Origin: Saccharicrinis fermentans DSM 9555 = JCM 21142
Lineage (GTDB): Bacteria > Bacteroidota > Bacteroidia > Bacteroidales > Marinilabiliaceae
DNA: 64,000 nt
Assembly (NCBI RefSeq): GCF_000517085.1
Contig: NZ_KI912107.1
Location: 5,081,980 to 5,145,979 of the forward strand
Reading direction: 5' to 3'
Both the position numbers and the translations under genes were made by a program. Under the pieces are notes generated by a model. That model saw nothing but the letters and a program-made list of their open reading frames with translations. It made no database searches and had not been told where the DNA came from. This document shows, piece after piece, positions 1 through 64,000 of this stretch; position 1 is the first letter of the stretch; every line of letters begins with the position of its first letter.

Positions 1-1
1 C

Positions 2-301
2 AATCATTATATGGATAGTAAAATCTTATTTGATGAGTTGTCAGTTGAATTGGCAGATAATATTTCTTTATGGGATGAGAAGCGTTGGAGTAATTATGAT
101 ATTGCTCATTTAGTTGGAAAAAAGAAAAATTTAGCTAGTATTCATTATCATATGTTGCATATTCAACAGTTGTTTATAATGTTTAAATTAACTGGTAACG
201 ACAAATATATTATTAGCGCAGAAAACATGATTAGGCAGAAGTATAGTGTATTCTGCAGGTTTTATGGTTTAGTGAATAAATTGTTTTTTAGATTGCTTTA
301 A
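2..301 (+). CDS. D-glucuronyl C5-epimerase-like protein, C-terminal fragment (cut by window start)
   Basis: The reading frame is open to the left edge of the window, so only the last ~99 residues are visible and the true start lies outside. The segment has the pattern of the C-terminal domain of D-glucuronyl C5-epimerases: a WSNYDIAH stretch, then ASIHYHMLHIQQL (about residues 43-55 from the first visible Met), then LTGNDKYI. In that family this domain packs against the catalytic barrel that epimerises uronic acids. It sits at the head of a run of glycosyltransferase genes, 3 bp before the next start, which fits a role in making or modifying an exopolysaccharide unit. Assignment rests on this short motif block alone; substrate cannot be told. 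Confidence 0.55.
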   Translation, partial: NHYMDSKILFDELSVELADNISLWDEKRWSNYDIAHLVGKKKNLASIHYHMLHIQQLFIMFKLTGNDKYIISAENMIRQKYSVFCRFYGLVNKLFFRLL

Positions 302-304
302 TTA

Positions 305-1483
305 ATGAAAAATAAAATAAATAGCAGTAAAAAGATCGTAGTCTGTATATCTAACGATAGCTATGATGCAGATATTTGGACAAACAAACAACATTTAATG
401 AGTCGTTTGTCTAAACTAGAAGATTTCTTTGTTGTATATGTCGATCAAGGTTTATCTACGAGTTACATAAAAAAACTTATTAAAAAAAAATGTTTATTGT
501 CTATTTTTAAGATAATACAGAAAAGAAATAATAATTTAGTGACAGTGTCATTGCTTTTACCGTTAATTAAAGGAGGGTTTTTAAAAAAAATAAGTTGGTT
601 TTTAATTGCTAAAACATTTAATTATATATTTCGTAAGAAAGAAGTTATTTATTGGATTTATCAACCGCAAGCATATTACCTTACTAGATATTTAAATAGG
701 GGAAAGATTTTGTACGATTGTGTTGATGAATTTGTTACTCAGCCATTTTATAAGAATTATCCAAAACGACAAAAAGAATTGGAATTAATAGAGCCTAAAT
801 TGGTAAATTCAGTTGATTTTGTAACCACCACGTCGTATTCAATTTACGAGGATAAAAAAGTTATAAATCCTACTTGTAAATATATTCATAATGTTGGGGA
901 TTTTAACCATTTTTCTAAGCCGAATCCTAGGATTGTTATTAACGAAGATTGGGTATTTGATTCTAGGTGCAAGGTTCTATTTACAGGTGTAGTAGACAAC
1001 TATAAAACGGATCTGGATATGATACTGAAAGTTGCTTCAGATACACGAGACAGTCATTTGTATGTATTTGTTGGGCCAAATAGAATAGGAAATGATGATT
1101 TAGAAAAAAAGATTGATAAGGCAGAAAATATGGTTATGCTTGGTTATAGAGATTATCAGCAGGTGCCTGTATATCTTGCTTATGCAGATATATTGTGGTT
1201 GCCATATTTAAGAAGTTCACATACAGAAAGAGTATTTCCATTAAAGATTTTTGAATATTTAGCTTCGGGAAAACCTGTAATTGCAAAAAACTTATTAAGT
1301 ATTAAGGAGTATAAAGCTTATTTGAATACTTTTGAAATCTTTTCCGAACTGAAAGAATTATTGTCAAATGTATTATCATATGAAGATGCTGAAAAAAGAG
1401 AACAGAGGATTAAAGTAGCAAGTCAGAACACCTGGGAATCAAGGCTGAATAAAATTCTTGATTTTATTGGTGAACAAACTTAA
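305..1483 (+). CDS. GT4-like glycosyltransferase (GT-B fold)
   Basis: A 392-residue cytoplasmic enzyme that probably transfers a sugar from a nucleotide donor to a lipid-linked polysaccharide intermediate. The N-terminal half has a Rossmann-like start (KIVVCISNDSYDADIWTNKQ) and an ILYDCVDEF segment of the type seen in TuaH-like glycosyltransferases. The C-terminal half begins near KVLFTGVVDNYKTD (about residue 220), then GYRDYQQVPVYLAYADILWLPY, and ends in the donor-binding stretch FPLKIFEYLASGKPVIA (about 311-327), typical of the family 4 E-x7-E region though with a less canonical second acid. The ATG is 3 bp after the upstream stop, so the two are co-transcribed. Acceptor and sugar are unknown. 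Confidence 0.8.
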   Translation: MKNKINSSKKIVVCISNDSYDADIWTNKQHLMSRLSKLEDFFVVYVDQGLSTSYIKKLIKKKCLLSIFKIIQKRNNNLVTVSLLLPLIKGGFLKKISWFLIAKTFNYIFRKKEVIYWIYQPQAYYLTRYLNRGKILYDCVDEFVTQPFYKNYPKRQKELELIEPKLVNSVDFVTTTSYSIYEDKKVINPTCKYIHNVGDFNHFSKPNPRIVINEDWVFDSRCKVLFTGVVDNYKTDLDMILKVASDTRDSHLYVFVGPNRIGNDDLEKKIDKAENMVMLGYRDYQQVPVYLAYADILWLPYLRSSHTERVFPLKIFEYLASGKPVIAKNLLSIKEYKAYLNTFEIFSELKELLSNVLSYEDAEKREQRIKVASQNTWESRLNKILDFIGEQT

Positions 1484-1496
1484 TTACCATTTAAAA

Positions 1497-2624
1497 ATGA
1501 ATATATTATTACTTGCAAAGGACTACCCTCCTACTATCGGAGGTGTTGAAAATTACTCTTACTATTTGGCAGAGGGCTTAGGTAAAACAAACGCTGTTAA
1601 GGTGGTTACTTTTAGAGGGAAAAATAATGAGAACACCTGGGAAGATAACGTTAGTGTAAAACGTATAAATCTAGGGTTTAAAATTTCGGAAGTATTCAAA
1701 GGTGTTCTTCTTTTCTTTTCTTTATTTATTTGTCTATTGAAAGAGAGGGTTGATGTTGTATATGCTACGACCTGGAAAGTTGCTATTCCTGCAGCAGTAT
1801 TAAAGTGGATGTTTAGGTATGAGTTGATGATTACTTGCCACGGGGCAGAGGTAACAAGGCATAAAAAATCAAAAGTGTTAATGTCATTAATGAATTGGGT
1901 TTTTTGTAAATCCGATAAAATTGTTGCAGTTAGTGCTTTTACAAAGTCTAAGGTACACGAATATTCCGATGTTAGTGACCGTAAGGTTACTGTAGTTTAT
2001 AATGGGATAGATAGTGATAAGTTAAAACCATATTCCTTAATTGATGCTAGGAGAAAATTGTTGCTTCCAGAGAATAAGTTTATTATTACGACGATCTCGC
2101 GTGTTGATTCTAGAAAAGGGCATGAGCTGGTAATCAGGTCAATTCCAAAGATAATTGAGCAGCAAACGGATTTTTTATATGTTATTGTTGGTAATGGACC
2201 TAACAAAAGCTATTTGGAAACTTTGGTGAAAGATTTAAAACTCGACGATTTTGTGCTGTTTAAAGGCTTTGTAGCAAGTGAATTATTAGATTTTTATTAT
2301 TCTGCAACTAATTTATTTGTCATGGTGAATACCCTAAAAGATGACAAGGATTTTGAAGGTTTTGGATTAGTTTTCGCAGAAGCTGGATATTACAGTAAAC
2401 CGGTTATAGGGGGTAAAAACGGCGGCCCATGTGAAGTTATTTTAGATGGAAAAACAGGTTTTTTGGTAGAGGAAAGCATTAGTGAGATTGAGGAACGTAT
2501 TTTGTATTTTATGAATAATAAGAACAAATTAATAGAATTTGGTTCTAATGCCTTTGAATGGACTAATAATATGTTCACCATTGATAAAATGATTGAAGGT
2601 ATAACTAAAGTCGTATTAGAATAA
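1497..2624 (+). CDS. GT4 family glycosyltransferase
   Basis: A 375-residue GT-B glycosyltransferase. I chose the ATG at 1497 because the protein then begins MNILLLAKDYPPTIGGVENY, the canonical family 4 N-terminus with the GGVE glycine loop; an upstream in-frame start at 1458 would overlap the previous gene and add 13 unrelated residues. Other family marks are CHGAEVTRH (about residue 108), VYNGID (about 170), TISRVDSRKGHELVI at the start of the second domain, and EGFGLVFAEAGYYSKPVIGG (about 287-306), which carries both glutamates of the E-x7-E donor-phosphate motif. Lies 13 bp after the previous stop, in the same operon. Donor and acceptor cannot be read from sequence. Confidence 0.88.
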   Translation: MNILLLAKDYPPTIGGVENYSYYLAEGLGKTNAVKVVTFRGKNNENTWEDNVSVKRINLGFKISEVFKGVLLFFSLFICLLKERVDVVYATTWKVAIPAAVLKWMFRYELMITCHGAEVTRHKKSKVLMSLMNWVFCKSDKIVAVSAFTKSKVHEYSDVSDRKVTVVYNGIDSDKLKPYSLIDARRKLLLPENKFIITTISRVDSRKGHELVIRSIPKIIEQQTDFLYVIVGNGPNKSYLETLVKDLKLDDFVLFKGFVASELLDFYYSATNLFVMVNTLKDDKDFEGFGLVFAEAGYYSKPVIGGKNGGPCEVILDGKTGFLVEESISEIEERILYFMNNKNKLIEFGSNAFEWTNNMFTIDKMIEGITKVVLE

Positions 2625-2790
2625 TTAAATTTAACAAAAGACACCTATATCATATGTCTATTTTTTCTGTAAATACAACATACTACTATATTAATTTATA
2701 AAGAGTTTGCCTGGAATTGACGATTGAAGAGATTGTTATTTCTTAGCAAAATAAATATATAGATAATCGATATAATTTTTTAGATAAAAA
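2625..2790. other. AT-rich intergenic stretch in the polysaccharide locus
   Basis: This gap between two glycosyltransferase genes is very AT-rich and full of stops in all frames. I see no clear promoter, terminator or inverted repeat. The next 130 bases carry a possible coding remnant, listed separately. Confidence 0.5.
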
Positions 2791-2919
2791 TGTATTTATA
2801 ATGTGCTGGACAAAAAGCACAAATATTTTTTTGATGCGAGATTAAATGTTGATTCTATGATTCAAGAAACTAAGGCATCACTAAATTTTTTGGTACTAAA
2901 ATATTTTATAATAAAATGA
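2791..2919 (+). pseudogene. Possible gene remnant ending in an ATGA overlap with the next gene
   Basis: A frame without a usable start runs from 2791 to a stop at 2917-2919, giving a C-terminal-like tail (YFFDARLNVDSMIQETKAS, then LNFLVLKYFIIK). It ends in an ATGA overlap with the start of the following glycosyltransferase at 2916, the arrangement seen elsewhere in this window between real co-translated genes. I do not recognise a family. The stop in front of it and the AT-rich, stop-filled DNA upstream would fit a decayed gene, but 42 open codons in such DNA could also be chance. Confidence 0.25.
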
Positions 2920-3719
2920 GTCTCCGCAAAAGGTCGATTAAAGAGTCGGAAATGGTGAGTATCGTTACTCCGATGTATAATTCAGCTAGATTTATTAAGA
3001 CTACGATAAATTCAGTTATCAATCAAACATATGAGAATTGGGAGTTATTAGTTGTAGATGATTGTTCTACTGATGGATCACTTGAAATAGTTAAACGGTA
3101 TATTAATAAGGATGATAGAATTAAGTTGGTTGAACTGTCACATAATCAGGGAGCTGGGGTTGCAAGAAATGTTGGGATTGAGAACTCAAAAGGAAAATAT
3201 ATATCTTTCTTGGATGCAGATGATTATTGGGAACCGCAAAAATTGGAGATTCAGGTTGATTTAATTAGTAAAAAGCAATGGGCCGGATTATATTCTGGGT
3301 ATAACAACGTTGATGAGAATAGTATTGGGAATACAAGCTTTGTAGTGCCCAAAAGAATAAACTTTAATTTATTAAAATACAATAATTATATTTTAACATC
3401 GACATTAATAGTTAAGAAAACTGTTGTTAATGATATTCGTTTCCCCCTAATGAGAAAGAGGCAAGATTGGATATTCTTTCTTGAAATTTTAAAGAAGGTT
3501 GAATATCTTTATTCTTCACCAGGGTGTTACGTTAATTACCGAAAGAGTTCAAACTCTTTAAGTTCAAATAAACTTGGTCTTGTAAAAGTAAACTTAGGCG
3601 TTATATCTAATTATTTTTATGCAGGAAACAAATTAAAAGGAGGAATGCATTTTGTTGTATTTTTATTTTATTACTTCCATAATAAGTTATTTTTTTTAAG
3701 AAAAACTAAAGATGTGTAA
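2916..3719 (+). CDS. GT2 family glycosyltransferase
   Basis: A 267-residue GT-A glycosyltransferase. The core is textbook family 2: VSIVTPMYNSARFIKTTINS near the N-terminus, VVDDCSTDGS (nucleotide binding), GAGVARNVGIENSKGKYISF, and LDADDYW (about 97-103) with the metal-binding DxD. The C-terminal third is short and basic, without an obvious membrane anchor apart from a hydrophobic FVVFLFYYFH stretch near the end. Start: ATG 2916 overlaps an upstream stop as ATGA; an ATG at 2952 would begin right at MVSIVTPMYNS and is an equally good family start. Sugar specificity unknown. Confidence 0.85.
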   Translation: MSLRKRSIKESEMVSIVTPMYNSARFIKTTINSVINQTYENWELLVVDDCSTDGSLEIVKRYINKDDRIKLVELSHNQGAGVARNVGIENSKGKYISFLDADDYWEPQKLEIQVDLISKKQWAGLYSGYNNVDENSIGNTSFVVPKRINFNLLKYNNYILTSTLIVKKTVVNDIRFPLMRKRQDWIFFLEILKKVEYLYSSPGCYVNYRKSSNSLSSNKLGLVKVNLGVISNYFYAGNKLKGGMHFVVFLFYYFHNKLFFLRKTKDV

Positions 3720-3754
3720 AATAGGAATTAAGATTATGTTTTAAATTATTTAAT

Positions 3755-4696
3755 ATGAAGTATATAATATTTGGTTCAGAGGGATTTATAGGCAGTCATT
3801 TCAAAAGTTATATTGAGGATAACGGTCTTGGAGAGGTGATAGAGTATGATATTCGGAAGAGTTTAGATTTTGACGTTAGAAAGGAAATACAAATAGAAGG
3901 GGAATTTTCAGAGGAGGATATAATAATTAATTTGGCTGCTGTACATACAACACCAGGTCACCCCGATTATGAATATTTTGAAACCAATATTAGAGGTGCT
4001 GAAAACGTGTGTAGGTTTGCAGAAAAGAAAGGAATTAGAAATATCGTTTTCACAAGCTCTATTGCTCCTTATGGGGCATCCGAAGATGTGAAAACCGAAT
4101 TAACATTACCAACTCCTAATACGCCATATGGTATTTCTAAATTAGTTGCTGAGAATATTCTAAAGATATGGCAGGCCAAAAGTAATAGTCGGAAACTTTT
4201 AATACTTCGTCCAGGAGTTGTTTTTGGGAAAGGTGAAAATGGCAATTTTACAAGGCTTTATAATGCATTATCGAAGGGGATGTTCTTTTATCCAGGAAGA
4301 AAAGATACCATTAAAGGATGTATTTATGTAAAGGATTTGGTATCTTTTACATTCACTTTATTAAGCACCTTTCCTAAAGGTGTTAGACTTTATAATTTTA
4401 CTTATGCACCTCCTTTTAATATTAAGCAAATTGTTTACAGTATTTGCAAAGTAACAGGGGTGAAAGAACCATTTCTTATGGTGAATGGAAATTTTTTAAA
4501 ATTGTCAGCATTTATTATCGGAGCTTTAGGCGGTAAAAGAGTTGGAATTCACCCTGATAGAGTTAAAAAATTAATGATTTCTACTAATGTTAGTGGTCAA
4601 AAACTTTTTGATGAACTTGATGGTAAATATGAATTCGGTTTAGAGGGAGGAATTCGTGATTGGTTTAAAGATTGTGGAAGCCAAGGATTATACTAA
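3755..4696 (+). CDS. NAD-dependent sugar epimerase/dehydratase (extended SDR)
   Basis: A 313-residue extended short-chain dehydrogenase acting on a nucleotide sugar. The NAD-binding loop is GSEGFIG (residues 8-14), close to the GxxGxxG consensus; INLAAVHTTPGHPD follows as the usual AA-containing strand; SSIAPYG holds the catalytic Ser/Thr region; YGISK (about 126-130) holds the catalytic Tyr and Lys. LRPGVVFGKGENGNF matches the substrate-binding turn. It most resembles UDP-hexose 4-epimerase-like members of polysaccharide clusters, but substrate cannot be fixed. Lies between a glycosyltransferase and the polymerase-like gene and ends 7 bp before the latter. Confidence 0.85.
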   Translation: MKYIIFGSEGFIGSHFKSYIEDNGLGEVIEYDIRKSLDFDVRKEIQIEGEFSEEDIIINLAAVHTTPGHPDYEYFETNIRGAENVCRFAEKKGIRNIVFTSSIAPYGASEDVKTELTLPTPNTPYGISKLVAENILKIWQAKSNSRKLLILRPGVVFGKGENGNFTRLYNALSKGMFFYPGRKDTIKGCIYVKDLVSFTFTLLSTFPKGVRLYNFTYAPPFNIKQIVYSICKVTGVKEPFLMVNGNFLKLSAFIIGALGGKRVGIHPDRVKKLMISTNVSGQKLFDELDGKYEFGLEGGIRDWFKDCGSQGLY

Positions 4697-4703
4697 CACT
4701 TAA

Positions 4704-5894
4704 ATGTCAGGGCTGTTAGAGAAAATAATTCATTTTGTCAAGTACTGCTATTTAGAAATAATTGTATTATCATTATTTGTGGTCGATGCTTGCAGTTTTT
4801 ATGTGGATCGGTGTATTGGCCTAGCTGAAGAAGATCGTTTCTCGTTTGTTTTTAGAGCAATTGTTGAAGTTATTCTTATTTTAATCATCTGTTTTAAACG
4901 ATTATATAATAGGTATATATTATGTATGTTTGCGCTAGTCTCATTCCCGTTAATTTGGTTGTTATTAGCAAGTTTTTTTAATGGAGAATACTCCTATAAT
5001 ACTTTTAATACCTTTCAAATTATAAAGGAAAGTAACAAGTATATTTTTCCTGTAATTGTCTACTGGGGTTTTAGCGTTTCTGAGAGTCGATACAAATTAT
5101 TGATCTTTGAATTAATCTATATCTTATCAGCTGTAGTTGTAATTTTTGCCTTTTTGTTAGATATTCCATTATTCTATACTTATGGGTTAAGTCGGTTTGG
5201 TTATAAACCAATGATATTAGCTCATAACGAAATTACATTGTTTTGGATGGTGGGTATTATATATTACCTTAAAAAGGTTTTTGAAACTTATAGTTTGTTG
5301 AATTTAATTTGTTGTATTATTGTTACACTTGGGGCATTCCTATTGGGAACCAAAGGTATGTTGTTATTTCTTTTGGTGCTTTCATTTTGGTTAATCATCT
5401 TTGTTAATAGGATGTCGGTTCTGAAAAAAATGTTTATAATTGGTTTTATACTTGTACTTTGCTGCCTTTTTTTTATGTATTCTGGTATTTTTGATTTTTT
5501 TAACGGAATTTATAAAACGGACGGATTTCTTTATTCCCTTTCGTCTATGCGGACAGAATTAGTGAGTGCAAGAGTCATACCTACGATATATAATTGGAGG
5601 TGGTACAATTATTTGATTGGAGGTTATTTTTTGAAACTTCCGATAGCAGAAATGGATTTAATTGATTTGTTTGTTTTTTATGGAGCTATAGGTTTTATTT
5701 TATATTTTATTTTAATGTTTAAAACTATTTTTAGTTTTAATAAATCGAATTATTTAGCTTGGTTTTTTGTTATAATGTATGTAGTGATTGGAGGAATGGC
5801 AGGTCATTTTTTTACATCAGGAACAAATGCCGTTTATCTGGCAGTACTCTGTTCATTTCTACAAAAAGATAAAGAAATATTAAATATTAAATAG
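4704..5894 (+). CDS. Wzy-like O-antigen/capsule polymerase (polytopic membrane protein)
   Basis: A 396-residue inner-membrane protein with roughly ten to eleven hydrophobic segments, including [31 protein letters not shown], and several after residue 170. The larger loop before the last membrane segments (around [11 protein letters not shown] to IGGYFLKL) fits the periplasmic loop of Wzy-type polymerases. Sequence between Wzy proteins is poorly conserved, so the call rests on topology, length and position inside a polysaccharide locus next to rml genes. It would join repeat units on undecaprenyl carrier at the periplasmic face. A ligase or unrelated transporter is a less likely alternative. 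Confidence 0.6.
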
Positions 5895-5901
5895 TTTTAT
5901 C

Positions 5902-6777
5902 ATGAAAGGCATCATTTTGGCCGGAGGTTCCGGTACCCGTTTACACCCCATTACTTTAGCTACTTCAAAACAGCTTTTGCCGGTTTTTGATAAGCCTATG
6001 ATTTATTATCCTTTGTCGGTTTTAATGTTGGCAGGTATTAGGGAGATATTAATTATTACTACACCTGAAGATCAAGCAGGATTTGTTCGTTTATTAGGAG
6101 ATGGAAGTCAATGGGGGATTCAGTTAGAGTACGTTATTCAGCCATCTCCTGATGGTCTAGCACAGGCTTTTATTTTAGGAGAGTCTTTTATCGGAGATGA
6201 TGATGTTTGTTTGGTGCTGGGCGATAATATATTTTATGGACATGGGTTCGTGGAGCTATTAGTGAATGCTGTTAAAACTGTATCTCAGGAAAGTAAGGCC
6301 GCCGTGTTTGGTTATTGGGTAAATGATCCCGAGAGATATGGTGTGTGTACATTTGATGAAGGGGGAGACGTGACTTCCATAGAGGAGAAACCTGTAGAGC
6401 CGAAGTCGAATTATGCGGTTGTGGGATTATACTTTTACCCCAATGATGTAATAAAAGTAGCCAAAGAAATTAAACCGAGTGAAAGAGGAGAGCTCGAGAT
6501 TACTACGGTTAATCAAATATATTTAGAAGAGCAAAGATTAAAGGTTGAATTGATGGGGAGGGGATTTGCTTGGTTGGATACAGGGACGCATGAGTCCTTA
6601 TTGGAAGCCAGTCATTTTATAGAAACGCTAGAGAAAAGAATCGGTTTAAAGGTAGCCTGTCCTGAGGAGATTGCCTTCAATCAAGCATGGATTAATAGGG
6701 AACAGTTAATCGCACAAGGAGAAAAATTAAAGAAGAATCAGTATGGGCAATATTTGTTGTCCATAGGTAAAAGATAA
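5902..6777 (+). CDS. rmlA: Glucose-1-phosphate thymidylyltransferase RmlA
   Basis: Makes dTDP-glucose from glucose-1-phosphate and dTTP, the first step to dTDP-L-rhamnose. The 291-residue length and the N-terminal signature [11 protein letters not shown] followed by [18 protein letters not shown] are diagnostic of Rml[11 protein letters not shown] (about 107-116) carries the metal-binding Asp, and [14 protein letters not shown] is the C-terminal RmlA mark. First gene of the set rmlA-C-D-B, all on one strand with 2-bp spacing or ATGA overlaps, so translated together. Base composition becomes less AT-rich here than in the glycosyltransferase genes upstream. Confidence 0.97.
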
Positions 6778-6779
6778 AT

Positions 6780-7337
6780 ATGCAATTTATTAAAACAGAG
6801 ATAGATGGTTTGGTTATTATAGAACCAAAGGTCTTTGGTGATCCGAGAGGGTATTTTTTCGAATCTTTTAATCAAAAACGGTTTCAAGAGAATGTTAGAG
6901 AAATAGAATTTGTTCAAGACAATGAATCCAGGTCGAGCTATGGAGTGCTAAGAGGGTTGCACTTTCAAAAACCGCCTTTTGATCAAGCAAAGCTTGTTCG
7001 TTGTATCGAAGGGAAGGTATTAGATGTTGCAGTAGATATACGCAAAGGCTCGCCTACATTTGGAAAGCATATTTCGGTAGAGCTGTCTGATGAAAATAAG
7101 AGACAATTTTTTGTGCCTCGAGGTTTTGCGCATGGCTTTGTAGTATTGAGTAAATCGGCTATTTTTCAATATAAAGTTGACAATTGGTATGCACCAGATT
7201 ACGATGCTGGTATTGCATGGAATGACAAGGAATTAGGGATAGATTGGAAGATGAGTTATGAATCTATTTTATTATCGGAGAAAGATAAAGGACTGAAAAA
7301 CTTAGCAGAAACGGAAATCCCATTTACTTTTTCATGA
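6780..7337 (+). CDS. rmlC: dTDP-4-dehydrorhamnose 3,5-epimerase RmlC
   Basis: Cupin-fold epimerase of the third dTDP-rhamnose step. The 185-residue length is standard. Visible marks are DPRGYFFESFN near the N-terminus, VLRGLHFQ with the catalytic His (residue 61), KLVRCIEGKVLDVAVDIRKGSPTFG, and FVPRGFAHGFVVLS. Starts 2 bp after rmlA and ends in an ATGA overlap with rmlD. Confidence 0.97.
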   Translation: MQFIKTEIDGLVIIEPKVFGDPRGYFFESFNQKRFQENVREIEFVQDNESRSSYGVLRGLHFQKPPFDQAKLVRCIEGKVLDVAVDIRKGSPTFGKHISVELSDENKRQFFVPRGFAHGFVVLSKSAIFQYKVDNWYAPDYDAGIAWNDKELGIDWKMSYESILLSEKDKGLKNLAETEIPFTFS

Positions 7338-8203
7338 TGAATATACTTGTAACCGGAGCCAATGGTCAGTTAGGTTCAGAACTAAAATTACAGGCAGGTG
7401 ACTACCCACATTGTAAGTTCTTTTTTACAGATGTTAAAGAATTGGATATTTGTAATATTCAGGATGTTCTGACTTATGTGCGGAGTAATGATATTGACTT
7501 GATTATTAATTGTGCAGCTTATACAGCAGTGGATAAAGCTGAGACTGATATTGAAAAAGCAAGACTGATAAATGTTGAGGCGGTAAAAAACCTGGTAAAG
7601 GCTTGTGAAAGTGAAAAGGCCAAGCTAATACATGTATCTACCGATTATGTTTATAATGGAGAATATTATAAACCGCTCAGTGAAGATATGAAGGTAAGTC
7701 CAATTGGCGTTTATGGTGTAACCAAGCAGGAAGGAGAAGAGGTCGTAATTAAAGCCGGAATAGAAAGTATTGTGATCCGAACTTCCTGGTTGTATTCGTC
7801 TTATGGTAATAATTTTGTAAAAACTATGATGCGTTTGGGTGCTGAGCGAGATGACCTTGGGGTTATTTTTGATCAGGTTGGTACACCTACTTATGCCTGT
7901 GATTTAGCACGTGTAATTCTTCAAATAATGAATAGGGAAGGTAGACTGGATGCTGCAGGGAAAATTTATCATTTTTCTAATGAAGGGGTAGCCTCATGGT
8001 ATGATTTTGCAAAGGAAATAATGGATTGTGCAGGGATTGTATGTGAGGTAAGGCCCATTAAAACCGAGGATTATCCAACGCCAGCTCAGCGGCCCCACTA
8101 TTCTGTGTTGGATAAAACCAAGATAAAGTGCGATTTTAGGATTGAGATACCATATTGGAAGGATTCGTTAAAGAAATGTATTGAATTAATGAGTAAAAGA
8201 TGA
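7334..8203 (+). CDS. rmlD: dTDP-4-dehydrorhamnose reductase RmlD
   Basis: NAD(P)H-dependent reductase giving dTDP-L-rhamnose. Short-chain dehydrogenase fold with GANGQLG (residues 8-14), INCAAYTAVDKAE, VSTDYVY, and YGVTK (Tyr127, Lys131) as catalytic pair; RTSWLYSSYGNNFVKTM and PTYACDLA are RmlD-specific. Length 289 is normal. Two adjacent ATG codons (7334 and 7337) are possible starts; the first overlaps the rmlC stop as ATGA. Confidence 0.96.
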   Translation: MMNILVTGANGQLGSELKLQAGDYPHCKFFFTDVKELDICNIQDVLTYVRSNDIDLIINCAAYTAVDKAETDIEKARLINVEAVKNLVKACESEKAKLIHVSTDYVYNGEYYKPLSEDMKVSPIGVYGVTKQEGEEVVIKAGIESIVIRTSWLYSSYGNNFVKTMMRLGAERDDLGVIFDQVGTPTYACDLARVILQIMNREGRLDAAGKIYHFSNEGVASWYDFAKEIMDCAGIVCEVRPIKTEDYPTPAQRPHYSVLDKTKIKCDFRIEIPYWKDSLKKCIELMSKR

Positions 8204-9210
8204 AAAAATCGATATTAGTAACAGGAGGGGCTGGATTTATAGGTGCCAATTTTGTTCCATTTTTTGTTGAGAAATACGCTGATTATAGAATCATCAACCT
8301 GGATAAACTTACCTATGCTGGCGATTTAGCTAATTTGACAGATGTTAGAGGTGAAAATTACGAGTTTGTAAAAGGTGATATTTGTAATAGGGAATTGCTT
8401 GAATACCTTTTTTTAAAGTATGACATAAGAGGAGTTATACATTTTGCAGCAGAGAGTCATGTGGATAATTCAATTAGTGGACCTGAAGTTTTTATACAAA
8501 CAAATGTTAATGGTACTTTTACTTTGTTAGATGTGGCCAGAAATTATTGGATGGATGCACCATTTAAATATAAGAAAGCCTATGAGGGTTGTCGTTTTCA
8601 TCATATTTCTACCGATGAAGTGTATGGTACTTTAGAAGAAACAGGTTTGTTTAGAGAAGATACGCCTTATGCACCTAATAGTCCGTATTCATCCTCCAAA
8701 GCAAGTTCCGATTTATTGGTCAGAGCATACTTTCACACCTATGGGATGGATGTAACAACTAGCAATTGCAGTAATAATTATGGACCCAAACAGCATCAGG
8801 AGAAATTAATCCCAACCATTATAAGAAAGGCTTTGGCCGGAGAGGATATTCCAATTTATGGTGATGGAAAAAATATTCGGGATTGGCTGTATGTGTTAGA
8901 TCATTGTACTGGAATTGACTTAGTTTTTCACAGAGGTAGATCCGGGGAAACTTATAATATTGGCGGAAGGAATGAAAGAGATAATTTGTTTATTGTAAAT
9001 TATATTTGTGAGGTGCTGGATGAAAAGAGACCTAGAAAGGATGTGTCCTCTTATAAAAAACTGATTTCTTTTGTGGAAGATAGAGCAGGCCATGATAAAC
9101 GTTATGCTATTGATGCTTCTAAGATAGAGTCTGAGTTGGGATGGAAAGCTATGGAGAATTTTGAAACAGGTATTGTGAAAACAATCGATTGGTATTTGCA
9201 GAAGATGTAG
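8200..9210 (+). CDS. rmlB: dTDP-glucose 4,6-dehydratase RmlB
   Basis: Converts dTDP-glucose to dTDP-4-keto-6-deoxyglucose. The 336-residue protein shows GGAGFIGANFVPFF for NAD binding, FAAESHVDNSI, the catalytic STDEVYG motif, and YSSSKASSD with the Tyr/Lys pair; NCSNNYGPKQHQEKLIP and GDGKNIRDWLYV complete the RmlB signature. Overlaps rmlD by ATGA. It closes the rhamnose operon; a weak hairpin with a T-run follows. Confidence 0.97.
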   Translation: MKKSILVTGGAGFIGANFVPFFVEKYADYRIINLDKLTYAGDLANLTDVRGENYEFVKGDICNRELLEYLFLKYDIRGVIHFAAESHVDNSISGPEVFIQTNVNGTFTLLDVARNYWMDAPFKYKKAYEGCRFHHISTDEVYGTLEETGLFREDTPYAPNSPYSSSKASSDLLVRAYFHTYGMDVTTSNCSNNYGPKQHQEKLIPTIIRKALAGEDIPIYGDGKNIRDWLYVLDHCTGIDLVFHRGRSGETYNIGGRNERDNLFIVNYICEVLDEKRPRKDVSSYKKLISFVEDRAGHDKRYAIDASKIESELGWKAMENFETGIVKTIDWYLQKM

Positions 9211-9263
9211 TAGGATCGGTTCGTAGGTTTAGAAATTGAGGACTGCACCAACTATAAATATAA

Positions 9264-9289
9264 AGCAAACTTTACGTTTGTTGATTTTT
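9264..9289 (+). terminator. Weak rho-independent terminator after rmlB
   Basis: A 7-bp stem (AGCAAAC with GTTTGTT, one G-U pair) and 5-nt loop, followed by a run of five T. It lies 54 bp after the rmlB stop. Modest stability, so read-through to the wzi-like gene is possible. Confidence 0.4.
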
Positions 9290-9342
9290 CAAGGTTTGTT
9301 CTATATTGGAGCAGACCTTCTTTATTTGTAAGTATTAAATAA

Positions 9343-9350
9343 TATTTTTG
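9343..9350 (+). promoter_or_regulatory. Bacteroidota-type -7 element before the wzi-like gene
   Basis: TATTTTTG matches the TAnnTTTG -7 box. It ends 18 bp before the ATG at 9369 and covers the TTG at 9348, which argues against that TTG being the start. No good TTG box is seen at -33. Confidence 0.4.
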
Positions 9351-9368
9351 GAGAATAAACATCATACA

Positions 9369-10985
9369 ATGCAACACGTACGTATTTTAGTTTTTATAGT
9401 GCTTCTATTGGGTTTCGGACAAAGTTTTGCCCAAAATAAGATAAGGGTTCATGTTGAATCCAGGGGAGTAGTATCTTCTAATAGTCATTTGTTGCCCTTG
9501 TTTCAATACTCCAATCAATGGGGTATTGTCTCGCCTTTTGAACAGAAGCAAGGTTTACTTTTGGCAGGTGCTGAATATAAGTTATTAGAGACGCGTAACT
9601 TTCAATTGGGAATGGGCGTTTCGGGGGTTGTTAAGAATAAATTCGATGATAGCTTTTTGCATGAGGCTTACCTGAATGGCAGTCTTTTTAATGTAATAGA
9701 TTTTAATGTAGGGAAACAGGCTTATACGCCTGTCTCTATAGATGATGATTTGACTTCGGGCGGTTTTATGTTGAACAGTAATGCGCGTCCGCTTCCTGGT
9801 TTAATGCTAAGTATAAACGATTATTGGCCCGTCAGTTTTTTGCGAGATTGGGTGGAGATTAAAGGTGGTATTGTTCAGGGAGTGATGAATGATGATCGGA
9901 CAGGATCAGGGAAGGGTAGGAGTGCTGATGATTTATTGGTTCATGAAAAATGGTTTTACATAAGAGGAGGCCGATTGAATGTTAAACCATATGTGGGTTT
10001 GTTTCATGGGGCTCTGTTTGGCGGTACCAGACCTAATGGAGATAAAGTCCCTGTGGACTTCTGGTCTACTTTTTTTGCCAAGGGTTCGAACAAAATTGGA
10101 GGAGGAGAGGCTACCAATGCCGCTGGTGCCCACGATGGTTTTTGGGATATGGGTATTTATTATGCTTCGTCAATTGCCGATTTTCAGGTCTATGTGCAAA
10201 AACCTTTTGCAGATGGCTCGGGACTCAAGATTGCCAAAGGAAAGGATCATGATTATAAGATAGGAATGTATGCGAAGATAAAAAATATAAAAGGCATCAA
10301 AAATATTTCACTGGAGCTGATAAAAACCGATCATCAGTCGGGAGCTGGTATTCCAGATCCGGTACGTCCCAGTACCGGTGGTATTTTTTTTATTGATGAA
10401 ATAGATGATCCGGATTCTTTTATGTTGAATGAATTTGGCATAGAGACGGAGGGCTACGACCAAGGGGACTTAAAGCGTTATTTGGAGAGTAATCAAAATT
10501 ATGGTCATAAATATGGAGGTAGGGATGATTATAATAACAATGGAACCTATTATAATGGATGGACCTATCATCATATGCCCATGGGAACTCCCTTGTATCA
10601 TACCTATTGGCAGGCGCAGGCCTATGCGCCGGATTGGACACCAAATAATGATGTGGTGTTTGTAAATAATCGTATCAAAGGAATTCACCTCGGACTGGAA
10701 GGAGATGTGACAGAGAGTTTGTCATACCTTATTAAAGCCACCTATACGCTTAATAAGGGTACTTATGGAGAACGATTTTTGTATAGATACAGTTGGGTTG
10801 AAGATCCTGATTATCTTTACGAAGAAGGAAAAACACAGCTATATTCTTATTTGGGCTTAAGTTATAGAAATAAAAAATGGAAAGATTTTAGCATCCAAGG
10901 TACGTTGTCATTTGATACCGGAGAACTATATAATGCCGTAGGCTGTTCTTTGGGGATAAAATATACCCCGACATTTAATTTATAG
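9369..10985 (+). CDS. Wzi-type capsule assembly outer-membrane protein
   Basis: A 538-residue protein of the capsule-assembly Wzi family, an outer-membrane beta barrel that in other bacteria helps hold or assemble surface polysaccharide. A signal peptide is clear from the ATG at 9369 (MQHVRILVFIVLLLGFGQ, cleavage after SFAQ). Family-like stretches are LLAGAEYKLLETRNFQLGMG, EAYLNGSLFNVIDFNVGKQ and the central YHTYWQAQAYAPDWTPNND region; the rest alternates as barrel strands and ends in an aromatic strand, KYTPTFNL. A TTG at 9348 would extend the frame but lies inside the likely promoter. Its position after rml genes and before the initiating transferase fits export of the same polysaccharide. 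Confidence 0.8.
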   Translation: MQHVRILVFIVLLLGFGQSFAQNKIRVHVESRGVVSSNSHLLPLFQYSNQWGIVSPFEQKQGLLLAGAEYKLLETRNFQLGMGVSGVVKNKFDDSFLHEAYLNGSLFNVIDFNVGKQAYTPVSIDDDLTSGGFMLNSNARPLPGLMLSINDYWPVSFLRDWVEIKGGIVQGVMNDDRTGSGKGRSADDLLVHEKWFYIRGGRLNVKPYVGLFHGALFGGTRPNGDKVPVDFWSTFFAKGSNKIGGGEATNAAGAHDGFWDMGIYYASSIADFQVYVQKPFADGSGLKIAKGKDHDYKIGMYAKIKNIKGIKNISLELIKTDHQSGAGIPDPVRPSTGGIFFIDEIDDPDSFMLNEFGIETEGYDQGDLKRYLESNQNYGHKYGGRDDYNNNGTYYNGWTYHHMPMGTPLYHTYWQAQAYAPDWTPNNDVVFVNNRIKGIHLGLEGDVTESLSYLIKATYTLNKGTYGERFLYRYSWVEDPDYLYEEGKTQLYSYLGLSYRNKKWKDFSIQGTLSFDTGELYNAVGCSLGIKYTPTFNL

Positions 10986-11014
10986 GCACGTATTTTGATT
11001 GATATTTAGCATGG

Positions 11015-11043
11015 TTGTTTAACCATCTGTTTTTATATCTTTG
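11015..11043 (+). promoter_or_regulatory. Promoter of the sugar transferase gene
   Basis: TTG at 11015-11017 and TATCTTTG at 11036-11043, 18 nt apart, form a clean Bacteroidota -33/-7 pair. It places the transcript start near 11047 and so supports the ATG at 11075 over any upstream in-frame start. Confidence 0.7.
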
Positions 11044-11074
11044 CAAAAAAAATCAATCTACAAAACAGCACTAC

Positions 11075-12469
11075 ATGATACGAGAAAAAGAGAATGTTGT
11101 GAATAATTTTCTAGCATTCGTGGAGGTGGCGATTGCCTGGCTTGCATTTAATATGTCTTTGTTTTTGTACTTTGGGCATTTTTCTTTCCTGAGGTACAAA
11201 GATTCTATTATACTCCATTTAATCATCGCATTGGTTTGGTTTACATTGGGTAAGTATTTTAGGCTGGCGCAGTTACATCGTTCCCGGCCTTATTCTGCAT
11301 TGTTGTTTAATTGTGTGGCCTTGGTGCTAGCAGGTACCTCATTGTTGGGGTTGGCTGTTTTGGTTTTTGATTTGTATTACATTGGTTTTGACCCTTTAAT
11401 CTATTTTGGGTTTATTAATCTAGCTCTTATGTTTGGCTTTAAAATTGCCATCTATGCATTTCTGAAACGGGCAAGAGTACATGGTCGAAATTCCAGATCC
11501 ATCATTATTATCGGGGATTACACTGCTGCCTCTTTTATAGAGCAGGTGTTGAAATATAAGGAGTGGGGATACAAAATTGTTTCCATTATTGGTAATCAGG
11601 ATCTAAGCCGTTTGTATGGGGAATTGATTCCTGTTTTATCCCCGGAAACTGATGTGGCAAAGTTGTTAGAAGACAAAACCATTGATGAGGTGATTTTTAT
11701 CAAAGGTAAAATGAGTATAGATGAGGTGGAACATGTGACCCATGCATGTTCTGAGGTCGGTGTGATTTTTAGAATGTACTCTCCTTTCTTCAATAAGCTG
11801 AAAAGCAAAGCGCATATTCACCATTATAATACGATGCCCTTGCTAACGATTGCCAATACACCTACTGATTATTTAGCCATGCGTTTAAAGGCTATTTTTG
11901 ATTTTGTGTTTTCTTTATTGGTGATTGTGGTGGCTTCTCCTGTTTTTGTTCTGATCTCTGCTTTAATAGCGCTAACGGACCGGGGGCCAGTTTTTTTTAA
12001 GCAGAAAAGGGTAGGTTTAAGGGGGCGAAAGTTTTATGCGTATAAATTCAGAACCATGGTGGTAAATGCCGAGGAGTTAAAGTCTAAGTTATTGGAGGAT
12101 AATGAAATGGATGGGCCTGTTTTTAAGATGAAAAATGATCCTCGTATTACAAAGATAGGTCGTTTTCTGCGTAAGACTAGTCTGGATGAATTGCCTCAGT
12201 TTTTTAATGTGCTTCTGGGAGATATGTCCATCGTGGGGCCAAGGCCTCCTGTTCCGCAAGAGGTTAAGGAATATGAGCGTTGGCAACTTCGTAGGTTGTC
12301 TATGAAACCTGGTATCACATGTACTTGGCAGGTCTCAGGTAGAAATGATATTCCATTTGATGAATGGATGAAAATGGATCTTGACTATATTGATAATTGG
12401 TCCTTGAAATTGGATTTCGTTATTTTTTTAAAAACCATTCGAACAATGATATTGGCAGATGGACATTGA
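11075..12469 (+). CDS. Undecaprenyl-phosphate hexose-1-phosphate transferase (WcaJ/PssY-like)
   Basis: Polyisoprenyl-phosphate sugar-1-phosphate transferase that starts repeat-unit synthesis by loading the first sugar phosphate onto undecaprenyl phosphate at the inner membrane. The 465-residue protein has about four N-terminal membrane segments, a Rossmann-like middle domain (SIIIIGDYTAASFIEQ), a further hydrophobic hairpin (FDFVFSLLVIVVASPVFVL), then the catalytic domain: KQKRVGLRGRKFYAYKFRTM, RFLRKTSLDELPQF, GDMSIVGPRPP and WQVSGRNDIPFDEW. The start at 11075 follows the promoter by about 30 nt. First gene of a probable operon continuing through the DUF4296 lipoprotein. Confidence 0.93.
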   Translation: MIREKENVVNNFLAFVEVAIAWLAFNMSLFLYFGHFSFLRYKDSIILHLIIALVWFTLGKYFRLAQLHRSRPYSALLFNCVALVLAGTSLLGLAVLVFDLYYIGFDPLIYFGFINLALMFGFKIAIYAFLKRARVHGRNSRSIIIIGDYTAASFIEQVLKYKEWGYKIVSIIGNQDLSRLYGELIPVLSPETDVAKLLEDKTIDEVIFIKGKMSIDEVEHVTHACSEVGVIFRMYSPFFNKLKSKAHIHHYNTMPLLTIANTPTDYLAMRLKAIFDFVFSLLVIVVASPVFVLISALIALTDRGPVFFKQKRVGLRGRKFYAYKFRTMVVNAEELKSKLLEDNEMDGPVFKMKNDPRITKIGRFLRKTSLDELPQFFNVLLGDMSIVGPRPPVPQEVKEYERWQLRRLSMKPGITCTWQVSGRNDIPFDEWMKMDLDYIDNWSLKLDFVIFLKTIRTMILADGH

Positions 12470-12477
12470 TAAGCTCT

Positions 12478-13347
12478 ATGATAAAGATATTAGATAATAA
12501 AGGCTGGTTTATGCCAGCGATGTGGACTGGTTTAGTCCTTACTGTTTTTTTGACAGGATGTATACGTCACAAGTTACCAGAGGGTTTTCCGGATAAAGAT
12601 AAATTTGCCGAAATACTCTCAGAAGTCCATTTGGCGGAGGCTACCATTAATCAATTAAGGATTAATAATAGTAGGGGAAAGACCACTGCCAATAATTATT
12701 ATCATTATGTATTGGCAAAATACGATCTCACCCAAGAAAAGTTTGACACCATTGTTAATTGGTATCTGGGATACCCTGAGTTGTATCAGGAAGTGTATGA
12801 TGAGTCAATTGCCATATTGTCCGAAAAGCAAGCTGAGTGGCAAAGAGAAGTCAAAGGAATTGAAGAACAGATTGAAAGAGAGCGGAAGGAAAAAGAAGCG
12901 CGCAGCGTGTGGAAGGGAAAAAGAAATTTCTTTATCAGTTTAAGAGATACATTTGACCGTAGGATACCTTTTAATATTAGGGTGGATACAATCGATGCAC
13001 AGGGCTATCGTATTAGTGCATTTTATCAGTTTCTGAAAGGAAGTAGAGTTCATAAGCCCTTGCTAGAGGTGATGACTTTATATGAAGATAGCACCCTGGA
13101 TACACTCACTTATGAGCTCAAGAACACCCATAATAGTACCAAGGCTGAGCTGACCATTGGAGCAAATAAGGATTTGAAAGTACTCCAGATGCAGGGCTTT
13201 TTGTTGAAACATGATACTCTGGAGGAGTTGCGTGCCCGCATTAAGGATGTTGAATTTGAGTTTCTGCCAAAGCCGGATTCTTTGGCGCAGGACTCTCTGA
13301 ATGTGGACTCTTTGGGTGTGGATGCGATAGAGAAGCGAGTGTTGTGA
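12478..13347 (+). CDS. DUF4296 lipoprotein
   Basis: A 290-residue lipoprotein. From the ATG at 12478 there is a hydrophobic signal and lipobox LTGC (Cys about residue 28). The DUF4296 region follows (FPDKDKFAEILSEVHLAEA through YLGYPELYQEVYDESIAIL), then a charged coiled-coil-like stretch rich in Glu, Arg and Lys, and a C-terminal domain without known motifs. DUF4296 proteins are common in Bacteroidota and have no assigned function. A longer start at 12397 would overlap the previous gene by 73 bp and hide the signal, so I reject it. Lies 8 bp after the sugar transferase. Confidence 0.85.
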   Translation: MIKILDNKGWFMPAMWTGLVLTVFLTGCIRHKLPEGFPDKDKFAEILSEVHLAEATINQLRINNSRGKTTANNYYHYVLAKYDLTQEKFDTIVNWYLGYPELYQEVYDESIAILSEKQAEWQREVKGIEEQIERERKEKEARSVWKGKRNFFISLRDTFDRRIPFNIRVDTIDAQGYRISAFYQFLKGSRVHKPLLEVMTLYEDSTLDTLTYELKNTHNSTKAELTIGANKDLKVLQMQGFLLKHDTLEELRARIKDVEFEFLPKPDSLAQDSLNVDSLGVDAIEKRVL

Positions 13348-13928
13348 TGAGGAAAATTGCTGCTCATTATTGGTTGCGTCCAGATGCTTCCATAGGTAAG
13401 TTTCCGATTATTACATTGAATGATGATCATACAATAGTAGAAATAAGAGAGCGAGATACCTTTCAGGAAGAGGCAGCTCTTGAATTGATCAATGGCCTAT
13501 TGGTGCCGGGCTTGGTGGATTTTTATTCTTTGTCGCCAAATGCTCGACAAGAACTGGATATTAGAAAGTATTTGAATAGATTCATAATTGGAGGAGTAAA
13601 GGCTTTGGCCGTTCCGAAAGACCAAATGAAAATTGTGAGGGCTGCCAATAGATCCAGAGATTTGTATTTACATCCAGTAGATCAGGTCTTTTATGATGAT
13701 GGAGAAGAGATGGGGTTTGGCAAAATACAACAGGCTGGAGATTCGTTAAAAGAATTGCTGCAATTGACCAGAGGTAATGCGACTTGTTTGGGTATAGATT
13801 ATCGGTATGGAACGCTTGAAGTGGGAAAATGCCCCGGGATTTTGGCCATATCCAACCTTTGTTACGAAACGCTTTCAATTAACAGGGATAGTAGGCTTAG
13901 ACTAATCGTTGAATCAATGGCCCTATAA
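13347..13928 (+). CDS. Shrunken amidohydrolase-like protein lacking metal ligands
   Basis: A 193-residue protein that resembles the two ends of an amidohydrolase with the middle missing. The N-terminus (MRKIAAHYWLRPDASIGKF to LINGLLVPGLVDFYSLSP) matches the composite domain and the strand that normally ends in HxH, but here FYS replaces the metal-binding histidines. The C-terminus (LGIDYRYGTLEVGKCPGIL) matches the last composite-domain strands, usually GTLEVGKxADL. The ~200-residue barrel in between is largely absent, so it is unlikely to be a hydrolase. ATG 13347 overlaps the DUF4296 stop by one base (TGATG); a GTG just before it is possible. Confidence 0.6.
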   Translation: MRKIAAHYWLRPDASIGKFPIITLNDDHTIVEIRERDTFQEEAALELINGLLVPGLVDFYSLSPNARQELDIRKYLNRFIIGGVKALAVPKDQMKIVRAANRSRDLYLHPVDQVFYDDGEEMGFGKIQQAGDSLKELLQLTRGNATCLGIDYRYGTLEVGKCPGILAISNLCYETLSINRDSRLRLIVESMAL

Positions 13929-13972
13929 GAGAAGGCGTTCAAAGATTCCTGAAATAGAACAGATAGGCTTTG

Positions 13973-13980
13973 TATGTTTG
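13973..13980 (+). promoter_or_regulatory. Possible -7 element of cysQ
   Basis: TATGTTTG fits TAnnTTTG and lies 20 bp before the cysQ ATG. No convincing -33 box is visible, and cysQ could also be read from the operon upstream. Confidence 0.35.
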
Positions 13981-14000
13981 TTGGAAGAAAAACTTAAGCT

Positions 14001-14852
14001 ATGCAAAAATTATTAAAGTTGGCTATAGATGCTGCCGTTGAAGCAGGTCAGGCCATTATGAAGATATATAAATCGGGTGATTTGGGTGTTGAATTTAAAG
14101 CCGATAATTCCCCTTTAACACTGGCTGATAAAGCAGCTCACCAGGTAATAGAGAAGTACTTATTGACAAGCCACATTCCTATTTTAAGTGAAGAGGGGCG
14201 TCATGAAGATTATTTGCTCCGAAAAGATTGGAAGCGATTGTGGATCGTGGATCCGTTGGATGGAACCAAGGAGTTTGTAAAGAGGACGGGGGAGTTTACG
14301 GTGAATATTGCTTTGGTAGAGGATCATTATCCCATCATGGGGGTAGTTTTGTTGCCTGCTTTGGGTATATTATACTTTGCCAGTGCTGATGATGGTGCCT
14401 ATAAAGTTGTGTTGGCGCAGGATTGGCTGAGCCAAACGCAAGTTAGTATTAGCGATAAAGAGAAGCTGCCCATTGTGATGCCGCACGATCAATTACAAAT
14501 TGTGGCGAGTGTTAGTCATTTGTCAAAAGAAACAGAGTTGTTTGCAGCACAGCTAAAGACTAAATATGGGGATAGTGATTTTGTTTCAGTAGGTAGTTCT
14601 ATCAAGATATGTAAGGTAGCTGAAGGAACAGCGGATATTTATCCTAGACTGGGGCCTACTATGGAGTGGGATACAGCGGCAGGTCAGGCGGTAGCTGAGG
14701 CTGCCGGGGCGTATTTTACAAATTGGAAGACGAAAGCTAGGTTGGGCTATAATCGTAAAGTGCTGTTGAATGACTGGTTTGTAGTTTCTGGGAAGAGGTT
14801 TTCACTTGCCGAAATAGAGGGGATGATATCTGATTTTGAAGAGGATAACTAA
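14001..14852 (+). CDS. cysQ: 3'(2'),5'-bisphosphate nucleotidase CysQ
   Basis: Mg-dependent, lithium-sensitive-type phosphatase of the inositol monophosphatase fold that removes the 3'-phosphate of PAP formed in sulfate assimilation and sulfotransfer. The 283-residue protein has the CysQ marks: FKADNSPLTLADKAAH, LSEEG, WIVDPLDGTKEF (catalytic Asp pair), and EWDTAAGQAVAEAAG near the C-terminus. Its seat at the end of a polysaccharide locus may be chance; no sulfotransferase is seen in the window. Confidence 0.95.
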   Translation: MQKLLKLAIDAAVEAGQAIMKIYKSGDLGVEFKADNSPLTLADKAAHQVIEKYLLTSHIPILSEEGRHEDYLLRKDWKRLWIVDPLDGTKEFVKRTGEFTVNIALVEDHYPIMGVVLLPALGILYFASADDGAYKVVLAQDWLSQTQVSISDKEKLPIVMPHDQLQIVASVSHLSKETELFAAQLKTKYGDSDFVSVGSSIKICKVAEGTADIYPRLGPTMEWDTAAGQAVAEAAGAYFTNWKTKARLGYNRKVLLNDWFVVSGKRFSLAEIEGMISDFEEDN

Positions 14853-14916
14853 GTTAATTGTTGTCAATCTGTTTCATAACAAACGTTTCGCACAGTAGTA
14901 TCATCAATAAATTTTT

Positions 14917-14924
14917 TATATTTG
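14917..14924 (+). promoter_or_regulatory. Likely -7 element of pgk
   Basis: TATATTTG matches the TAnnTTTG box and implies a 5' leader of about 105 nt before the pgk ATG. The -33 region is weak. Confidence 0.45.
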
Positions 14925-15035
14925 TCGTCTTAATTCGTCAGGATTATTGCTGGGTTCGATAGCTTTTTTATATCAGCAATCAATCAATGTACGATTCATG
15001 TGTATTTTTTTTAAAAACCATATAATATTATTGAC

Positions 15036-16211
15036 ATGCCTGCAATTGATACTTACAATTTCTCAGGAAAAAAGGCGATTATCCGCGTGGATTTTAATGT
15101 GCCTCTGAACGACCAGTTCGAAATTACAGACGATACTCGTATTGTGGCTGCGCTTCCTACAATTAAAAAAGTGTTGGCTGATGGAGGAGCTGTTATTTTG
15201 ATGTCTCACTTGGGTCGTCCTAAGGGTGAAGTTCAGGATAAGTTTTCCTTAAAACACGTTGTGGCTCACTTATCAGCAAAATTAGGGCTAGACGTAAAAA
15301 TGGCTCCTGACTGTGTTGGGGCTGAAGTGAAAGCAATGGCTGATGACATGAAGATGGGTGAGGTTATGTTATTGGAGAACTTGCGTTTTCATAACGAAGA
15401 AACAAAAGGTGATGAAGGATTTTCTAAGCAATTGGCCGAATTGGCTGATGTTTACGTAAATGATGCCTTTGGTACAGCTCACCGTGCCCATGCTTCAACA
15501 ACTATTATTGCTAAGTTTTTTAACGAAAAAATGGCAGGTTATCTGTTAGATAAAGAAATTAAATTCTTAGGTGAAACAGTGGCCAACCCTGTAAAACCAT
15601 TTGTTGCCATTGTGGGTGGAGCTAAGGTTTCCGGTAAGTTAGAAGTGTTGAAGTCTTTACTAGAAAAAGTGGACACCATTTTGATAGGTGGTGGAATGGC
15701 TTATACCTTCTTAAAAGCGCAAGGACACGGTATTGGAGGTTCTTTGGTGGAAGAAGATTTGATAGATACTGCAAAACAAATTTTGGCGGATGCTAAAGCC
15801 AAAGGTGTTAATTTCATGTTGCCAGTGGATAACTTGGCTGCTGATAAATTTGCTGATGATGCGGATATTCAAGAGGTAGGTGTTGAAATTCCAGAGGGAA
15901 GAATGGCTCTTGATGTGGGTCCTAAAACAGTGGAAGCTTATGCCGCTGAGATTGCCAAAGCGAAAACAGTAGTGTGGAATGGTCCAATGGGATGTTTTGA
16001 AATGCCTAACTTTTCAAAGGGTACTTTTGGTGTTTGTGAGGCGGTTGCTGCTTCTGATTGTATCTCTATTATTGGTGGTGGTGATTCTGTTTCTGCTGTT
16101 AATAAAAGTGGATTGGCTGACAAAATGAGCCATATCTCTACAGGTGGTGGTGCTTCATTGGAGTACCTGGAAGGAAAAGTGTTACCTGGTGTACAAGCTG
16201 TAACTGAGTAG
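15036..16211 (+). CDS. pgk: Phosphoglycerate kinase
   Basis: Glycolytic enzyme moving phosphate between 1,3-bisphosphoglycerate and ADP in the cytosol. At 391 residues it has normal bacterial length. Motifs in order: IIRVDFNVPLN, MSHLGRPKGE, LLENLRFHNEETKGD, DAFGTAHRAHAST, VAIVGGAKVSGKLEVL, VWNGPMGCFE and IIGGGDSVSAVNKSG, covering substrate arginines and the nucleotide loop. Stands alone between its own promoter-like element and a strong terminator. Confidence 0.98.
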   Translation: MPAIDTYNFSGKKAIIRVDFNVPLNDQFEITDDTRIVAALPTIKKVLADGGAVILMSHLGRPKGEVQDKFSLKHVVAHLSAKLGLDVKMAPDCVGAEVKAMADDMKMGEVMLLENLRFHNEETKGDEGFSKQLAELADVYVNDAFGTAHRAHASTTIIAKFFNEKMAGYLLDKEIKFLGETVANPVKPFVAIVGGAKVSGKLEVLKSLLEKVDTILIGGGMAYTFLKAQGHGIGGSLVEEDLIDTAKQILADAKAKGVNFMLPVDNLAADKFADDADIQEVGVEIPEGRMALDVGPKTVEAYAAEIAKAKTVVWNGPMGCFEMPNFSKGTFGVCEAVAASDCISIIGGGDSVSAVNKSGLADKMSHISTGGGASLEYLEGKVLPGVQAVTE

Positions 16212-16237
16212 TTAAGTCTATACTTAATATAGGATAG

Positions 16238-16267
16238 CCTGCAAGAGATCATCTTGCAGGTTTTTTT
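16238..16267 (+). terminator. Rho-independent terminator of pgk
   Basis: A perfect 9-bp stem (CCTGCAAGA with TCTTGCAGG), 5-nt loop, and a run of seven T. It begins 26 bp after the pgk stop. Confidence 0.9.
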
Positions 16268-16371
16268 GTGTCATATGTAGAGCTAGCAAGAAAATAGCTG
16301 TTTTTCTGTCTTTATAAGAAAGCTGGTAAAGACTATGTAGTGAATTGTTATGGGCTAACAACGAAAAGAAT

Positions 16372-16379
16372 TATCTTTG
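16372..16379 (+). promoter_or_regulatory. -7 element of waaA
   Basis: TATCTTTG exactly fits TAnnTTTG, 25 bp before the ATG at 16405. An in-frame ATG at 16345 lies upstream of it and therefore cannot be on this transcript. Confidence 0.6.
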
Positions 16380-16404
16380 CAGAAATTTTAATAATATTCA
16401 AAAT

Positions 16405-17631
16405 ATGTCATTGTTTTATCATTTGGGAATCCTTGTTTTTAATGCCTTGTTGAGTGCTGTGGCCCTGTTTAATGCGAAGGCCAAGATGCTTGTGGAGGGT
16501 AGAAGGGAAACGATGCGAAGGCTTAAAGAACTGGATCTGGATGGTAGGACAACGTGGATTCATTGCGCATCGCTTGGTGAATTTGAACAAGGGAGACCGG
16601 TTATTGAACGTATTAAGAAAAAAAATCCCGGGCAAAGAGTAGTTTTGACCTTCTTTTCTCCGTCGGGATATGAAGTGCAAAAAAACTATCCATTGGCTGA
16701 TCTGGTATTATATCTACCTGCCGATAGACCCTCGAATGTAAAAAAGTTTGTGATGGCGATTCGCCCGCAGGAGGTGATATTTGTGAAGTATGAGTTTTGG
16801 TATTACTTTCTTAAATATTTGCATGAGCAAAAAATAAAAACCTATATTATATCTGCTATTTTTCGTCCTCAACATGCTTTCTTTAAATGGTATGGTGGTT
16901 GGTATCGAAAAATGTTGCATTATTTTACCAAGCTTTATGTTCAGGATGAGCAATCGGGTCAGTTATTGTCAGCTATTGGAATAGATAATTATCAAGTGGC
17001 AGGAGATACTAGATTTGACCGGGTGTTTGAAATTGCGCAAAATGCAAAAGAATATCCTGCATTGGAAGTGTTTGCGCAAGATTCATTAGTGATGATTGGA
17101 GGCAGTAGTTGGCCGATGGGTGAAAAACTAATTGCAGATTATTTAAGGCATAACCCTGATTTTAAATTATTGTTAGCCCCGCACGAAATTCATGAGGCGC
17201 ATCTTCAACAGATAGAAGCTTTGTTTTCTGACTTTTCGTGTGCCCGGTTTAGTGAGTTGGATAAGTGCGATTTAAAGAAGCTGCGTATTGTCATAGTGAA
17301 TACCATGGGTATGTTGTCATCCATGTATCGATATGGGCATGTGGCCTACATAGGTGGGGGATTTGGAAGTGGTATTCATAATACCATTGAAGCATCCACA
17401 TTTGGTCTTCCTGTGGTCATGGGGCCTAACTATAAAAAATACCAGGAGGCGTGTGATTTAATTCAGCTGCAGGCTGGCTTTAGTGTGTCGGATAGCGCTG
17501 GTTTTGCAGAGGTAATGGACCGACTACTCAAGGACAAGTTGTGTTTGGCAAAGTCTTCTGAAGCAGCTGTTAATTATGTGAATAAAATGCGCGGATCAAC
17601 CGAAGTGATTGTGGAGCAATTGTTTACGTGA
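16405..17631 (+). CDS. waaA: Kdo (3-deoxy-D-manno-octulosonate) transferase WaaA
   Basis: Adds Kdo to lipid A precursor at the inner membrane, so the organism makes LPS. The 408-residue protein starts with a membrane anchor (LFYHLGILVFNALLSAVALF), then the acceptor-side motif WIHCASLGEFEQGRPVIE with the conserved catalytic-type Glu, FFSPSGYEVQKNYP, and in the donor domain MIGGSSWPMGEKLI, LLAPHEIHEAH and the signature YIGGGFGSGIHNTIEASTFG. All are typical of WaaA/KdtA. The start is set by the promoter at 16372. Confidence 0.96.
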   Translation: MSLFYHLGILVFNALLSAVALFNAKAKMLVEGRRETMRRLKELDLDGRTTWIHCASLGEFEQGRPVIERIKKKNPGQRVVLTFFSPSGYEVQKNYPLADLVLYLPADRPSNVKKFVMAIRPQEVIFVKYEFWYYFLKYLHEQKIKTYIISAIFRPQHAFFKWYGGWYRKMLHYFTKLYVQDEQSGQLLSAIGIDNYQVAGDTRFDRVFEIAQNAKEYPALEVFAQDSLVMIGGSSWPMGEKLIADYLRHNPDFKLLLAPHEIHEAHLQQIEALFSDFSCARFSELDKCDLKKLRIVIVNTMGMLSSMYRYGHVAYIGGGFGSGIHNTIEASTFGLPVVMGPNYKKYQEACDLIQLQAGFSVSDSAGFAEVMDRLLKDKLCLAKSSEAAVNYVNKMRGSTEVIVEQLFT

Positions 17632-18084
17632 AGACTCTGCGCCTGAGCCCAGAAGCGTTGCTTGTCCTGATACGGCGCAATTAAGCATGTCAGAAAAATA
17701 TTAGAAGGATTAAGGTGTTGTAATACAGATTGGTCAATTCCTAAAAATAGACATGACTATCTGAAATTTGGAAAATATGTATTTTTTATTTTTCATTTTT
17801 GTAAATTTGCGCTATATATCTTCCTTTTGAGCTTTCCAATTGTTGGACGTATTATTTATGCGTTTGTTGATAAAATTTTCTTTTTGGACAACTTTTCATT
17901 TTTTTTAAAAATATAAACATCACTAAATGAGGGCTTAGGCATTTTGTTTTGGACAACTTTTTGCATTGTTCAAAAGTATTTCTTGCCATAAAAGTAACTC
18001 TTTCTTAGTTTTACATTCAGTAACAAGGGGCATTAGTGAAAATCTAATTCAAACATATAAAGGTAGTTAAAAATATAAGTCACC
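17632..18084 (+). promoter_or_regulatory. Long upstream region of nrdJ with repeated TTTTGGACAA boxes
   Basis: This 453-bp gap has no credible gene. TAAATTTG at 17802-17809 fits a -7 box and would give a leader of about 270 nt before nrdJ. Inside that leader TTTTGGACAACTTTT occurs twice in the same orientation (17882-17896 and 17947-17961), and the second copy is followed by TTGTTCAAAA (17966-17975), which can pair with TTTTGGACAA as a 10-bp stem with one G-U pair and a 9-nt loop. A partial GTTGGAC copy is at 17843-17848. I see no B12 box here. A GCTATATATC at 17811 loosely recalls an NrdR site but has no partner. Confidence 0.45.
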
Positions 18085-20643
18085 ATGGCAGTAACAGAAA
18101 TCGACCAAAAAACTGAGAAATTGAAGAAAACGTATACAAATGATGAAGCTTATGAATCGGCATTAAAATATTTTAATGGTGATGAGTTGGCGGCACGTGT
18201 GTGGGTAAATAAGTATGCATTGAAGGATTCGGATGGCGTTATTTACGAGGAAAATCCCGATGAAATGCATCATCGTTTGGCCAGGGAGGTGGCCCGTATT
18301 GAAAAGAAGTATCCCAATCCTTTGAGTGAAGAAGAGCTGTATGAATTGTTTAAGGATTTTAAATATATTGTACCTCAGGGTGGCCCAATGGCAGGTATAG
18401 GAAATGTATTTCAGATAGCATCCTTGTCTAACTGTTTTGTAATAGGTAATGAAGGTAATTCTGATTCGTATGGTGGAATCATGAAGATAGATCAGGAGCA
18501 GGTGCAATTGATGAAACGACGCGGAGGCGTAGGGCATGACTTGTCACACATACGTCCAAAGGGATCTCCTGTTAAAAATTCGGCCTTAACATCTACTGGT
18601 ATTGTACCCTTCATGGAGCGTTATTCTAATTCTACCCGGGAGGTAGCTCAGGATGGTCGTAGGGGGGCGCTGATGTTGAGTGTTTCTGTAAAGCACCCTG
18701 ATTCGGAGTCTTTTATTGATGCCAAATTAGAGCAGGGAAAAATTACAGGAGCCAATGTGTCGGTTAAGATTGATGATGATTTTATGCGATCGGTAGTGGA
18801 TGGGGTTCCTTATCAGCAACAATATCCTATTGATTCAAATAATCCATCGCATGTCAATGAAATTGATGCCACTAAATTGTGGAAAAAAGTTGTGCATAAC
18901 GCATGGAAATCGGCCGAGCCGGGTATTTTATTTTGGGATACTATCATTCGTGAGTCGGTGCCCGATTCGTATGCAGACCAGGGGTATAAAACGGTATCAA
19001 CCAATCCTTGTGGTGAAATTCCTTTGTGTCCTTATGATAGCTGTCGTTTAATTGCTGTGAATTTGTATTCGTATGTGGAGAACCCATTTACGGATAAAGC
19101 AAAATTTAACTTTGACTTGTTTAAAAAACATGTGGGGTATGCTCAGCGTATAATGGATGATATTATTGACTTAGAGCTGGAGAAGATTGAAGGTATCATC
19201 AAAAAAATTGACCAGGATCCCGAAGGTGAAGAAGTCAAGTTGGTGGAGAGAAATCTTTGGACTAATATCAAAAATAAGGCTGAAGAAGGAAGACGAACAG
19301 GTGTTGGTATTACAGCTGAGGGAGATATGTTGGCTGCATTAAATCTAAGATACGGAACAGCCAATGCGACTGACTTTTCCATTGAAGTGCATAAGTCGCT
19401 GGCTTTAGCAGCTTATCGTTCTTCAGTTGATATGGCAAAGGATAGAGGTGCTTTCCCTATTTTTGACTATGCTAAAGAAGAAAAGAATCCTTTTATCAAT
19501 AGGTTGTTAAAAGCCGATCCGAAGCTTGGTGAGGATATGAAGACTTATGGACGTAGAAATATTGCGTTGTTAACCATTGCTCCAACCGGAACAACTAGTT
19601 TGATGACGCAGACTTCATCGGGTATTGAGCCTGTATTTATGCCAGTGTATAAAAGAAGAAGAAAGGTTAACCCTAACGATCCTGAGACGCGCGTTGATTT
19701 TGTAGATGAGGTAGGTGATAGTTGGGAAGAGTATACCGTATTTCATCATAAATTTGTTACTTGGATGGAGGCCAATAATCATTCCACCACAAAAGTGTAT
19801 TCACAAGAGGAGTTGGATAAGTTGGTGGCTGCTTCTCCCTACTATAAAGCTACATCGAATGATGTGGATTGGTTGAATAAGGTGCGTATGCAAGGGGGTG
19901 TGCAAAAATGGGTAGATCACTCCATTAGTGTAACCATTAATCTTCCAGCCGATGTGTCAGAGGAGTTGGTAGGTGAGCTTTATATTGAGGCTTGGAAAAG
20001 CGGATGTAAAGGAGTGACAGTATATCGTGATGGTTCGCGAGCTGGAGTGTTGATTGCGGATACCAAAAAAGAAGAAGAGGAAGTTAAATCTCTTTTTTCG
20101 AAGAAACGCCCTAGTGTGTTAGAGGCTGATGTGGTTCGTTTTCAGAATAATAAAGAGAAATGGATTGCTTTTGTGGGACTGATGGATGGTCGTCCTTATG
20201 AGATATTTACAGGATTGGCAGATGATGAAGATGGTATTTTGTTGCCTAAATCTGTTCAAAAGGGATTGATCATTAAGAATCGCGATAAGGAAGGTGTTAC
20301 CCGTTACGATTTTCAGTTTGAGAATAAACGAGGATATAAAACAACCATTGAAGGCTTAAGTCATAAGTTTGATAAGGAATACTGGAATTATGCCAAGTTA
20401 ATATCAGGTGTTTTGCGTCATGGCATGGAAATAGCTGATGCCATAAATTTGGTTTCCGGCTTGCAATTGGATAATGAGTCTATTAATACCTGGAAGAATG
20501 GTGTTGAAAGAGCACTTAAGAAATATATTCCGGATGGAACAAAAGCCAATAAAGGGAAATGTGAAAACTGTGGGTCGGATAGCTTGACTTATCAGGAAGG
20601 ATGTTTGATATGCCAGGATTGTGGCTCATCAAAATGTGGGTGA
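18085..20643 (+). CDS. nrdJ: Adenosylcobalamin-dependent ribonucleotide reductase (class II)
   Basis: Makes deoxyribonucleotides with adenosylcobalamin as radical generator. The 852-residue protein shows the class II core: SNCFVIGNEGNSDSYGGIM, KRRGGVGHDLSHIRPKGS, TNPCGEIPLCPYDSCRL (with active-site cysteine region), ALLTIAPTGTTSLMTQTSSG for the substrate loop, then a TSCPD-type C-terminal part (GCKGVTVYRDGSRAGVL) and a final CENCGS...CLICQDCG...KCG cysteine cluster that probably binds zinc or carries redox cysteines. Single gene between a long leader and a terminator. It creates demand for B12, which ties it to the cobalamin locus at 43-61 kb. Confidence 0.95.
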   Translation: MAVTEIDQKTEKLKKTYTNDEAYESALKYFNGDELAARVWVNKYALKDSDGVIYEENPDEMHHRLAREVARIEKKYPNPLSEEELYELFKDFKYIVPQGGPMAGIGNVFQIASLSNCFVIGNEGNSDSYGGIMKIDQEQVQLMKRRGGVGHDLSHIRPKGSPVKNSALTSTGIVPFMERYSNSTREVAQDGRRGALMLSVSVKHPDSESFIDAKLEQGKITGANVSVKIDDDFMRSVVDGVPYQQQYPIDSNNPSHVNEIDATKLWKKVVHNAWKSAEPGILFWDTIIRESVPDSYADQGYKTVSTNPCGEIPLCPYDSCRLIAVNLYSYVENPFTDKAKFNFDLFKKHVGYAQRIMDDIIDLELEKIEGIIKKIDQDPEGEEVKLVERNLWTNIKNKAEEGRRTGVGITAEGDMLAALNLRYGTANATDFSIEVHKSLALAAYRSSVDMAKDRGAFPIFDYAKEEKNPFINRLLKADPKLGEDMKTYGRRNIALLTIAPTGTTSLMTQTSSGIEPVFMPVYKRRRKVNPNDPETRVDFVDEVGDSWEEYTVFHHKFVTWMEANNHSTTKVYSQEELDKLVAASPYYKATSNDVDWLNKVRMQGGVQKWVDHSISVTINLPADVSEELVGELYIEAWKSGCKGVTVYRDGSRAGVLIADTKKEEEEVKSLFSKKRPSVLEADVVRFQNNKEKWIAFVGLMDGRPYEIFTGLADDEDGILLPKSVQKGLIIKNRDKEGVTRYDFQFENKRGYKTTIEGLSHKFDKEYWNYAKLISGVLRHGMEIADAINLVSGLQLDNESINTWKNGVERALKKYIPDGTKANKGKCENCGSDSLTYQEGCLICQDCGSSKCG

Positions 20644-20700
20644 TTGGTAAAGTGATATGTATTGTAAAAGTTTGCCTATTATAACTTTTTTACTTCAGGA

Positions 20701-20734
20701 AGCGGAGTGGTCTATGATCATTCCGCTTTTTTTT
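20701..20734 (+). terminator. Terminator of nrdJ
   Basis: A 9-bp stem (AGCGGAGTG with CATTCCGCT, one G-U pair), 9-nt loop and eight T. Begins 57 bp after the nrdJ stop. Confidence 0.85.
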
Positions 20735-20790
20735 AGCGTAAGATAGGTATCTAATCTCGCTCTTACCTATGGTCTAAAAATCTAATCTAT

Positions 20791-20798
20791 TATCTTTG
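20791..20798 (+). promoter_or_regulatory. -7 element of gltX
   Basis: TATCTTTG fits TAnnTTTG and ends 18 bp before the gltX ATG, predicting a short leader of about 14 nt. Confidence 0.55.
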
Positions 20799-20816
20799 TG
20801 AAAAATAATATTTATC

Positions 20817-22349
20817 ATGGCAGACAGAAAAGTTAGGGTGCGATTTGCGCCAAGTCCAACCGGACCATTGCATATAGGTGGTGTGAGAACTGCTCTCTTT
20901 AATTATTTATTCGCAAAGAAGCATGGCGGCGACTTTATTTTACGTATTGAAGATACGGATCAAACGCGCTTTGTGGAAGGAGCGGAAGCGTATATTAATG
21001 CCTCGTTGGACTGGCTTGGAATAGCCGTTGACGAAGGTGTAGCGCAAGGCGGAAGCTATGGTCCGTATAAGCAATCAGAGCGCAAGGATATTTATTTGCA
21101 ATATGCAGAGCGCTTGATCAATGAAGGGTGGGCCTATTACGCATTTGATACCCCGGAAGAATTGAGTGCCAAGCGGGAGGCTGCGGAAGCAGAAAAAACA
21201 AAGTTTTCCTACGATATGAATACCCGTATGGGGCTTAGAAACTCGTTGTCGTTGTCTGCTGAAGAAGTGGAAAAGCTCAAAGCGGATGGGGTTGCTTACG
21301 TGGTGCGTTTTAAGATGCCAGAGAACGAAGAAGTGAAGGCAGTCGATATGATACGTGGGGAGGTTACCTTCAATACCGCTATACTAGACGATAAGGTTAT
21401 TTTTAAGTCGGACGGTTTACCTACCTATCATTTGGCCAATGTGGTGGATGATTATCTCATGAAAATATCGCATGTTATACGAGGAGAAGAGTGGTTGCCT
21501 TCAATGCCATTGCACATTATGCTTTATAGAGCATTGGGGTGGGAAGATGAACGACCCGAATTTGCCCATTTGCCTTTGATACTGAAACCAACAGGGAAAG
21601 GGAAGTTAAGTAAACGCGATGGAGATAAGGCTGGATTTCCAGTATTTCCGTTGGAGTGGAAGTTAAGCGATGATGAGCTTGCCTCGGGCTACCGTGAGTG
21701 TGGTTATTTTCCTGAAGCGGTGGTGAACTTATTGGCCTTGCTGGGGTGGAATCCGGGTACGGAGCAAGAGATTTTTAGTATGGAACAGCTCATTGAAGCA
21801 TTCTCCATTGAGCGTGTGAATAAGTCAGGAGCACGTTTCGATCCTGAAAAAGCCAAATGGTTTAATCATCAGTATTTGATCCATAGGAGTGATGCAGATT
21901 TGGCGGAACGATTTCTACCCATCTTAAAAGAAAAAGGGGTGGAGGCTGATATGGCTTTGGTTCAACAAGTGGTTGGATTGGTGAAAGAAAGGGTTAGTTT
22001 TGTTGCAGAGCTATGGGAGCAGCTTAGTTTCTTTTTTGTGGCGCCTACAGAATATGATCCTAAGGTGGTTAAGAAGCGTTGGAAAGGTGATGTGCCTGCT
22101 TTTATGGCAGAGTTATCTGCTGACTTGGAGGCTGTAGCTCAATGGAAGGCGGAAGATATAAAGACAGCAATATCTGCTAAGATAGAAGAAAAAGGACTGG
22201 GGTTTGGTTTGGTGATGAATGCCTTTCGTCTAGCTTTAGTAGGCGGTGGTTTTGGTCCAGATCTAATGACGATCGCTGAGCTAATAGGCAAAGAAGAAAC
22301 CTTGGCAAGAGTAAGGAATGCGGTGGCTTTTCTTTCCGATAAAGCCTAG
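20817..22349 (+). CDS. gltX: Glutamyl-tRNA synthetase
   Basis: Class I aminoacyl-tRNA synthetase charging tRNA-Glu in the cytosol. The 510-residue protein has the HIGH-type motif in [20 protein letters not shown] (about residues 10-29), [32 protein letters not shown], and the KMSKS-type motif as KLSKRDGD (about 263-270). The anticodon-binding C-terminus is complete. Single gene with its own promoter, ending at a shared bidirectional terminator with fabH. Confidence 0.98.
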
Positions 22350-22381
22350 TTGCTGAAGGTTCTTAACTCAGAGAGAATATT

Positions 22382-22425
22382 AAAAAACAAAGGGTGATTT
22401 CAACAGAAATCACCCTTTGTTTTTT
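22382..22425. terminator. Perfect bidirectional terminator between gltX and fabH
   Basis: A fully paired 20-bp inverted repeat with a 4-nt AACA loop: GAAATCACCCTTTGTTTTTT on the right arm and its exact complement on the left. It offers a T-run on both strands, so it can end gltX (+) and fabH (-) transcripts. Confidence 0.95.
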
Positions 22426-22452
22426 GACCTTAATTATGTATTGGGATAGGAT

Positions 22453-23451
22453 TTATTTTGAATCGTATCCCCATTTAAGATAAATTGCTCCCCAGGTAAA
22501 TCCGGCACCAAAGGCTGAAAGAACCAGGTTGTCTCCTTTTTTAAGTTGTTTTTCCCATTCCCATAGACACAATGGGATTGTAGCAGACGTAGTGTTACCG
22601 TATTTTTCAATGTTGATCATTACCTGCTCTTTTTTAACGCCCATTCTTCTGGCTGTAGCATCGATAATTCTCAGGTTTGCCTGATGAGGAACCAACCATG
22701 CAACATCGTCGGATGTTAGGTTGTTTTTCTTCATGATCTCAACAGAAACATCAGCCATGTTTGAAACGGCGTGTTTGAATACGGTTTGTCCTTCTTGATA
22801 TACGGTGTGTTCATTGGCATCTACAGTTTTGTGCGAAGGAGGGTTTACTGATCCTCCGGCTTTCATTAGCAGATGGTGACGCCCGATACCATTACTCTTA
22901 AGTATCGTGTCCATCACGCCTACTTCTTCTTCCGTAGGTTCTAGCATTACAGCAGTTGCTGCATCTCCAAATAGTACACAAGTGGTACGATCTGTATAGT
23001 CGGTGATGGATGACATTTTTTCGGCGCTCACCAAAATTACTTTTTTGTGACTGCCTGATTGTACATATTTGGTTGCAGTATCTAAACCATAAAGAAACCC
23101 GGAGCATGCTGCATTCATATCAAAACTTTGAATGTTGTGAATGCCTGCTTTGTCGCAAATAATGGCAGATGTTCCTGGGAATAAATGGTCAGGTGTTACC
23201 GTAGTACATATTACCAAGTCTACCTCTTCAGGTTTTGTGCCTGTTTTTTCTAACAGTTGCTTAACTGCTTCGGCACCCATTTCAGAAGCGCCTTTGCCTT
23301 CACCTTTTAATATCCGTCTTTCCTTGATTCCAACGCGTGTCATTATCCATTCGTCGGAAGTGTCCACCATGGTGCTTAACTCCTCGTTGGTCAAAACATA
23401 ATCGGGTAGGTTGACACCAATGCCGGTGATTACTGCATTAATCTTTTTCAT
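22453..23451 (-). CDS. fabH: Beta-ketoacyl-ACP synthase III FabH
   Basis: Starts fatty-acid synthesis by condensing acyl-CoA with malonyl-ACP. From the Met at 23451 the protein is 332 residues; the triad is visible as Cys116 ([11 protein letters not shown]), His256 ([10 protein letters not shown]) and Asn286 (EKYGNTTSA), with [13 protein letters not shown] at the end. A start at 23493 adds 14 residues of no family likeness and would cross the inverted repeat at 23470. The usual plsX neighbour is missing between it and rpmF; a terminator-like hairpin separates the two. Confidence 0.97.
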
Positions 23452-23469
23452 GTTAAAAGTAATATATCC

Positions 23470-23491
23470 GGTTGTAACAAAAACTACAACC
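23470..23491. promoter_or_regulatory. Perfect inverted repeat just upstream of fabH
   Basis: GGTTGTA, 8 nt, TACAACC, lying 19 bp before the fabH start codon. Position and symmetry suit an operator for a dimeric repressor, but no regulator gene is nearby. It has no T-run on the fabH side, so a terminator role is less likely. Confidence 0.45.
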
Positions 23492-23616
23492 AAAAGTTAG
23501 AAATAGCCTGAGCTTGAACTCCTGCAATTTGTTTTGTGTGCTTAGGAGAAGCTAAACTACTATTTATTCTGAAGAATAAGACTTTACCCTTTTCGATGAT
23601 AAAGTGTCTTAAAGCA

Positions 23617-23645
23617 AAATTTGCCTCGCAAAGCGAAGCAAATTT
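23617..23645 (-). terminator. Hairpin after rpmF
   Basis: A 13-bp stem with one mismatch (AAATTTGCCTCGC against GCGAAGCAAATTT) and a 3-nt loop, 26 bp beyond the rpmF stop on the minus strand, with a short T-run. It likely ends the yceD-rpmF transcript. Confidence 0.65.
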
Positions 23646-23670
23646 ATAAAGTACTTTTAAAAATAAAAAG

Positions 23671-23856
23671 TTATGCCGTAATTTCTTTCTCAACAGCTAG
23701 TTTTCCTCTGTAGTATCCGCAATCACCACATACTGTGTGCATTTTTACAGTAGAACCGCAGTTTGAGCATACTCCCAATGCAGGAGTGGTAGCTTTATAA
23801 TGCGTCCTTCTCTTGTCTCTTCTTGTTTTAGAAATCTTTCTCTTAGGATGTGCCAT
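23671..23856 (-). CDS. rpmF: 50S ribosomal protein L32
   Basis: A 61-residue basic ribosomal protein. It starts MAHPKRKISKTRRDKRR, the standard L32 N-terminus, and contains a four-cysteine zinc ribbon (CSNCGS and CGDCGY). It lies 15 bp downstream of the YceD-family gene, the conserved pair in many bacteria. Confidence 0.97.
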   Translation of the reverse strand: MAHPKRKISKTRRDKRRTHYKATTPALGVCSNCGSTVKMHTVCGDCGYYRGKLAVEKEITA

Positions 23857-23871
23857 TTTATAAACTCTTTA

Positions 23872-24411
23872 CTAATTATTATTATCTTTTAATTTTTTTA
23901 AAGCTGCCCACCTTGGGTCAATTGCTTTTTCTGTATTGTCGTTTGTTTCGTGGTGTTCGATCGAAAATTCTTCCAGTTTGGCTGTCATTTCCGGGTCGCA
24001 TTGTTCGTAATCTTCATGGACAGATCGCAAAGGCATGCTTACCACAATAAATTCATATATCAATTGAGCAATATTAAGCTCGTTTTCTTCGTGGGGAAGA
24101 ATGATAATCTCTTCGTTTGGTTCGTCGTACATGGCTCCAAATTTCACATACATTGTACCTGTATATTCAATTGGAACACTCACTTCTTGCAAACAATTGT
24201 CGCATATCGACTGAACTTTTCCAGCGATATCAAAATCCAATTGAAGCATATGAGACATCTTGTCCATCGTTACGTCTACTTCAAAATCTCCGTTTTTAAT
24301 ACTGGACCCTTCTATTGCTTCAAAAAAAGATTGATCAATTGTATAGTGAAATTGATGCCTCCCGTCTTTTAAGCCCTTGAAGGCTATGTTATAATCCCTT
24401 AGCTTGTCCAT
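23872..24411 (-). CDS. YceD family (DUF177) protein
   Basis: A 179-residue protein of the YceD/DUF177 family, linked in other bacteria and plants to 23S rRNA accumulation or large-subunit assembly. Marks are SICDNCLQEVSVPIEYTGTMYVKF (the CxxC region), the acidic middle part, and the C-terminal DPRWAALKKLKD. Its place directly before rpmF is the family's classic context. Detailed molecular role is not known from the sequence. Confidence 0.88.
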   Translation of the reverse strand: MDKLRDYNIAFKGLKDGRHQFHYTIDQSFFEAIEGSSIKNGDFEVDVTMDKMSHMLQLDFDIAGKVQSICDNCLQEVSVPIEYTGTMYVKFGAMYDEPNEEIIILPHEENELNIAQLIYEFIVVSMPLRSVHEDYEQCDPEMTAKLEEFSIEHHETNDNTEKAIDPRWAALKKLKDNNN

Positions 24412-24433
24412 CTCACCTTATATAAAAACTTTG

Positions 24434-24441
24434 CAAAAGTA
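24434..24441 (-). promoter_or_regulatory. -7 element of the yceD-rpmF operon
   Basis: On the minus strand TACTTTTG fits TAnnTTTG, 22 bp before the yceD start. A TTG at 24464-24466 is a possible -33 box, though the 22-nt spacing is long. Confidence 0.45.
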
Positions 24442-24569
24442 TAAAAAATTAATGCTAGTATGGCAATATAAATGAAATTTTATTCCTATTTTTTCCTTGC
24501 ATTAGCCTTTTTCTCCTAAAATCATTGATATACAGTGATGTAGTGTTTTTGTGTATTGACTGGTTTTTA

Positions 24570-25709
24570 TTATATGATGATTCTAAATACGGTTTTTTTA
24601 CCAGGTAAAGATTCCTTGACCATTATTTTTCCATTGTGATATTCTTCGATGATGCGTTTGGTCAGTGTAAGTCCTAGACCCCAACCTCTATCTTTGGTGG
24701 TGAAGCCGGGTTCAAAGACTGTTTTGAAGTTCGATTTGGAGATTCCTTTTCCGTTATCCATAATATCAATGCTTACTTTGTTTTGATGTCTTTGAGTGGA
24801 TACTGTTATTTTTCCATCTCCTTTGATGGCATCAATGGCATTTTTGATAAGGTTTTCGAATACCCATTCCATTAATATGGTGTTGGCTTTTATGGTGATG
24901 TCCTCGTTGAATAGTAGAGTGTATTCTACTTTTTCTGAGGACCTGGATTTTAAGTAGTGAATGCTTTGTTCAATTACTTTGTTGACATTCATATCTTTTA
25001 AAATAGGTTTAGAACCGATTTTAGAAAACCTGTCGGCTATGTTTTGAAGCCTATAAATGTCTTTTTTAACTTCTGCAATACCGTTTGTGTCAGGATTCTG
25101 TAAGTCCATTAATTCTATCCAGCCATAGAGTGAGCTAATAGGGGTGCCTAATTGGTGGGCTGTTTCTTTGGCCATGCCCACCCAAACCTGGTTTTGTTCT
25201 GCTTTGCGTGAGCTGCTAAATGCCAAATATGCAATGATGGCGAATACCGCTATAATAAGTAGTTGTATGATGGGAAACCATTGTAGTTTTGTTAATAGGG
25301 TGGAAGTGCGATAATATAGAAATTGTTTTTCGCCACCTCCCAGGTTTATTTCAATGTTTTTACCCTGCCTTTTCATCTTGCTTAACTGTTTGCTCCAATA
25401 TTTCGGAGAGGAGGAGGAGGGTGCTTTGATGTTTCTGTGATATAAAATGGAGTCTTTACTATCTATGATTACCAAAGGTACCGTGGTGTTATTCTTGAGT
25501 ACTTCCAAGGTGAGATTCAGCGATCCGCCTTCTTCACCTGGTTCTACTAATTGGCGTGTTGCCTGTGCCCAGAGTTTAATTTTTTTAGCCTCTTCGAGTT
25601 TGAGTTCGTCAACCAGGTGATTGGTGTAAATGGTAGATAGAGAACCTATGATGACAGCCCCTGTAATGACCCAAAGCTTAAATCTCTTTTTTTTAGTAAA
25701 ATGCTGCAT
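24570..25709 (-). CDS. Membrane sensor histidine kinase
   Basis: A 379-residue kinase with two membrane segments (about residues 12-28 and 140-166: LWVITGAVIIGSLSTIY; FPIIQLLIIAVFAIIAYLAF) flanking an extracytoplasmic domain of about 110 residues. The H-box is atypical in having HQLGTP (KETAHQLGTPISSLYGW) rather than HELRTP, a variant seen in a Bacteroidota kinase group. The ATPase has the N-box (NLIKNAIDAIKGDG), G1 (DNGKGIS) and GWGLGLTLTKRII. No response regulator is adjacent, so the partner is elsewhere. It follows the hybrid kinase on the same strand at 131 bp. Signal unknown. Confidence 0.9.
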   Translation of the reverse strand: MQHFTKKKRFKLWVITGAVIIGSLSTIYTNHLVDELKLEEAKKIKLWAQATRQLVEPGEEGGSLNLTLEVLKNNTTVPLVIIDSKDSILYHRNIKAPSSSSPKYWSKQLSKMKRQGKNIEINLGGGEKQFLYYRTSTLLTKLQWFPIIQLLIIAVFAIIAYLAFSSSRKAEQNQVWVGMAKETAHQLGTPISSLYGWIELMDLQNPDTNGIAEVKKDIYRLQNIADRFSKIGSKPILKDMNVNKVIEQSIHYLKSRSSEKVEYTLLFNEDITIKANTILMEWVFENLIKNAIDAIKGDGKITVSTQRHQNKVSIDIMDNGKGISKSNFKTVFEPGFTTKDRGWGLGLTLTKRIIEEYHNGKIMVKESLPGKKTVFRIII

Positions 25710-25840
25710 ATGCGCTAATGTAGTCCGTGCCTCATCAGAGACCTGTTAACGATGGTTTGTAAGGTGTCTAATTTGTGTGTTTGCTGTTGTGCTTTATTTC
25801 AAACGCCCTAGGTACGGGGTTTATTGTTTTTATGCCTTTC

Positions 25841-28624
25841 TTAGTAGGAACACCACTTGATAAGCATGCGTGTTATCTCCTCTTTTTGTGCTGGTTTGAC
25901 TATGAAGTCATCCATGCCTGCTTTAAATGCCAGCTCTCTTTGCTGGGGGTCATTGTTGGCGGTCATGGCAATAATTGGACAACTCTCGTCGCGACATTTG
26001 AGTTCTTTTGATGCGTCAAAGCCGTCCAGTTCAGGCATCATCAAATCCATAAAAACGATGTTATAGCTGTTGTTTTTTGCCTTTTCAACGGCTTCTTTTC
26101 CGTTGCTTACCATGTCTATCTCGTATCCTATTTTGCGAAATAGGTTTTGTGCCACGCGTTGGTTGAAGGGGTTGTCCTCGGCTACCAGTATTTTTATATG
26201 ATCTGGAACCACTTTGCCGGTGAGGCTGTTCTGTGATTTTATATTGGGGAAATGTCTTAATATAAGTTGTCTAAGGTTACTTAGCCTAACGGGTTTACGT
26301 AGATATGCATCGGCACCAAGTCTTTTGCCTAGCTGTGTGTTCATGGTTTGAAAATCGGAACTCTGCAGAAGGATGAGAAAGTTGTTGTGCAGATTGTTGT
26401 TGTATATTTGTTGCAGGAAGTCAAGTCCATTGAAATCAGGCCGTTGGTCTATTACCAGTAGCTGGATGGATGGCTTGTTTTTTAAAAATAAGATGGTTTC
26501 TTGTGAAGGTGCCATTATTTTATGGTTGATGCCCAAAGCCAGCAGATTTTGGATGATATTTTGCACCTGTAGGGTTTCGTCTGATACAATAAGCGTGGTG
26601 ATCTGCGCCCAGGAAAATATATATGAAAAATCAAGGCCTTTGTTAATGTGTTTGGTAATAAAGGGTAGGTTGAAGCAAAACTCGGTGCCCGGGTAATGAG
26701 GGTTTTTGGATATGCTAGACGGACTGTTGGCCCAAATCTCTCCTCCCATTAGGCTCACTAAATTTTTTGAGATAGAAGTGCCTAATCCGGTACCACCGAA
26801 CTTACGTGTTGTGCTGTCGTCTTCTTGTGCAAAGGGGGTGAAGATGGTTACTAGCTTATCTTTTTGTATACCAATGCCGGTGTCGCTAATGCAAAATGTA
26901 AGTGCAGGGTTACCGTTGAGGGTTGTTGATCGTGAGACCGATAGGCGAACCTCTCCCTCGGGTGTGAATTTAATAGCATTGCCTATCAGGTTGTTGAGTA
27001 TTTGTCTGAATCGTAAAGGGTCACACATGAAATCATGGGGCAGCGCTTCCTCCAGATGTGTGGTAAGAGTTATGTTTCTTTCCTGGGCAATGGGGGTGAA
27101 TGCATTGACAGTTTCCTGAATTTCCGCAGCTAGATCTGTGGGAATGGACTCAACTTCCAGTTTTCCTGCTTCTATTTTTGAGAAATCCAGAATGTCGTTG
27201 ATCAATGCCAAAAGGGTATCGGCCGATCGTTTGACCACCCTTAGCATTTCGTTTTCAGCAACTTCTATCTTACTTGTTGAGAGTAAGAGGTCGGTCATTC
27301 CGATAATGGCGTTAAGCGGGGTTCTGAGCTCATGGCTGATGTTGGCAATGAAGTTGGTTTTTGCTTTTTCGGAACTTTCTGGATGTGCGGCAGGTAGTAT
27401 GCCGGATATCTCAATAAAAAACTGGATGTAATTTTTGCTTTCTTGGTTAAAGAAGATGTTCTTTTCACTAACAATCACTTGTTCATTTTCGTTCCCCGCG
27501 TTAAAGATGTATCTGTTGGAGGTTTGAGATACCGCATCTTTTCGAATCATCTTTTTTCTTTCAAATAGTACCTGATCCGATGCTGTTTGTTCTATTAGCA
27601 CATCTTCGTTCTCATGACCAAATATTTGGAGGGCAGCCTTGTTGACAAACTTGATCTTATTTTCACTATCTGTTAGAATTACGCCGAGAGGGAGGTAGTG
27701 TAATATTTTATTGAGAGCTCCTTTGGATTGTGATGAACGGAGAATGGCTTCTTTATTTTTGGAGAGGTGTATGTAAAATGCCAGTGCGATGAGTAGAATA
27801 ACGGCAAAAGAGATGCTTGCAACAAAAAAAGAATTACGAGCAATGGAGGAAGTAATGGCCTTAATGGGCATTGAAAAAACCAAAGTGAGATTGTTTTTGC
27901 TGAGTGGAACGTTTTGAGCCAAGGACATTACTTTAAAAGTGCGACCATTGCTTTTGAGCATATGTATGTAGGGTGTAGCTTTGCTTTGTAAAGGAAATAA
28001 CTTGGGCTTTACGAGCTGTAGATCTGGGAAAGAGGAGTAGATAATCTCTTTGTTGGAGTTGATAAGCCATTGAAATTCATGATTTTCTATGTGGAAATTG
28101 CGAAATAAATTATCGTAAAAGTCATGAAGGTTTATAGTGAAAATTGCGTAGCCGAATATGTGAGAATCAGAGGCTAGGGGTTGGGTGTAAATAATGTTTT
28201 TCTTATTTAGAACCAACCGTGGTTTAAACTCTTCAATGCGGCTATTTTTGCCATAAGTAGTAATCAGGTTTTGGTTGGGATCATTCGAAAGGGCGTAAAA
28301 GTGTCCTTTGTTGTCATATACCTCCAGCTTATTGAGTACACTACTATATCTGTTGTATAGTAGTTCTATGCGTTTTTGGACTTCCTGGTTTTGTAACTTA
28401 ATATTGAATAAACCACCCAGTTCCTCTTCGTTCAGCATTAGCATGATACTTGTTTCTACTTCAGAAAAGTAATCGGATAAAATTTCGGAACAGGTGGATA
28501 AATCCTTTTCCAGCACTTTTTTATGTGTGTCAATCTGCCAGTTATAGGTGTCGTTGTAATAATAGATATTAGACACCACAAGAAAAACGATGCTGCCTAT
28601 CACAAAAATTAAGGTACGTTTCAT
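25841..28624 (-). CDS. Hybrid sensor histidine kinase with two receiver domains
   Basis: A 927-residue one-protein phosphorelay. Order: membrane segment (about 4-20), extracytoplasmic sensor region, second membrane segment (about 262-286), PAS-like domain (LPLGVILTDSENKIKFVNK), HisKA with FIANISHELRTPLNAIIG, HATPase with NLIGNAIKFTPEG, DTGIGI and FGGTGLGTSISK, a divergent receiver (about 670-790; LLVIDQRPDFNG and LRKP keep the Asp and Lys), then a canonical receiver (KILVAEDNPFN, VFMDLMMPELDGFD, KPAQKEE). No HPt domain is present, so output needs a separate HPt or regulator. It starts 55 bp after rsgA. Signal unknown. Confidence 0.92.
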   Translation of the reverse strand: MKRTLIFVIGSIVFLVVSNIYYYNDTYNWQIDTHKKVLEKDLSTCSEILSDYFSEVETSIMLMLNEEELGGLFNIKLQNQEVQKRIELLYNRYSSVLNKLEVYDNKGHFYALSNDPNQNLITTYGKNSRIEEFKPRLVLNKKNIIYTQPLASDSHIFGYAIFTINLHDFYDNLFRNFHIENHEFQWLINSNKEIIYSSFPDLQLVKPKLFPLQSKATPYIHMLKSNGRTFKVMSLAQNVPLSKNNLTLVFSMPIKAITSSIARNSFFVASISFAVILLIALAFYIHLSKNKEAILRSSQSKGALNKILHYLPLGVILTDSENKIKFVNKAALQIFGHENEDVLIEQTASDQVLFERKKMIRKDAVSQTSNRYIFNAGNENEQVIVSEKNIFFNQESKNYIQFFIEISGILPAAHPESSEKAKTNFIANISHELRTPLNAIIGMTDLLLSTSKIEVAENEMLRVVKRSADTLLALINDILDFSKIEAGKLEVESIPTDLAAEIQETVNAFTPIAQERNITLTTHLEEALPHDFMCDPLRFRQILNNLIGNAIKFTPEGEVRLSVSRSTTLNGNPALTFCISDTGIGIQKDKLVTIFTPFAQEDDSTTRKFGGTGLGTSISKNLVSLMGGEIWANSPSSISKNPHYPGTEFCFNLPFITKHINKGLDFSYIFSWAQITTLIVSDETLQVQNIIQNLLALGINHKIMAPSQETILFLKNKPSIQLLVIDQRPDFNGLDFLQQIYNNNLHNNFLILLQSSDFQTMNTQLGKRLGADAYLRKPVRLSNLRQLILRHFPNIKSQNSLTGKVVPDHIKILVAEDNPFNQRVAQNLFRKIGYEIDMVSNGKEAVEKAKNNSYNIVFMDLMMPELDGFDASKELKCRDESCPIIAMTANNDPQQRELAFKAGMDDFIVKPAQKEEITRMLIKWCSY

Positions 28625-28678
28625 GAATTGGTATCTGTTATATATAGTGTATGGATCGATAAGTAAAATTAAAACTTA

Positions 28679-29605
28679 TTACCGATATTTTTCTTGGTTC
28701 GATTGATAAATGTTGATGTAGCTTTGATATCGGCTGTATGCCAGGCTTTCATTTTCTACAGCATTTTTAACGGCACACCCGGGTTCGTGTATGTGCGTAC
28801 AGTTTCCGAACTGACAGTGGTGGGAGTGTTCAAATATATCCTTGAAATAATGGTGAAGTTCCTCTTTTTCAATGTCAATAAGCCCATATCCTCGTATTCC
28901 AGGAGTGTCAATGATAGCTCCTCCGAAATCAAGTTCGTGCATTTCAGCATAGGTAGTGGTGTGTTTTCCACTTTGGTGAATGCTCGATATTTCTGCTACT
29001 TTTAGGTTGAGTCCCGGCTGTATTCTGTTAATCAAGGTTGACTTACCTGCACCGGAATGGCCGGAAATAACACTTACTTTATCCTTTAATAAGTCTGTCA
29101 TCACGCTTAGGTCATCCTGTGTTTTGGCTGATATTCTAAAAGTTTGGTAACCAATGGATTCGTATATGTCTGTTAGTTTTTTTACGTTATCTAAATGCGC
29201 ATCATCGTAGCGATCCATTTTATTAAAAACCATTTTAACAGGTATGCGATAGGCTTCGGCAGATGCTAAAAAGCGGTCGATGAAAACAGTGGTGGTAATA
29301 GGGTAATTGACCGTGATAAGTAGCAGGGCTTGGTCAATATTTGAAGCGATAATGTGTGACTGTTTAGAGAGGTTCGAGGCTTTTCGTATAATGTAATTTT
29401 TTCTCTCTGCTATTTCTGAAATAACACCCATGTCACTATCCTTATCAATGGTGAAGTGCACAATGTCGCCTACGGCAACGGGATTGGTGCTCTTGATGCC
29501 ATCCATCCGGAACTTACCTTTGATGCTGCATTTTACAAATACCCCTTCGTCTGACTTTATCAGATATCTGCTGCCTGTTGATTTAAAAACGATGCCTTTT
29601 TTCAA
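28679..29605 (-). CDS. rsgA: Ribosome biogenesis GTPase RsgA
   Basis: Circularly permuted GTPase that checks maturation of the 30S subunit. Motifs appear in the permuted order G4-G1-G3: FNKMDR, then GHSGAGKSTLI, then DTPGIRGYG; an OB-fold precedes them and a zinc-binding Cys/His cluster follows (HHCQFGNCTHIHEPGC). I chose a TTG start at 29605 (KKGIVFKSTGSRY), because family members begin there and because the ATG at 29653 lies within the -7 box TATTTTTG. From there it has 308 residues. Confidence 0.93.
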   Translation of the reverse strand: MKKGIVFKSTGSRYLIKSDEGVFVKCSIKGKFRMDGIKSTNPVAVGDIVHFTIDKDSDMGVISEIAERKNYIIRKASNLSKQSHIIASNIDQALLLITVNYPITTTVFIDRFLASAEAYRIPVKMVFNKMDRYDDAHLDNVKKLTDIYESIGYQTFRISAKTQDDLSVMTDLLKDKVSVISGHSGAGKSTLINRIQPGLNLKVAEISSIHQSGKHTTTYAEMHELDFGGAIIDTPGIRGYGLIDIEKEELHHYFKDIFEHSHHCQFGNCTHIHEPGCAVKNAVENESLAYSRYQSYINIYQSNQEKYR

Positions 29606-29641
29606 AATAATTAAGAATATTTGTGAATGAGTTGTGAGCAA

Positions 29642-29649
29642 CAAAAATA
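29642..29649 (-). promoter_or_regulatory. -7 element of rsgA
   Basis: On the minus strand TATTTTTG matches TAnnTTTG, 36 bp upstream of the proposed TTG start, and makes translation from the ATG at 29653 unlikely. Confidence 0.5.
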
Positions 29650-29922
29650 CCAATTCGTTTATTAATAGGGAAATTTAAGCTAAACTATTACTGATTAATG
29701 TTTGTTTTTTACGGATTGCTACAGGTAGTTGTTATGTCGAGAAATAAGAGTTTTTTTTGTTTTAAAAGTTGTATATCTTGGCATGATGGGGTGAACTTTG
29801 CCTTATGTCAAGTAAGGAGTTATGATGTATAGGTGGTAAATCTTTATATTGATAGAGGTAATGAAGGGATGAAGAGTGTGATGGGCAGAGGATTAACGAT
29901 AAAGGATGTAGTAAAGTAATGA
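29650..29922. other. Divergent intergenic region between rsgA and the barrel protein
   Basis: It holds the rsgA promoter at its left end. Toward the right a TATCTTGG-like stretch near 29773 only loosely fits a -7 box for the plus-strand gene. No repeats, RNA gene or credible reading frame seen. Confidence 0.4.
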
Positions 29923-31086
29923 ATGATGATAAAAAAGAATATTAAGTTTATTCTGGTTTTAATTTTTATGATGGCATCTCTTTTTTTAGGAGATGTTTAT
30001 GGGCAGGCTCCCTTCCAGGTGTCGGGATATGTAACTGAGATGCCTTCGTACACGTGGCAAAGAAAGTCAGATAAGCTTTGGGATAACTTGATTCATAACC
30101 GAATTCATTTAAATTATTCCAACAATGAGTATAGTAGTATTCGTATAGAGGTTCGTAATCGTTTTTTTTTAGGAGAAACAGTGCGCCATACCCCCTTGTA
30201 TAAGTTTTATCTGAACAACGATCCCGGCTGGGTGGATATGAGTTTTAATTGGGGATCATCAAAAAGCTTTGTGGTCAATACCGTAATTGATCGTCTTAGT
30301 TACGAGCGTTCATGGGGTAAGTGGCAGTTGGAGGCTGGTAGACAACGGGTTAGTTGGAGCAAAAGTCTTGTCTGGAATCCCAATGATGTTTTTAATTCAT
30401 ATTCATATTTTGATTTTGATTACGAGGAACGCCCCCGTATGGACGGCTTGCATTTGACGTATGATGTAGATGATGAGCAGCGTTTTGAGGCAGTGTTAAA
30501 AGTTGATGGGAGTGCTAAAGTGACTTCCGCTCTGTTGTATGGTTTTAGTAAGGCAGGTTATGATTTTCAGTTGCTGGCAGGTCAAATGAATCAAGAAGAT
30601 TACCTATTGGGAGCTGGATGGAGCGGGAGTGTTGCAGATGCTGGTTTTTATGGAGAACTTTCTTTTTTGTCACCAATCAACCAAAAGAACGATGATATTC
30701 TTGTTTTGTCCGTGGGGTCAAATTATACTTTTCATCAGTCTCTGACTGTAAGGGGAGAATATCTTTATTCCAGTAATTTGAATAGTTCATTTGAGGATTT
30801 TGGGAGTCTGATCTTTTATACGTCATCCATTAAAAAATTAAGTGTTACGGAGCACTCTTATATGCTAAGTGTTGGTTGTCCTGTGACTCCATCGTTAGAT
30901 GTTTCCTTGGCTTATGTAGGCTTTTCTTTTCCGGTGCTAAAAAGCTTTTATGTTTCTCCTGCTATAGAATATTCCTTGAATGAGCAGTTGTCTCTTTCTG
31001 GTATCTTTCAGCTATATTCCCATGAGTGGGAAGGGAGTGATGTATTGCAGATTTCGTCTTTTGTTCGCTTAAAACTGTTTTTTTAA
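29923..31086 (+). CDS. Predicted outer-membrane beta-barrel protein
   Basis: A 387-residue exported protein with a signal peptide (hydrophobic FILVLIFMMASLFLG, cleavage near VYGQA). The mature part alternates short aromatic-flanked beta strands (IRIEVRNRFFLGE; WQLEAGRQRVSWSKSLVWNPND; RFEAVLKVDG; DFQLLAGQMN) and ends in SSFVRLKLFF, a typical C-terminal barrel strand with terminal Phe. This resembles porin-like barrels; no plug domain, so not a TonB receptor. I cannot name a family or substrate. It is a single gene, with two adjacent ATGs as possible starts. Confidence 0.6.
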   Translation: MMIKKNIKFILVLIFMMASLFLGDVYGQAPFQVSGYVTEMPSYTWQRKSDKLWDNLIHNRIHLNYSNNEYSSIRIEVRNRFFLGETVRHTPLYKFYLNNDPGWVDMSFNWGSSKSFVVNTVIDRLSYERSWGKWQLEAGRQRVSWSKSLVWNPNDVFNSYSYFDFDYEERPRMDGLHLTYDVDDEQRFEAVLKVDGSAKVTSALLYGFSKAGYDFQLLAGQMNQEDYLLGAGWSGSVADAGFYGELSFLSPINQKNDDILVLSVGSNYTFHQSLTVRGEYLYSSNLNSSFEDFGSLIFYTSSIKKLSVTEHSYMLSVGCPVTPSLDVSLAYVGFSFPVLKSFYVSPAIEYSLNEQLSLSGIFQLYSHEWEGSDVLQISSFVRLKLFF

Positions 31087-31166
31087 AGTAAGATATTCGC
31101 TTTTGTAAGTAAAGATGTTTGTGGATGATGTGTTTTTAAGGTGTTGGTATGCAATGTGTTGCCCTA

Positions 31167-31210
31167 TGTCACGCATTTGTCACACTCTTGTCACGCATTT
31201 GTCACGCCTA
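31167..31210 (+). repeat. Four 11-bp direct repeats with GTCAC core
   Basis: GTCAC starts at 31168, 31179, 31190 and 31201, an exact 11-bp period. The units read TGTCACGCATT, TGTCACACTCT, TGTCACGCATT and TGTCACGCCTA, so the first and third are identical. They end about 13 bp upstream of a TTG/TAGCTTTC promoter-like pair, on one face of the helix, as expected of an activator array. Confidence 0.85.
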
Positions 31211-31223
31211 AAAATAGGTATTA

Positions 31224-31251
31224 TTGGAGCTAGTAGTGTAATTTAGCTTTC
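31224..31251 (+). promoter_or_regulatory. Promoter-like pair before the small membrane protein
   Basis: TTG at 31224-31226 and TAGCTTTC at 31244-31251, 17 nt apart; the -7 box misses the last G of TAnnTTTG. It lies just downstream of the GTCAC array and 29 bp before the ATG. Confidence 0.4.
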
Positions 31252-31280
31252 GAAGGTTAACTAATTACAAAATCTTTGTT

Positions 31281-31514
31281 ATGAATTATATGAAAATAAG
31301 CATCCGATTTTTACTTTTTACGTTGCTACTATTGTTGGCAACACTTATTGTAGAATTTATCATTTCTAATGTTTACGCCTTATTGCTGGAATATTATTCC
31401 TTGCCAAAATCAGATTCAAACATTACTTTTTTATCATTTGTTATCAGTCTTGTTTTTACTAGCTTGTTGACCTATGGAACCGGATTTTGGCATGTGTCTA
31501 GGGTTAGTGATTGA
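31281..31514 (+). CDS. Small membrane protein with two TM segments
   Basis: A 77-residue protein with a long first hydrophobic segment (FLLFTLLLLLATLIVEFIIS, about residues 10-29) and a second one (FLSFVISLVFTSLLTYGTGF, about 50-69). No cysteines or known motif. It is likely an inner-membrane protein with a short loop between the helices. A promoter-like pair with a helically phased repeat array lies upstream and a terminator-like hairpin directly follows, so this is a self-contained and probably regulated unit. I do not recognise its family; function unknown. Confidence 0.6.
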   Translation: MNYMKISIRFLLFTLLLLLATLIVEFIISNVYALLLEYYSLPKSDSNITFLSFVISLVFTSLLTYGTGFWHVSRVSD

Positions 31515-31519
31515 AAAAA

Positions 31520-31546
31520 ATCAATACAGGTGTTTCCTGTATTGAT
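31520..31546 (+). terminator. Hairpin after the small membrane protein
   Basis: A perfect 11-bp stem (ATCAATACAGG with CCTGTATTGAT) and 5-nt loop, 5 bp after the stop, followed by a mixed A/T stretch with TTTTT. Likely terminator. Confidence 0.7.
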
Positions 31547-31624
31547 AAAATGTTTTTATTATTTGTTTTTGTTTGTCCAGGGCTTTGAGTTGGGTTCATT
31601 GCGCTGCCCAGCAAGTGTGTGTTT

Positions 31625-31640
31625 TGTTCGAATTCGGACA
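31625..31640. promoter_or_regulatory. Near-palindrome upstream of the ABC export operon
   Basis: TGTTCGAATTCGGACA is a 16-bp palindrome with one mismatched pair. It lies 108 bp upstream of a promoter-like pair of the export operon and could be an operator. No regulator gene is adjacent. Confidence 0.3.
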
Positions 31641-31747
31641 GTGTTGTTTCGTTACTGTACACTTATTGTATATAGTACTCACCAATGGTTATATGACAAA
31701 AGTCAGACATTCAGAGAGATAGGTTTTTTGGAACAAAGCTTGTTTCG

Positions 31748-31775
31748 TTGGATGTGCTTGAGAACGCTATGTTTT
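31748..31775 (+). promoter_or_regulatory. Promoter-like pair of the ABC export operon
   Basis: TTG at 31748-31750 and TATGTTTT at 31768-31775 with 17-nt spacing; the -7 box has one mismatch to TAnnTTTG. Gives a leader of about 32 nt before the GTG start. Confidence 0.4.
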
Positions 31776-31811
31776 CTTTTTGCAATCGCATATTAACTAA
31801 AACTTTATCAG

Positions 31812-32534
31812 GTGAGTAAAAGCATTATAAAAGTCAAGTCGCTTCACAAATCTTATATTACCGGAGCCAATTCCTTGCATGTACTTAAAGGTATTGATAT
31901 GGATATTAGAGAGGGAGAGATGGTATCTATCATGGGATCTTCTGGTTCGGGAAAGTCAACATTGTTAAATATTGTTGGAATACTAGATAATTATGATTCG
32001 GGAGAATTTTATCTCAACGATATTCTTATTCAAAAAATGAATGAAAAAAGGGCAGCTCAATTTAGGAATAAATATATTGGGTTTGTCTTCCAGTCTTTTA
32101 ATCTTATTTCGTTTAAAAATGCAATGGAGAATGTGGCTTTGCCATTATACTATCAGGGCGTGAGTCGTAAAAAACGAAATGCGATGGCTTTGGAGTATCT
32201 GGATAGATTGGGCTTAAAAGAGTGGAGTGAACATTTACCCAGTGAACTTTCGGGAGGACAAAAACAAAGGATTGCCATTGCCAGGTCTCTTATTTCTAAG
32301 CCCAAGGTTATTTTGGCCGATGAGCCTACCGGGGCATTGGATACCAAGACTTCGTATGAAGTGATGGATATCCTGAAAGAGGTCAATGAATCAGGTATCA
32401 CGGTGATTATAGTAACCCATGAGAATGATATTGCAGAGAAAACGCACCGTGTCATTCGCCTAAAGGATGGTCTTATTGAATCTAATCATACCAATTCTAA
32501 TCTGATTGAAAAAGTACAAGCTCCTTCGGTATAA
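31812..32534 (+). CDS. MacB/LolD-type ABC transporter ATPase
   Basis: A 240-residue ATPase that powers the two FtsX-type permeases downstream. Walker A is GSSGSGKST (residues 42-50), the signature is LSGGQKQRIAIA, Walker B is VILADEPTGALD, and the switch His is in IIVTHEND. Starts with GTG, since no in-frame ATG lies between it and the upstream stop. First gene of a six-gene-strand export set: ATPase, permease, permease, adaptor, TolC-like, later a second adaptor. Cargo could be a drug, peptide or lipid; not readable. Confidence 0.93.
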   Translation: MSKSIIKVKSLHKSYITGANSLHVLKGIDMDIREGEMVSIMGSSGSGKSTLLNIVGILDNYDSGEFYLNDILIQKMNEKRAAQFRNKYIGFVFQSFNLISFKNAMENVALPLYYQGVSRKKRNAMALEYLDRLGLKEWSEHLPSELSGGQKQRIAIARSLISKPKVILADEPTGALDTKTSYEVMDILKEVNESGITVIIVTHENDIAEKTHRVIRLKDGLIESNHTNSNLIEKVQAPSV

Positions 32535-32555
32535 ACCATACAATAAGATTATATC

Positions 32556-33800
32556 ATGCTAGATTATATACAAGAAATACTATCCACCTTACGGCAAAAT
32601 AAACTAAGGGCTATCATGACAGGTTTCAGTGTGGCTTGGGGTATTTTTATGCTGATACTTTTACTGGGATCGGGAAAGGGCTTGCAAAATGGGATGGAAA
32701 ACAACTTTAGTGGTACTTCCAAAAATGCTTTGTGGATCTGGAGTAGAAGAACACAAGTAGCTTATGATGGCTTGAAAGCCGGACGGAGAATCCAATTTAC
32801 GGATCAGGATGTTGTGGAACTGAAGAGGAGGTTAGGTGATGATTTTGATCATATATCAGGACGTTTTTATATTAGCGGAGAAGCTAGGGTTACATATCAG
32901 AATGAATTTGGTACTTACCGGACGGAGGGGGTAATGCCTGCATTTAATAAAATTCAGATCGTTCATCAAGACGAAGGACGTTTCATCAATCAGCTGGACA
33001 TTGATGAATACCGCAAAACCATCGTGATTTCGGAGCCTGTGAAAAAAACATTGTTTAAAGATGGGCAGGATGCCATAGGAAAATATATTCGAGTGAACAG
33101 TGTGCCTTTTAAGGTGGTGGGGGTGTTTACGGATCCTGAAGACAAAGAGCGTAAAAGAGTCTACTTGCCCCTAACTACTGCTCAGCGGGTGTTTAATGGT
33201 ATTAATAAGTTGGGAGAAATGGCCATTGCAACCAATGCTACTACTGTGGCCGAAAATAAGCGTATTGAAGAAGAAGTAAGAAGTTTGTTGGCCAAGCGTC
33301 ATCGGGTATCTCCTGAAGACAAGCAGGCTTTGGGTATTTGGAATACCTTGGAGCATTTTAAGCAAGCGCAGGGTGTTTTTACCGGAATAAGATTTTTTGT
33401 GTGGATTATTGGTATTATGACCATTATAGCAGGAATTGTTGGCGTGAGTAATATCATGATTATTTTGGTAAAAGAAAGAACCAAAGAGATAGGTATCCGA
33501 AAAGCGATTGGTGCAACGCCTTTATCTATTATTCGGCTGGTTCTTTCGGAATCTGTTTTTATAACTGCATTTGCAGGGTTCTTTGGCTTGGTTGCGGGAA
33601 TCGGAATTTTGTCCTTGGTAAGTATGGGATTGCAAAATGCAGGGGGCGATATTCAACGTGCTTTCTGGAATCCATCAGCAGATATTTCAGTGGCCGTTTG
33701 GGCTTTGTTAATTCTTGTGGTTGCGGGCCTTGTGGCTGGTTATATCCCGGCTCGCAAAGCTTCTTCTATTCGCCCCATTGAGGCGTTGCACGACGAATAA
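32556..33800 (+). CDS. MacB-like ABC transporter permease (FtsX type), first copy
   Basis: A 414-residue permease with one N-terminal membrane segment (LRAIMTGFSVAWGIFMLILLLGSG), a large periplasmic MacB_PCD domain, and three C-terminal segments including IIGIMTIIAGIVGVSNIMIIL and the conserved VKERTKEIGIRKAIGATP motif, ending IPARKASSIRPIEALHDE. Lies 21 bp after the ATPase and 24 bp before a second permease of the same type; the two probably form a heterodimer, in contrast to the MacB homodimer in which ATPase and permease are fused. Confidence 0.92.
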   Translation: MLDYIQEILSTLRQNKLRAIMTGFSVAWGIFMLILLLGSGKGLQNGMENNFSGTSKNALWIWSRRTQVAYDGLKAGRRIQFTDQDVVELKRRLGDDFDHISGRFYISGEARVTYQNEFGTYRTEGVMPAFNKIQIVHQDEGRFINQLDIDEYRKTIVISEPVKKTLFKDGQDAIGKYIRVNSVPFKVVGVFTDPEDKERKRVYLPLTTAQRVFNGINKLGEMAIATNATTVAENKRIEEEVRSLLAKRHRVSPEDKQALGIWNTLEHFKQAQGVFTGIRFFVWIIGIMTIIAGIVGVSNIMIILVKERTKEIGIRKAIGATPLSIIRLVLSESVFITAFAGFFGLVAGIGILSLVSMGLQNAGGDIQRAFWNPSADISVAVWALLILVVAGLVAGYIPARKASSIRPIEALHDE

Positions 33801-33824
33801 ATTTTTAATCTAAAACTACAAACC

Positions 33825-35105
33825 GTGTTTGACAGAGATAGATGGCAGGAAATATTAAATGCCGTAAGGAAAAATAAATTACGTAGTACACTGACTGCTT
33901 TTGGTGTATTCTGGGCCATATTTATGTTGGTGGTTATGATGGGCTCAGGCAATGGGCTTAAGAATGGAATAACGGCCGGAGTCAAGGATTTTGCTACCAA
34001 TAGTGGATTTATGTGGGCTGAATCTACCACCAAAGCTTATGAAGGTTTTAAGCGAGGTCGTCATTGGGATATTAGTAATCAGGATATTATGGAGATAAAA
34101 GATGGTGTTCCTGAGCTAGGCGTTATTTCACCGCGATTAAACGGATGGAATCTTAGGAGTGGTGAGAATATTGTGAGAGGAAAGCGTTCTGCCGCTTTTA
34201 ATGTCATGGGTGACTATCCCGCTTATCGCAAAATTGACCCATGTACCATGTTGTGGGGACGTTACATCAATGATGAGGATATCAAACAGAAAAGAAAAGT
34301 GTGCATTATTGGTGAAAATGTCTACGATGTGATGTTTGATGAAAATGAAGACCCAGTGGGAAAGTATCTTCGGGTAAATGGAGTGTATTTTATGGTGGTG
34401 GGCGTGTTTCGTTCTAATAATCCCAATATTAATATAGGGAGTAATAAAAAGGAAACAGTTTATATGCCTTTTACTTCTATGCAACAGACTTACAATTATG
34501 GCGATAGGGTCCACTTTTTTGGTATCACAGCCAAGGATGGAGTAAAGGTGAAGGATGTCATGGATAAGATAAAAGTTATCCTGCAAAAAAATCATAAACT
34601 ATCGCCGGATGATGAAGATGCCATAGGTAAAGTGGATATTGAAAATGAAATAAAAACCATGTTTTATATTTTCTTGGGTATCGATATTTTGATATGGGTG
34701 GTTGGTCTGGGAACTTTGTTTGCGGGTGCGATAGGGATTAGCAATATTATGCTGATCATAGTAAGGGAGCGAACAAAAGAGATAGGTATACAGCGCGCTA
34801 TCGGAGCACGTCCAAGTATTATTATAGGTCAGATTTTAACTGAATCGGTGTTCTTAACCACCGTAGCGGGTTTTATTGGTTTGGCCTTTGGAACCTTTGT
34901 GTTGTATATAGTAGATATTGCGGTGGATGCCTCTAGGGCCGCCGCTCCACCTGATGAAGAATCTTTTTTTCTGAATCCTGAAATAGGTCTGCCCATTGCA
35001 TTGGCATCCCTGGCTATGTTAATATTTGTGGGTTTTATTGCCGGATTAATACCGGCCATGAAAGCCATTCGCATTAAACCAATTGAAGCATTACGTCACG
35101 AATAA
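33825..35105 (+). CDS. MacB-like ABC transporter permease (FtsX type), second copy
   Basis: A 426-residue paralogue of the preceding permease with the same plan: N-terminal segment (LRSTLTAFGVFWAIFMLVVMMGSG), periplasmic domain, three C-terminal segments, VRERTKEIGIQRAIGARP and a final IPAMKAIRIKPIEALRHE. It starts with GTG. Its periplasmic domain differs markedly from the first copy, which fits two non-equivalent halves of one exporter. Confidence 0.92.
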   Translation: MFDRDRWQEILNAVRKNKLRSTLTAFGVFWAIFMLVVMMGSGNGLKNGITAGVKDFATNSGFMWAESTTKAYEGFKRGRHWDISNQDIMEIKDGVPELGVISPRLNGWNLRSGENIVRGKRSAAFNVMGDYPAYRKIDPCTMLWGRYINDEDIKQKRKVCIIGENVYDVMFDENEDPVGKYLRVNGVYFMVVGVFRSNNPNINIGSNKKETVYMPFTSMQQTYNYGDRVHFFGITAKDGVKVKDVMDKIKVILQKNHKLSPDDEDAIGKVDIENEIKTMFYIFLGIDILIWVVGLGTLFAGAIGISNIMLIIVRERTKEIGIQRAIGARPSIIIGQILTESVFLTTVAGFIGLAFGTFVLYIVDIAVDASRAAAPPDEESFFLNPEIGLPIALASLAMLIFVGFIAGLIPAMKAIRIKPIEALRHE

Positions 35106-35121
35106 AATAAATATACAAAAA

Positions 35122-36204
35122 ATGAAAAAGTTACTTAGGATATTGTTAGGAATTGCCTTGCTTGCCTTGTTCGGATGGGTGGTGTTCTACCTTTATAGTC
35201 AATCGAAAAAGGATCCAGAGGTATATGAAACCGAAACCGTTGAGGTATCGAGTATTGTAAAAAAAACAGTGGCTACAGGGTCAGTTGTTCCGCGTCAGGA
35301 AATTGAAATAAAGCCGCAAGAGTCTGGTATTATCACTGAAATATATGTGGAAGAGGGTGATCAGGTGAAAAAAGGAGATATTATTGCTAAAGTGCAAATT
35401 ATTCCTGAGATGGTTCAGGTTAATAGTGCCGAGAGTCAGTTGAATAAAGCAAAAATAGGATTTAAAAATGCGGAGATTGAGTATAAACGAAAAAAAGAAT
35501 TGTTTGATGGGGGTGTGATTGCTGAATCGGAGTATCTGGATGCACTGATGGTCTACGAAAATGCAAAGGAGGATGTGAATGCCGCGGATAACAATCTTCA
35601 GTTAATAAAAGAAGGTGTAACAAAAAAAATGGGTGCACAAACCAATACGATCATCAAGGCTACTATTGATGGTATGGTGCTGGACGTTCCTGTTGAGGTG
35701 GGTAACTCCGTGATTAAAAGTAATGCCTTTAATGATGGTACCACAGTGGCTGTTTTAGCGGATATGAGTAATATGATTTTTCAAGGTAAGGTGGATGAAA
35801 CAGAAGTGGGAAAGATAAGAGAGGGAATGGACTTGGAGTTGTCTATAGGTGCCATTGAGGAAGAGAAATATGATGCAAAGCTTGAGTTTATTGCACCTAA
35901 GGGAGTGGAGGAAAATGGAGCTATTCAGTTTGAAATAAAGGCCGCTGTGGCTTTAACTGATGGTCAGTTTATTCGATCTGGCTATAGTGCTACAGCTGAT
36001 ATTGTGCTGGATAGAAGAGATAGTGTTTTTGTGATTCAAGAGAAGTTAATTACTTTTAGTAACGATTCGGCATTCGTGGATGTAGAAGTGGGGGAACAGC
36101 AGTTTGAGAAAAAGTTGATAGAGACTGGGCTTTCTGATGGTATTCAAATAGAGGTGAAGTCTGGTATCGATAAAGATGATAAAATAAAAGTTCCAAAGTC
36201 GTAA
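35122..36204 (+). CDS. MacA-like periplasmic adaptor protein
   Basis: A 360-residue membrane-fusion protein anchored by one N-terminal helix (LLRILLGIALLALFGWVVFYLY) with a periplasmic body: lipoyl-like half-motifs (QEIEIKPQESGIITEIYVEEGDQVKKGDIIAKV and later TNTIIKATIDGMVLDVPVEVG), a coiled-coil hairpin between them, and beta-barrel domains. It would join the permeases to a TolC-type channel. I took the ATG at 35122, since the upstream start at 35083 lies inside the permease gene and gives no better signal. Confidence 0.92.
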   Translation: MKKLLRILLGIALLALFGWVVFYLYSQSKKDPEVYETETVEVSSIVKKTVATGSVVPRQEIEIKPQESGIITEIYVEEGDQVKKGDIIAKVQIIPEMVQVNSAESQLNKAKIGFKNAEIEYKRKKELFDGGVIAESEYLDALMVYENAKEDVNAADNNLQLIKEGVTKKMGAQTNTIIKATIDGMVLDVPVEVGNSVIKSNAFNDGTTVAVLADMSNMIFQGKVDETEVGKIREGMDLELSIGAIEEEKYDAKLEFIAPKGVEENGAIQFEIKAAVALTDGQFIRSGYSATADIVLDRRDSVFVIQEKLITFSNDSAFVDVEVGEQQFEKKLIETGLSDGIQIEVKSGIDKDDKIKVPKS

Positions 36205-36253
36205 GTTGCAAGGAAGCTCTTTTCTAAAAGTGAAAATTTTAAGCTAGTAAAAA

Positions 36254-37591
36254 ATGATAAAAATAATATTACCACTGTTTGTTGTGCTGCTTTTTAGTAG
36301 TCTGACTCATGTAAATGCCCAGAAAGTATGGACATTGGAAGAGTGTATCTCTTATGCCTTTGAAAATAATATTACCGTAAAAAGGCAAGCGTTAAATGCA
36401 GCGTATCAGCAAAATGAGCTGCAGCAAAGTAAGATGAATCGCTTGCCTGATTTAAATGCACAAACATCTTATGGTCATAGCTATGGTTATACTTGGGTTC
36501 AGCAAGAAGCCGAAAATATTGATGTAAATAACCGTTCCTTTGGAATGGGTATTGGTACTTCGGTAGATGTGTTTAATGGTTTTAGTGCACGTAATACAGT
36601 GAGGCGTAACAAAATAGACTTGATGGCGTCGCTGGCTTCGAATGAGGTGGTAAAGAATGACATCGCATTACGTATTACTAGTCAGTATTTGCAAATACTA
36701 TTTGATAAAGAGTTGCTGGCTGTTGCCAAAGAGCAATATGAAGTGACCAATCAGCAGGTGGAGCGGGCATTAAAATTGGTAGCTGCAGGAAGTGAGGCCA
36801 GGGGTAGTTATCTTGAAATAAAATCACAAGCCGCCAAGGAGGCATTAACAGTTACCCAGCAAGAAAATAATTTGGCGTTATCTATATTGGATCTGGCACA
36901 GCTACTGGATTTGGAGAATGTGGATGGTTTTGATGTGGTGTCACCTGTTATGCCCGAGATAGAGGGGATGAAGCTGAATAAGGCGGATGAGGTTTATGCT
37001 ATAGCAGTGGATATTATGCCGCAGATTAAAAAGGCTAATTATACATTGGAGAGCTCTGAGATTGATGTGAACATTGCTAAAAGTAATTATTATCCTAGTT
37101 TAAGCCTATCTGCTCAATGGGGAGCAAGTGCCAACTGGTTAATGGAAGATCCTAATGGGTTTAATCGTTCGTTGGGGGATCAGATTAATTCAACTAAGAA
37201 TACCTATATAGGGGCGTCACTGAATATCCCTATTTTTAATAAGTTGCAAACTCGTACCAATGTTAAAAATGCCCGTATCAGTGTGTTGGATGCTAAGTTT
37301 TCATTGCAACAGGAGAAGCTGGCTTTGCGTAAAGAAATACAGCAGGCTTATGCCGATGCCTTGGCTGCTTATAATAAGTATTTGTCAAGTTATGAGGCTG
37401 TTATGTCGTATAAGGAGTCGTTTCGCTATACGGAGCAAAAATTCAGCGTAGGATTGGTAAACTCTGTTGATTTCAATGTGGCAAAGACTGACTTTACAAG
37501 GGCTCAGTCGGATTTGTTGCAATCGAAATATGAATATATCTTGCGAAATAAGATTCTTGATTTTTATAAAGGGATTCCTATTGTTTTATAG
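36254..37591 (+). CDS. TolC family outer-membrane efflux protein
   Basis: A 445-residue TolC-like channel subunit with a signal peptide (IILPLFVVLLFSSLTHVNAQ). The two OEP repeats are visible: VWTLEECISYAFENNITVKRQALN at the start of the first, and DVNIAKSNYYPSLSLSAQWG at the start of the second, with long helical stretches. It ends RNKILDFYKGIPIVL. It completes a tripartite export path from inner membrane to outside. A terminator follows, so this transcript probably ends here. Confidence 0.93.
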   Translation: MIKIILPLFVVLLFSSLTHVNAQKVWTLEECISYAFENNITVKRQALNAAYQQNELQQSKMNRLPDLNAQTSYGHSYGYTWVQQEAENIDVNNRSFGMGIGTSVDVFNGFSARNTVRRNKIDLMASLASNEVVKNDIALRITSQYLQILFDKELLAVAKEQYEVTNQQVERALKLVAAGSEARGSYLEIKSQAAKEALTVTQQENNLALSILDLAQLLDLENVDGFDVVSPVMPEIEGMKLNKADEVYAIAVDIMPQIKKANYTLESSEIDVNIAKSNYYPSLSLSAQWGASANWLMEDPNGFNRSLGDQINSTKNTYIGASLNIPIFNKLQTRTNVKNARISVLDAKFSLQQEKLALRKEIQQAYADALAAYNKYLSSYEAVMSYKESFRYTEQKFSVGLVNSVDFNVAKTDFTRAQSDLLQSKYEYILRNKILDFYKGIPIVL

Positions 37592-37631
37592 AAGAAATCA
37601 GATTTTTTGATTGTATTTAGTTTGGTAAGGT

Positions 37632-37664
37632 AGCACCTGTCTGTTTTTTTAGATAGGTGCTTTT
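37632..37664 (+). terminator. Terminator of the ABC export operon
   Basis: An 11-bp stem (AGCACCTGTCT with AGATAGGTGCT, one G-U pair), 8-nt loop, then TTTT and further T-rich sequence. 40 bp after the tolC-like stop. Confidence 0.8.
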
Positions 37665-37755
37665 GGTTTTTAATTGGTTGATTAAAAAATGTATATTGTA
37701 ACATATTTTAGTGACATTGTTATCGTGTGTCAGCGAGATGTTAAATTATTGATGC

Positions 37756-37783
37756 TTGAACGAGCTATGAAAAAATATCTTTC
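37756..37783 (+). promoter_or_regulatory. Promoter-like pair of the second adaptor
   Basis: TTG at 37756-37758 and TATCTTTC at 37776-37783, 17 nt apart; one mismatch in the last base. Leader of about 55 nt. Just downstream is an AGGAGG abutting an ATG of a 7-codon frame (MYFRRVL), which may or may not be translated. Confidence 0.4.
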
Positions 37784-37842
37784 ACAGGAGGAATGTATTT
37801 TAGGCGAGTTTTGTAAGCCCATTGAAAAATAAAATTAAATAC

Positions 37843-39108
37843 ATGAAAAGGAATGTACTTTATCCACTTATCGCATTGTTAGTTGTTGTGATAGGTCTTA
37901 TTGTTGCAAAAAAGCAAGGTTGGGTTGGAGGTGAATTTCGCCATAAGGTAATGGTAGAAAAAGCAGAGCGAAGAACGCTTACAGAGCTGATTACTGCCAA
38001 CGGAAAAATAAAGCCTCAAGTGGAGGTGAAGGTGTCGTCAGATGTGTCGGGCGAGATTCTAGATTTGAGCGTTAAAGAGGGTGATGAGGTTGTGAAAGGA
38101 CAGGTGCTGGCAAGGATACAGCCAGATATTTATCAGCGTAATCTGGAGAAAATGCAAGCTTCTGTGCGTAGCTCGGAAGCTAATTTGGCTCAGTCGGAGG
38201 CTCAGTTTCAGCAAAAAAAGTTGGCCTTTGAGCGTTTCCAATCTTTGTGGAAACAGCAGACCATATCAGAGTCGGAATATGAGCAGGTATTGGCTGATTA
38301 TAATGTGGCCAAAGCTAGTGTAGAGGCCGCTCAAGCCGCATTGATAAATGCCCGGGCTTCGTTGAATGAAGCTAAGGATAATCTTAGCAAAACTACCATT
38401 TACGCCCCAATGGATGGAACAGTGTCTCAGCTGAACGTTGAAAAAGGAGAAAGGGTTGTGGGTACTGCGCAGTTTGAAGGAACGGACATGATGACCATCG
38501 CTAATTTGAATAATATGGAAGTAGTGGTGGATGTGAATGAAAATGATATTATTCGCGTAGCATTAATGGATACTGCGCTGATAGAGGTAGATGCTTATTT
38601 GAAAACTAAGTTTAAAGGGGTGGTAACTGAAATTGCCAACTCGGCCCGATCTGAAGGGATCAGCGCTGATCAGATTACTAATTTTGAGGTAAAAGTGCTT
38701 ATTCTGCCAGCTTCTTATCAAGAACTCATGGAGGAAAAAGGACGTGGTTTTTATCCTTTTCGCCCTGGCATGTCAGCTACCGTTGATATACAAACCAATA
38801 CTAAATTAGATGTCTTAACGATTCCTATCCAATCGGTAACAACAAGAAAAGATACTGCAGGAATGGATGAAAGCGAAAAGGATTTGAAGGTGGAGATGGA
38901 AAAGGTAGAGGTGGTGTTTGTTGTGGAGGAAGGGAAAATTCAGCAGAGGAAAGTGATAACGGGTATTCAAGATACTCAATTCATTGAAATAATAGAGGGT
39001 ATAGAGGATGGTGATGAGCTTGTGAGTGCTCCCTATAGTGCCATTTCTAAAAAACTGAAGCATGACGATCCGGTAGAAGTAGTGGATAATTTATTTGCAG
39101 ATAAGTAA
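37843..39108 (+). CDS. Second HlyD/MacA-type adaptor protein
   Basis: A 421-residue membrane-fusion protein: N-terminal anchor (VLYPLIALLVVVIGLIVAKK), lipoyl-like half-motif VEVKVSSDVSGEILDLSVKEGDEVVKGQVLARI, a long coiled-coil hairpin (about residues 100-180), second half-motif TIYAPMDGTVSQLNVEKGERVV, and beta domains. Similar in plan to the adaptor at 35122 but longer in the hairpin and C-terminal parts. I used the ATG at 37843; a TTG at 37822 would add seven residues. It has no permease of its own here and is separated from the operon by a terminator, so it may be an alternative adaptor for the same pump or act with one elsewhere. Confidence 0.9.
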   Translation: MKRNVLYPLIALLVVVIGLIVAKKQGWVGGEFRHKVMVEKAERRTLTELITANGKIKPQVEVKVSSDVSGEILDLSVKEGDEVVKGQVLARIQPDIYQRNLEKMQASVRSSEANLAQSEAQFQQKKLAFERFQSLWKQQTISESEYEQVLADYNVAKASVEAAQAALINARASLNEAKDNLSKTTIYAPMDGTVSQLNVEKGERVVGTAQFEGTDMMTIANLNNMEVVVDVNENDIIRVALMDTALIEVDAYLKTKFKGVVTEIANSARSEGISADQITNFEVKVLILPASYQELMEEKGRGFYPFRPGMSATVDIQTNTKLDVLTIPIQSVTTRKDTAGMDESEKDLKVEMEKVEVVFVVEEGKIQQRKVITGIQDTQFIEIIEGIEDGDELVSAPYSAISKKLKHDDPVEVVDNLFADK

Positions 39109-39113
39109 TGTAT

Positions 39114-39141
39114 AGTCCCGGAACACGAAGTGTCCGGGACT
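39114..39141 (+). terminator. Hairpin after the second adaptor
   Basis: AGTCCCGGA pairs with TCCGGGACT, extended by CAC/GTG past one bulged A, closing a 3-nt loop. Begins 5 bp after the stop. The downstream T-run is poor but the stem is very stable. Confidence 0.65.
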
Positions 39142-39195
39142 GTTATGTGTTTGTGTTTTATATATTGCTGGTGTACAAGGCCTCATGAGATGGAC

Positions 39196-39651
39196 CTAAC
39201 TGATATTTTTAAGTTCTTTGGTTGCTTTTACCTTATTGTTAGGGTTGTTACAGTAACTGGCCAGTGATTGGATAGCTCTAAGTTCCAACTCAGTTTGACT
39301 GAGTGATTTTTTTTCGTCTTCCAATAATTGTTTGGCATAACAGCTGATGTATAGGGCGATTAATTCCTCTTTTTCGTCTGTCAGCGCTTTTATCTTATTG
39401 CTAATCTTGAAATTTAAAGAGGGACTCCCTTTCATCCATCTGACAATGAAAGTGGTGGCAGCTTTTCTTTCTGTATCTTTTTTGTTGTAGGGCGTCATCA
39501 ATAAGTAATAGCTACAATCCAAAACTTGTTCCGAATAAGCGGCATAATCTTCATCGGATTCTAATTTTATATCATTCAGATATGTGAATTGGGCATTGGA
39601 TAATGTTACGGTTGCGGTAAGGATCATTAAAATTATAACTGACTTTTTCAT
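39196..39651 (-). CDS. Secreted hypothetical protein
   Basis: A 151-residue protein with a clear signal peptide (MKKSVIILMILTATVTLSNAQ). The mature part is mainly helical and charged, with two central cysteines (LDCSYYLLM, ISCYAKQLLEDE) and one late one (SYCNNPNNKVK). I do not recognise a family. It stands alone on the minus strand between two plus-strand units. Similar short periplasmic helical proteins are common in Bacteroidota, without known function. Confidence 0.65.
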   Translation of the reverse strand: MKKSVIILMILTATVTLSNAQFTYLNDIKLESDEDYAAYSEQVLDCSYYLLMTPYNKKDTERKAATTFIVRWMKGSPSLNFKISNKIKALTDEKEELIALYISCYAKQLLEDEKKSLSQTELELRAIQSLASYCNNPNNKVKATKELKNIS

Positions 39652-39908
39652 AGACTCTAAATTTTATTTTCAATGCATATATGGAACTCACTTTTATAAC
39701 AATTCTGTATGCGTGTTTTATTTATATTACGTAAGGTGTTGTAAATGTTCTTGTTGCTTGATGAAGGTGTGTCAGTGGTCGATGAACGTTAAATTTTTAT
39801 TGCTAAATTGATTAATAGAGATGTGGTATGGCTGGTATTAAGAAGCAATGATGCTTATTTAAAAAGGAAAAATGAGTATAAGTAAGTTAAGGTTTGTCTA
39901 TAAAGTAG

Positions 39909-39916
39909 TATTTTTG
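39909..39916 (+). promoter_or_regulatory. -7 element very close to the mnmH start
   Basis: TATTTTTG fits TAnnTTTG and ends only 4 bp before the mnmH ATG at 39921. If used, the transcript would be leaderless or nearly so. The -33 region (TTA near 39887) is weak. Confidence 0.35.
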
Positions 39917-39920
39917 TGCA

Positions 39921-40943
39921 ATGACCGATATATTAATCAATGAATATTTTAGCGCATATGCTTCCTATCCGGTTATTGACGTAAGGTCACCCGGGGAATT
40001 TAAGAAAGGGCATATTGTGGGAGCATATAATATTCCACTTTTTACCGATGCCGAACGTGCGCATGTTGGAACGGTTTATAAACAGAAAGGGCCAGATAAG
40101 GCTATGAGCTTGGGTTTAGAGTATGTGACTCCTAAGTTGCGTTGGTTTGTGGAACAGGCAGCATTGGTTGCACCGCAAAAAAAAGTTGTAGTACACTGTT
40201 GGCGTGGAGGAATGAGGAGTCATGCTTTTGCGGAGCACCTGGAAGAGAATGGGTTCGAAGATGTGAAGGTGATTGAAAAAGGCTATAAGGCTTTTCGGAA
40301 TTTTGTATTGGATAGTTTTACTGTTGAGATGCAGCTAAAGGTGATAGGTGGTTATACGGGAAGTGGCAAGACACGTATTCTATCTCGCTTAAAGGAAGAG
40401 GGATGTCAGGTTATTGATTTAGAGGGACTGGCTTGTCATAAAGGATCGGCTTTTGGATCTATTGGTGAAGATGATCAGCCTACTGTTGAACAGTTTGAGA
40501 ATAACTTGTTTGATCAATGGCGGATGCTGGATTTTAATCGGCCTGTATATGTTGAGGATGAAAGTCACAATATTGGTGCTGTGAAGATTCCTATGGGTTT
40601 GTATGAGAAAATGAAGGATGCCAAGGTGTATTTCTTGAATATTCCCAAGGAGAAAAGGGCCTTGGCTTTGGTGAAGGAATATGCGGGTATAGATGATGAT
40701 TTGTTGAAGCAAGGGATCCTTAAAATTACCAAACGTTTGGGAGGACTGGTTGTAAAAGAAGCGTTGCAAGCCTTAGAGAATAAAGATTATTTTAAGGTAG
40801 CTATGCTTACTCTTAATTACTACGATAAAGCGTACTGGAGAGGAGTGCAAAAAAGAGATAGGCATAAAATAGTCTATTGTGAATTGACGAATTGTGATCC
40901 TCTTGTTAACGCAGCCTATATCAAACAACATGTTAATGGATAG
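39921..40943 (+). CDS. mnmH: tRNA 2-selenouridine synthase MnmH (SelU)
   Basis: Replaces sulfur by selenium in 2-thiouridine at the wobble base of certain tRNAs, through a geranylated intermediate in known homologues. The 340-residue protein has an N-terminal rhodanese domain (VIDVRSPGEFKKGHI; active Cys93 in VHCWRGGMRS) and a C-terminal P-loop domain (GGYTGSGKT, 143-151). Followed at 107 bp by selD, which supplies selenophosphate. No selA or selB is seen, so selenium use here is at least for tRNA. Confidence 0.95.
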   Translation: MTDILINEYFSAYASYPVIDVRSPGEFKKGHIVGAYNIPLFTDAERAHVGTVYKQKGPDKAMSLGLEYVTPKLRWFVEQAALVAPQKKVVVHCWRGGMRSHAFAEHLEENGFEDVKVIEKGYKAFRNFVLDSFTVEMQLKVIGGYTGSGKTRILSRLKEEGCQVIDLEGLACHKGSAFGSIGEDDQPTVEQFENNLFDQWRMLDFNRPVYVEDESHNIGAVKIPMGLYEKMKDAKVYFLNIPKEKRALALVKEYAGIDDDLLKQGILKITKRLGGLVVKEALQALENKDYFKVAMLTLNYYDKAYWRGVQKRDRHKIVYCELTNCDPLVNAAYIKQHVNG

Positions 40944-41050
40944 CATGTTGCAAAGCATCATGAAATGAGCTATGAAAACACTGATACCACATGGGTTGAT
41001 GTTTTGTTCTGGCGAGTTATATGTGGCCATTGAAGATTAAATTTAAACAT

Positions 41051-42082
41051 ATGAAGGATATAAAATTAACGAGCTATAGTCACGGCGCCGGCTGTGGCTG
41101 TAAAATTTCGCCTCAGGTTCTCGATTCAATATTGGTGAGTAGTGTTACTCCTGTTTTGGATGATAGGTTATTGGTGGGTAATGATAGTCGTGATGATGCG
41201 GCCGTTTATGATATGGGAAATGGAATGGGCATCATTAGTACAACAGATTTTTTTATGCCTATTGTTGATGATCCTTTTTCGTTTGGGAAGATTGCTGCGG
41301 CCAATGCCATAAGTGATGTGTATGCCATGGGTGGACAGCCTTTAATGGCCATTGCTATTTTGGGCTGGCCCATTAATAAAATCCCGGCAGAAGTGGCGAG
41401 TGAGGTTTTGAACGGAGGACGTGAAGCGTGTAAAGAAGCTGGGATTATACTGGCAGGAGGACATAGCATTGATAGCCCAGAACCTATATTTGGTTTGGCT
41501 GTAACAGGAAAAGTGGACTTGAATCATCTTAAACAAAATAATACCGCAACAGAGGGGTGTCGATTATATCTAACAAAACCGTTGGGCGTTGGGATTCTTA
41601 CTACAGCCCAGAAAAAAGGACTGCTAAAAGAAGAGCATAAAAATGTGGCTCCGGATGCGATGAGTAAGTTAAATAAGATAGGTCAGGATTTGTCCAGAAT
41701 TTCAGGGGTAAAAGCCATGACGGATGTTACTGGTTTTGGTTTGTTGGGTCATCTGCGTGAGATGTGTGAAGGGAGTAAGTTGACCGCGTATATCAAGCAT
41801 GAAAATATACCTCGATTTGATATGTTAGACGAATATATTGCGCAGGACTGTATCCCCGGAGGTACCCATCGAAATTGGGACAGCTTTGGAGATAAGATTA
41901 ATTTGGCCGATTTGCGTTTGAAAAGTTTGCTTTGTGATCCACAAACAAGTGGTGGATTATTGATTGCCGTTGAGCCAGCGTCATGCAGAGATGTAGAGGA
42001 ACTGCTTAAAAAATATGATGTGGAAGCCAAAAGCTTTGGAGAGTTGAAAGCTCAAGCAGAAAAATGGGTAGTGGTAAGCTAA
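41051..42082 (+). CDS. selD: Selenide, water dikinase SelD (cysteine form)
   Basis: Makes selenophosphate from selenide and ATP. From the ATG at 41051 the N-terminus [19 protein letters not shown] matches SelD exactly, with catalytic Cys15 (Sec in some species) and Lys18. [34 protein letters not shown] carries the nucleotide/metal aspartates; [14 protein letters not shown] closes the C-terminal domain. 343 residues. The upstream start at 41021 adds ten residues not in the family. Ends before a terminator shared with ywbE. Confidence 0.96.
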
Positions 42083-42107
42083 GTTAACTTCGTGTTTTAC
42101 CATATAA

Positions 42108-42141
42108 AAACTCCCGTTTAACTTTGGTTGAACGGGAGTTT
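42108..42141. terminator. Bidirectional terminator between selD and ywbE
   Basis: AAACTCCCGTT pairs with AACGGGAGTTT, extended by four further pairs to a 4-nt loop. A-rich and T-rich flanks allow use on both strands. Confidence 0.85.
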
Positions 42142-42164
42142 GTATCTTTCAAAATAAGAAAGTA

Positions 42165-42359
42165 TTAAAGCTTTATGAGCTTAACTCTTCCGACCTGACC
42201 GCTTTTTAATTTGCATTCAATTCCTTTCAGGTGAAAGGGTGCTTCATCAATAACATCCTGAACAACACCGTGTGTTAAATGTCCTGAGCGCTCATCTTGT
42301 TTCTGAAGAATCGCTACTTTTGTTCCCTTCTTAATGTTTTTTCTTTCTCTTCCGTCCAT
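42165..42359 (-). CDS. YwbE family protein
   Basis: A 64-residue protein matching the small YwbE family (DUF2196): RKNIKKGTKVAILQKQDERSGHLTHGVVQDVI, then HLKGIECKLKSGQVGRVK. It looks like an SH3-like beta barrel and starts MDGRERK, close to known members. Function is not established; a nucleic-acid role has been guessed for such folds. It is a single gene, convergent with selD. Confidence 0.85.
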   Translation of the reverse strand: MDGRERKNIKKGTKVAILQKQDERSGHLTHGVVQDVIDEAPFHLKGIECKLKSGQVGRVKLIKL

Positions 42360-42650
42360 TAATCTGTCACTTATAAATATATAATCGTTATTCTATTTTG
42401 ATGTGCTTTTATTAAAGTTAATTCGTCAAAGCGAAGTGCCTATTATAGTTGTGTTTTGTTGTGAAAAATGGCCTACAAATTTATTACAATAGTGTAATAT
42501 AAGCAAATGTTAGTTCAGTGTTAAGCGTATTTTAACTTTTTTTTACCAATGGACAGGTGTAGTCTGAAAACAAAAGTTCTTTTGTTTTTTATTTAGTTAG
42601 CTCTTCAACCTTGGGTGTTCAGTAATCATTTATTATTAAGTCTCTGTTTA
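42360..42650. other. Divergent intergenic region between ywbE and the B12 promoter
   Basis: AT-rich, without a credible reading frame. On the minus strand TATATTTA near 42375 is a weak -7 box for ywbE. No repeat or RNA structure recognised. Confidence 0.4.
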
Positions 42651-42680
42651 TTGCAATAGTAAATTAATTACTTAATTTTG
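42651..42680 (+). promoter_or_regulatory. Promoter of the cobalamin locus
   Basis: TTG at 42651-42653 and TAATTTTG at 42673-42680 with 19-nt spacing make an ideal Bacteroidota promoter. The transcript would start just before the riboswitch. Confidence 0.65.
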
Positions 42681-42686
42681 CGGCCG

Positions 42687-42880
42687 TAAATGGTTCTTTT
42701 AGTTGTATGAACATACAATTGGATTAAAAGGGAATGCAGTGAAAATCTGCAACAGTTCCCGCTGCTGTAAGTCCACCTCCGGTATTCCGGAAACAAGGGG
42801 TTTTTAAACTTCTGCCACTGTTTGTCATCAGATGAATGGGAAGGCATAAAAACCTGGACAAGTCAGAAGACCTGCCATTA
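42687..42880 (+). ncRNA. Cobalamin (B12) riboswitch
   Basis: The conserved elements occur in order: GGTTCTTTTA and the AAAAGGGAA arm, GTGAAAATCTGCAACAG, TCCCGCTGCTGTAAGT, GCCACTG, a hairpin GTCATCAGATGAAT, GGGAAGGC, and the B12 box AGTCAGAAGACCTGCC (42861-42875). ATGG (42690) can pair with CCAT near 42877 to close P1. It lies 126 bp upstream of the TonB receptor ATG and would switch off expression when B12 is plentiful. No clear T-run terminator follows, so control at translation of the receptor is likely. Confidence 0.95.
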
Positions 42881-43005
42881 CTTAATATTTTAAACATTTT
42901 GCTTCCGGGAAAGAAGTTATTGTTTTGAGCAGTTTTTCATTGTTCTTACATTATTCTCTTGATTTACGGAATTGCAAAGTGAAGTTGTTATTTTAAACTT
43001 TTACT

Positions 43006-45189
43006 ATGCAAAGGATTATTAATGTAGCTGTTATGCTATTGCTTACAGCATTTATTGCGCATGCGCAGGAGGCTGAGCTAAAAGGAGTGGTCATCCTCAA
43101 AAACAACCAGCAGCCCTTACCGGGTGCCAACGTTTATTTTTCTGGGACAACAACAGGTACGGCCACAAACAACAAAGGGGTGTATCAATTAAAGAAGTTA
43201 AAGCCAGGGGTCTATGACTTAAGTGTTTCATTTTCTGGATTTAAGAAGGTGAAAAAAAGTGTGTCTCTCCAGAAGGGGGAGAATGTTGTGAATATTGAAA
43301 TGGTTGAGTCGGACCATAGCTTGGGCGAGATTGTGGTGACTGGTACAGGAACGGCTCATCATTTAAAAACGGCTCCTGTACCCACCGAACTTATTAGTAA
43401 AAAGGCTATTGCCAATGCAGGGGCATCTGATTTTAACGATTTGATGCTCAATATAAGCCCATCCTTCGAGTTTAACCCCGGAACAATGGGCTCTTTTATG
43501 TCAATCAATGGTTTAGGCAATGATTTTATATTGGTTTTGATTGATGGTAAACGTATGTACGGAGATATTGGAGGACAGAATGATTTGAGTCGCATTAACC
43601 CTGATGATGTTGAACGCATTGAAATATTAAAAGGGGCAGCTTCTTTGCTGTATGGCTCTGATGCCATTGCAGGGGTGATTAATATCATTACCAAAAAATC
43701 GAAGCAAAAACTGAATGTGTCCAATACCACCCGTATTCGTGATTATGCTACGATCCAACAAAGTAATACGGTTGATTTAAATTTTGGAAAAATATCGTGG
43801 AATGGAAATTTTAATCATAAAAGCAGTAATGGTTGGCAATTGAGTCCATACGAATTGGATGGAAATGACTTGGTGGAAACCGAGGCAAAGGCTCAAAATA
43901 AATATACAGATCATACCTTTAGTCAGGTGTTAACCTTTCGTGCCAGCGATAAATGGGAGGTGTATGCTGGTCATTCAGTTTACGAAAAAGATATGTTCAG
44001 ACCACAGTCAGTGGGTAAGTATGGATATTACTTTGATGATAAGACCTTTGAAATGGGAGCTAAGTATTTGTTGAATAGAAAGGATTATATTTCATTGGAT
44101 TACAATTATGACCAATTCCGTTACTATTATAGGTATAACCAAGATTACAAAGATTATTCCGATGGTGATAAGTCTATTAATAATGATCAGCGTTTGAATA
44201 ATATACGCTTAAAGTATGTGATGGCCATCTCTAAGAATAATAAGTTGACCCTAGGAGAGGATTATACTGAAGAAAAAATGGTGTCGGAGGATCGTTTGGA
44301 GGAGGGAGAAGCAGCAGCTCATACCATTGCTGTTTATGCACAGGATGAAATTACCTTGTTCAACCATTTGAATGTAGTGGCAGGTATTAGAGCCGTCAAG
44401 CATAAAGAGTTTGGAGGCGCATTTACACCTAAAGTATCTGTTCTTTATAAATTGAATAGTCTCAACTTTAGAGCTACTTATGGACAAGGATTTAAAGCTC
44501 CCACATTGAAAGAGTTGTATTATGCCTATGAAAAAGGAGGGACTTTATATATGGGTAATCAGGATTTGGATCCTCAGAGGTCACAGTTTTATTCCGCAGG
44601 CATTGAGCTCAATCACCATGTGATATCGGCCAGTTTAACGGCTTATGAGAATGAAGTGAATGACCTGATAGATTATAGGGATGTTGAATTGCTTGAGGGT
44701 GACGCTGAGAACGGAATCAGTAAACGACGCCAGCATTACAATGTGGATGAATCACGGTCGCGAGGCTTTGACTTTTTGATGAATGCGAAATTGGGGGCTG
44801 GCTTTACCTTGGGAGGTGGATATAGCTATGTGGATGCTAGAGATCTTAGTAATGATGAACGTCTGGATGGTGTGGCGCAGAATTATGGTAATGTAAGGGT
44901 GAATTACGAACATGCCTGGAAGTCGTACCGTTTTAATGCTAATGTGATAGGGCGTATTCAGGATGATAAATCATATGATAATGGTGATGATAATGCCAAA
45001 GGATATGATTTATGGAAAGTAACCACCAATCATCGGTTCTCCAATTTGGGTGCTTTTGTGCTAGAAGCCCAGCTGGGTATCGATAATGTATTTGATTATG
45101 TAGATGATAGTCCTTATGGTTCGCATTACGGAACCATTCACCCCGGACGTACTTTTTTTGCTGGCGTAACTATTCATTTTGCACAATAA
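43006..45189 (+). CDS. btuB: TonB-dependent corrinoid receptor (BtuB-like)
   Basis: Outer-membrane active transporter, 727 residues. Signal peptide (IINVAVMLLLTAFIAHAQ), an N-terminal carboxypeptidase-regulatory-like domain (LKGVVILKNNQQPLPGANVYFSG to GFKKVKKS), plug domain (GEIVVTGTG as TonB-box-like start; VERIEILKGAASLLYGSDAIAGVINIITKK), then the 22-strand barrel ending GRTFFAGVTIHFAQ. Directly under the B12 riboswitch and followed by btuF, btuC and btuD, so cobalamin or a precursor is the likely cargo. The paralogue at the window end shares the plug motif and the C-terminal YVDDSPYGSHYGT. Confidence 0.92.
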   Translation: MQRIINVAVMLLLTAFIAHAQEAELKGVVILKNNQQPLPGANVYFSGTTTGTATNNKGVYQLKKLKPGVYDLSVSFSGFKKVKKSVSLQKGENVVNIEMVESDHSLGEIVVTGTGTAHHLKTAPVPTELISKKAIANAGASDFNDLMLNISPSFEFNPGTMGSFMSINGLGNDFILVLIDGKRMYGDIGGQNDLSRINPDDVERIEILKGAASLLYGSDAIAGVINIITKKSKQKLNVSNTTRIRDYATIQQSNTVDLNFGKISWNGNFNHKSSNGWQLSPYELDGNDLVETEAKAQNKYTDHTFSQVLTFRASDKWEVYAGHSVYEKDMFRPQSVGKYGYYFDDKTFEMGAKYLLNRKDYISLDYNYDQFRYYYRYNQDYKDYSDGDKSINNDQRLNNIRLKYVMAISKNNKLTLGEDYTEEKMVSEDRLEEGEAAAHTIAVYAQDEITLFNHLNVVAGIRAVKHKEFGGAFTPKVSVLYKLNSLNFRATYGQGFKAPTLKELYYAYEKGGTLYMGNQDLDPQRSQFYSAGIELNHHVISASLTAYENEVNDLIDYRDVELLEGDAENGISKRRQHYNVDESRSRGFDFLMNAKLGAGFTLGGGYSYVDARDLSNDERLDGVAQNYGNVRVNYEHAWKSYRFNANVIGRIQDDKSYDNGDDNAKGYDLWKVTTNHRFSNLGAFVLEAQLGIDNVFDYVDDSPYGSHYGTIHPGRTFFAGVTIHFAQ

Positions 45190-46654
45190 AGATATTTTGA
45201 AACAGATTAATAAACAGATTATAAAAATTCATAATATGTCAGGTTCTTTTTTGAGCCTGATATTTGTGTTTTGGTGCTTTTCAGGAATCGTGTTGATTTT
45301 TGATGGCTTTCCCCACGCTTCTCGCGAAGAGCGTTTTTTGCATCTGGCAGAGTTTAGTCCGGAGGCATTGACCAACTTGCAAGCTCCGTCAGAAACATTT
45401 AAAGGGAATGTTTCGCTTGAGATTAGCGATGGAAACCCCGTTTATCGTGTTCGTTCCGGTAGGAAAAGCAATAAAGTATTTGACGCACGTACTTTAATGG
45501 AGGTGCCAGTGTTTACGGAGGCATATGCCCAAAGCTTAACAGAGTCTTTTAATGGCCATCCGGTGCGTAAGATAGAACGGATGGACGATCTAAGTCAGTG
45601 GGTGCCATGGAATTACTATAAGCCTTTGTTGCCTTTTTACAAATGTTATATGGCGGATAAGGAGCATACGGTACTGTATGTGTCGGCCAAAACAGGAGAG
45701 ATCATTCAGGAAACAAAGCGACTGGAGCGATGGAGTGCCCGATTGGGTGCCATTCCTCATTGGATTTATTTTAAGCAACTCAGGTCTTTAGAAAAAACAT
45801 GGAGACTGGTGGTGATAATACTGGCCTCCTTGGGAATATTGATGACCGTGACTGGTATTTATGCAGGAGTAATACGTTATAGAAAACGCTCGAAGAATAG
45901 TATAACCCCCTATAAAAAGTTTTGGTATAAGTGGCATCATATCACGGGTTTCTTCTTTGGTTTTTTTGTGTTTACCTTTGTTTTAAGTGGACTTATTTCG
46001 GTTAGTTCCATCCCGGATTGGATGGTTGGTGTAAAAAAATCAGATAAGGTAAAAGTGGGTTGGAATCAAAAATTAGACCTGCGTATGCATCATCATACTA
46101 CACCTTGGAATATTTACAAAGCATTGGATAATAAGGATGGTGTGCGAAAGATAGAATGGAAAAGCGTTTTGGGTCAGGCGCAGTATCATGTTTATTATGA
46201 GGACTATCAGAAGCCGGATGTTTATACATTGTATAACGATAGTGTGATTTCGCAGCGACCTTATTCAATGAGCGATATACAGTCTCAGGCAAATATATTA
46301 TTAGGTCAAATTCCGTTTTCGATACAAGAGCAGTTCACATACGATAATTATTATGCTGGTTCAGGAATGATTTATTTGCCTCAACCAGCCTATAAAATAA
46401 TGGTGGACGATGTCGCAAATACTTGGTTATATATTGACCCGGCCAGCGGAGAAGCAGTAAAAACCCTGACACGAAATACGCGCTTACGCAGGTGGTTGTA
46501 TCGTTTTTTGCATACGCTGGATATTCCCATGCTTAAAAAAATGGATGGATTGCGTAAAACGATTCTGGTGTTGCTGTGTTTAATGGGATTGGCCATTAGT
46601 GTAACAGGGTTTGTAATAGGTATAAAGTGGTTTAAAAGGAACTTGGGCTGGTAA
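45179..46654 (+). CDS. PepSY-domain inner-membrane protein
   Basis: A 491-residue protein of the PepSY-associated membrane group with four hydrophobic segments: LSLIFVFWCFSGIVLIF near the N-terminus, VVIILASLGILMTVTGIYAGVI, FFFGFFVFTFVLSGLISVS, and ILVLLCLMGLAISVTGFVIGI near the C-terminus; two large periplasmic PepSY regions lie between. Relatives are ferric-reductase-like proteins linked to siderophore, haem and metal uptake. Its conserved His in KIHNMSG, KWHHITGF and RFLHTLD could bind haem. No ATG precedes KIHNMSG; TTG at 45179 (10-bp overlap with the receptor gene) or 45197 is the likely start. In a B12 operon it might reduce an imported metal complex. Confidence 0.82.
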   Translation: MHNKDILKQINKQIIKIHNMSGSFLSLIFVFWCFSGIVLIFDGFPHASREERFLHLAEFSPEALTNLQAPSETFKGNVSLEISDGNPVYRVRSGRKSNKVFDARTLMEVPVFTEAYAQSLTESFNGHPVRKIERMDDLSQWVPWNYYKPLLPFYKCYMADKEHTVLYVSAKTGEIIQETKRLERWSARLGAIPHWIYFKQLRSLEKTWRLVVIILASLGILMTVTGIYAGVIRYRKRSKNSITPYKKFWYKWHHITGFFFGFFVFTFVLSGLISVSSIPDWMVGVKKSDKVKVGWNQKLDLRMHHHTTPWNIYKALDNKDGVRKIEWKSVLGQAQYHVYYEDYQKPDVYTLYNDSVISQRPYSMSDIQSQANILLGQIPFSIQEQFTYDNYYAGSGMIYLPQPAYKIMVDDVANTWLYIDPASGEAVKTLTRNTRLRRWLYRFLHTLDIPMLKKMDGLRKTILVLLCLMGLAISVTGFVIGIKWFKRNLGW

Positions 46655-46655
46655 A

Positions 46656-47540
46656 ATGAAGGCTGTTAAAAGTATGATAATGAATAAAAACTGGTGTAAA
46701 ATATTATTGTTTGTGGTGTTATCGTTTAAAATGTCATCCGCTTTTGCAGATGTAAAAACGGAGAAGGCGATTCTTTTGGTAACCTTTGGTACCAGTTATC
46801 CGGAGGCAAGGCTGGCTTTTACTCATATTGAAGATATGGTGAGAGCTGAATTTCCAGATACAGAAGTACGATGGGCTTATACGTCCAAGATTATTAGAAA
46901 GATATTAAAGAAAAGAGGCGAACATGTTCACTCTCCGGCAGAGGCCTTGGCCATATTAGGCGAAGATGGGTATACACAGGTGGCGGTTCAGTCGCTTCAT
47001 ATTATTCCCGGCGAAGAATATGAAAATTTAAAGGCCACTGTTAATGCATTTAATAAAATGCCCAAGGGTATTCAGCGTGCAAAATTGGGTGCTCCCCTTT
47101 TGTATGATCATGAAGATCATATGAAACTGGCGCGTGTGATAGATGATGAGTTCAAAGAAAAAATAGGTGAGAAAAAAGCTTTGCTTCTAATGGGCCATGG
47201 CACGAGTCATAGTGCCAATGTTTATTATCCGGGGTTTCAGTATTATTTGAATCAAATATCTCACAAATATTTTGTGGGTACAGTTGAAGGTTTTCCCACT
47301 TTGGAGGAGGCGATTCCTCAGTTAAAAAAGAGCGGGATAAAAACAGTAATGCTTACTCCGTTTATGTCGGTGGCAGGCGATCATGCCCGTAACGATATGG
47401 CAAGTGATGAGGAAGATAGCTGGAAAAGCTTACTGGAAAAAGAAGGATTCAAGGTGGAGGTGGTGTTAAAAGGACTGGCTGAATATAGTTCGGTGGTAAA
47501 TATATGGATGGAGCATTTAAAAGCAGTATATAGCGAATAA
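46656..47540 (+). CDS. cbiK: Exported CbiK-like sirohydrochlorin cobaltochelatase
   Basis: A 294-residue class II chelatase of the CbiK family, which inserts Co(II) into sirohydrochlorin in the anaerobic B12 route. Two metal-ligand histidines are present: His181 (LLMGHGTSHS) and His243 (SVAGDHARNDM), along with HIIPGEEY. Unlike cytosolic CbiK it has a signal peptide (CKILLFVVLSFKMSSAFAD). Met26 inside this signal would allow a cytosolic form if used. Several Mets (1, 7, 9) could start the exported form. Starts one base after the PepSY gene. A periplasmic CbiK is known from Desulfovibrio vulgaris. Confidence 0.88.
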   Translation: MKAVKSMIMNKNWCKILLFVVLSFKMSSAFADVKTEKAILLVTFGTSYPEARLAFTHIEDMVRAEFPDTEVRWAYTSKIIRKILKKRGEHVHSPAEALAILGEDGYTQVAVQSLHIIPGEEYENLKATVNAFNKMPKGIQRAKLGAPLLYDHEDHMKLARVIDDEFKEKIGEKKALLLMGHGTSHSANVYYPGFQYYLNQISHKYFVGTVEGFPTLEEAIPQLKKSGIKTVMLTPFMSVAGDHARNDMASDEEDSWKSLLEKEGFKVEVVLKGLAEYSSVVNIWMEHLKAVYSE

Positions 47541-47562
47541 TGATGGCGTAATTATTGGTGAA

Positions 47563-48699
47563 ATGTTGAAATTTAATTTAAAAGTGATGAGTAAGTTGCT
47601 GATAGTTTTGTTTTTGAGTTGCATGCTTTCTTCTTGTAATGGAGATGCAAGTAAGTCGAATAAAAAGAAAGAAACAGAGACGGAACCGGTTGTTTTAAGA
47701 CATGCCAGGGAATTTTCTATCGGGAAGTCGGCAGATCATATGGAGCTAAAAGTTCACAGAAAAGGAGAACAAGGAGGCTATGATATTTTTAAGCTGGTTA
47801 AAACGGAAGCAGAGGCTCAGGGCGTATTAAATACCATAAAAGTACCCGCCCAAAAGATTATATGCCTGTCTTCGACCCAGCTGACTTACTTTTTTGCCTT
47901 GGATGACATTGACGATATTGTGGCTATTAACAGTAGTAGGTATCTGCGACATGAAGGTATGAGAGAGAGGGTTGAATCGGGGCTGGTGAAGAAAATTGGT
48001 AAGGAAGGAAGTTTTAACCTGGAAACCATAGCAGCATTGGATCCCGATGTGATCTTTGTGTCACCTTTTAAGGTGGGCGGCTTTGATGTGCTGCGAAGCC
48101 TGGGAATACCGCTGGTTCCCATGGCTGCCTACAACGAAGAAACACCCCTGGGACGTGCCGAATGGATAAAGATGATATCTCTTTTCGTGGGAAAAGAGGA
48201 AAAAGCAGACTCTATTTTTGAAGGTATTGAAACAAGTTACGAAAGACTGAAAGCGCTGACTGCCCATGTGAAAAAACGACCGACTGTGTTTTCCGGAAAA
48301 ATGCGGTCCGGGAGTTGGTATGTTCCCGGAGGAAATAGTTTTTATGCCCATTACTTTAGAGATGCTGGAGCTGATTATTTTATTAAAGATGATAAGCAAG
48401 GTGCTTACCCTTTAGATTTTGAAACGGTATATCATAAAGCTTCGGAATGTGATTATTGGCGTATTATTCATCCGGAAAAATCAGGATTAACACTGAATGA
48501 TTTAAAAAAGCAAGATCCTAGATATGCAGATTTTAAGGCCTTTAAAGCTAAAAATGTGCTCTTGTGTAATATTAGGGAAAAACCTTATTATGAGCAGGTT
48601 GGTATGATGCCGGACGTACTGCTTGCTGATTATATTCACTATTTTCATCCGGAGTTATTGCCACATCATACACCTTATTTTTACGAAAAATTAAGATGA
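47563..48699 (+). CDS. btuF: Periplasmic corrinoid-binding lipoprotein (BtuF-like)
   Basis: Substrate-binding protein of an iron-siderophore/B12-type ABC importer, anchored as a lipoprotein (LSCMLSSC, Cys about residue 25 of the 378; an ATG at 47587 is an alternative start giving a cleaner signal). The type III binding fold runs from KIICLSSTQLTYFFALDDID to the C-terminus, with the family mark ETIAALDPDVIFVSP. It shares an ATGA overlap with the permease gene. Cargo is inferred from the riboswitch and neighbours; haem or siderophore cannot be ruled out by sequence. Confidence 0.85.
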   Translation: MLKFNLKVMSKLLIVLFLSCMLSSCNGDASKSNKKKETETEPVVLRHAREFSIGKSADHMELKVHRKGEQGGYDIFKLVKTEAEAQGVLNTIKVPAQKIICLSSTQLTYFFALDDIDDIVAINSSRYLRHEGMRERVESGLVKKIGKEGSFNLETIAALDPDVIFVSPFKVGGFDVLRSLGIPLVPMAAYNEETPLGRAEWIKMISLFVGKEEKADSIFEGIETSYERLKALTAHVKKRPTVFSGKMRSGSWYVPGGNSFYAHYFRDAGADYFIKDDKQGAYPLDFETVYHKASECDYWRIIHPEKSGLTLNDLKKQDPRYADFKAFKAKNVLLCNIREKPYYEQVGMMPDVLLADYIHYFHPELLPHHTPYFYEKLR

Positions 48700-49742
48700 T
48701 AAAGAAAATTGGGAGGATATCGTTTGTGATTATGCTGGCCATTGTTTTATTGGTGGTTTTAGCTTCACTTAATTTAGTGCTGGGTTCGGTTCATATTCCT
48801 TTGCATGAGGTAAAGACTATCTTGTTTACAGGAGGAGGAGCTAATCGGGTGTTTGAGAATATTATCTTAAAAACACGTCTGCCACAAACCATTGTTTCCA
48901 TGGGAGCGGGGATGGCACTTGGGGTGGCAGGTTTGTTGATGCAGACGCTGTTTCGTAACCCATTGGCAGGACCGTCTGTATTGGGTATTTCTTCTGGTTC
49001 CAGTCTGGGTGTGGCTTTTGTGATGCTTTTTACCGGAAATATTTTAGGTTTTACTTTTACCAGTATGGGAGCCTGGGGAGATTTTGCAGTTATTTTTTCG
49101 TCCCTTTTGGGAGCTGCCGGCGTACTGGCTTTGATTTTATTTATATCGCATCGCATAGGAGGCACCTTAAGTGTATTGATAATTGGTGTTATGATCGGCT
49201 ACCTGAGTAGTTCATTGGTTAGTCTTTTAAAATTCTATAGTCCTGAAGAGGATGTGCATAATTATGTTATATGGGGCTTGGGTAGTTTTAGCCGCTTGGC
49301 ACCTGACAGAGCATCATTGTTTGGAGTGATAACCATTGTTCCTGCTCTTATGGCAACGTGGCTCAGCAAACCACTTAACTTATTAGCTTTGGGAGATCGC
49401 TATGCCACTAACCTGGGCTTGAATATAAAAAAAGCCAGGTTTTTTATTATTGCCTTTGCCGGTTTTATGACAGCTATTGTTACTTCTTTTTGCGGACCTA
49501 TTATTTTTATAGGAGTAGCGGTACCTCATCTGGCAAAGTTGCTTTCAAAAACATCAAACCATTTTTTCTTGATACTCAATGCTGCACTCTTGGGTGCTGC
49601 CACAACACTTTTGTGTAATTTATTGGCGCGTATGCCCGGCGTGGAACAGGAATTACCCATCAACTCGGTGACGGCTTTTATTGGTGCACCTGTGGTAATA
49701 TGGGTCATCTGGAAACGACGTAAGGAAAATAGAATGGAGTAA
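48696..49742 (+). CDS. btuC: ABC importer permease (BtuC/FecCD family)
   Basis: A 348-residue inner-membrane permease with about ten segments. FecCD/BtuC marks are RLPQTIVSMGAGMALGVAGLLMQTLFRNPLAGPSVLGISSG near the N-terminus, WGLGSF, and CGPIIFIGVAVPHLAKLL in the gate region, ending in a charged tail. The ATGA overlap with btuF and a 4-bp gap to the ATPase gene show one operon. Forms the corrinoid import channel as a homodimer. Confidence 0.93.
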   Translation: MIKKIGRISFVIMLAIVLLVVLASLNLVLGSVHIPLHEVKTILFTGGGANRVFENIILKTRLPQTIVSMGAGMALGVAGLLMQTLFRNPLAGPSVLGISSGSSLGVAFVMLFTGNILGFTFTSMGAWGDFAVIFSSLLGAAGVLALILFISHRIGGTLSVLIIGVMIGYLSSSLVSLLKFYSPEEDVHNYVIWGLGSFSRLAPDRASLFGVITIVPALMATWLSKPLNLLALGDRYATNLGLNIKKARFFIIAFAGFMTAIVTSFCGPIIFIGVAVPHLAKLLSKTSNHFFLILNAALLGAATTLLCNLLARMPGVEQELPINSVTAFIGAPVVIWVIWKRRKENRME

Positions 49743-49746
49743 GATT

Positions 49747-50760
49747 TTGAAAAAGGAAATATTAAATATCAATAAGCTGACCATTGGTTACGGCAAAGGA
49801 AAGCGAAGCAAAGTGGTGCATGCAGGATTGAATGCAAGTATGTATGAGGGGGAATTGCTTTGTTTGCTGGGCGAGAATGGTACTGGTAAAAGTACCTTGA
49901 TTCGTACCATATGCGGTTTTCAAGCAGCATTGGATGGTGAGGCTTCCATGTTGGGAAAGAATCTTTTGAATCTTTCAGAAAAAGAGCTGTCAAAGATGGC
50001 TGCAGTTGTGCTAACTGATCGGGTTATCGTGCCTAATGCCACGGTTGAGGAGCTGGTTGGCTTGGGCCGAAGCCCCTATACCGGGACCTTTGGTATACTA
50101 AATGAAGAGGATAAGCGTATTGTACATTCGGCCATTCAAAAATGTGGAATACTCCATAAAAAGAAAGAACGGCTCTCGAATCTGAGCGATGGAGAAAAGC
50201 AAAAGGCTTTTATTGCCAAAGCACTGGCTCAGGATACGCTAGTGATTATTTTGGACGAGCCAACCGCCTTTTTGGATATGCCGTCGCGTGTTGAAATTAT
50301 TCATCTATTAAGGCAAATTGCCAATACTTCTGGCAAGTCAGTATTGATGTCAACTCATGATTTGGATTTGGCTATGCAAATGGCCGACAGATTGTGGTTG
50401 TTAACAGCTCATAAGCCACTCATGATTGGTAGCCCGGAGGATTTGTTGCTCACCAACGAGTTTCAGACTATTTTTCAGAAAAGTGGTATCGAGTTTGATA
50501 ACCGTACCGGCCTTTTTAGGGTTGAGTATGATTTTCAAGCATCCGTATCAGTACAGGGACATGGCTTTGAATATGTTTTGTTGCGCAGAGCATTGGCGCG
50601 TAAGGGCATCAAAACCACACAAAAAGATAAAGAGGAACCAGTGTGGGTGGAGATTAGTAATCAAGGAGAGGTGCTGTTTAATTTATATAAAAACAATGTT
50701 TGTGTCACCAGAGAAACTTCGGTGGAGCGGGTGGTTACGCATATATGTAAATTGTTATGA
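49747..50760 (+). CDS. btuD: ABC importer ATPase (BtuD-like) with C-terminal extension
   Basis: A 337-residue ATPase: Walker A GENGTGKST (about 42-50), signature LSDGEKQKA, Walker B LVIILDEPTAFLDMP, switch STHDLD. Starts with TTG. The ABC core ends near residue 250; a further ~85 residues (from FQASVSVQGHGFEYV to the end) form a small alpha/beta unit (LLRRALARKGIKTT; VWVEISNQGEVLFNLY) that BtuD of enteric bacteria lacks. It might be regulatory. Overlaps the nitrilase-family gene by ATGA. Confidence 0.92.
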   Translation: MKKEILNINKLTIGYGKGKRSKVVHAGLNASMYEGELLCLLGENGTGKSTLIRTICGFQAALDGEASMLGKNLLNLSEKELSKMAAVVLTDRVIVPNATVEELVGLGRSPYTGTFGILNEEDKRIVHSAIQKCGILHKKKERLSNLSDGEKQKAFIAKALAQDTLVIILDEPTAFLDMPSRVEIIHLLRQIANTSGKSVLMSTHDLDLAMQMADRLWLLTAHKPLMIGSPEDLLLTNEFQTIFQKSGIEFDNRTGLFRVEYDFQASVSVQGHGFEYVLLRRALARKGIKTTQKDKEEPVWVEISNQGEVLFNLYKNNVCVTRETSVERVVTHICKLL

Positions 50761-51554
50761 AGTTATTGGCAGTAAGTTCATACAGTGAAGTAGGTGATGT
50801 TCGGCGAAATGTATTGGACACCATACAATGGATTGAAAAGGCGCAGGCTAATGGGGTTGATTTTGTATTGTTTCCGGAGCTAAACCTATCCGGATATACC
50901 AAAGATAGGGAAGTCATAGATGAGGTGTTGGCGCAAAAAGAGGCCATCTTTCAGGACTTGAAAAATATATCGAAGCAAGTAAGTCTGGCCTTTGCCATTG
51001 GTTTTCCGGAAAAGGAGGGGACTTTTTATTATATCTCTCATTTTTTATTTTCAGACGGAGCCGTGGTTGGTGTTCATAGAAAAACACACTTAGGACCCAC
51101 TGAAAAAGAATGTTATTCAGAAGGAAATGAAATGAATGTTTATGCAGTGGGTCAAATAAAGATTGGATTTCAGCTGTGTTATGAAACGCATTTCCCAGAG
51201 ATTAGTAGTATCCAAAGCAGAAAAGGTGCACATGTTTTAGCCATGCCTTTTGCATCTCCCCGCGAGAACGCAGTGGATAAGTTGGCGCGTTTTAAGCGTT
51301 TTCTGCCGGCAAGAGCATATGATAATAGTTGTTTTGTGATGGCTTGTAATTTGGGAATGAGCATGAAAGGAGAAAGTGGAGGGGTCAGGTTGGCTTTAAT
51401 AATAAACCCTAAAGGAGAGCTGATTGGCCAAGAAACAGATGGCAGTAGCATGGTGACTATCTCGTTGGAGGAGATAGAAAGAATTCACCAGACAAAAATG
51501 GGACATTTCAACCATTGGAAACGGACAGATTTATTGAGAAGTTATTATGAATGA
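50757..51554 (+). CDS. Nitrilase-superfamily amidohydrolase
   Basis: A 265-residue carbon-nitrogen hydrolase with the full catalytic set: Glu41 (FPELNLSGYT), Lys109 (HRKTHLGPTE) and Cys141 (FQLCYETHFPE). RFLPARAYDNSCFVMACNLG is the family's oligomer-facing strand region. Members split amides or nitriles. Its overlap with btuD and its place just before cobD are odd, as no step of the known B12 pathway needs a nitrilase. Possible roles are amide or amine metabolism linked to the aminopropanol arm or corrinoid side-chain salvage, both only guesses. Confidence 0.85.
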   Translation: MKLLAVSSYSEVGDVRRNVLDTIQWIEKAQANGVDFVLFPELNLSGYTKDREVIDEVLAQKEAIFQDLKNISKQVSLAFAIGFPEKEGTFYYISHFLFSDGAVVGVHRKTHLGPTEKECYSEGNEMNVYAVGQIKIGFQLCYETHFPEISSIQSRKGAHVLAMPFASPRENAVDKLARFKRFLPARAYDNSCFVMACNLGMSMKGESGGVRLALIINPKGELIGQETDGSSMVTISLEEIERIHQTKMGHFNHWKRTDLLRSYYE

Positions 51555-51568
51555 AAGAATCATGAGTG

Positions 51569-52579
51569 ATGATATATGGACATGGAGATGATCTTTATCA
51601 ATATGATAAGATACATATAAATTTTAGTTCCAATGTTAAGCCCGGTGGAATGGACCGAGGCTTAAAGAAACATCTGGAAAATAGTGTTTCGGACTGTAGC
51701 TCTTATCCGGAGCCCAGAGCCAAAGAATTAGAGTTGTGTATAGAACAGGCATATCACTTACCGCCAGGAAGTGCATTGGTTACCAATGGAGCGGTGGAGG
51801 CCTTTTATCTTCTTGCTGCTTGGAAACAAGGATGTAATTCGTTGATTTATTACCCCTCTTTCTCTGAATATGAAGATGCTTGCCATAGGTATAATCATAA
51901 GCTTGAATTTGTATCCAATACAGAGCTTCAGGATAAGGTGGTGTATGGACAACATTTGGTGTGGTTGTGCAATCCAAATAATCCAGATGGTAAGATTTTC
52001 AGACCAGATACTCTTCAAGCTGTTGTTGAATATAACAAAGGCACTTTGTTTGTGATTGATGAGGCTTATATTGATTTTGTGGAGGAGGATGTATCCATGA
52101 TAAAATGGTTGTCTGCATACAAGAACTTAATAATTATCCGCTCTCTCACCAAGCGTTTTGTTATACCTGGATTGCGATTGGGATATTTGTTGGCAGCTCC
52201 GGATATAGTTGCTCAGCTTGAAAAATTAATCATTCCCTGGCGTATCAATATCTTAGCCCAAAAGGCAGGGATGTACTGTTTAAAAGAAGGGTGTAAGGAT
52301 GGTTTTGATTTGGCCACGATCCTTAAGGAATCAAAGAGACTGCAAAATGAAATTAACAAGGTAGATGGTTTCTCGGTTGTATTTTCGGATACTACTTTTT
52401 TTCTGGTTAAATCTCGATGGAAAGCAAGTGAGGTAAAAAGTAAGCTGATTGATAAATATGGCATATTGATACGGGATGCTTCTAATTTTAGAGGATTGAC
52501 AGATGAGCATTTTCGTGTGGCCTGTCAAACGCCATCGCAAAATAATGAACTCATTAAAGCATTCAGAAAGTGGAGATAG
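51569..52579 (+). CDS. cobD: L-threonine-O-3-phosphate decarboxylase CobD
   Basis: PLP enzyme that makes (R)-1-amino-2-propanol phosphate, the linker between corrin ring and lower ligand. About 336 residues with class I/II aminotransferase fold: INFSSNVKPGG, VTNGAVEAFYLLA, WLCNPNNPDGKIF, VIDEAYIDF and the PLP lysine Lys195 in RSLTKRFVIPGLRLGYL. The histidinol-phosphate aminotransferase relatives look alike, but the B12 context makes CobD more likely. ATG 51569 chosen; a GTG just before is in frame. Overlaps cbiB by 10 bp. Confidence 0.9.
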   Translation: MIYGHGDDLYQYDKIHINFSSNVKPGGMDRGLKKHLENSVSDCSSYPEPRAKELELCIEQAYHLPPGSALVTNGAVEAFYLLAAWKQGCNSLIYYPSFSEYEDACHRYNHKLEFVSNTELQDKVVYGQHLVWLCNPNNPDGKIFRPDTLQAVVEYNKGTLFVIDEAYIDFVEEDVSMIKWLSAYKNLIIIRSLTKRFVIPGLRLGYLLAAPDIVAQLEKLIIPWRINILAQKAGMYCLKEGCKDGFDLATILKESKRLQNEINKVDGFSVVFSDTTFFLVKSRWKASEVKSKLIDKYGILIRDASNFRGLTDEHFRVACQTPSQNNELIKAFRKWR

Positions 52580-53526
52580 TATATGGTCATTGTGTGGCGT
52601 TAGTCGTAGGTTTTATTTTGGATAAAGCTTTGGGGGATCCAACCTGCCTTCCTCACCCCATTGTAGTCTTTGGAAATATGATTGCATTGGCTGATAAAAA
52701 ATTAAATCACCATCCTTATCGATTATGGAAAGGGGCACTTAGTTCACTAGTGATGGTTGTGGTTGTGTATTTGTTTTTTGCAGGTCTCATATATGGAGCA
52801 TATGCGATACATCTGTTTGTGGGGTGTTTTGTTGAAAGCATTTTTGTTTTTTATGGTATTGCTGCCACCACGTTGATCAATGAGGGTAAGGCAGTTTTTG
52901 GTGTGCTGGAAAAGGAGGGTTTAGAACAGGGGCGGAGACAATTGGCTCGTATTGTGGGACGTGATACCAGCCAGATAGATGAGGAACATATTAAAAAAGC
53001 TACACTGGAGACGTTGGCAGAAAACTTGAGTGATGGGGTGGTGGCTCCTTTGTTTTGGTTTATCATAGGTGGTGTGCCTGCCATGATGAGCTATAAGATG
53101 ATCAATACACAGGATTCAATGATAGGTTATAAGAGTGATAAATATTTGTATTATGGTCGTTTTTCGGCCAAGCTGGATGACGTGGTGAATTATATACCGG
53201 CGAGAATAACTGCTTTTTTGATGGCCTTGTTTAGCTTTAAAAAGAAAGCCTTTCGGTTTATTTTCTGGTTCGGAAGAGCACATACCAGTCCTAACGCTGG
53301 TTACCCGGAAGCAGCTTTGGCCGGCATCCTTGATGTGCAATTTGGGGGTACGCATGTTTATTTTGGAAAGGCTGTTCGTAAACCTGTTATAGGAGAAAAG
53401 GATCGTATTATTTTGGGTTCCGACCTGGATAAGACAGTGCGTAATATGCAATGGGTTGTGGTTGGAATGGTACTCATAGGTATGGCTGTTCTTTTGAGCA
53501 TGCATTTGCCCTTGAGCCTATGGTAA
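52570..53526 (+). CDS. cbiB: Adenosylcobinamide-phosphate synthase CbiB
   Basis: Membrane enzyme joining the aminopropanol linker to adenosylcobyric acid. 318 residues with about four to five hydrophobic segments. Family marks: ALVVGFILDKALGDPTCLPHPIV, RIVGRDTSQIDEEHIKKATLETLAENLSDGVVAPLFW, YKMINTQDSMIGYKSDKY, and a DDVVNYIPARITAFL block. Starts with GTG inside the 3' end of cobD; no other suitable start exists. Confidence 0.95.
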   Translation: MEIVYGHCVALVVGFILDKALGDPTCLPHPIVVFGNMIALADKKLNHHPYRLWKGALSSLVMVVVVYLFFAGLIYGAYAIHLFVGCFVESIFVFYGIAATTLINEGKAVFGVLEKEGLEQGRRQLARIVGRDTSQIDEEHIKKATLETLAENLSDGVVAPLFWFIIGGVPAMMSYKMINTQDSMIGYKSDKYLYYGRFSAKLDDVVNYIPARITAFLMALFSFKKKAFRFIFWFGRAHTSPNAGYPEAALAGILDVQFGGTHVYFGKAVRKPVIGEKDRIILGSDLDKTVRNMQWVVVGMVLIGMAVLLSMHLPLSLW

Positions 53527-53567
53527 TGATATATGATAAAAGTTAAAGCATTTAAATAAATTCCCAG

Positions 53568-54638
53568 ATGGAAGCATTAAAAAATTTGAATATTCAGAGT
53601 ACCGGTAATGCGGAGTTGGAAGAGGCACTTCAGCATAAAATTGACCGGAAAACCAAACCTATTGGTTCGTTGGGACAGATGGAACGTATTGCAGCACAGG
53701 TTGGGTTAATACAGCAGACCCTATCTCCAAAGCTCTGCAAACCAGTGATGTTGACCGTGGCTTCTGATCACTGGATTACCGATGAGGGTGTTAGTCCTGT
53801 GAGTACTAATATTACATGGCAGCAGGTGCTTAATTTTATTGGTGGCGGAGGCGGTATAGGCTTGTTTTGTGATGTTTATGGCTTTGACTTGTATGTGGTT
53901 GATGCGGGTGTTAATTATGATTTTCCTGAGCATCCCAAACTCATTGATAAAAAAGTAAGAAAAGGGACACGTAATTTTTTGCATGAACATGCCATGACAG
54001 ATGAAGAGTGTAATCAAGCGATACAGAATGGTCGTGATGTGGTTCGCTCTTTTGCACAAAAGGGTAGTAATGTGGTTGCTTTCGGAGAAATGGGGATAGG
54101 AAACACCAGTCCGGCTACGGCTTTACTTTCTGTATTTTCCTCAACGCCTGTTGAAACTTGTACAGGGCCGGGATGTGGCTTAAGTCCTGATGGAGTGGTG
54201 AATAAAGCAGCAGTGTTAAAGCAGGCCATTGCTAAACATGGCATTGCTGATAAGCCGGAGGATAATTTGGCTCGCTTTGGAGGATTGGAGATTGCTACCA
54301 TCGCCGGAGGAATGTTGGAGGCTGCTGCTCAAAGAATGCTGATTGTGGTGGATGGTTTTATTACCTCTTCGGCCTTTATGGCTGCCTATGAAATTTGTTC
54401 TACGGTTAAAGAGTATGCAGTTTTTGCACATTCTTCCAAGGAAAATGGTCATAAATTAATGTTGGGGCATATGAAGGCAGAGGCGATTATGGATTTAGAT
54501 TTGCGTTTGGGAGAAGGAACAGGAGCCGCAGTTGCTTACCCCATCATTCAGGGCAGTGTTGAAATGTTAAATAGGATGACCACTTTTGATGAAACAGAAG
54601 TGGAAGATACGACGAGTGTTAAATATATTGAGAAATAG
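53568..54638 (+). CDS. cobT: Nicotinate-nucleotide:dimethylbenzimidazole phosphoribosyltransferase CobT
   Basis: Activates the lower ligand base for attachment to cobinamide. 356 residues; marks include KTKPIGSLGQMERIA, MLTVASDHWITDEGVS, FGEMGIGNTSPATALLSV, GPGCGLSPDGVVNK and the C-terminal RLGEGTGAAVAYPII with the catalytic-type Glu (about residue 311). Specificity for benzimidazoles, purines or phenols cannot be told. 41 bp after cbiB, one of the longer gaps in the operon. Confidence 0.96.
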   Translation: MEALKNLNIQSTGNAELEEALQHKIDRKTKPIGSLGQMERIAAQVGLIQQTLSPKLCKPVMLTVASDHWITDEGVSPVSTNITWQQVLNFIGGGGGIGLFCDVYGFDLYVVDAGVNYDFPEHPKLIDKKVRKGTRNFLHEHAMTDEECNQAIQNGRDVVRSFAQKGSNVVAFGEMGIGNTSPATALLSVFSSTPVETCTGPGCGLSPDGVVNKAAVLKQAIAKHGIADKPEDNLARFGGLEIATIAGGMLEAAAQRMLIVVDGFITSSAFMAAYEICSTVKEYAVFAHSSKENGHKLMLGHMKAEAIMDLDLRLGEGTGAAVAYPIIQGSVEMLNRMTTFDETEVEDTTSVKYIEK

Positions 54639-54639
54639 C

Positions 54640-55959
54640 ATGGTACATAATTCAATGTCATCATTCTTGGTGGCGGCCCCCAAGAGTAATTCAGGCAAGA
54701 CTATGGTTACGCTTGGTTTGATGCACGCTTTGGTAAAGCGTGGTTTTAAGGTGCAACCCTTTAAGTGCGGTCCTGACTATATTGATCCCATGCATCATAC
54801 AAAGATAGCAGGAAAGTCATCCTATAACCTAGATCTATGGATGTCTTCTGCTGAGCATGTGCAAGATGTTTTTAAAAAGCAGAGTAGAGATGCTGATGTG
54901 GCCATAGCCGAAGGTGTTATGGGGTTGTTTGATGGAGCCAAAAAAGATGAAGGAAGCTCGGCTGCAGTGGCTCGACTGTTACATATGCCGGTTGTCTTGG
55001 TGGTGGATGCATCCAGCACAGCTTATTCTGTGGCTCCTCTTTTATATGGTTTTAAAAACTTTGATACACGTATAAAGTTAGCCGGTGTTATTTTTAATAA
55101 AGTGGCCAGTGAATCGCATTTTCAGTTTTTAAAAGAAGCGTCCATAGATGCAGGGGTGGATGTGTTAGGTTATTTGCCTCGTGATGAACGCTTGCATATT
55201 GAATCACGTCACCTCGGACTTCATTTGCCAGGTGAAAATAAGAACCTGAAAATAGTAGGGGTGGCTGCTGAGCTATTGGAGCAGAAGGTAGATATAGATT
55301 TGTTGTTGAGCCTTTCAAAACGAGAAGAAATGACCATTGCTTCAACACAGGATCGTGCTGGCGGAAAACTGAGAATAGCGATGGCTCACGATGAGGCATT
55401 TAGTTTCTCCTATTCTGCCAACCGTGATGTTTTATTGCAATTAGGGGATGTAAAGGAATTTAGTCCCTTGCACGATAACGCTTTGCCAGAGGCAGATTTA
55501 GTGTGGTTGCCGGGTGGATACCCTGAGTTGTTTGCCCAGGAATTGTCGGAGAATGGAGCCATGAGAAGGGCTATTATTAGTTATATTGATTCAGGAAAAG
55601 CATTGATAGCCGAATGTGGCGGAATGATGTATCTGGGAAATAAACTGATACAGAAAAATGGAGAGGCCTTTGAGATGTGTGGTGTATTTGATTTTGATAC
55701 TTCGTTTGAACACATGAAATTACACCTGGGGTATCGGGAGCTCTTGGGACACAGTATGGCCGTGAGAGGACATGAGTTTCATTATTCCAGACTTATTGGA
55801 AAAGAAAAAGGGAGTGCTGAATTTCAGGTTAAAACAGCACGTAATAAAACGGCAGAAATGGCGGTCTTTAGAGAAAAAAACTGCTGGGCTTCGTATATGC
55901 ATCTTTATTTGGGAGAGAAAGAAAAAATGCAGCAATTGTTAAATGAATTGGGTTTATGA
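54640..55959 (+). CDS. cbiA: Cobyrinate a,c-diamide synthase CbiA
   Basis: ATP- and glutamine-dependent amidase of corrin side chains a and c. From the ATG at 54640, 1 bp after the cobT stop, it has 440 residues. The dethiobiotin-synthase-like N-domain has the P-loop APKSNSGKTMV, KCGPDYIDPMHH and VAEGVMGLFDG (IAEGVMGLFDGAKKD); the class I glutaminase domain has the nucleophile in AECGGMMYLG (about Cys326) and a late HxY pair (SYMHLYLG). An in-frame start at 54586 would lie within cobT and is rejected. ATGA overlap with cbiL. Confidence 0.95.
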   Translation: MVHNSMSSFLVAAPKSNSGKTMVTLGLMHALVKRGFKVQPFKCGPDYIDPMHHTKIAGKSSYNLDLWMSSAEHVQDVFKKQSRDADVAIAEGVMGLFDGAKKDEGSSAAVARLLHMPVVLVVDASSTAYSVAPLLYGFKNFDTRIKLAGVIFNKVASESHFQFLKEASIDAGVDVLGYLPRDERLHIESRHLGLHLPGENKNLKIVGVAAELLEQKVDIDLLLSLSKREEMTIASTQDRAGGKLRIAMAHDEAFSFSYSANRDVLLQLGDVKEFSPLHDNALPEADLVWLPGGYPELFAQELSENGAMRRAIISYIDSGKALIAECGGMMYLGNKLIQKNGEAFEMCGVFDFDTSFEHMKLHLGYRELLGHSMAVRGHEFHYSRLIGKEKGSAEFQVKTARNKTAEMAVFREKNCWASYMHLYLGEKEKMQQLLNELGL

Positions 55960-56660
55960 ATAAACAAGGTAAATTAACAGGGGTGGGGCTGGGACCCGGA
56001 GAACCGGAATTAATTACGGTGAAGGGCTTGAGAGCCTTGCAAGCAGCTGATATTATTTTTTATCCGGCAACGAAGGTGGGTGGAGGTAATAATGTATCCT
56101 TCTCTGCCAGGATATTAGATGCGTTGGAGCTTAAAGTCACTTGTGCCCCATTGTATATTCCTATGTCGGGGAAAAATAGAGCAGATAACTACCAGGTAGC
56201 TTTTGATGCCATCAAAAAAGAATATGATGCCGGAAGGCACGTAGCCGTGGTTTCAGAAGGTGATTTGTTATTTTATAGCACCTTTGGCTATTTGTTGGAT
56301 TTGGCTAAGAAAGAGCAGATGAATTACGAATTAATTCCTGGCATTCCTGCATTTATTGCAGCAGGGTCTCAAGGTGTCCAAGCCATTGTGGAAGGTAACC
56401 AAGCGTTTAAGGTGATCGCCCGGCCAGATAGTTTCGAGCAAATTGAGGAGGCCTTGAAAGAGAATGTAACCTTGGTGGTGATGAAAATGAGTGTGTTAAA
56501 AGACTGGTATCTTTTTTTGAAGAATAGTAGTCATGCATTTTTTTATATAGAAAAAGTAGGAACAGATCAGCAATTTTCAACAACAGAGGATAAGGATTTG
56601 GAATGTAGAACAATACCTTATTTTTCATTAATCGTATTTTATGGACAAAAAGATTTATAG
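55956..56660 (+). CDS. cbiL: Cobalt-precorrin-2 C20-methyltransferase CbiL
   Basis: SAM-dependent methyltransferase of the uroporphyrinogen methylase fold. 234 residues: GVGLGPGEPELITVKGLRALQAADIIFYP is the CbiL N-terminus, VAVVSEGDLLFYSTFGYLL the second SAM motif, and ELIPGIPAFIAAGS the third. The C-terminus overlaps cbiH by 20 bp. A place in the early-cobalt route is inferred from the pathway type in this operon. Confidence 0.94.
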   Translation: MNKQGKLTGVGLGPGEPELITVKGLRALQAADIIFYPATKVGGGNNVSFSARILDALELKVTCAPLYIPMSGKNRADNYQVAFDAIKKEYDAGRHVAVVSEGDLLFYSTFGYLLDLAKKEQMNYELIPGIPAFIAAGSQGVQAIVEGNQAFKVIARPDSFEQIEEALKENVTLVVMKMSVLKDWYLFLKNSSHAFFYIEKVGTDQQFSTTEDKDLECRTIPYFSLIVFYGQKDL

Positions 56661-58044
56661 TATAGGGATAGGTCCGGGGAAAGAACAATTTCTTACACCG
56701 CAAGCTAAATATGCCATTGAGGCGGCTGAGGTTATTGTAGGGTATAGTTACTATTTTCAGCACGTAAGTCAGTTGACCCACGGTAAGGAGTTGATTGATA
56801 CCGGTATGAAAAAAGAGCGTCAAAGAGCCGAAAAGGCCTTTGAGTTGGCCGAAAGTGGTAAGGTAGTAGCCGTAATTAGTAGTGGTGATTCCGGAGTATA
56901 CGGAATGGCTCCTTTGTTGTGGGAGATGAAAGCTGAAAGGAATTCGGAGGTCGAACTGGAAGTAGTACCCGGAATATCAGCGATGTTTGCTGCAGCTGCT
57001 CGATTGGGAGCTCCATTGGGTCATGATTTTTGTTCTATATCCATGTCGGATCTACTAACGCCATGGGAGAAAATAGAGAAGCGCATTGTGGCAGCTGCCG
57101 AAGCTGACTTTGTGACCGCTGTATACAATCCTTTAAGTAAAGGTCGCTTTTGGCAATTGATGCGATTAAAGGAGTTGTTCCTAGAACAAAGATCGCCTGA
57201 TACACCTGTGGGTATTGCCCGGAATGTGGGGCGGGAAGATGAGAAGATTCAACTTGTTAAATTGGTAGATCTGGATGTGTCTATGGCTGATATGTTTACC
57301 GTTTTGATTATAGGGAATAGCCAAACTTTTAGTAGTGCTGGAAAGATGGTAACGCCAAGAGGTTACTATGTTTCTAAAGAAGTGAATTCGGATAAACTGG
57401 GACGACGTATTATGAATGAGAGCTTTCGGACTATTCTTGAGAATATAGATGTGTCAGATAGGTCCTTGGCCCATACATGGGTGGCATTGCATTGTATTCA
57501 TACCACGGCAGATTTTAGCTTAAATGAGTCTGTGGAATTGACGAATAATGTGGTGGAAGTACTGCATGAAAAGTTATATGCAGGACATCCTCCTGTTATT
57601 GTTACCGATGTGTCCATGGTCACCAGAGGTATCCGTCGTGCTACGGCGCAAAAATTGGGGTTGCAGATCAAATGTTATCTGGATGATGATCGGGTACGAC
57701 AAATGGCTTCGGATATGGATATAACCCGAACACAAGCCGGTATCCGTCTGGCAGTGCAGGAGCATCCCAATGCGATTTTTGCCTTTGGAAATGCTCCTAC
57801 TGCATTGATTGAACTGGTGAAACTGATACGTAATGGAAAGGCTCAGCCATCTGGTGTTGTGGCCGCGCCAGTGGGTTTTGTCAACGTAAGGGAAAGTAAA
57901 TGGCAGTTGAAATATGGCTGTCCTGATTTGCCAGCTGTTTTTGTAAACGGACGTAAGGGAGGAAGCAATGTGGCTGCGACCATACTCAATGCTATTTTAA
58001 GTTGGAACGAAGCCAAAGAAATGCATCCGGGAGAGGGACTTTAA
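56641..58044 (+). CDS. cbiHC: Fused CbiH (C17-methyltransferase) and CbiC (precorrin-8 methylmutase)
   Basis: A 467-residue bifunctional enzyme. Residues 1 to about 240 are CbiH: IYSIGIGPGKEQFLTPQAKYAI, VAVISSGDSGVYGMAPLLWE, VVPGISAMFAAAARLGAPLGHDF and NPLSKGR, which methylates C17 with ring contraction. Residues about 250 to 467 are CbiC: RIMNESFRTILENIDVSDRS, HCIHTTADF with the mutase His287, VTDVSMVTRGI, VVAAPVGFVNVRESKW and NGRKGGSNVAATILNAIL. Both catalytic regions are intact. Placing ring contraction and the methyl shift in one protein skips several steps between them. Confidence 0.95.
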   Translation: MDKKIYSIGIGPGKEQFLTPQAKYAIEAAEVIVGYSYYFQHVSQLTHGKELIDTGMKKERQRAEKAFELAESGKVVAVISSGDSGVYGMAPLLWEMKAERNSEVELEVVPGISAMFAAAARLGAPLGHDFCSISMSDLLTPWEKIEKRIVAAAEADFVTAVYNPLSKGRFWQLMRLKELFLEQRSPDTPVGIARNVGREDEKIQLVKLVDLDVSMADMFTVLIIGNSQTFSSAGKMVTPRGYYVSKEVNSDKLGRRIMNESFRTILENIDVSDRSLAHTWVALHCIHTTADFSLNESVELTNNVVEVLHEKLYAGHPPVIVTDVSMVTRGIRRATAQKLGLQIKCYLDDDRVRQMASDMDITRTQAGIRLAVQEHPNAIFAFGNAPTALIELVKLIRNGKAQPSGVVAAPVGFVNVRESKWQLKYGCPDLPAVFVNGRKGGSNVAATILNAILSWNEAKEMHPGEGL

Positions 58045-58225
58045 GTAGCGTATGGCTGTTGAAGGGTGCCATATATAAAGTGTTTTTTATGCGGAAGTAA
58101 CGATTGTGGTAGGCTTTATGCATGCCATGTAAATATAGCAAGCCAGCACTTGGGCATTGGAAGTTTGTATCTTGAACATAGGAGTGATCAAGTGATTTAT
58201 GTTTCATATTCATTGTTTATTATAA
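58045..58225 (+). other. Gap inside the cobalamin gene run
   Basis: 181 bp between the CbiHC and CbiET genes, the longest gap within the cob/cbi run. No B12 box or strong hairpin. TTGGAAGTTTGTATCTTG near 58157-58174 loosely recalls a promoter; a re-start of transcription outside riboswitch control is possible but unproven. Confidence 0.35.
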
Positions 58226-59422
58226 ATGAAGATTACAATTATAGGAATATCGGATCGAGTACCCGAGTTTACAGCCAAGGAGCAACGATTGATTCAATCG
58301 GTCAAATTTTTTGCTGGGGGTAGTCGGCATAAGCAGTTGGTAGCCGACCTTTTGCCCGCAGAAAGTAGTTGGCACGACATTATTGTACCCCTATCGAACT
58401 TGTATAAGGCCATAGAGGATGCCTGTGACGATTGGGTGATTTTTGCTTCGGGCGATCCGCTGTTCTATGGTATCGGCATAACTTTGAAACGTGAGTTTCC
58501 TGATGTGAAAATAGATATATTACCAGATTTTAACTCGTTGCAATTGTTGGCACATCAGTTTCAGTTACCCTATGGTGAGTTTCAAACGATTTCCTTAACA
58601 GGACGATCCTTTGATGCGTTTGATAAGGCACTGATACAAGGTAAAGAACGTATGGGGATTCTTACGGATAGAAAAAATACGCCGACTACTATCGCTCACC
58701 GTATGCTTGATTTCGGTTATACAAACTATAGCATGTATTTTGGAGAGTGTTTGGGAGGTGAGAATCAACGGGTGTTGAAATTGAGTATTGAGGATGCTGC
58801 AAAAATGACCTTTCAACATCCCAATTGTTTTTATCTGGAAAAGACCGATGATGTCATCCCTCTTAAAGGTATTGTGGAAAGTGCATTTGAACCTTTGGAA
58901 GGAAGGCCAAAAATGATTACTAAAATGCCCATCAGAATGGCAACACTGGCTTTTATGGAGCTGAATACCAAAAAGGTATTTTGGGACGTGGGAGCATGTA
59001 CGGGCAGTGTTTCAATTGATGCCCGTCTGAATCATCCGCACTTGAAAGTGGTCGCATTTGAAATCAGAAAGGAATCAGAAGGTATCATCCACCGGAATGC
59101 ACAAAAGTTTAAAGCGCCAGGTATTGAGGTTTTGATAGGTGATTATCTTCAGGTTCAAAAAAGGGAGTTGAAGAAGCCTGATGCTGTATTCTTAGGAGGG
59201 TATGGAGGACGAATGGAAGCTGTGTTGGATGATATTCATCTGTACTTGAAAGAGAAGGGGCTGATTGCTTTTAACTCAGTCAGCGAAAGCAGCAAAAAGC
59301 GTTTTGTCGCTTGGTGCCATCAGCGTGCATATCAGATCACGCAATCGGTTCAGATGAGCGTTGATCAATTTAACCCCATTACCATATTGATTGCGCAAAA
59401 ACCGGACAAACCAGATTTTTAA
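58226..59422 (+). CDS. cbiET: Fused CbiE-CbiT (CobL-like C5,C15-methyltransferase/decarboxylase)
   Basis: A 398-residue bifunctional protein. The CbiE half (1 to about 200) has KITIIGISDRVPEFT, FFAGGSRHKQL, VIFASGDPLFYGIGITLKR and ILPDFNSLQLLAHQFQLPY. The CbiT half (about 210-398) has a class I SAM fold with DVGACTGSVSIDA, VVAFEIRKESEGIIHRNAQKF and VFLGGYGGRMEAVL. It methylates C5 and C15 and decarboxylates the C12 side chain. The fusion is widespread, so not odd as such. Confidence 0.95.
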   Translation: MKITIIGISDRVPEFTAKEQRLIQSVKFFAGGSRHKQLVADLLPAESSWHDIIVPLSNLYKAIEDACDDWVIFASGDPLFYGIGITLKREFPDVKIDILPDFNSLQLLAHQFQLPYGEFQTISLTGRSFDAFDKALIQGKERMGILTDRKNTPTTIAHRMLDFGYTNYSMYFGECLGGENQRVLKLSIEDAAKMTFQHPNCFYLEKTDDVIPLKGIVESAFEPLEGRPKMITKMPIRMATLAFMELNTKKVFWDVGACTGSVSIDARLNHPHLKVVAFEIRKESEGIIHRNAQKFKAPGIEVLIGDYLQVQKRELKKPDAVFLGGYGGRMEAVLDDIHLYLKEKGLIAFNSVSESSKKRFVAWCHQRAYQITQSVQMSVDQFNPITILIAQKPDKPDF

Positions 59423-59500
59423 GGATGCCAATGCTTAGCGGATATTAAAGCAGGATTTTTGCCATCTAATAATGATTTTTAATAATAGAAATTCATATCA

Positions 59501-61267
59501 ATGATAATAATAACACACTCAGATAAGGGAGAACTGCTGGCAAAGCAGTTGATTGAGAAGGGGCTAGGAGCAGAAGTGCATCGCTCGCCCAACGATTATG
59601 GTGTTCTTTGGAACAGCCATAAAGTATTGGTTTTTATTGGCGCTTTAGGTATCTGTGTGCGAGAGATAGCCCCGTACTTAAAAGATAAAAAGACCGACCC
59701 TGCTGTGCTGAATATGGATGTTAATGGACAGTTTGTGCAGCCAGTTGTATCCGGTCATATTGGAGGAGGTAATCAGTGGGCTAAAGAAATAGGACGTTTA
59801 TGTGGGGCGCAGCCTGTGATAACAACAGTTAGTGACACCGCAGGTTTGTGGGCGCTTGATTTATTGCCACAAAAATACAGTTGGCAACTGGAGTGTGGGA
59901 ATCAACTGACCCACCTGATGGCTTCATTTGTGAATGGAGAAAAAACAGCGCTGTTGTTGGAGGTCAGGGATAAAGGTACATTGGATTTAGAGAGCAGTGC
60001 ACCATCGCATGTGGACGTATTTTTTAATGCGAAAGAGATGCAGGTTGAAGATTATAGCGTTGTGATAGCGGTTACACCATTTATTTATGATTTTGGGGAT
60101 AAGGCTATTTTTTATCGTCCTAAAGTACTACAATTGGGTTTGGGCTGTCAGCGTGACCTGCCCTTTGAATTATTTGAAAGAGAATTGTTGGCGAGTCTGC
60201 AACAGCACAAGATTGCCTTTGCCTCTGTAGCCGCAGCAGGGACAGTGGATTTAAAAGCAGATGAGGAGGCTTTTTTGGCCTTTAGTAAGAAGCATCATAT
60301 AGCACTTAAGTCTTTTGATGGAGCTACCTTAGCTCAATACGATATTCCGAACCCCTCGGCGAAAGTAAGCCAAGTGACAGGAAGTTATGGTGTGGCAGAG
60401 GCTGCTGCCATGCATTTATCGGACAATGGTCTTCTGGTGGAAAAAACAAAGATGAAGGCTGGGGAAAAGTTTTTTACTTTTTCGGTGGCTATTCATAAAG
60501 AAAATGAACGCAAAGGATTTGTTGAGATAGTTGGTGCAGGACCTGGTGACCCGGAATTGGTTTCTGTGAAAGGTAAAAAGTTATTGGAAACGGCAGACCT
60601 AATATTGTATGCGGGTAGTTTGGTGCCTAAAGAATTAACCTATTATGCAAAGTCGGGTTGTGTGGTAAAAAGTTCGGCCAAAATGGATTTGCTGACGCAG
60701 ATAGAAACGATGCGTCCTTTCTATGAACGAGGATTGTTGGTGGTGCGACTACATACTGGTGATCCATGTATCTATGGGGCTATTCAAGAACAAATGGCCA
60801 TCATGGATCAGATGGGCTGGAGCTATCGTATTACACCGGGAATATCTTCCTTTCAAGCCGCTGCGGCAGCTTTGCGGTCGCAGTTCACCATTCCGGAAGA
60901 GGTGCAAACCATTATACTCACCCGAGGAGAAGGAAGAACACCTGTGCCTGAGCGAGAGCAGTTGAGAAAACTGGCTAAGTCGCAAAGTACCATGTGTATC
61001 TACCTAAGTGCTTCCATTGCAGAAAAAGTGGAACACGAACTGATACAGCACTATCCCTCAGAAACACCTGTGGCTGTGTGTTATAAGTTAACCTGGAGGG
61101 ATGAGAAGATATATCGTTGTACACTGGGAACACTGGCGAAGACGGTGCGTGAGAATAAGCTTACCATGACGACCTTGATTGTGGTAGGAAAAGCAATCGA
61201 TAATCGTTCAGGTTTTTCAAAGTTGTATGACAAAAAATTTACCCATGCTTTTCGGCAAGGAAAATAA
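59501..61267 (+). CDS. cbiGF: Fused CbiG (cobalt-precorrin-5A hydrolase) and CbiF (C11-methyltransferase)
   Basis: A 588-residue bifunctional enzyme. The CbiG part (1 to about 330) has LVFIGALGICVREIAPYLKDKKTDPAV, QPVVSGHIGGGNQWAKEIG and VITTVSDTAG, then the C-terminal CbiG domain (LGLGCQRDLPFELFERELL; VTGSYGVAEAAAM). The CbiF part (about 340-588) has FVEIVGAGPGDPELVSVKG, LILYAGSLVP, VRLHTGDPCIYGAI, RITPGISSFQAAAAAL and TIILTRGEGRTPVPE. CbiG marks the anaerobic route, since it releases acetaldehyde from cobalt-precorrin-5A. The two steps are consecutive (F then G), which suits a fusion. 78 bp after cbiET and last of the operon. Confidence 0.95.
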   Translation: MIIITHSDKGELLAKQLIEKGLGAEVHRSPNDYGVLWNSHKVLVFIGALGICVREIAPYLKDKKTDPAVLNMDVNGQFVQPVVSGHIGGGNQWAKEIGRLCGAQPVITTVSDTAGLWALDLLPQKYSWQLECGNQLTHLMASFVNGEKTALLLEVRDKGTLDLESSAPSHVDVFFNAKEMQVEDYSVVIAVTPFIYDFGDKAIFYRPKVLQLGLGCQRDLPFELFERELLASLQQHKIAFASVAAAGTVDLKADEEAFLAFSKKHHIALKSFDGATLAQYDIPNPSAKVSQVTGSYGVAEAAAMHLSDNGLLVEKTKMKAGEKFFTFSVAIHKENERKGFVEIVGAGPGDPELVSVKGKKLLETADLILYAGSLVPKELTYYAKSGCVVKSSAKMDLLTQIETMRPFYERGLLVVRLHTGDPCIYGAIQEQMAIMDQMGWSYRITPGISSFQAAAAALRSQFTIPEEVQTIILTRGEGRTPVPEREQLRKLAKSQSTMCIYLSASIAEKVEHELIQHYPSETPVAVCYKLTWRDEKIYRCTLGTLAKTVRENKLTMTTLIVVGKAIDNRSGFSKLYDKKFTHAFRQGK

Positions 61268-61270
61268 AAT

Positions 61271-61303
61271 AAAGGGGGTTGTCATTTATAACAACCCCTT
61301 TTT
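61271..61303. terminator. Terminator at the end of the cobalamin locus
   Basis: About 12 pairs (AAAGGGGGTTGT with ACAACCCCTTTT, one G-U) around an 8-nt loop, with TTTTT on the plus strand. A/T flanks also allow use for the convergent minus-strand lipoprotein gene. Confidence 0.85.
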
Positions 61304-61318
61304 AGTAGCACCTATGAA

Positions 61319-62272
61319 TTAATCTAGTTTAGCGTCTTCCAAATGTGACAGCCAAATGTTATTTATTTCAGTATAATCTCCTAATCCTTTCATTACATCA
61401 GTAACCATATAGCCTTCCTTTTCCAGTTTAACTCTCCATGATTGTTCTTCTGCAGGCGCCGTATCATCAATAATACCGTTCATGTCATTGTTGGCATGGT
61501 CGCCGGCAATGGACATCAAAGGAGTGATGGTCACTTTCTGAGAATTCAGGTCCAGTGTTTTTAGTTTAGTGATGATAGCGTCGATGGAGGTGATGCCAGC
61601 TTCAAAGCCTACACCTTCAACCGTTCCAATAAAGAAGTGGGGAGCTAGCTTTTGTAATTCAGCCTCCAATTCTAGGTAGACTTTATCGTTTTCATGTGGA
61701 GTACCATGTCCCATAAAAAGTACTGGTTCGCCGGATACTCTCTGATCAGAGAATTTATCGGCCAAAATGGCTGCAACATCTTTTAAATCTTGGGTAGAAC
61801 TGAGTAATGGTTTGCCAACTGCTATTTCTACACCGGGGTATTTATGCATTGTCTCTTCTACGGCTTCCATCAGTTCGTCATATTCTTCACCCGGGATTAC
61901 ATGTAACGATTGGATACTTATTTTTCGGTAGCCATCTTCTTCAATCATGATCCTCAACCCTTCTTGCGGGGTATCCCTGTCTATGATTTGTCCGTTTAAG
62001 CTTCCTTCCCCGTTACCTTGGCGTAGTTTGTTCAGGATAATATCTGAGGTGTAACCCCAGCGTATCTCTTCTCCTGTAAACTTTTCTTTGGCGGTGACAT
62101 CAATATTTTCGAATGTCTTTTGAGGGGCTTCGTAGCTAGAACCGAAGGTAACCAGCATGATACCGTCTTTGTTTCCTAGTTCAAACTCATTTGAGGAGTT
62201 GTCATCATCGCAAGCAGGCAGTAATACCGCTATTGCAAATAAGATTACAAGTTTTTTTTTAATACTAAACAT
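61319..62272 (-). CDS. CbiK-like chelatase lipoprotein
   Basis: A 317-residue second CbiK homologue, exported as a lipoprotein: signal with lipobox LLPAC (Cys21), followed by an acidic DDDNSSNE linker. The chelatase body starts at GIMLVTFGSSYEAPQKTF and keeps HVIPGEEYDEL, the metal-ligand His189 (LFMGHGTPHEN) and His259 (MSIAGDHANNDM). Compared with the homologue at 46656 it has insertions (GNGEGSLNGQIIDRDT and GIIDDTAPAE). It lies 38 bp downstream of a TonB receptor gene on the same strand, so both are likely one transcript. Role: periplasmic or surface metal insertion, removal, or tetrapyrrole binding; which one is unknown. Confidence 0.88.
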   Translation of the reverse strand: MFSIKKKLVILFAIAVLLPACDDDNSSNEFELGNKDGIMLVTFGSSYEAPQKTFENIDVTAKEKFTGEEIRWGYTSDIILNKLRQGNGEGSLNGQIIDRDTPQEGLRIMIEEDGYRKISIQSLHVIPGEEYDELMEAVEETMHKYPGVEIAVGKPLLSSTQDLKDVAAILADKFSDQRVSGEPVLFMGHGTPHENDKVYLELEAELQKLAPHFFIGTVEGVGFEAGITSIDAIITKLKTLDLNSQKVTITPLMSIAGDHANNDMNGIIDDTAPAEEQSWRVKLEKEGYMVTDVMKGLGDYTEINNIWLSHLEDAKLD

Positions 62273-62310
62273 AGTGTTTGATTTTAATGAATGTTTATTT
62301 TGGTTGATAA

Positions 62311-63999
62311 TTAGTTTGTCTGTTTTTCTTTGGCGAATTGAATTTTAATACCTGCATAAAGTGTTCTTCCAGGATTTAATGTTCCATAATGAGATCCATA
62401 TGGACTATCGTCCACATAGTTGAATATATTATCAATGCCAGAGGTTAATGTGATATCCATATTTTTAAATTGTTTGTATTCGTAATTGGCTGTTAGCTTC
62501 CATAGTTGATAGGGTTTGGCATAGCTTTTTGTCAAATCTTCTTCCAGATAAAATTTTTCTGATTTGTAAACGCCTGATATAAGTAGGTTTAGTTTGTTTT
62601 TTAAGCATTTTTTATTCCAGGATACTTTAAGAGTTGCGCTGTGTTTTGATACGCCATTTAATGGGATGTTCTCTGTCATATTTTTGGCATCCACATAGCT
62701 ATACCCTCCTTGCAGTGAGATGGGATGACTTATTCTGTAGCTGAAATAGTAATCGATGCCCAAGGTTCGTGCATTATCAATATTGTAGCGCATTTTGGTT
62801 TCTTCAATGCCTTGACGGGCATGTTCGTATTCCGTGGGAATAATTTCGAAGTCTATCTTATCGTAGATTCTGTTGTGATATACATTGAATCCGGTTGTGA
62901 TTGTTTTCAATTTAATTTCTGGTGCGTATGATAAATAATGGGAGCGTTGAGGTTTTAATTCTTCATTGCCTAAATAGAGACGTAATGCTCCCATTCGTTC
63001 ACTTTTGTAGTAGTAGTATAGCTCTTTCAGCGTTGGACTTTTGAAACCATATGCGTAATTGACTCTGTGGGTTATTTTTGACTGTTTGTACATGGCTGAA
63101 ACCTTGGGTGTTGCCGAAGTGCCTGTGATATTATGTGATAGTAAACGTAATCCCGCAACCAAGACGGTTTTTTTAGTTAGCTTTATTTCATCCTGACAAT
63201 AAATAGATGCAGTATGGGCTGATACCGTGGGTTTTGTTAATCGGTATTTGGCTTCAAGCTTATCGCTCATCAGTTCAGCACCCATACTTAATTTGTTCTT
63301 TGAGTTCATATGTACAACAGTTTTAAACTGTGCATTTATGATTCTTTGTGCCGAATTTCTAAAACGATCGCCAGGATAATAGGTCACCTTAATTAGATCG
63401 TCATTTGTGATGTATGTCTCATTATATTTGTATGGATATTCGTTGTAATACAAGTAATTTCCATAATCAATATTCAGCTCCATATAGTTTTTGTTTTTTA
63501 ACTTATAGTATACACCCAATGCTGCATTTTGATTGTTGTAATAATAGTTATGCATTCGTCCTTTAAATGGAAAGTAAAGCGTTTTTTCGTACCAAGAAGC
63601 GTGCGTATGTATTTGTAGTTTTTTTGAAAAATGGTAATCAAAATTTTGGGTGATGGTATAACCACGTGATTTGTTTACTGGTTTATCATATGTGCGAACT
63701 AAAAAAGGTAGGTTGTGATTGCTTTCCCAAGATGGATTATATTTCATGTTATTGAGCTGCCAACCATCGATTTGTTGATAGGAGAACGTTGTTTTTGAAG
63801 AAAGTGCTCCTTTGTTGTAGGAGAAGGCGTTGAATTGTTTGAAATCACCATACTCTCCCATTCGCGTGTTGTTAGAGATGGTAGTTTTCTTCTTTTCTTT
63901 TTTTGTAATGATATTGATTACCCCGGCAATGGCATCGGATCCATATAGGGTTGAAGATGCCCCTTTGACAATTTCAATTTGTTCAATATCATCTGTGCT
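62311..63999 (-). CDS. TonB-dependent receptor, N-terminus beyond window end
   Basis: Reading on the minus strand the frame is open to the window edge, so at least 562 residues are visible and the signal, regulatory domain and part of the plug are cut off. The visible part starts in the plug (IEQIEIVKGASSTLYGSDA, then IAGVINIITKK) and continues as a barrel ending GRTLYAGIKIQFAKEKQTN. It is a paralogue of the BtuB-like receptor at 43006: the plug segment YGSDAIAGVINIITKK and the C-terminal YVDDSPYGSHYGT are identical. Followed by a CbiK-like lipoprotein. Corrinoid, cobalt chelate or haem are plausible cargos. Any riboswitch would lie outside the window. Confidence 0.92.
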   Translation of the reverse strand, partial: STDDIEQIEIVKGASSTLYGSDAIAGVINIITKKEKKKTTISNNTRMGEYGDFKQFNAFSYNKGALSSKTTFSYQQIDGWQLNNMKYNPSWESNHNLPFLVRTYDKPVNKSRGYTITQNFDYHFSKKLQIHTHASWYEKTLYFPFKGRMHNYYYNNQNAALGVYYKLKNKNYMELNIDYGNYLYYNEYPYKYNETYITNDDLIKVTYYPGDRFRNSAQRIINAQFKTVVHMNSKNKLSMGAELMSDKLEAKYRLTKPTVSAHTASIYCQDEIKLTKKTVLVAGLRLLSHNITGTSATPKVSAMYKQSKITHRVNYAYGFKSPTLKELYYYYKSERMGALRLYLGNEELKPQRSHYLSYAPEIKLKTITTGFNVYHNRIYDKIDFEIIPTEYEHARQGIEETKMRYNIDNARTLGIDYYFSYRISHPISLQGGYSYVDAKNMTENIPLNGVSKHSATLKVSWNKKCLKNKLNLLISGVYKSEKFYLEEDLTKSYAKPYQLWKLTANYEYKQFKNMDITLTSGIDNIFNYVDDSPYGSHYGTLNPGRTLYAGIKIQFAKEKQTN

Positions 64000-64000
64000 G

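What the first reader, a model, noticed from the sequence alone, without database searches (positions are those of the whole stretch)
61319..63999. Second module: TonB receptor plus CbiK-like lipoprotein next to the B12 locus
On the opposite strand the B12 locus is mirrored by a paralogous TonB receptor and a CbiK-like lipoprotein, again with both chelatase histidines. The receptors share identical plug (YGSDAIAGVINIITKK) and C-terminal (YVDDSPYGSHYGT) stretches. Two independent pairings of receptor with exported chelatase argue that the pair is a functional unit, not chance. A lipid-anchored chelatase could act at the periplasmic face or cell surface and strip or load metal on a tetrapyrrole delivered by or to the receptor. 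I know of no described system of exactly this make-up.
Basis: partly seen in the sequence, partly recalled or inferred. Interest (0 to 1): 0.75.

Follow-up and report, generated by a model that had tools for sequence, protein, structure and literature searches.

The report
B12-switched receptor with surface chelatase lipoprotein
This bacterium carries a small gene pair under a vitamin-B12 switch that makes an outer-membrane import channel and a lipid-anchored protein shaped like a cobalt-inserting enzyme; such pairs recur in related bacteria and match a little-understood system of a gum bacterium that has been filed under heme uptake.

Summary
A CbiK-family lipoprotein gene lies 38 bp behind a TonB receptor gene that the window end cuts. 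A cobalamin riboswitch (RF00174, 89.3 bits) precedes the receptor, just outside the window. Of 23 CbiK lipoproteins found in related genomes, 20 abut a TonB receptor and 18 have a cobalamin riboswitch within 5 kb upstream; of 17 CbiK genes classed as cytosolic none abuts a receptor. So the pair is a real unit in the B12 regulon. It is not undescribed: Porphyromonas gingivalis IhtA/IhtB (IhtB = FetB) has the same make-up, riboswitch included, FetB falls inside this lipoprotein clade (99/97), and a surface chelatase serving a receptor has been proposed there, with heme as cargo. Regulation and neighbours point to cobalt or corrinoids; receptor profiles do not: in 6 of 8 such receptors the hemin model outscores the B12 model, all below cut-off. 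The cargo is open. Unexpectedly, 20 of 29 related genomes show no CbiX and no CbiK classed as cytosolic, yet the 12 of them tested match the corrin-ring protein CbiG/CbiF.

The parts
61319..62272 (-). CbiK-fold lipoprotein (IhtB/FetB clade), possibly surface-exposed
   Evidence: PF06180 207.6 bits; best PDB match 9b86 FetB, E 1.7e-51 by sequence and TMt 0.91 by AlphaFold2 model; Cys then DDD at +2 to +4; metal residues H189, E219, H259; inside the lipoprotein clade with FetB, 99/97
62311..63999 (-). TonB-dependent receptor, C-terminal 562 aa; the gene runs on outside the window to about 64590, and a cobalamin riboswitch lies at 64688-64903 (-)
   Evidence: PF00593 111.1 bits and PF07715 28.6 bits; whole gene L004:1291-3570; riboswitch RF00174 89.3 bits at L004:3668-3883; window coordinate = L004 coordinate + 61020
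42674..42893 (+). cobalamin riboswitch of module 1
   Evidence: RF00174 88.1 bits
43006..45189 (+). TonB receptor of module 1 (paralogue)
   Evidence: PF00593/PF07715/PF13715; TIGR01779 TonB-B12 best NCBIfam match, 170.9 bits, below its 599.7 cut-off, with TIGR01785 TonB-hemin at 162.9
45179..46654 (+). PepSY_TM protein between the module-1 receptor and chelatase
   Evidence: PF03929 64.5 bits
46656..47540 (+). exported CbiK with an SPI-type signal (module 1), nearer to periplasmic D. vulgaris CbiK than to FetB
   Evidence: PF06180 277.9 bits; 2xvx 237.4 bits, 9b86 208.2 bits; tree
47563..50760 (+). BtuF-, BtuC- and BtuD-like importer genes downstream of module 1
   Evidence: PF01497 for the BtuF-like protein; BtuC and BtuD named by reading their sequence, not by a family search
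51566..61267 (+). corrin-ring and cobamide genes (names read from sequence: aminotransferase, cbiB, cobT, cbiA, cbiL, cbiH/C, cbiE/T, cbiG/F), ending 51 bp before the lipoprotein gene's stop
   Evidence: names recalled from sequence reading, homologues tracked by BLAST

Best explanation
Module 2 is a two-gene operon, riboswitch - TonB receptor - CbiK-fold lipoprotein, expected to be repressed when the cell has enough adenosylcobalamin. The lipoprotein is anchored by lipid, probably at the cell surface beside its receptor. There it captures a cobalt tetrapyrrole or corrinoid (complete or incomplete) in the CbiK cleft, possibly adding or removing metal with its retained His-Glu-His site, and hands it to the receptor for TonB-driven import. 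This is the job that BtuG does for BtuB, done with another fold. It is a member of the IhtA/IhtB kind. Shown here: the gene pair, the riboswitch match, the recurrence, the clade with FetB, the retained metal residues and the acidic residues after the lipid Cys. Inferred: regulation by B12 in this species, surface position, contact of the two proteins, cargo, and any catalysis.
For: Riboswitch 97 bp upstream of the chosen receptor start. 23 CbiK lipoproteins in 20 loci: 20 abut a same-strand receptor, the other 3 being one at 417 bp (L015) and two second tandem copies (L018, L037); 18 have a cobalamin riboswitch within 5 kb upstream, 15 of them at 2.2-2.8 kb, i.e. just before the receptor. Rfam confirms it in 8 of the 8 lipoprotein loci with an nhmmer riboswitch hit that were given to it. 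18 of 23 lie in a fetched stretch with other B12 genes by BLAST. L010, L015, L020 and L026 have no B12 gene by that BLAST but keep the riboswitch. Metal residues H-(E/D)-H in 23 of 23, with E in 16 and D in 7. At least 2 acidic residues at +2 to +6 in 19 of 23, against 0 of 20 BtuF lipoproteins from the same loci, which fits the Bacteroidetes surface-export signal (passages of PMC5080379). Receptor and lipoprotein distances correlate over 21 pairs, r 0.757, 0 of 10000 permutations. [quoted passage not shown]
Against: No cargo, binding or localisation data. The whole receptor scores 144 bits with TIGR01785 (hemin) and 100.5 with TIGR01779 (B12); hemin outscores B12 in 6 of 8 receptors of such pairs, B12 wins in 2 (L018, L065), all below the cut-offs 316.85 and 599.7. 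IhtB is described as putative heme-binding, and HaeR, a hemin-linked regulator, binds the ihtA promoter. The own genome has another receptor with a riboswitch and a propeller-like lipoprotein, so a second B12 port may be redundant. Five of 23 lipoproteins have no riboswitch within 5 kb: L006 (contig end), L028 and L031 (none by Rfam either), and two in L037 at 5.0 and 6.2 kb. The own CDDDN lacks the polar or basic residue before the acids that the minimal signal has. The distance correlation is not corrected for the species tree.
Confidence: 0.5

Rival explanations
1. Heme-iron acquisition, as annotated for Iht: the lipoprotein binds heme at the surface, removes its iron by reverse chelation and passes iron to the receptor.
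For: Closest solved relative is called heme-binding FetB. IhtB is described as putative heme-binding or (reverse) ferrochelatase (passages), and HaeR binds the ihtA promoter. In 6 of 8 receptors of such pairs, the own one included, the hemin profile outscores the B12 profile, all below cut-off.
Against: B12 riboswitch at 18 of 23 and B12 genes near 18 of 23. [quoted passage not shown] Disrupting B. fragilis cbiK BF638R_2502 did not affect heme-iron use (unpublished data quoted in PMC6460266; I did not check whether that gene is of the lipoprotein class). The D. vulgaris heme ligand His96 (recalled) is Asp132 here, and His in 2 of 23. The stretch between the FRAP and NPNL boxes, where heme receptors carry a His (recalled motif), could be located in 13 of 23 rows and has a His in 5 of these, not in the own receptor.
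Confidence: 0.25
2. Binding lid only: the CbiK fold has been recruited as a B12-capturing lipoprotein, like BtuG, BtuH or BtuJ, with no chelatase activity left.
For: Same operon logic and riboswitch as BtuB-BtuG (passages). The own genome seems to have such a pair too.
Against: His-Glu/Asp-His kept in 23 of 23. CbiK's known substrate sirohydrochlorin is much smaller than cobalamin (recalled).
Confidence: 0.13
3. Metallation outside the cytosol: the lipoprotein inserts cobalt into a metal-free tetrapyrrole at the surface, and the receptor brings cobalt in as the finished complex.
For: 20 of 29 genomes tested show no CbiX and no CbiK classed as cytosolic (a 21st, G789, is doubtful), yet 12 of these 20 were tested for CbiG/CbiF and all 12 match; G788, G790, G811 and G230 have only CbiK that my rule calls lipoprotein. 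No CbiM in the own genome. Desulfovibrio species with cbiK were said to lack known cobalt transporters, a new one being proposed (PMC545781, passage).
Against: The own genome has a CbiK without a signal. Met8/CysG-like proteins (PF13241) could insert cobalt in several of these genomes. Other chelatases and other cobalt transporters were not searched for. SPI-class genes may have internal starts. Export of the substrate is unknown. In G825 and G827 the CbiG/CbiF match is to divergent separate pieces.
Confidence: 0.08
4. Chance neighbours or an over-read family match.
For: TonB receptors are common in this genome, 89 plugs in 5.98 Mb.
Against: 20 of 23 adjacency against an expected 0.034 per gene; 0 of 17 among those classed as cytosolic. 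The 23 are related, so the printed binomial value overstates the odds.
Confidence: 0.01

Closest known systems
Iht system of Porphyromonas gingivalis (IhtA receptor, IhtB = FetB lipoprotein, IhtCDE)
   Same: TonB receptor and CbiK-like lipoprotein (PMC10913741, passages); B12 riboswitch upstream of the receptor gene (PMC3764172, passages); lipoprotein in one clade, 99/97. That IhtB and PDB FetB are one protein is recalled.
   Different: No ABC genes in the module-2 operon, although BtuFCD-like genes follow module 1; 38% identity to FetB; B12-synthesis genes flank it here
Periplasmic CbiK of Desulfovibrio vulgaris, PDB 2xvx
   Same: Exported CbiK fold, TMt 0.92; His-Glu-His metal residues; in Desulfovibrio one B12 element regulates cbiK-cbiL and btuCDF (PMC545781, passage)
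   Different: Periplasmic by its PDB title; heme ligand His96 (recalled) is Asp here; groups with the SPI and cytosolic class, i.e. with module 1, not with module 2
BtuB-BtuG (with BtuH/J/K/L) of Bacteroides thetaiotaomicron
   Same: Riboswitch, TonB receptor and surface lipoprotein (PMC10404256, passages)
   Different: BtuG is a beta-propeller (passage); 'chelatase' occurs 0 times in the main texts of PMC10404256, PMC12751083 and PMC8941943
Salmonella CbiK sirohydrochlorin cobaltochelatase, PDB 1qgo
   Same: Fold and both histidines
   Different: Module 2 scores 144.7 bits against a 400-bit equivalog cut-off; exported here
CobN/magnesium-chelatase genes beside a cobalamin TonB receptor in Chlorobaculum tepidum
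   Same: Chelatase genes beside a cobalamin receptor, with the published speculation that cobalt is inserted into corrinoid taken from outside (PMC8620254, passage)
   Different: Another chelatase class; no surface lipoprotein mentioned in the passage

Membership tests
Iht (IhtA/IhtB) module | TonB receptor directly beside a CbiK-like lipoprotein | tested here: met
Iht (IhtA/IhtB) module | lipoprotein groups with IhtB/FetB | tested here: met
   FetB inside the lipoprotein clade, 99/97; by pairwise score alone FetB is nearer to module 1
Iht (IhtA/IhtB) module | B12 riboswitch upstream of the receptor | tested here: met
   here; reported for ihtA in PMC3764172
Iht (IhtA/IhtB) module | ABC transporter genes (IhtCDE) in the same operon | tested here: not met
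   the lipoprotein is the last gene of the module-2 operon and the next gene is convergent; BtuFCD-like genes follow module 1 instead. I therefore file it under the IhtA/IhtB pair, not the whole Iht operon
Iht (IhtA/IhtB) module | lipoprotein binds heme | not testable with these tools
   needs binding assay
CbiK family (PF06180) | profile score over gathering cut-off | tested here: met
   207.6 against 26.2 bits
Sirohydrochlorin cobaltochelatase CbiK (NF047852 equivalog) | score over equivalog cut-off | tested here: not met
   144.7 against 400 bits
D. vulgaris CbiK-type heme-binding chelatase | His96 heme ligand (recalled) | tested here: not met
   Asp132 at the aligned place
BtuB (TIGR01779 equivalog) | score over cut-off | tested here: not met
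   100.5 bits for the whole receptor, cut-off 599.7
TonB heme/hemoglobin receptor (TIGR01785 subfamily) | score over cut-off | tested here: not met
   144 bits for the whole receptor, cut-off 316.85; higher than its B12 score
BtuB-BtuG | beta-propeller lipoprotein beside the receptor | tested here: not met
   CbiK fold
Surface lipoprotein of Bacteroidota | acidic export signal after the lipidated Cys | tested here: inconclusive
   CDDDN here, 19 of 23 kin with at least 2 acids against 0 of 20 controls; the residue before the acids in the minimal signal is missing

The most novel reading that the evidence does not exclude
Cobalt is loaded outside the cytosol: in several B12-making Bacteroidales the only detected class II chelatase is this lipoprotein. 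It inserts cobalt into a released or scavenged tetrapyrrole such as sirohydrochlorin, and its TonB receptor and a BtuFCD importer bring cobalt in as the complex that CbiL then uses. Cobalt uptake and chelation would be one step, and P. gingivalis Iht would be a remnant of that system rather than a heme system.
Probability: 0.08. Interest if true: 0.85.

Novelty: new member of a known kind. Interest (0 to 1): 0.45.

Why it matters
Iht/FetB of P. gingivalis is treated as a heme system. The survey shows that its kind recurs in Bacteroidales and mostly lies in the B12 regulon with B12 genes, so its cargo should be re-tested with corrinoids and cobalt. It would also be a second fold that a TonB receptor uses as lipoprotein partner for B12-related cargo, and it raises the question of how species without a detected cytosolic chelatase insert cobalt.

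Tried and rejected
Chance adjacency: rejected. FetB-like by best hit alone: by pairwise score FetB is nearer to the module-1 CbiK (208 bits) than to module 2 (178 bits), which spoke against the Iht reading; the tree with 60 rows put FetB in the lipoprotein clade all the same. CobN-type chelatase (PF02514) in the own genome: none. CbiM cobalt transporter: none; other cobalt transporters were not searched. The genome-contig scan with the lipoprotein gave only 2 loci.

Rows dropped before the counts (73 to 67): L001, L002, L003, L014 and the window copy of module 2 as duplicates, L007 (Clostridia). L043 and L044 gave no CbiK hit. Of the 16 f19 genomes with a match only 5 were fetched; G005 and G087 were not fetched. 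Tree: 10 rows dropped (L030, L033, L035, L038-L042, L049, L050), 3 PDB rows added. The counts hold near-copies (L032/L033, L046/L048, L028/L031). Class labels rest on a home-made signal rule: L041 was labelled SPI but is probably cytosolic (it stays in the 27), L066 is a fragment, L036 sits in the lipoprotein clade without a signal, L037:8498-9499 has a doubtful lipobox. Of the 29 genomes, G789 has an unexplained partial CbiX match of 24.8 bits over the 22-bit cut-off and is left out of the 20.
Full report
Observation. The window ends inside a TonB receptor gene (62311 to 63999 and beyond, minus strand) that is followed after 38 bp by a CbiK-family lipoprotein gene (61319-62272). The genome (window = G000:C3:5081980-5145979) completes the receptor; I take its start at the signal-peptide Met, L004:3570, about window 64590. 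A cobalamin riboswitch, RF00174 89.3 bits, lies 97 bp further up, at window coordinates 64688-64903, and the next gene is a divergent CbiJ-CbiD fusion (name read from sequence). Module 1 (43006-50760) has its own riboswitch (88.1 bits), a paralogous receptor, a PepSY_TM protein, an exported CbiK with an SPI-type signal, and BtuFCD-like genes. A third CbiK, 260 aa and without a signal, lies elsewhere in the genome. The nearest named relative of the lipoprotein is from Puteibacter caeruleilacunae, 74% identity.

Survey. PF06180 was searched in 395 genomes of the phylum (20 with a match over cut-off), 393 of the order (25) and 71 of the family (31). Stretches round the full-length hits of order and family, and round 5 of 16 from the phylum's f19 group, were fetched. 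After removal of duplicates 67 CbiK genes were classed by a home-made N-terminal rule: 23 lipoproteins, 27 SPI-like, 17 cytosolic. Same-strand TonB receptor within 400 bp: 20 of 23, 14 of 27, 0 of 17. Cobalamin riboswitch within 5 kb upstream: 18 of 23, 21 of 27, 5 of 17. Riboswitches were found with an nhmmer profile trained on 29 Rfam hits and confirmed by Rfam in 8 of the 8 lipoprotein loci with such a hit that were given to it; L006, L028 and L031 have none by Rfam. The three lipoproteins not adjacent are one at 417 bp (L015) and two second tandem copies (L018, L037). With 89 receptor plugs in 5.98 Mb, about 0.034 of genes would have one as neighbour by chance (gene number estimated from genome length). 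B12 genes lie in the same fetched stretch for 18 of 23.

Anatomy. The metal residues that correspond to D. vulgaris His154, Glu184 and His216 (numbers recalled, placed by counting in the alignment) are H-(E/D)-H in 23 of 23 lipoproteins, with E in 16 and D in 7. The heme ligand His96 of D. vulgaris (recalled) corresponds to Asp132 here and is His in 2 of 23. At least two acidic residues stand at +2 to +6 after the Cys in 19 of 23, against 0 of 20 BtuF lipoproteins taken from the same loci; a few of those control matches may be misplaced lipoboxes. Acidic runs there are the surface-export signal of Bacteroidetes (passages of PMC5080379). An AlphaFold2 model from four sequences (mean pLDDT 79.6) matches FetB (TMt 0.91), D. 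vulgaris CbiK (0.92) and Salmonella CbiK (0.89).

Receptor. Among PDB sequences the whole receptor is nearest to the colicin I receptor (4.9e-35), then BtuB (6.7e-18), ferric enterobactin receptors (2.8e-16), PhuR (2.2e-13) and ShuA (5.4e-7). NCBIfam profiles lean the other way: TIGR01785 hemin 144 bits, TIGR01779 B12 100.5, both below cut-off; in 8 receptors of such pairs hemin scores higher in 6 and B12 in 2, while the own BtuB-BtuG-like receptor (L074) matches B12 (94.1) and not hemin. So profiles do not settle the cargo, and they speak somewhat against mine. The His between the FRAP and NPNL boxes (recalled motif) is absent in the own receptor and present in 5 of the 13 rows in which the stretch could be located.

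Evolution. In a tree of 60 rows the lipoproteins, FetB and one unsignalled row (L036) form one set with support 99/97; the module-1 protein and D. vulgaris CbiK lie in another set. A first tree without FetB gave the same split of lipoproteins from the rest. Receptor and lipoprotein distance matrices correlate, r 0.757, 0 of 10000 permutations over 21 pairs, not corrected for the species tree.

What is known. PMC3764172 (passages) says of P. gingivalis that ihtABCDE encodes a TonB receptor and an ABC cassette, that IhtA is a BtuB homologue, and that a coenzyme B12 riboswitch lies upstream, citing Hirano 2012. PMC10913741 (passages) says that IhtB resembles CbiK, may remove iron from heme and pass it to IhtA, and is not regulated by PgFur. 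PMC6460266 (passages) reports as unpublished that a B. fragilis cbiK disruption did not affect heme-iron use. PMC7689651 (passages) names TonB receptors predicted to carry cobalt, one behind an adenosylcobalamin riboswitch, none confirmed. PMC8620254 (passage) quotes the idea that chelatases beside a cobalamin receptor in Chlorobaculum tepidum insert cobalt into imported corrinoid. Papers on B. thetaiotaomicron B12 loci (passages of PMC10404256, PMC12751083, PMC8941943) list BtuB with BtuG, H, J, K, L and do not use the word chelatase. In the listings of searches, and in the passages opened, I saw no paper that treats the CbiK lipoprotein and receptor as a B12 or cobalt unit across Bacteroidales; most listed papers were not opened, and the library lacks most subscription papers.

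Reading. The pair is a unit of the IhtA/IhtB kind behind a B12 riboswitch. By layout it is BtuB-BtuG with another fold. The own genome also has what looks like BtuB-BtuG itself: a riboswitch, a receptor and a lipoprotein whose best, though weak, PDB matches are YncE/surface-layer propellers (E 0.0038; that these are BtuG structures is recalled). So module 2 may take a different cargo, such as incomplete corrinoids, cobalt-sirohydrochlorin or cobalt porphyrins. This is inference.

An odd result. Of 29 genomes tested for CbiX, 8 have a full CbiX match or a CbiK classed as cytosolic, one (G789) has a doubtful partial CbiX match, and 20 have neither. 12 of these 20 were tested for CbiG/CbiF and all 12 match, in two of them (G825, G827) only as divergent separate pieces, one with a stop. 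In four of the 12 (G788, G790, G811, G230) only lipoprotein-class CbiK was found. A Met8/CysG-like protein (PF13241) may stand in for some: strong match in G788, none strong in G790, none in G811, G230 not tested. Internal starts could make cytosolic forms of the SPI class. I leave this open.

Noticed in passing
L074:6542-9609 (G000:C3 about 674500-677600), riboswitch C3:677687-677903: Third riboswitch-preceded TonB receptor in the genome, followed by a lipoprotein with weak propeller matches: looks like BtuB-BtuG.
   Followed up: partly
L005:7538-8320 (-): Orphan CbiK without a signal next to an ABC ATPase/permease pair, without a riboswitch in the fetched stretch.
   Followed up: partly
L011, L012, L013, L017, L019, L021, L022, L025, L027, L030, L035 (and L046:12671-13540): A class of exported CbiK in B12 loci has lost the His of the SLH motif but keeps His-Glu-His (12 of 27 SPI rows); 11 of them group together, support 88.
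   Followed up: partly
genomes G788, G790, G811, G230, G768, G800, G816-G818, G825, G827, G423 and eight others: 20 of 29 genomes show no CbiX and no CbiK classed as cytosolic, yet the 12 of them tested match CbiG/CbiF.
   Followed up: partly
L046:12671, L051:9553, L054:17435: SPI-class CbiK genes have an internal Met just before the enzyme domain (MEKK, MKTK), which could give a cytosolic form; L008 and L009 show none there.
   Followed up: no
L075 about 6104-6645: Two divergent cobalamin riboswitches in the own genome; one precedes a small membrane protein of 189 aa.
   Followed up: no
L076:3514-6963: A second riboswitch-preceded BtuFCD-like set in the own genome, names read from sequence.
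   Followed up: no
L036:9225-10329: A member of the lipoprotein clade without a signal peptide, with an Rfam FopS sRNA match just upstream.
   Followed up: no
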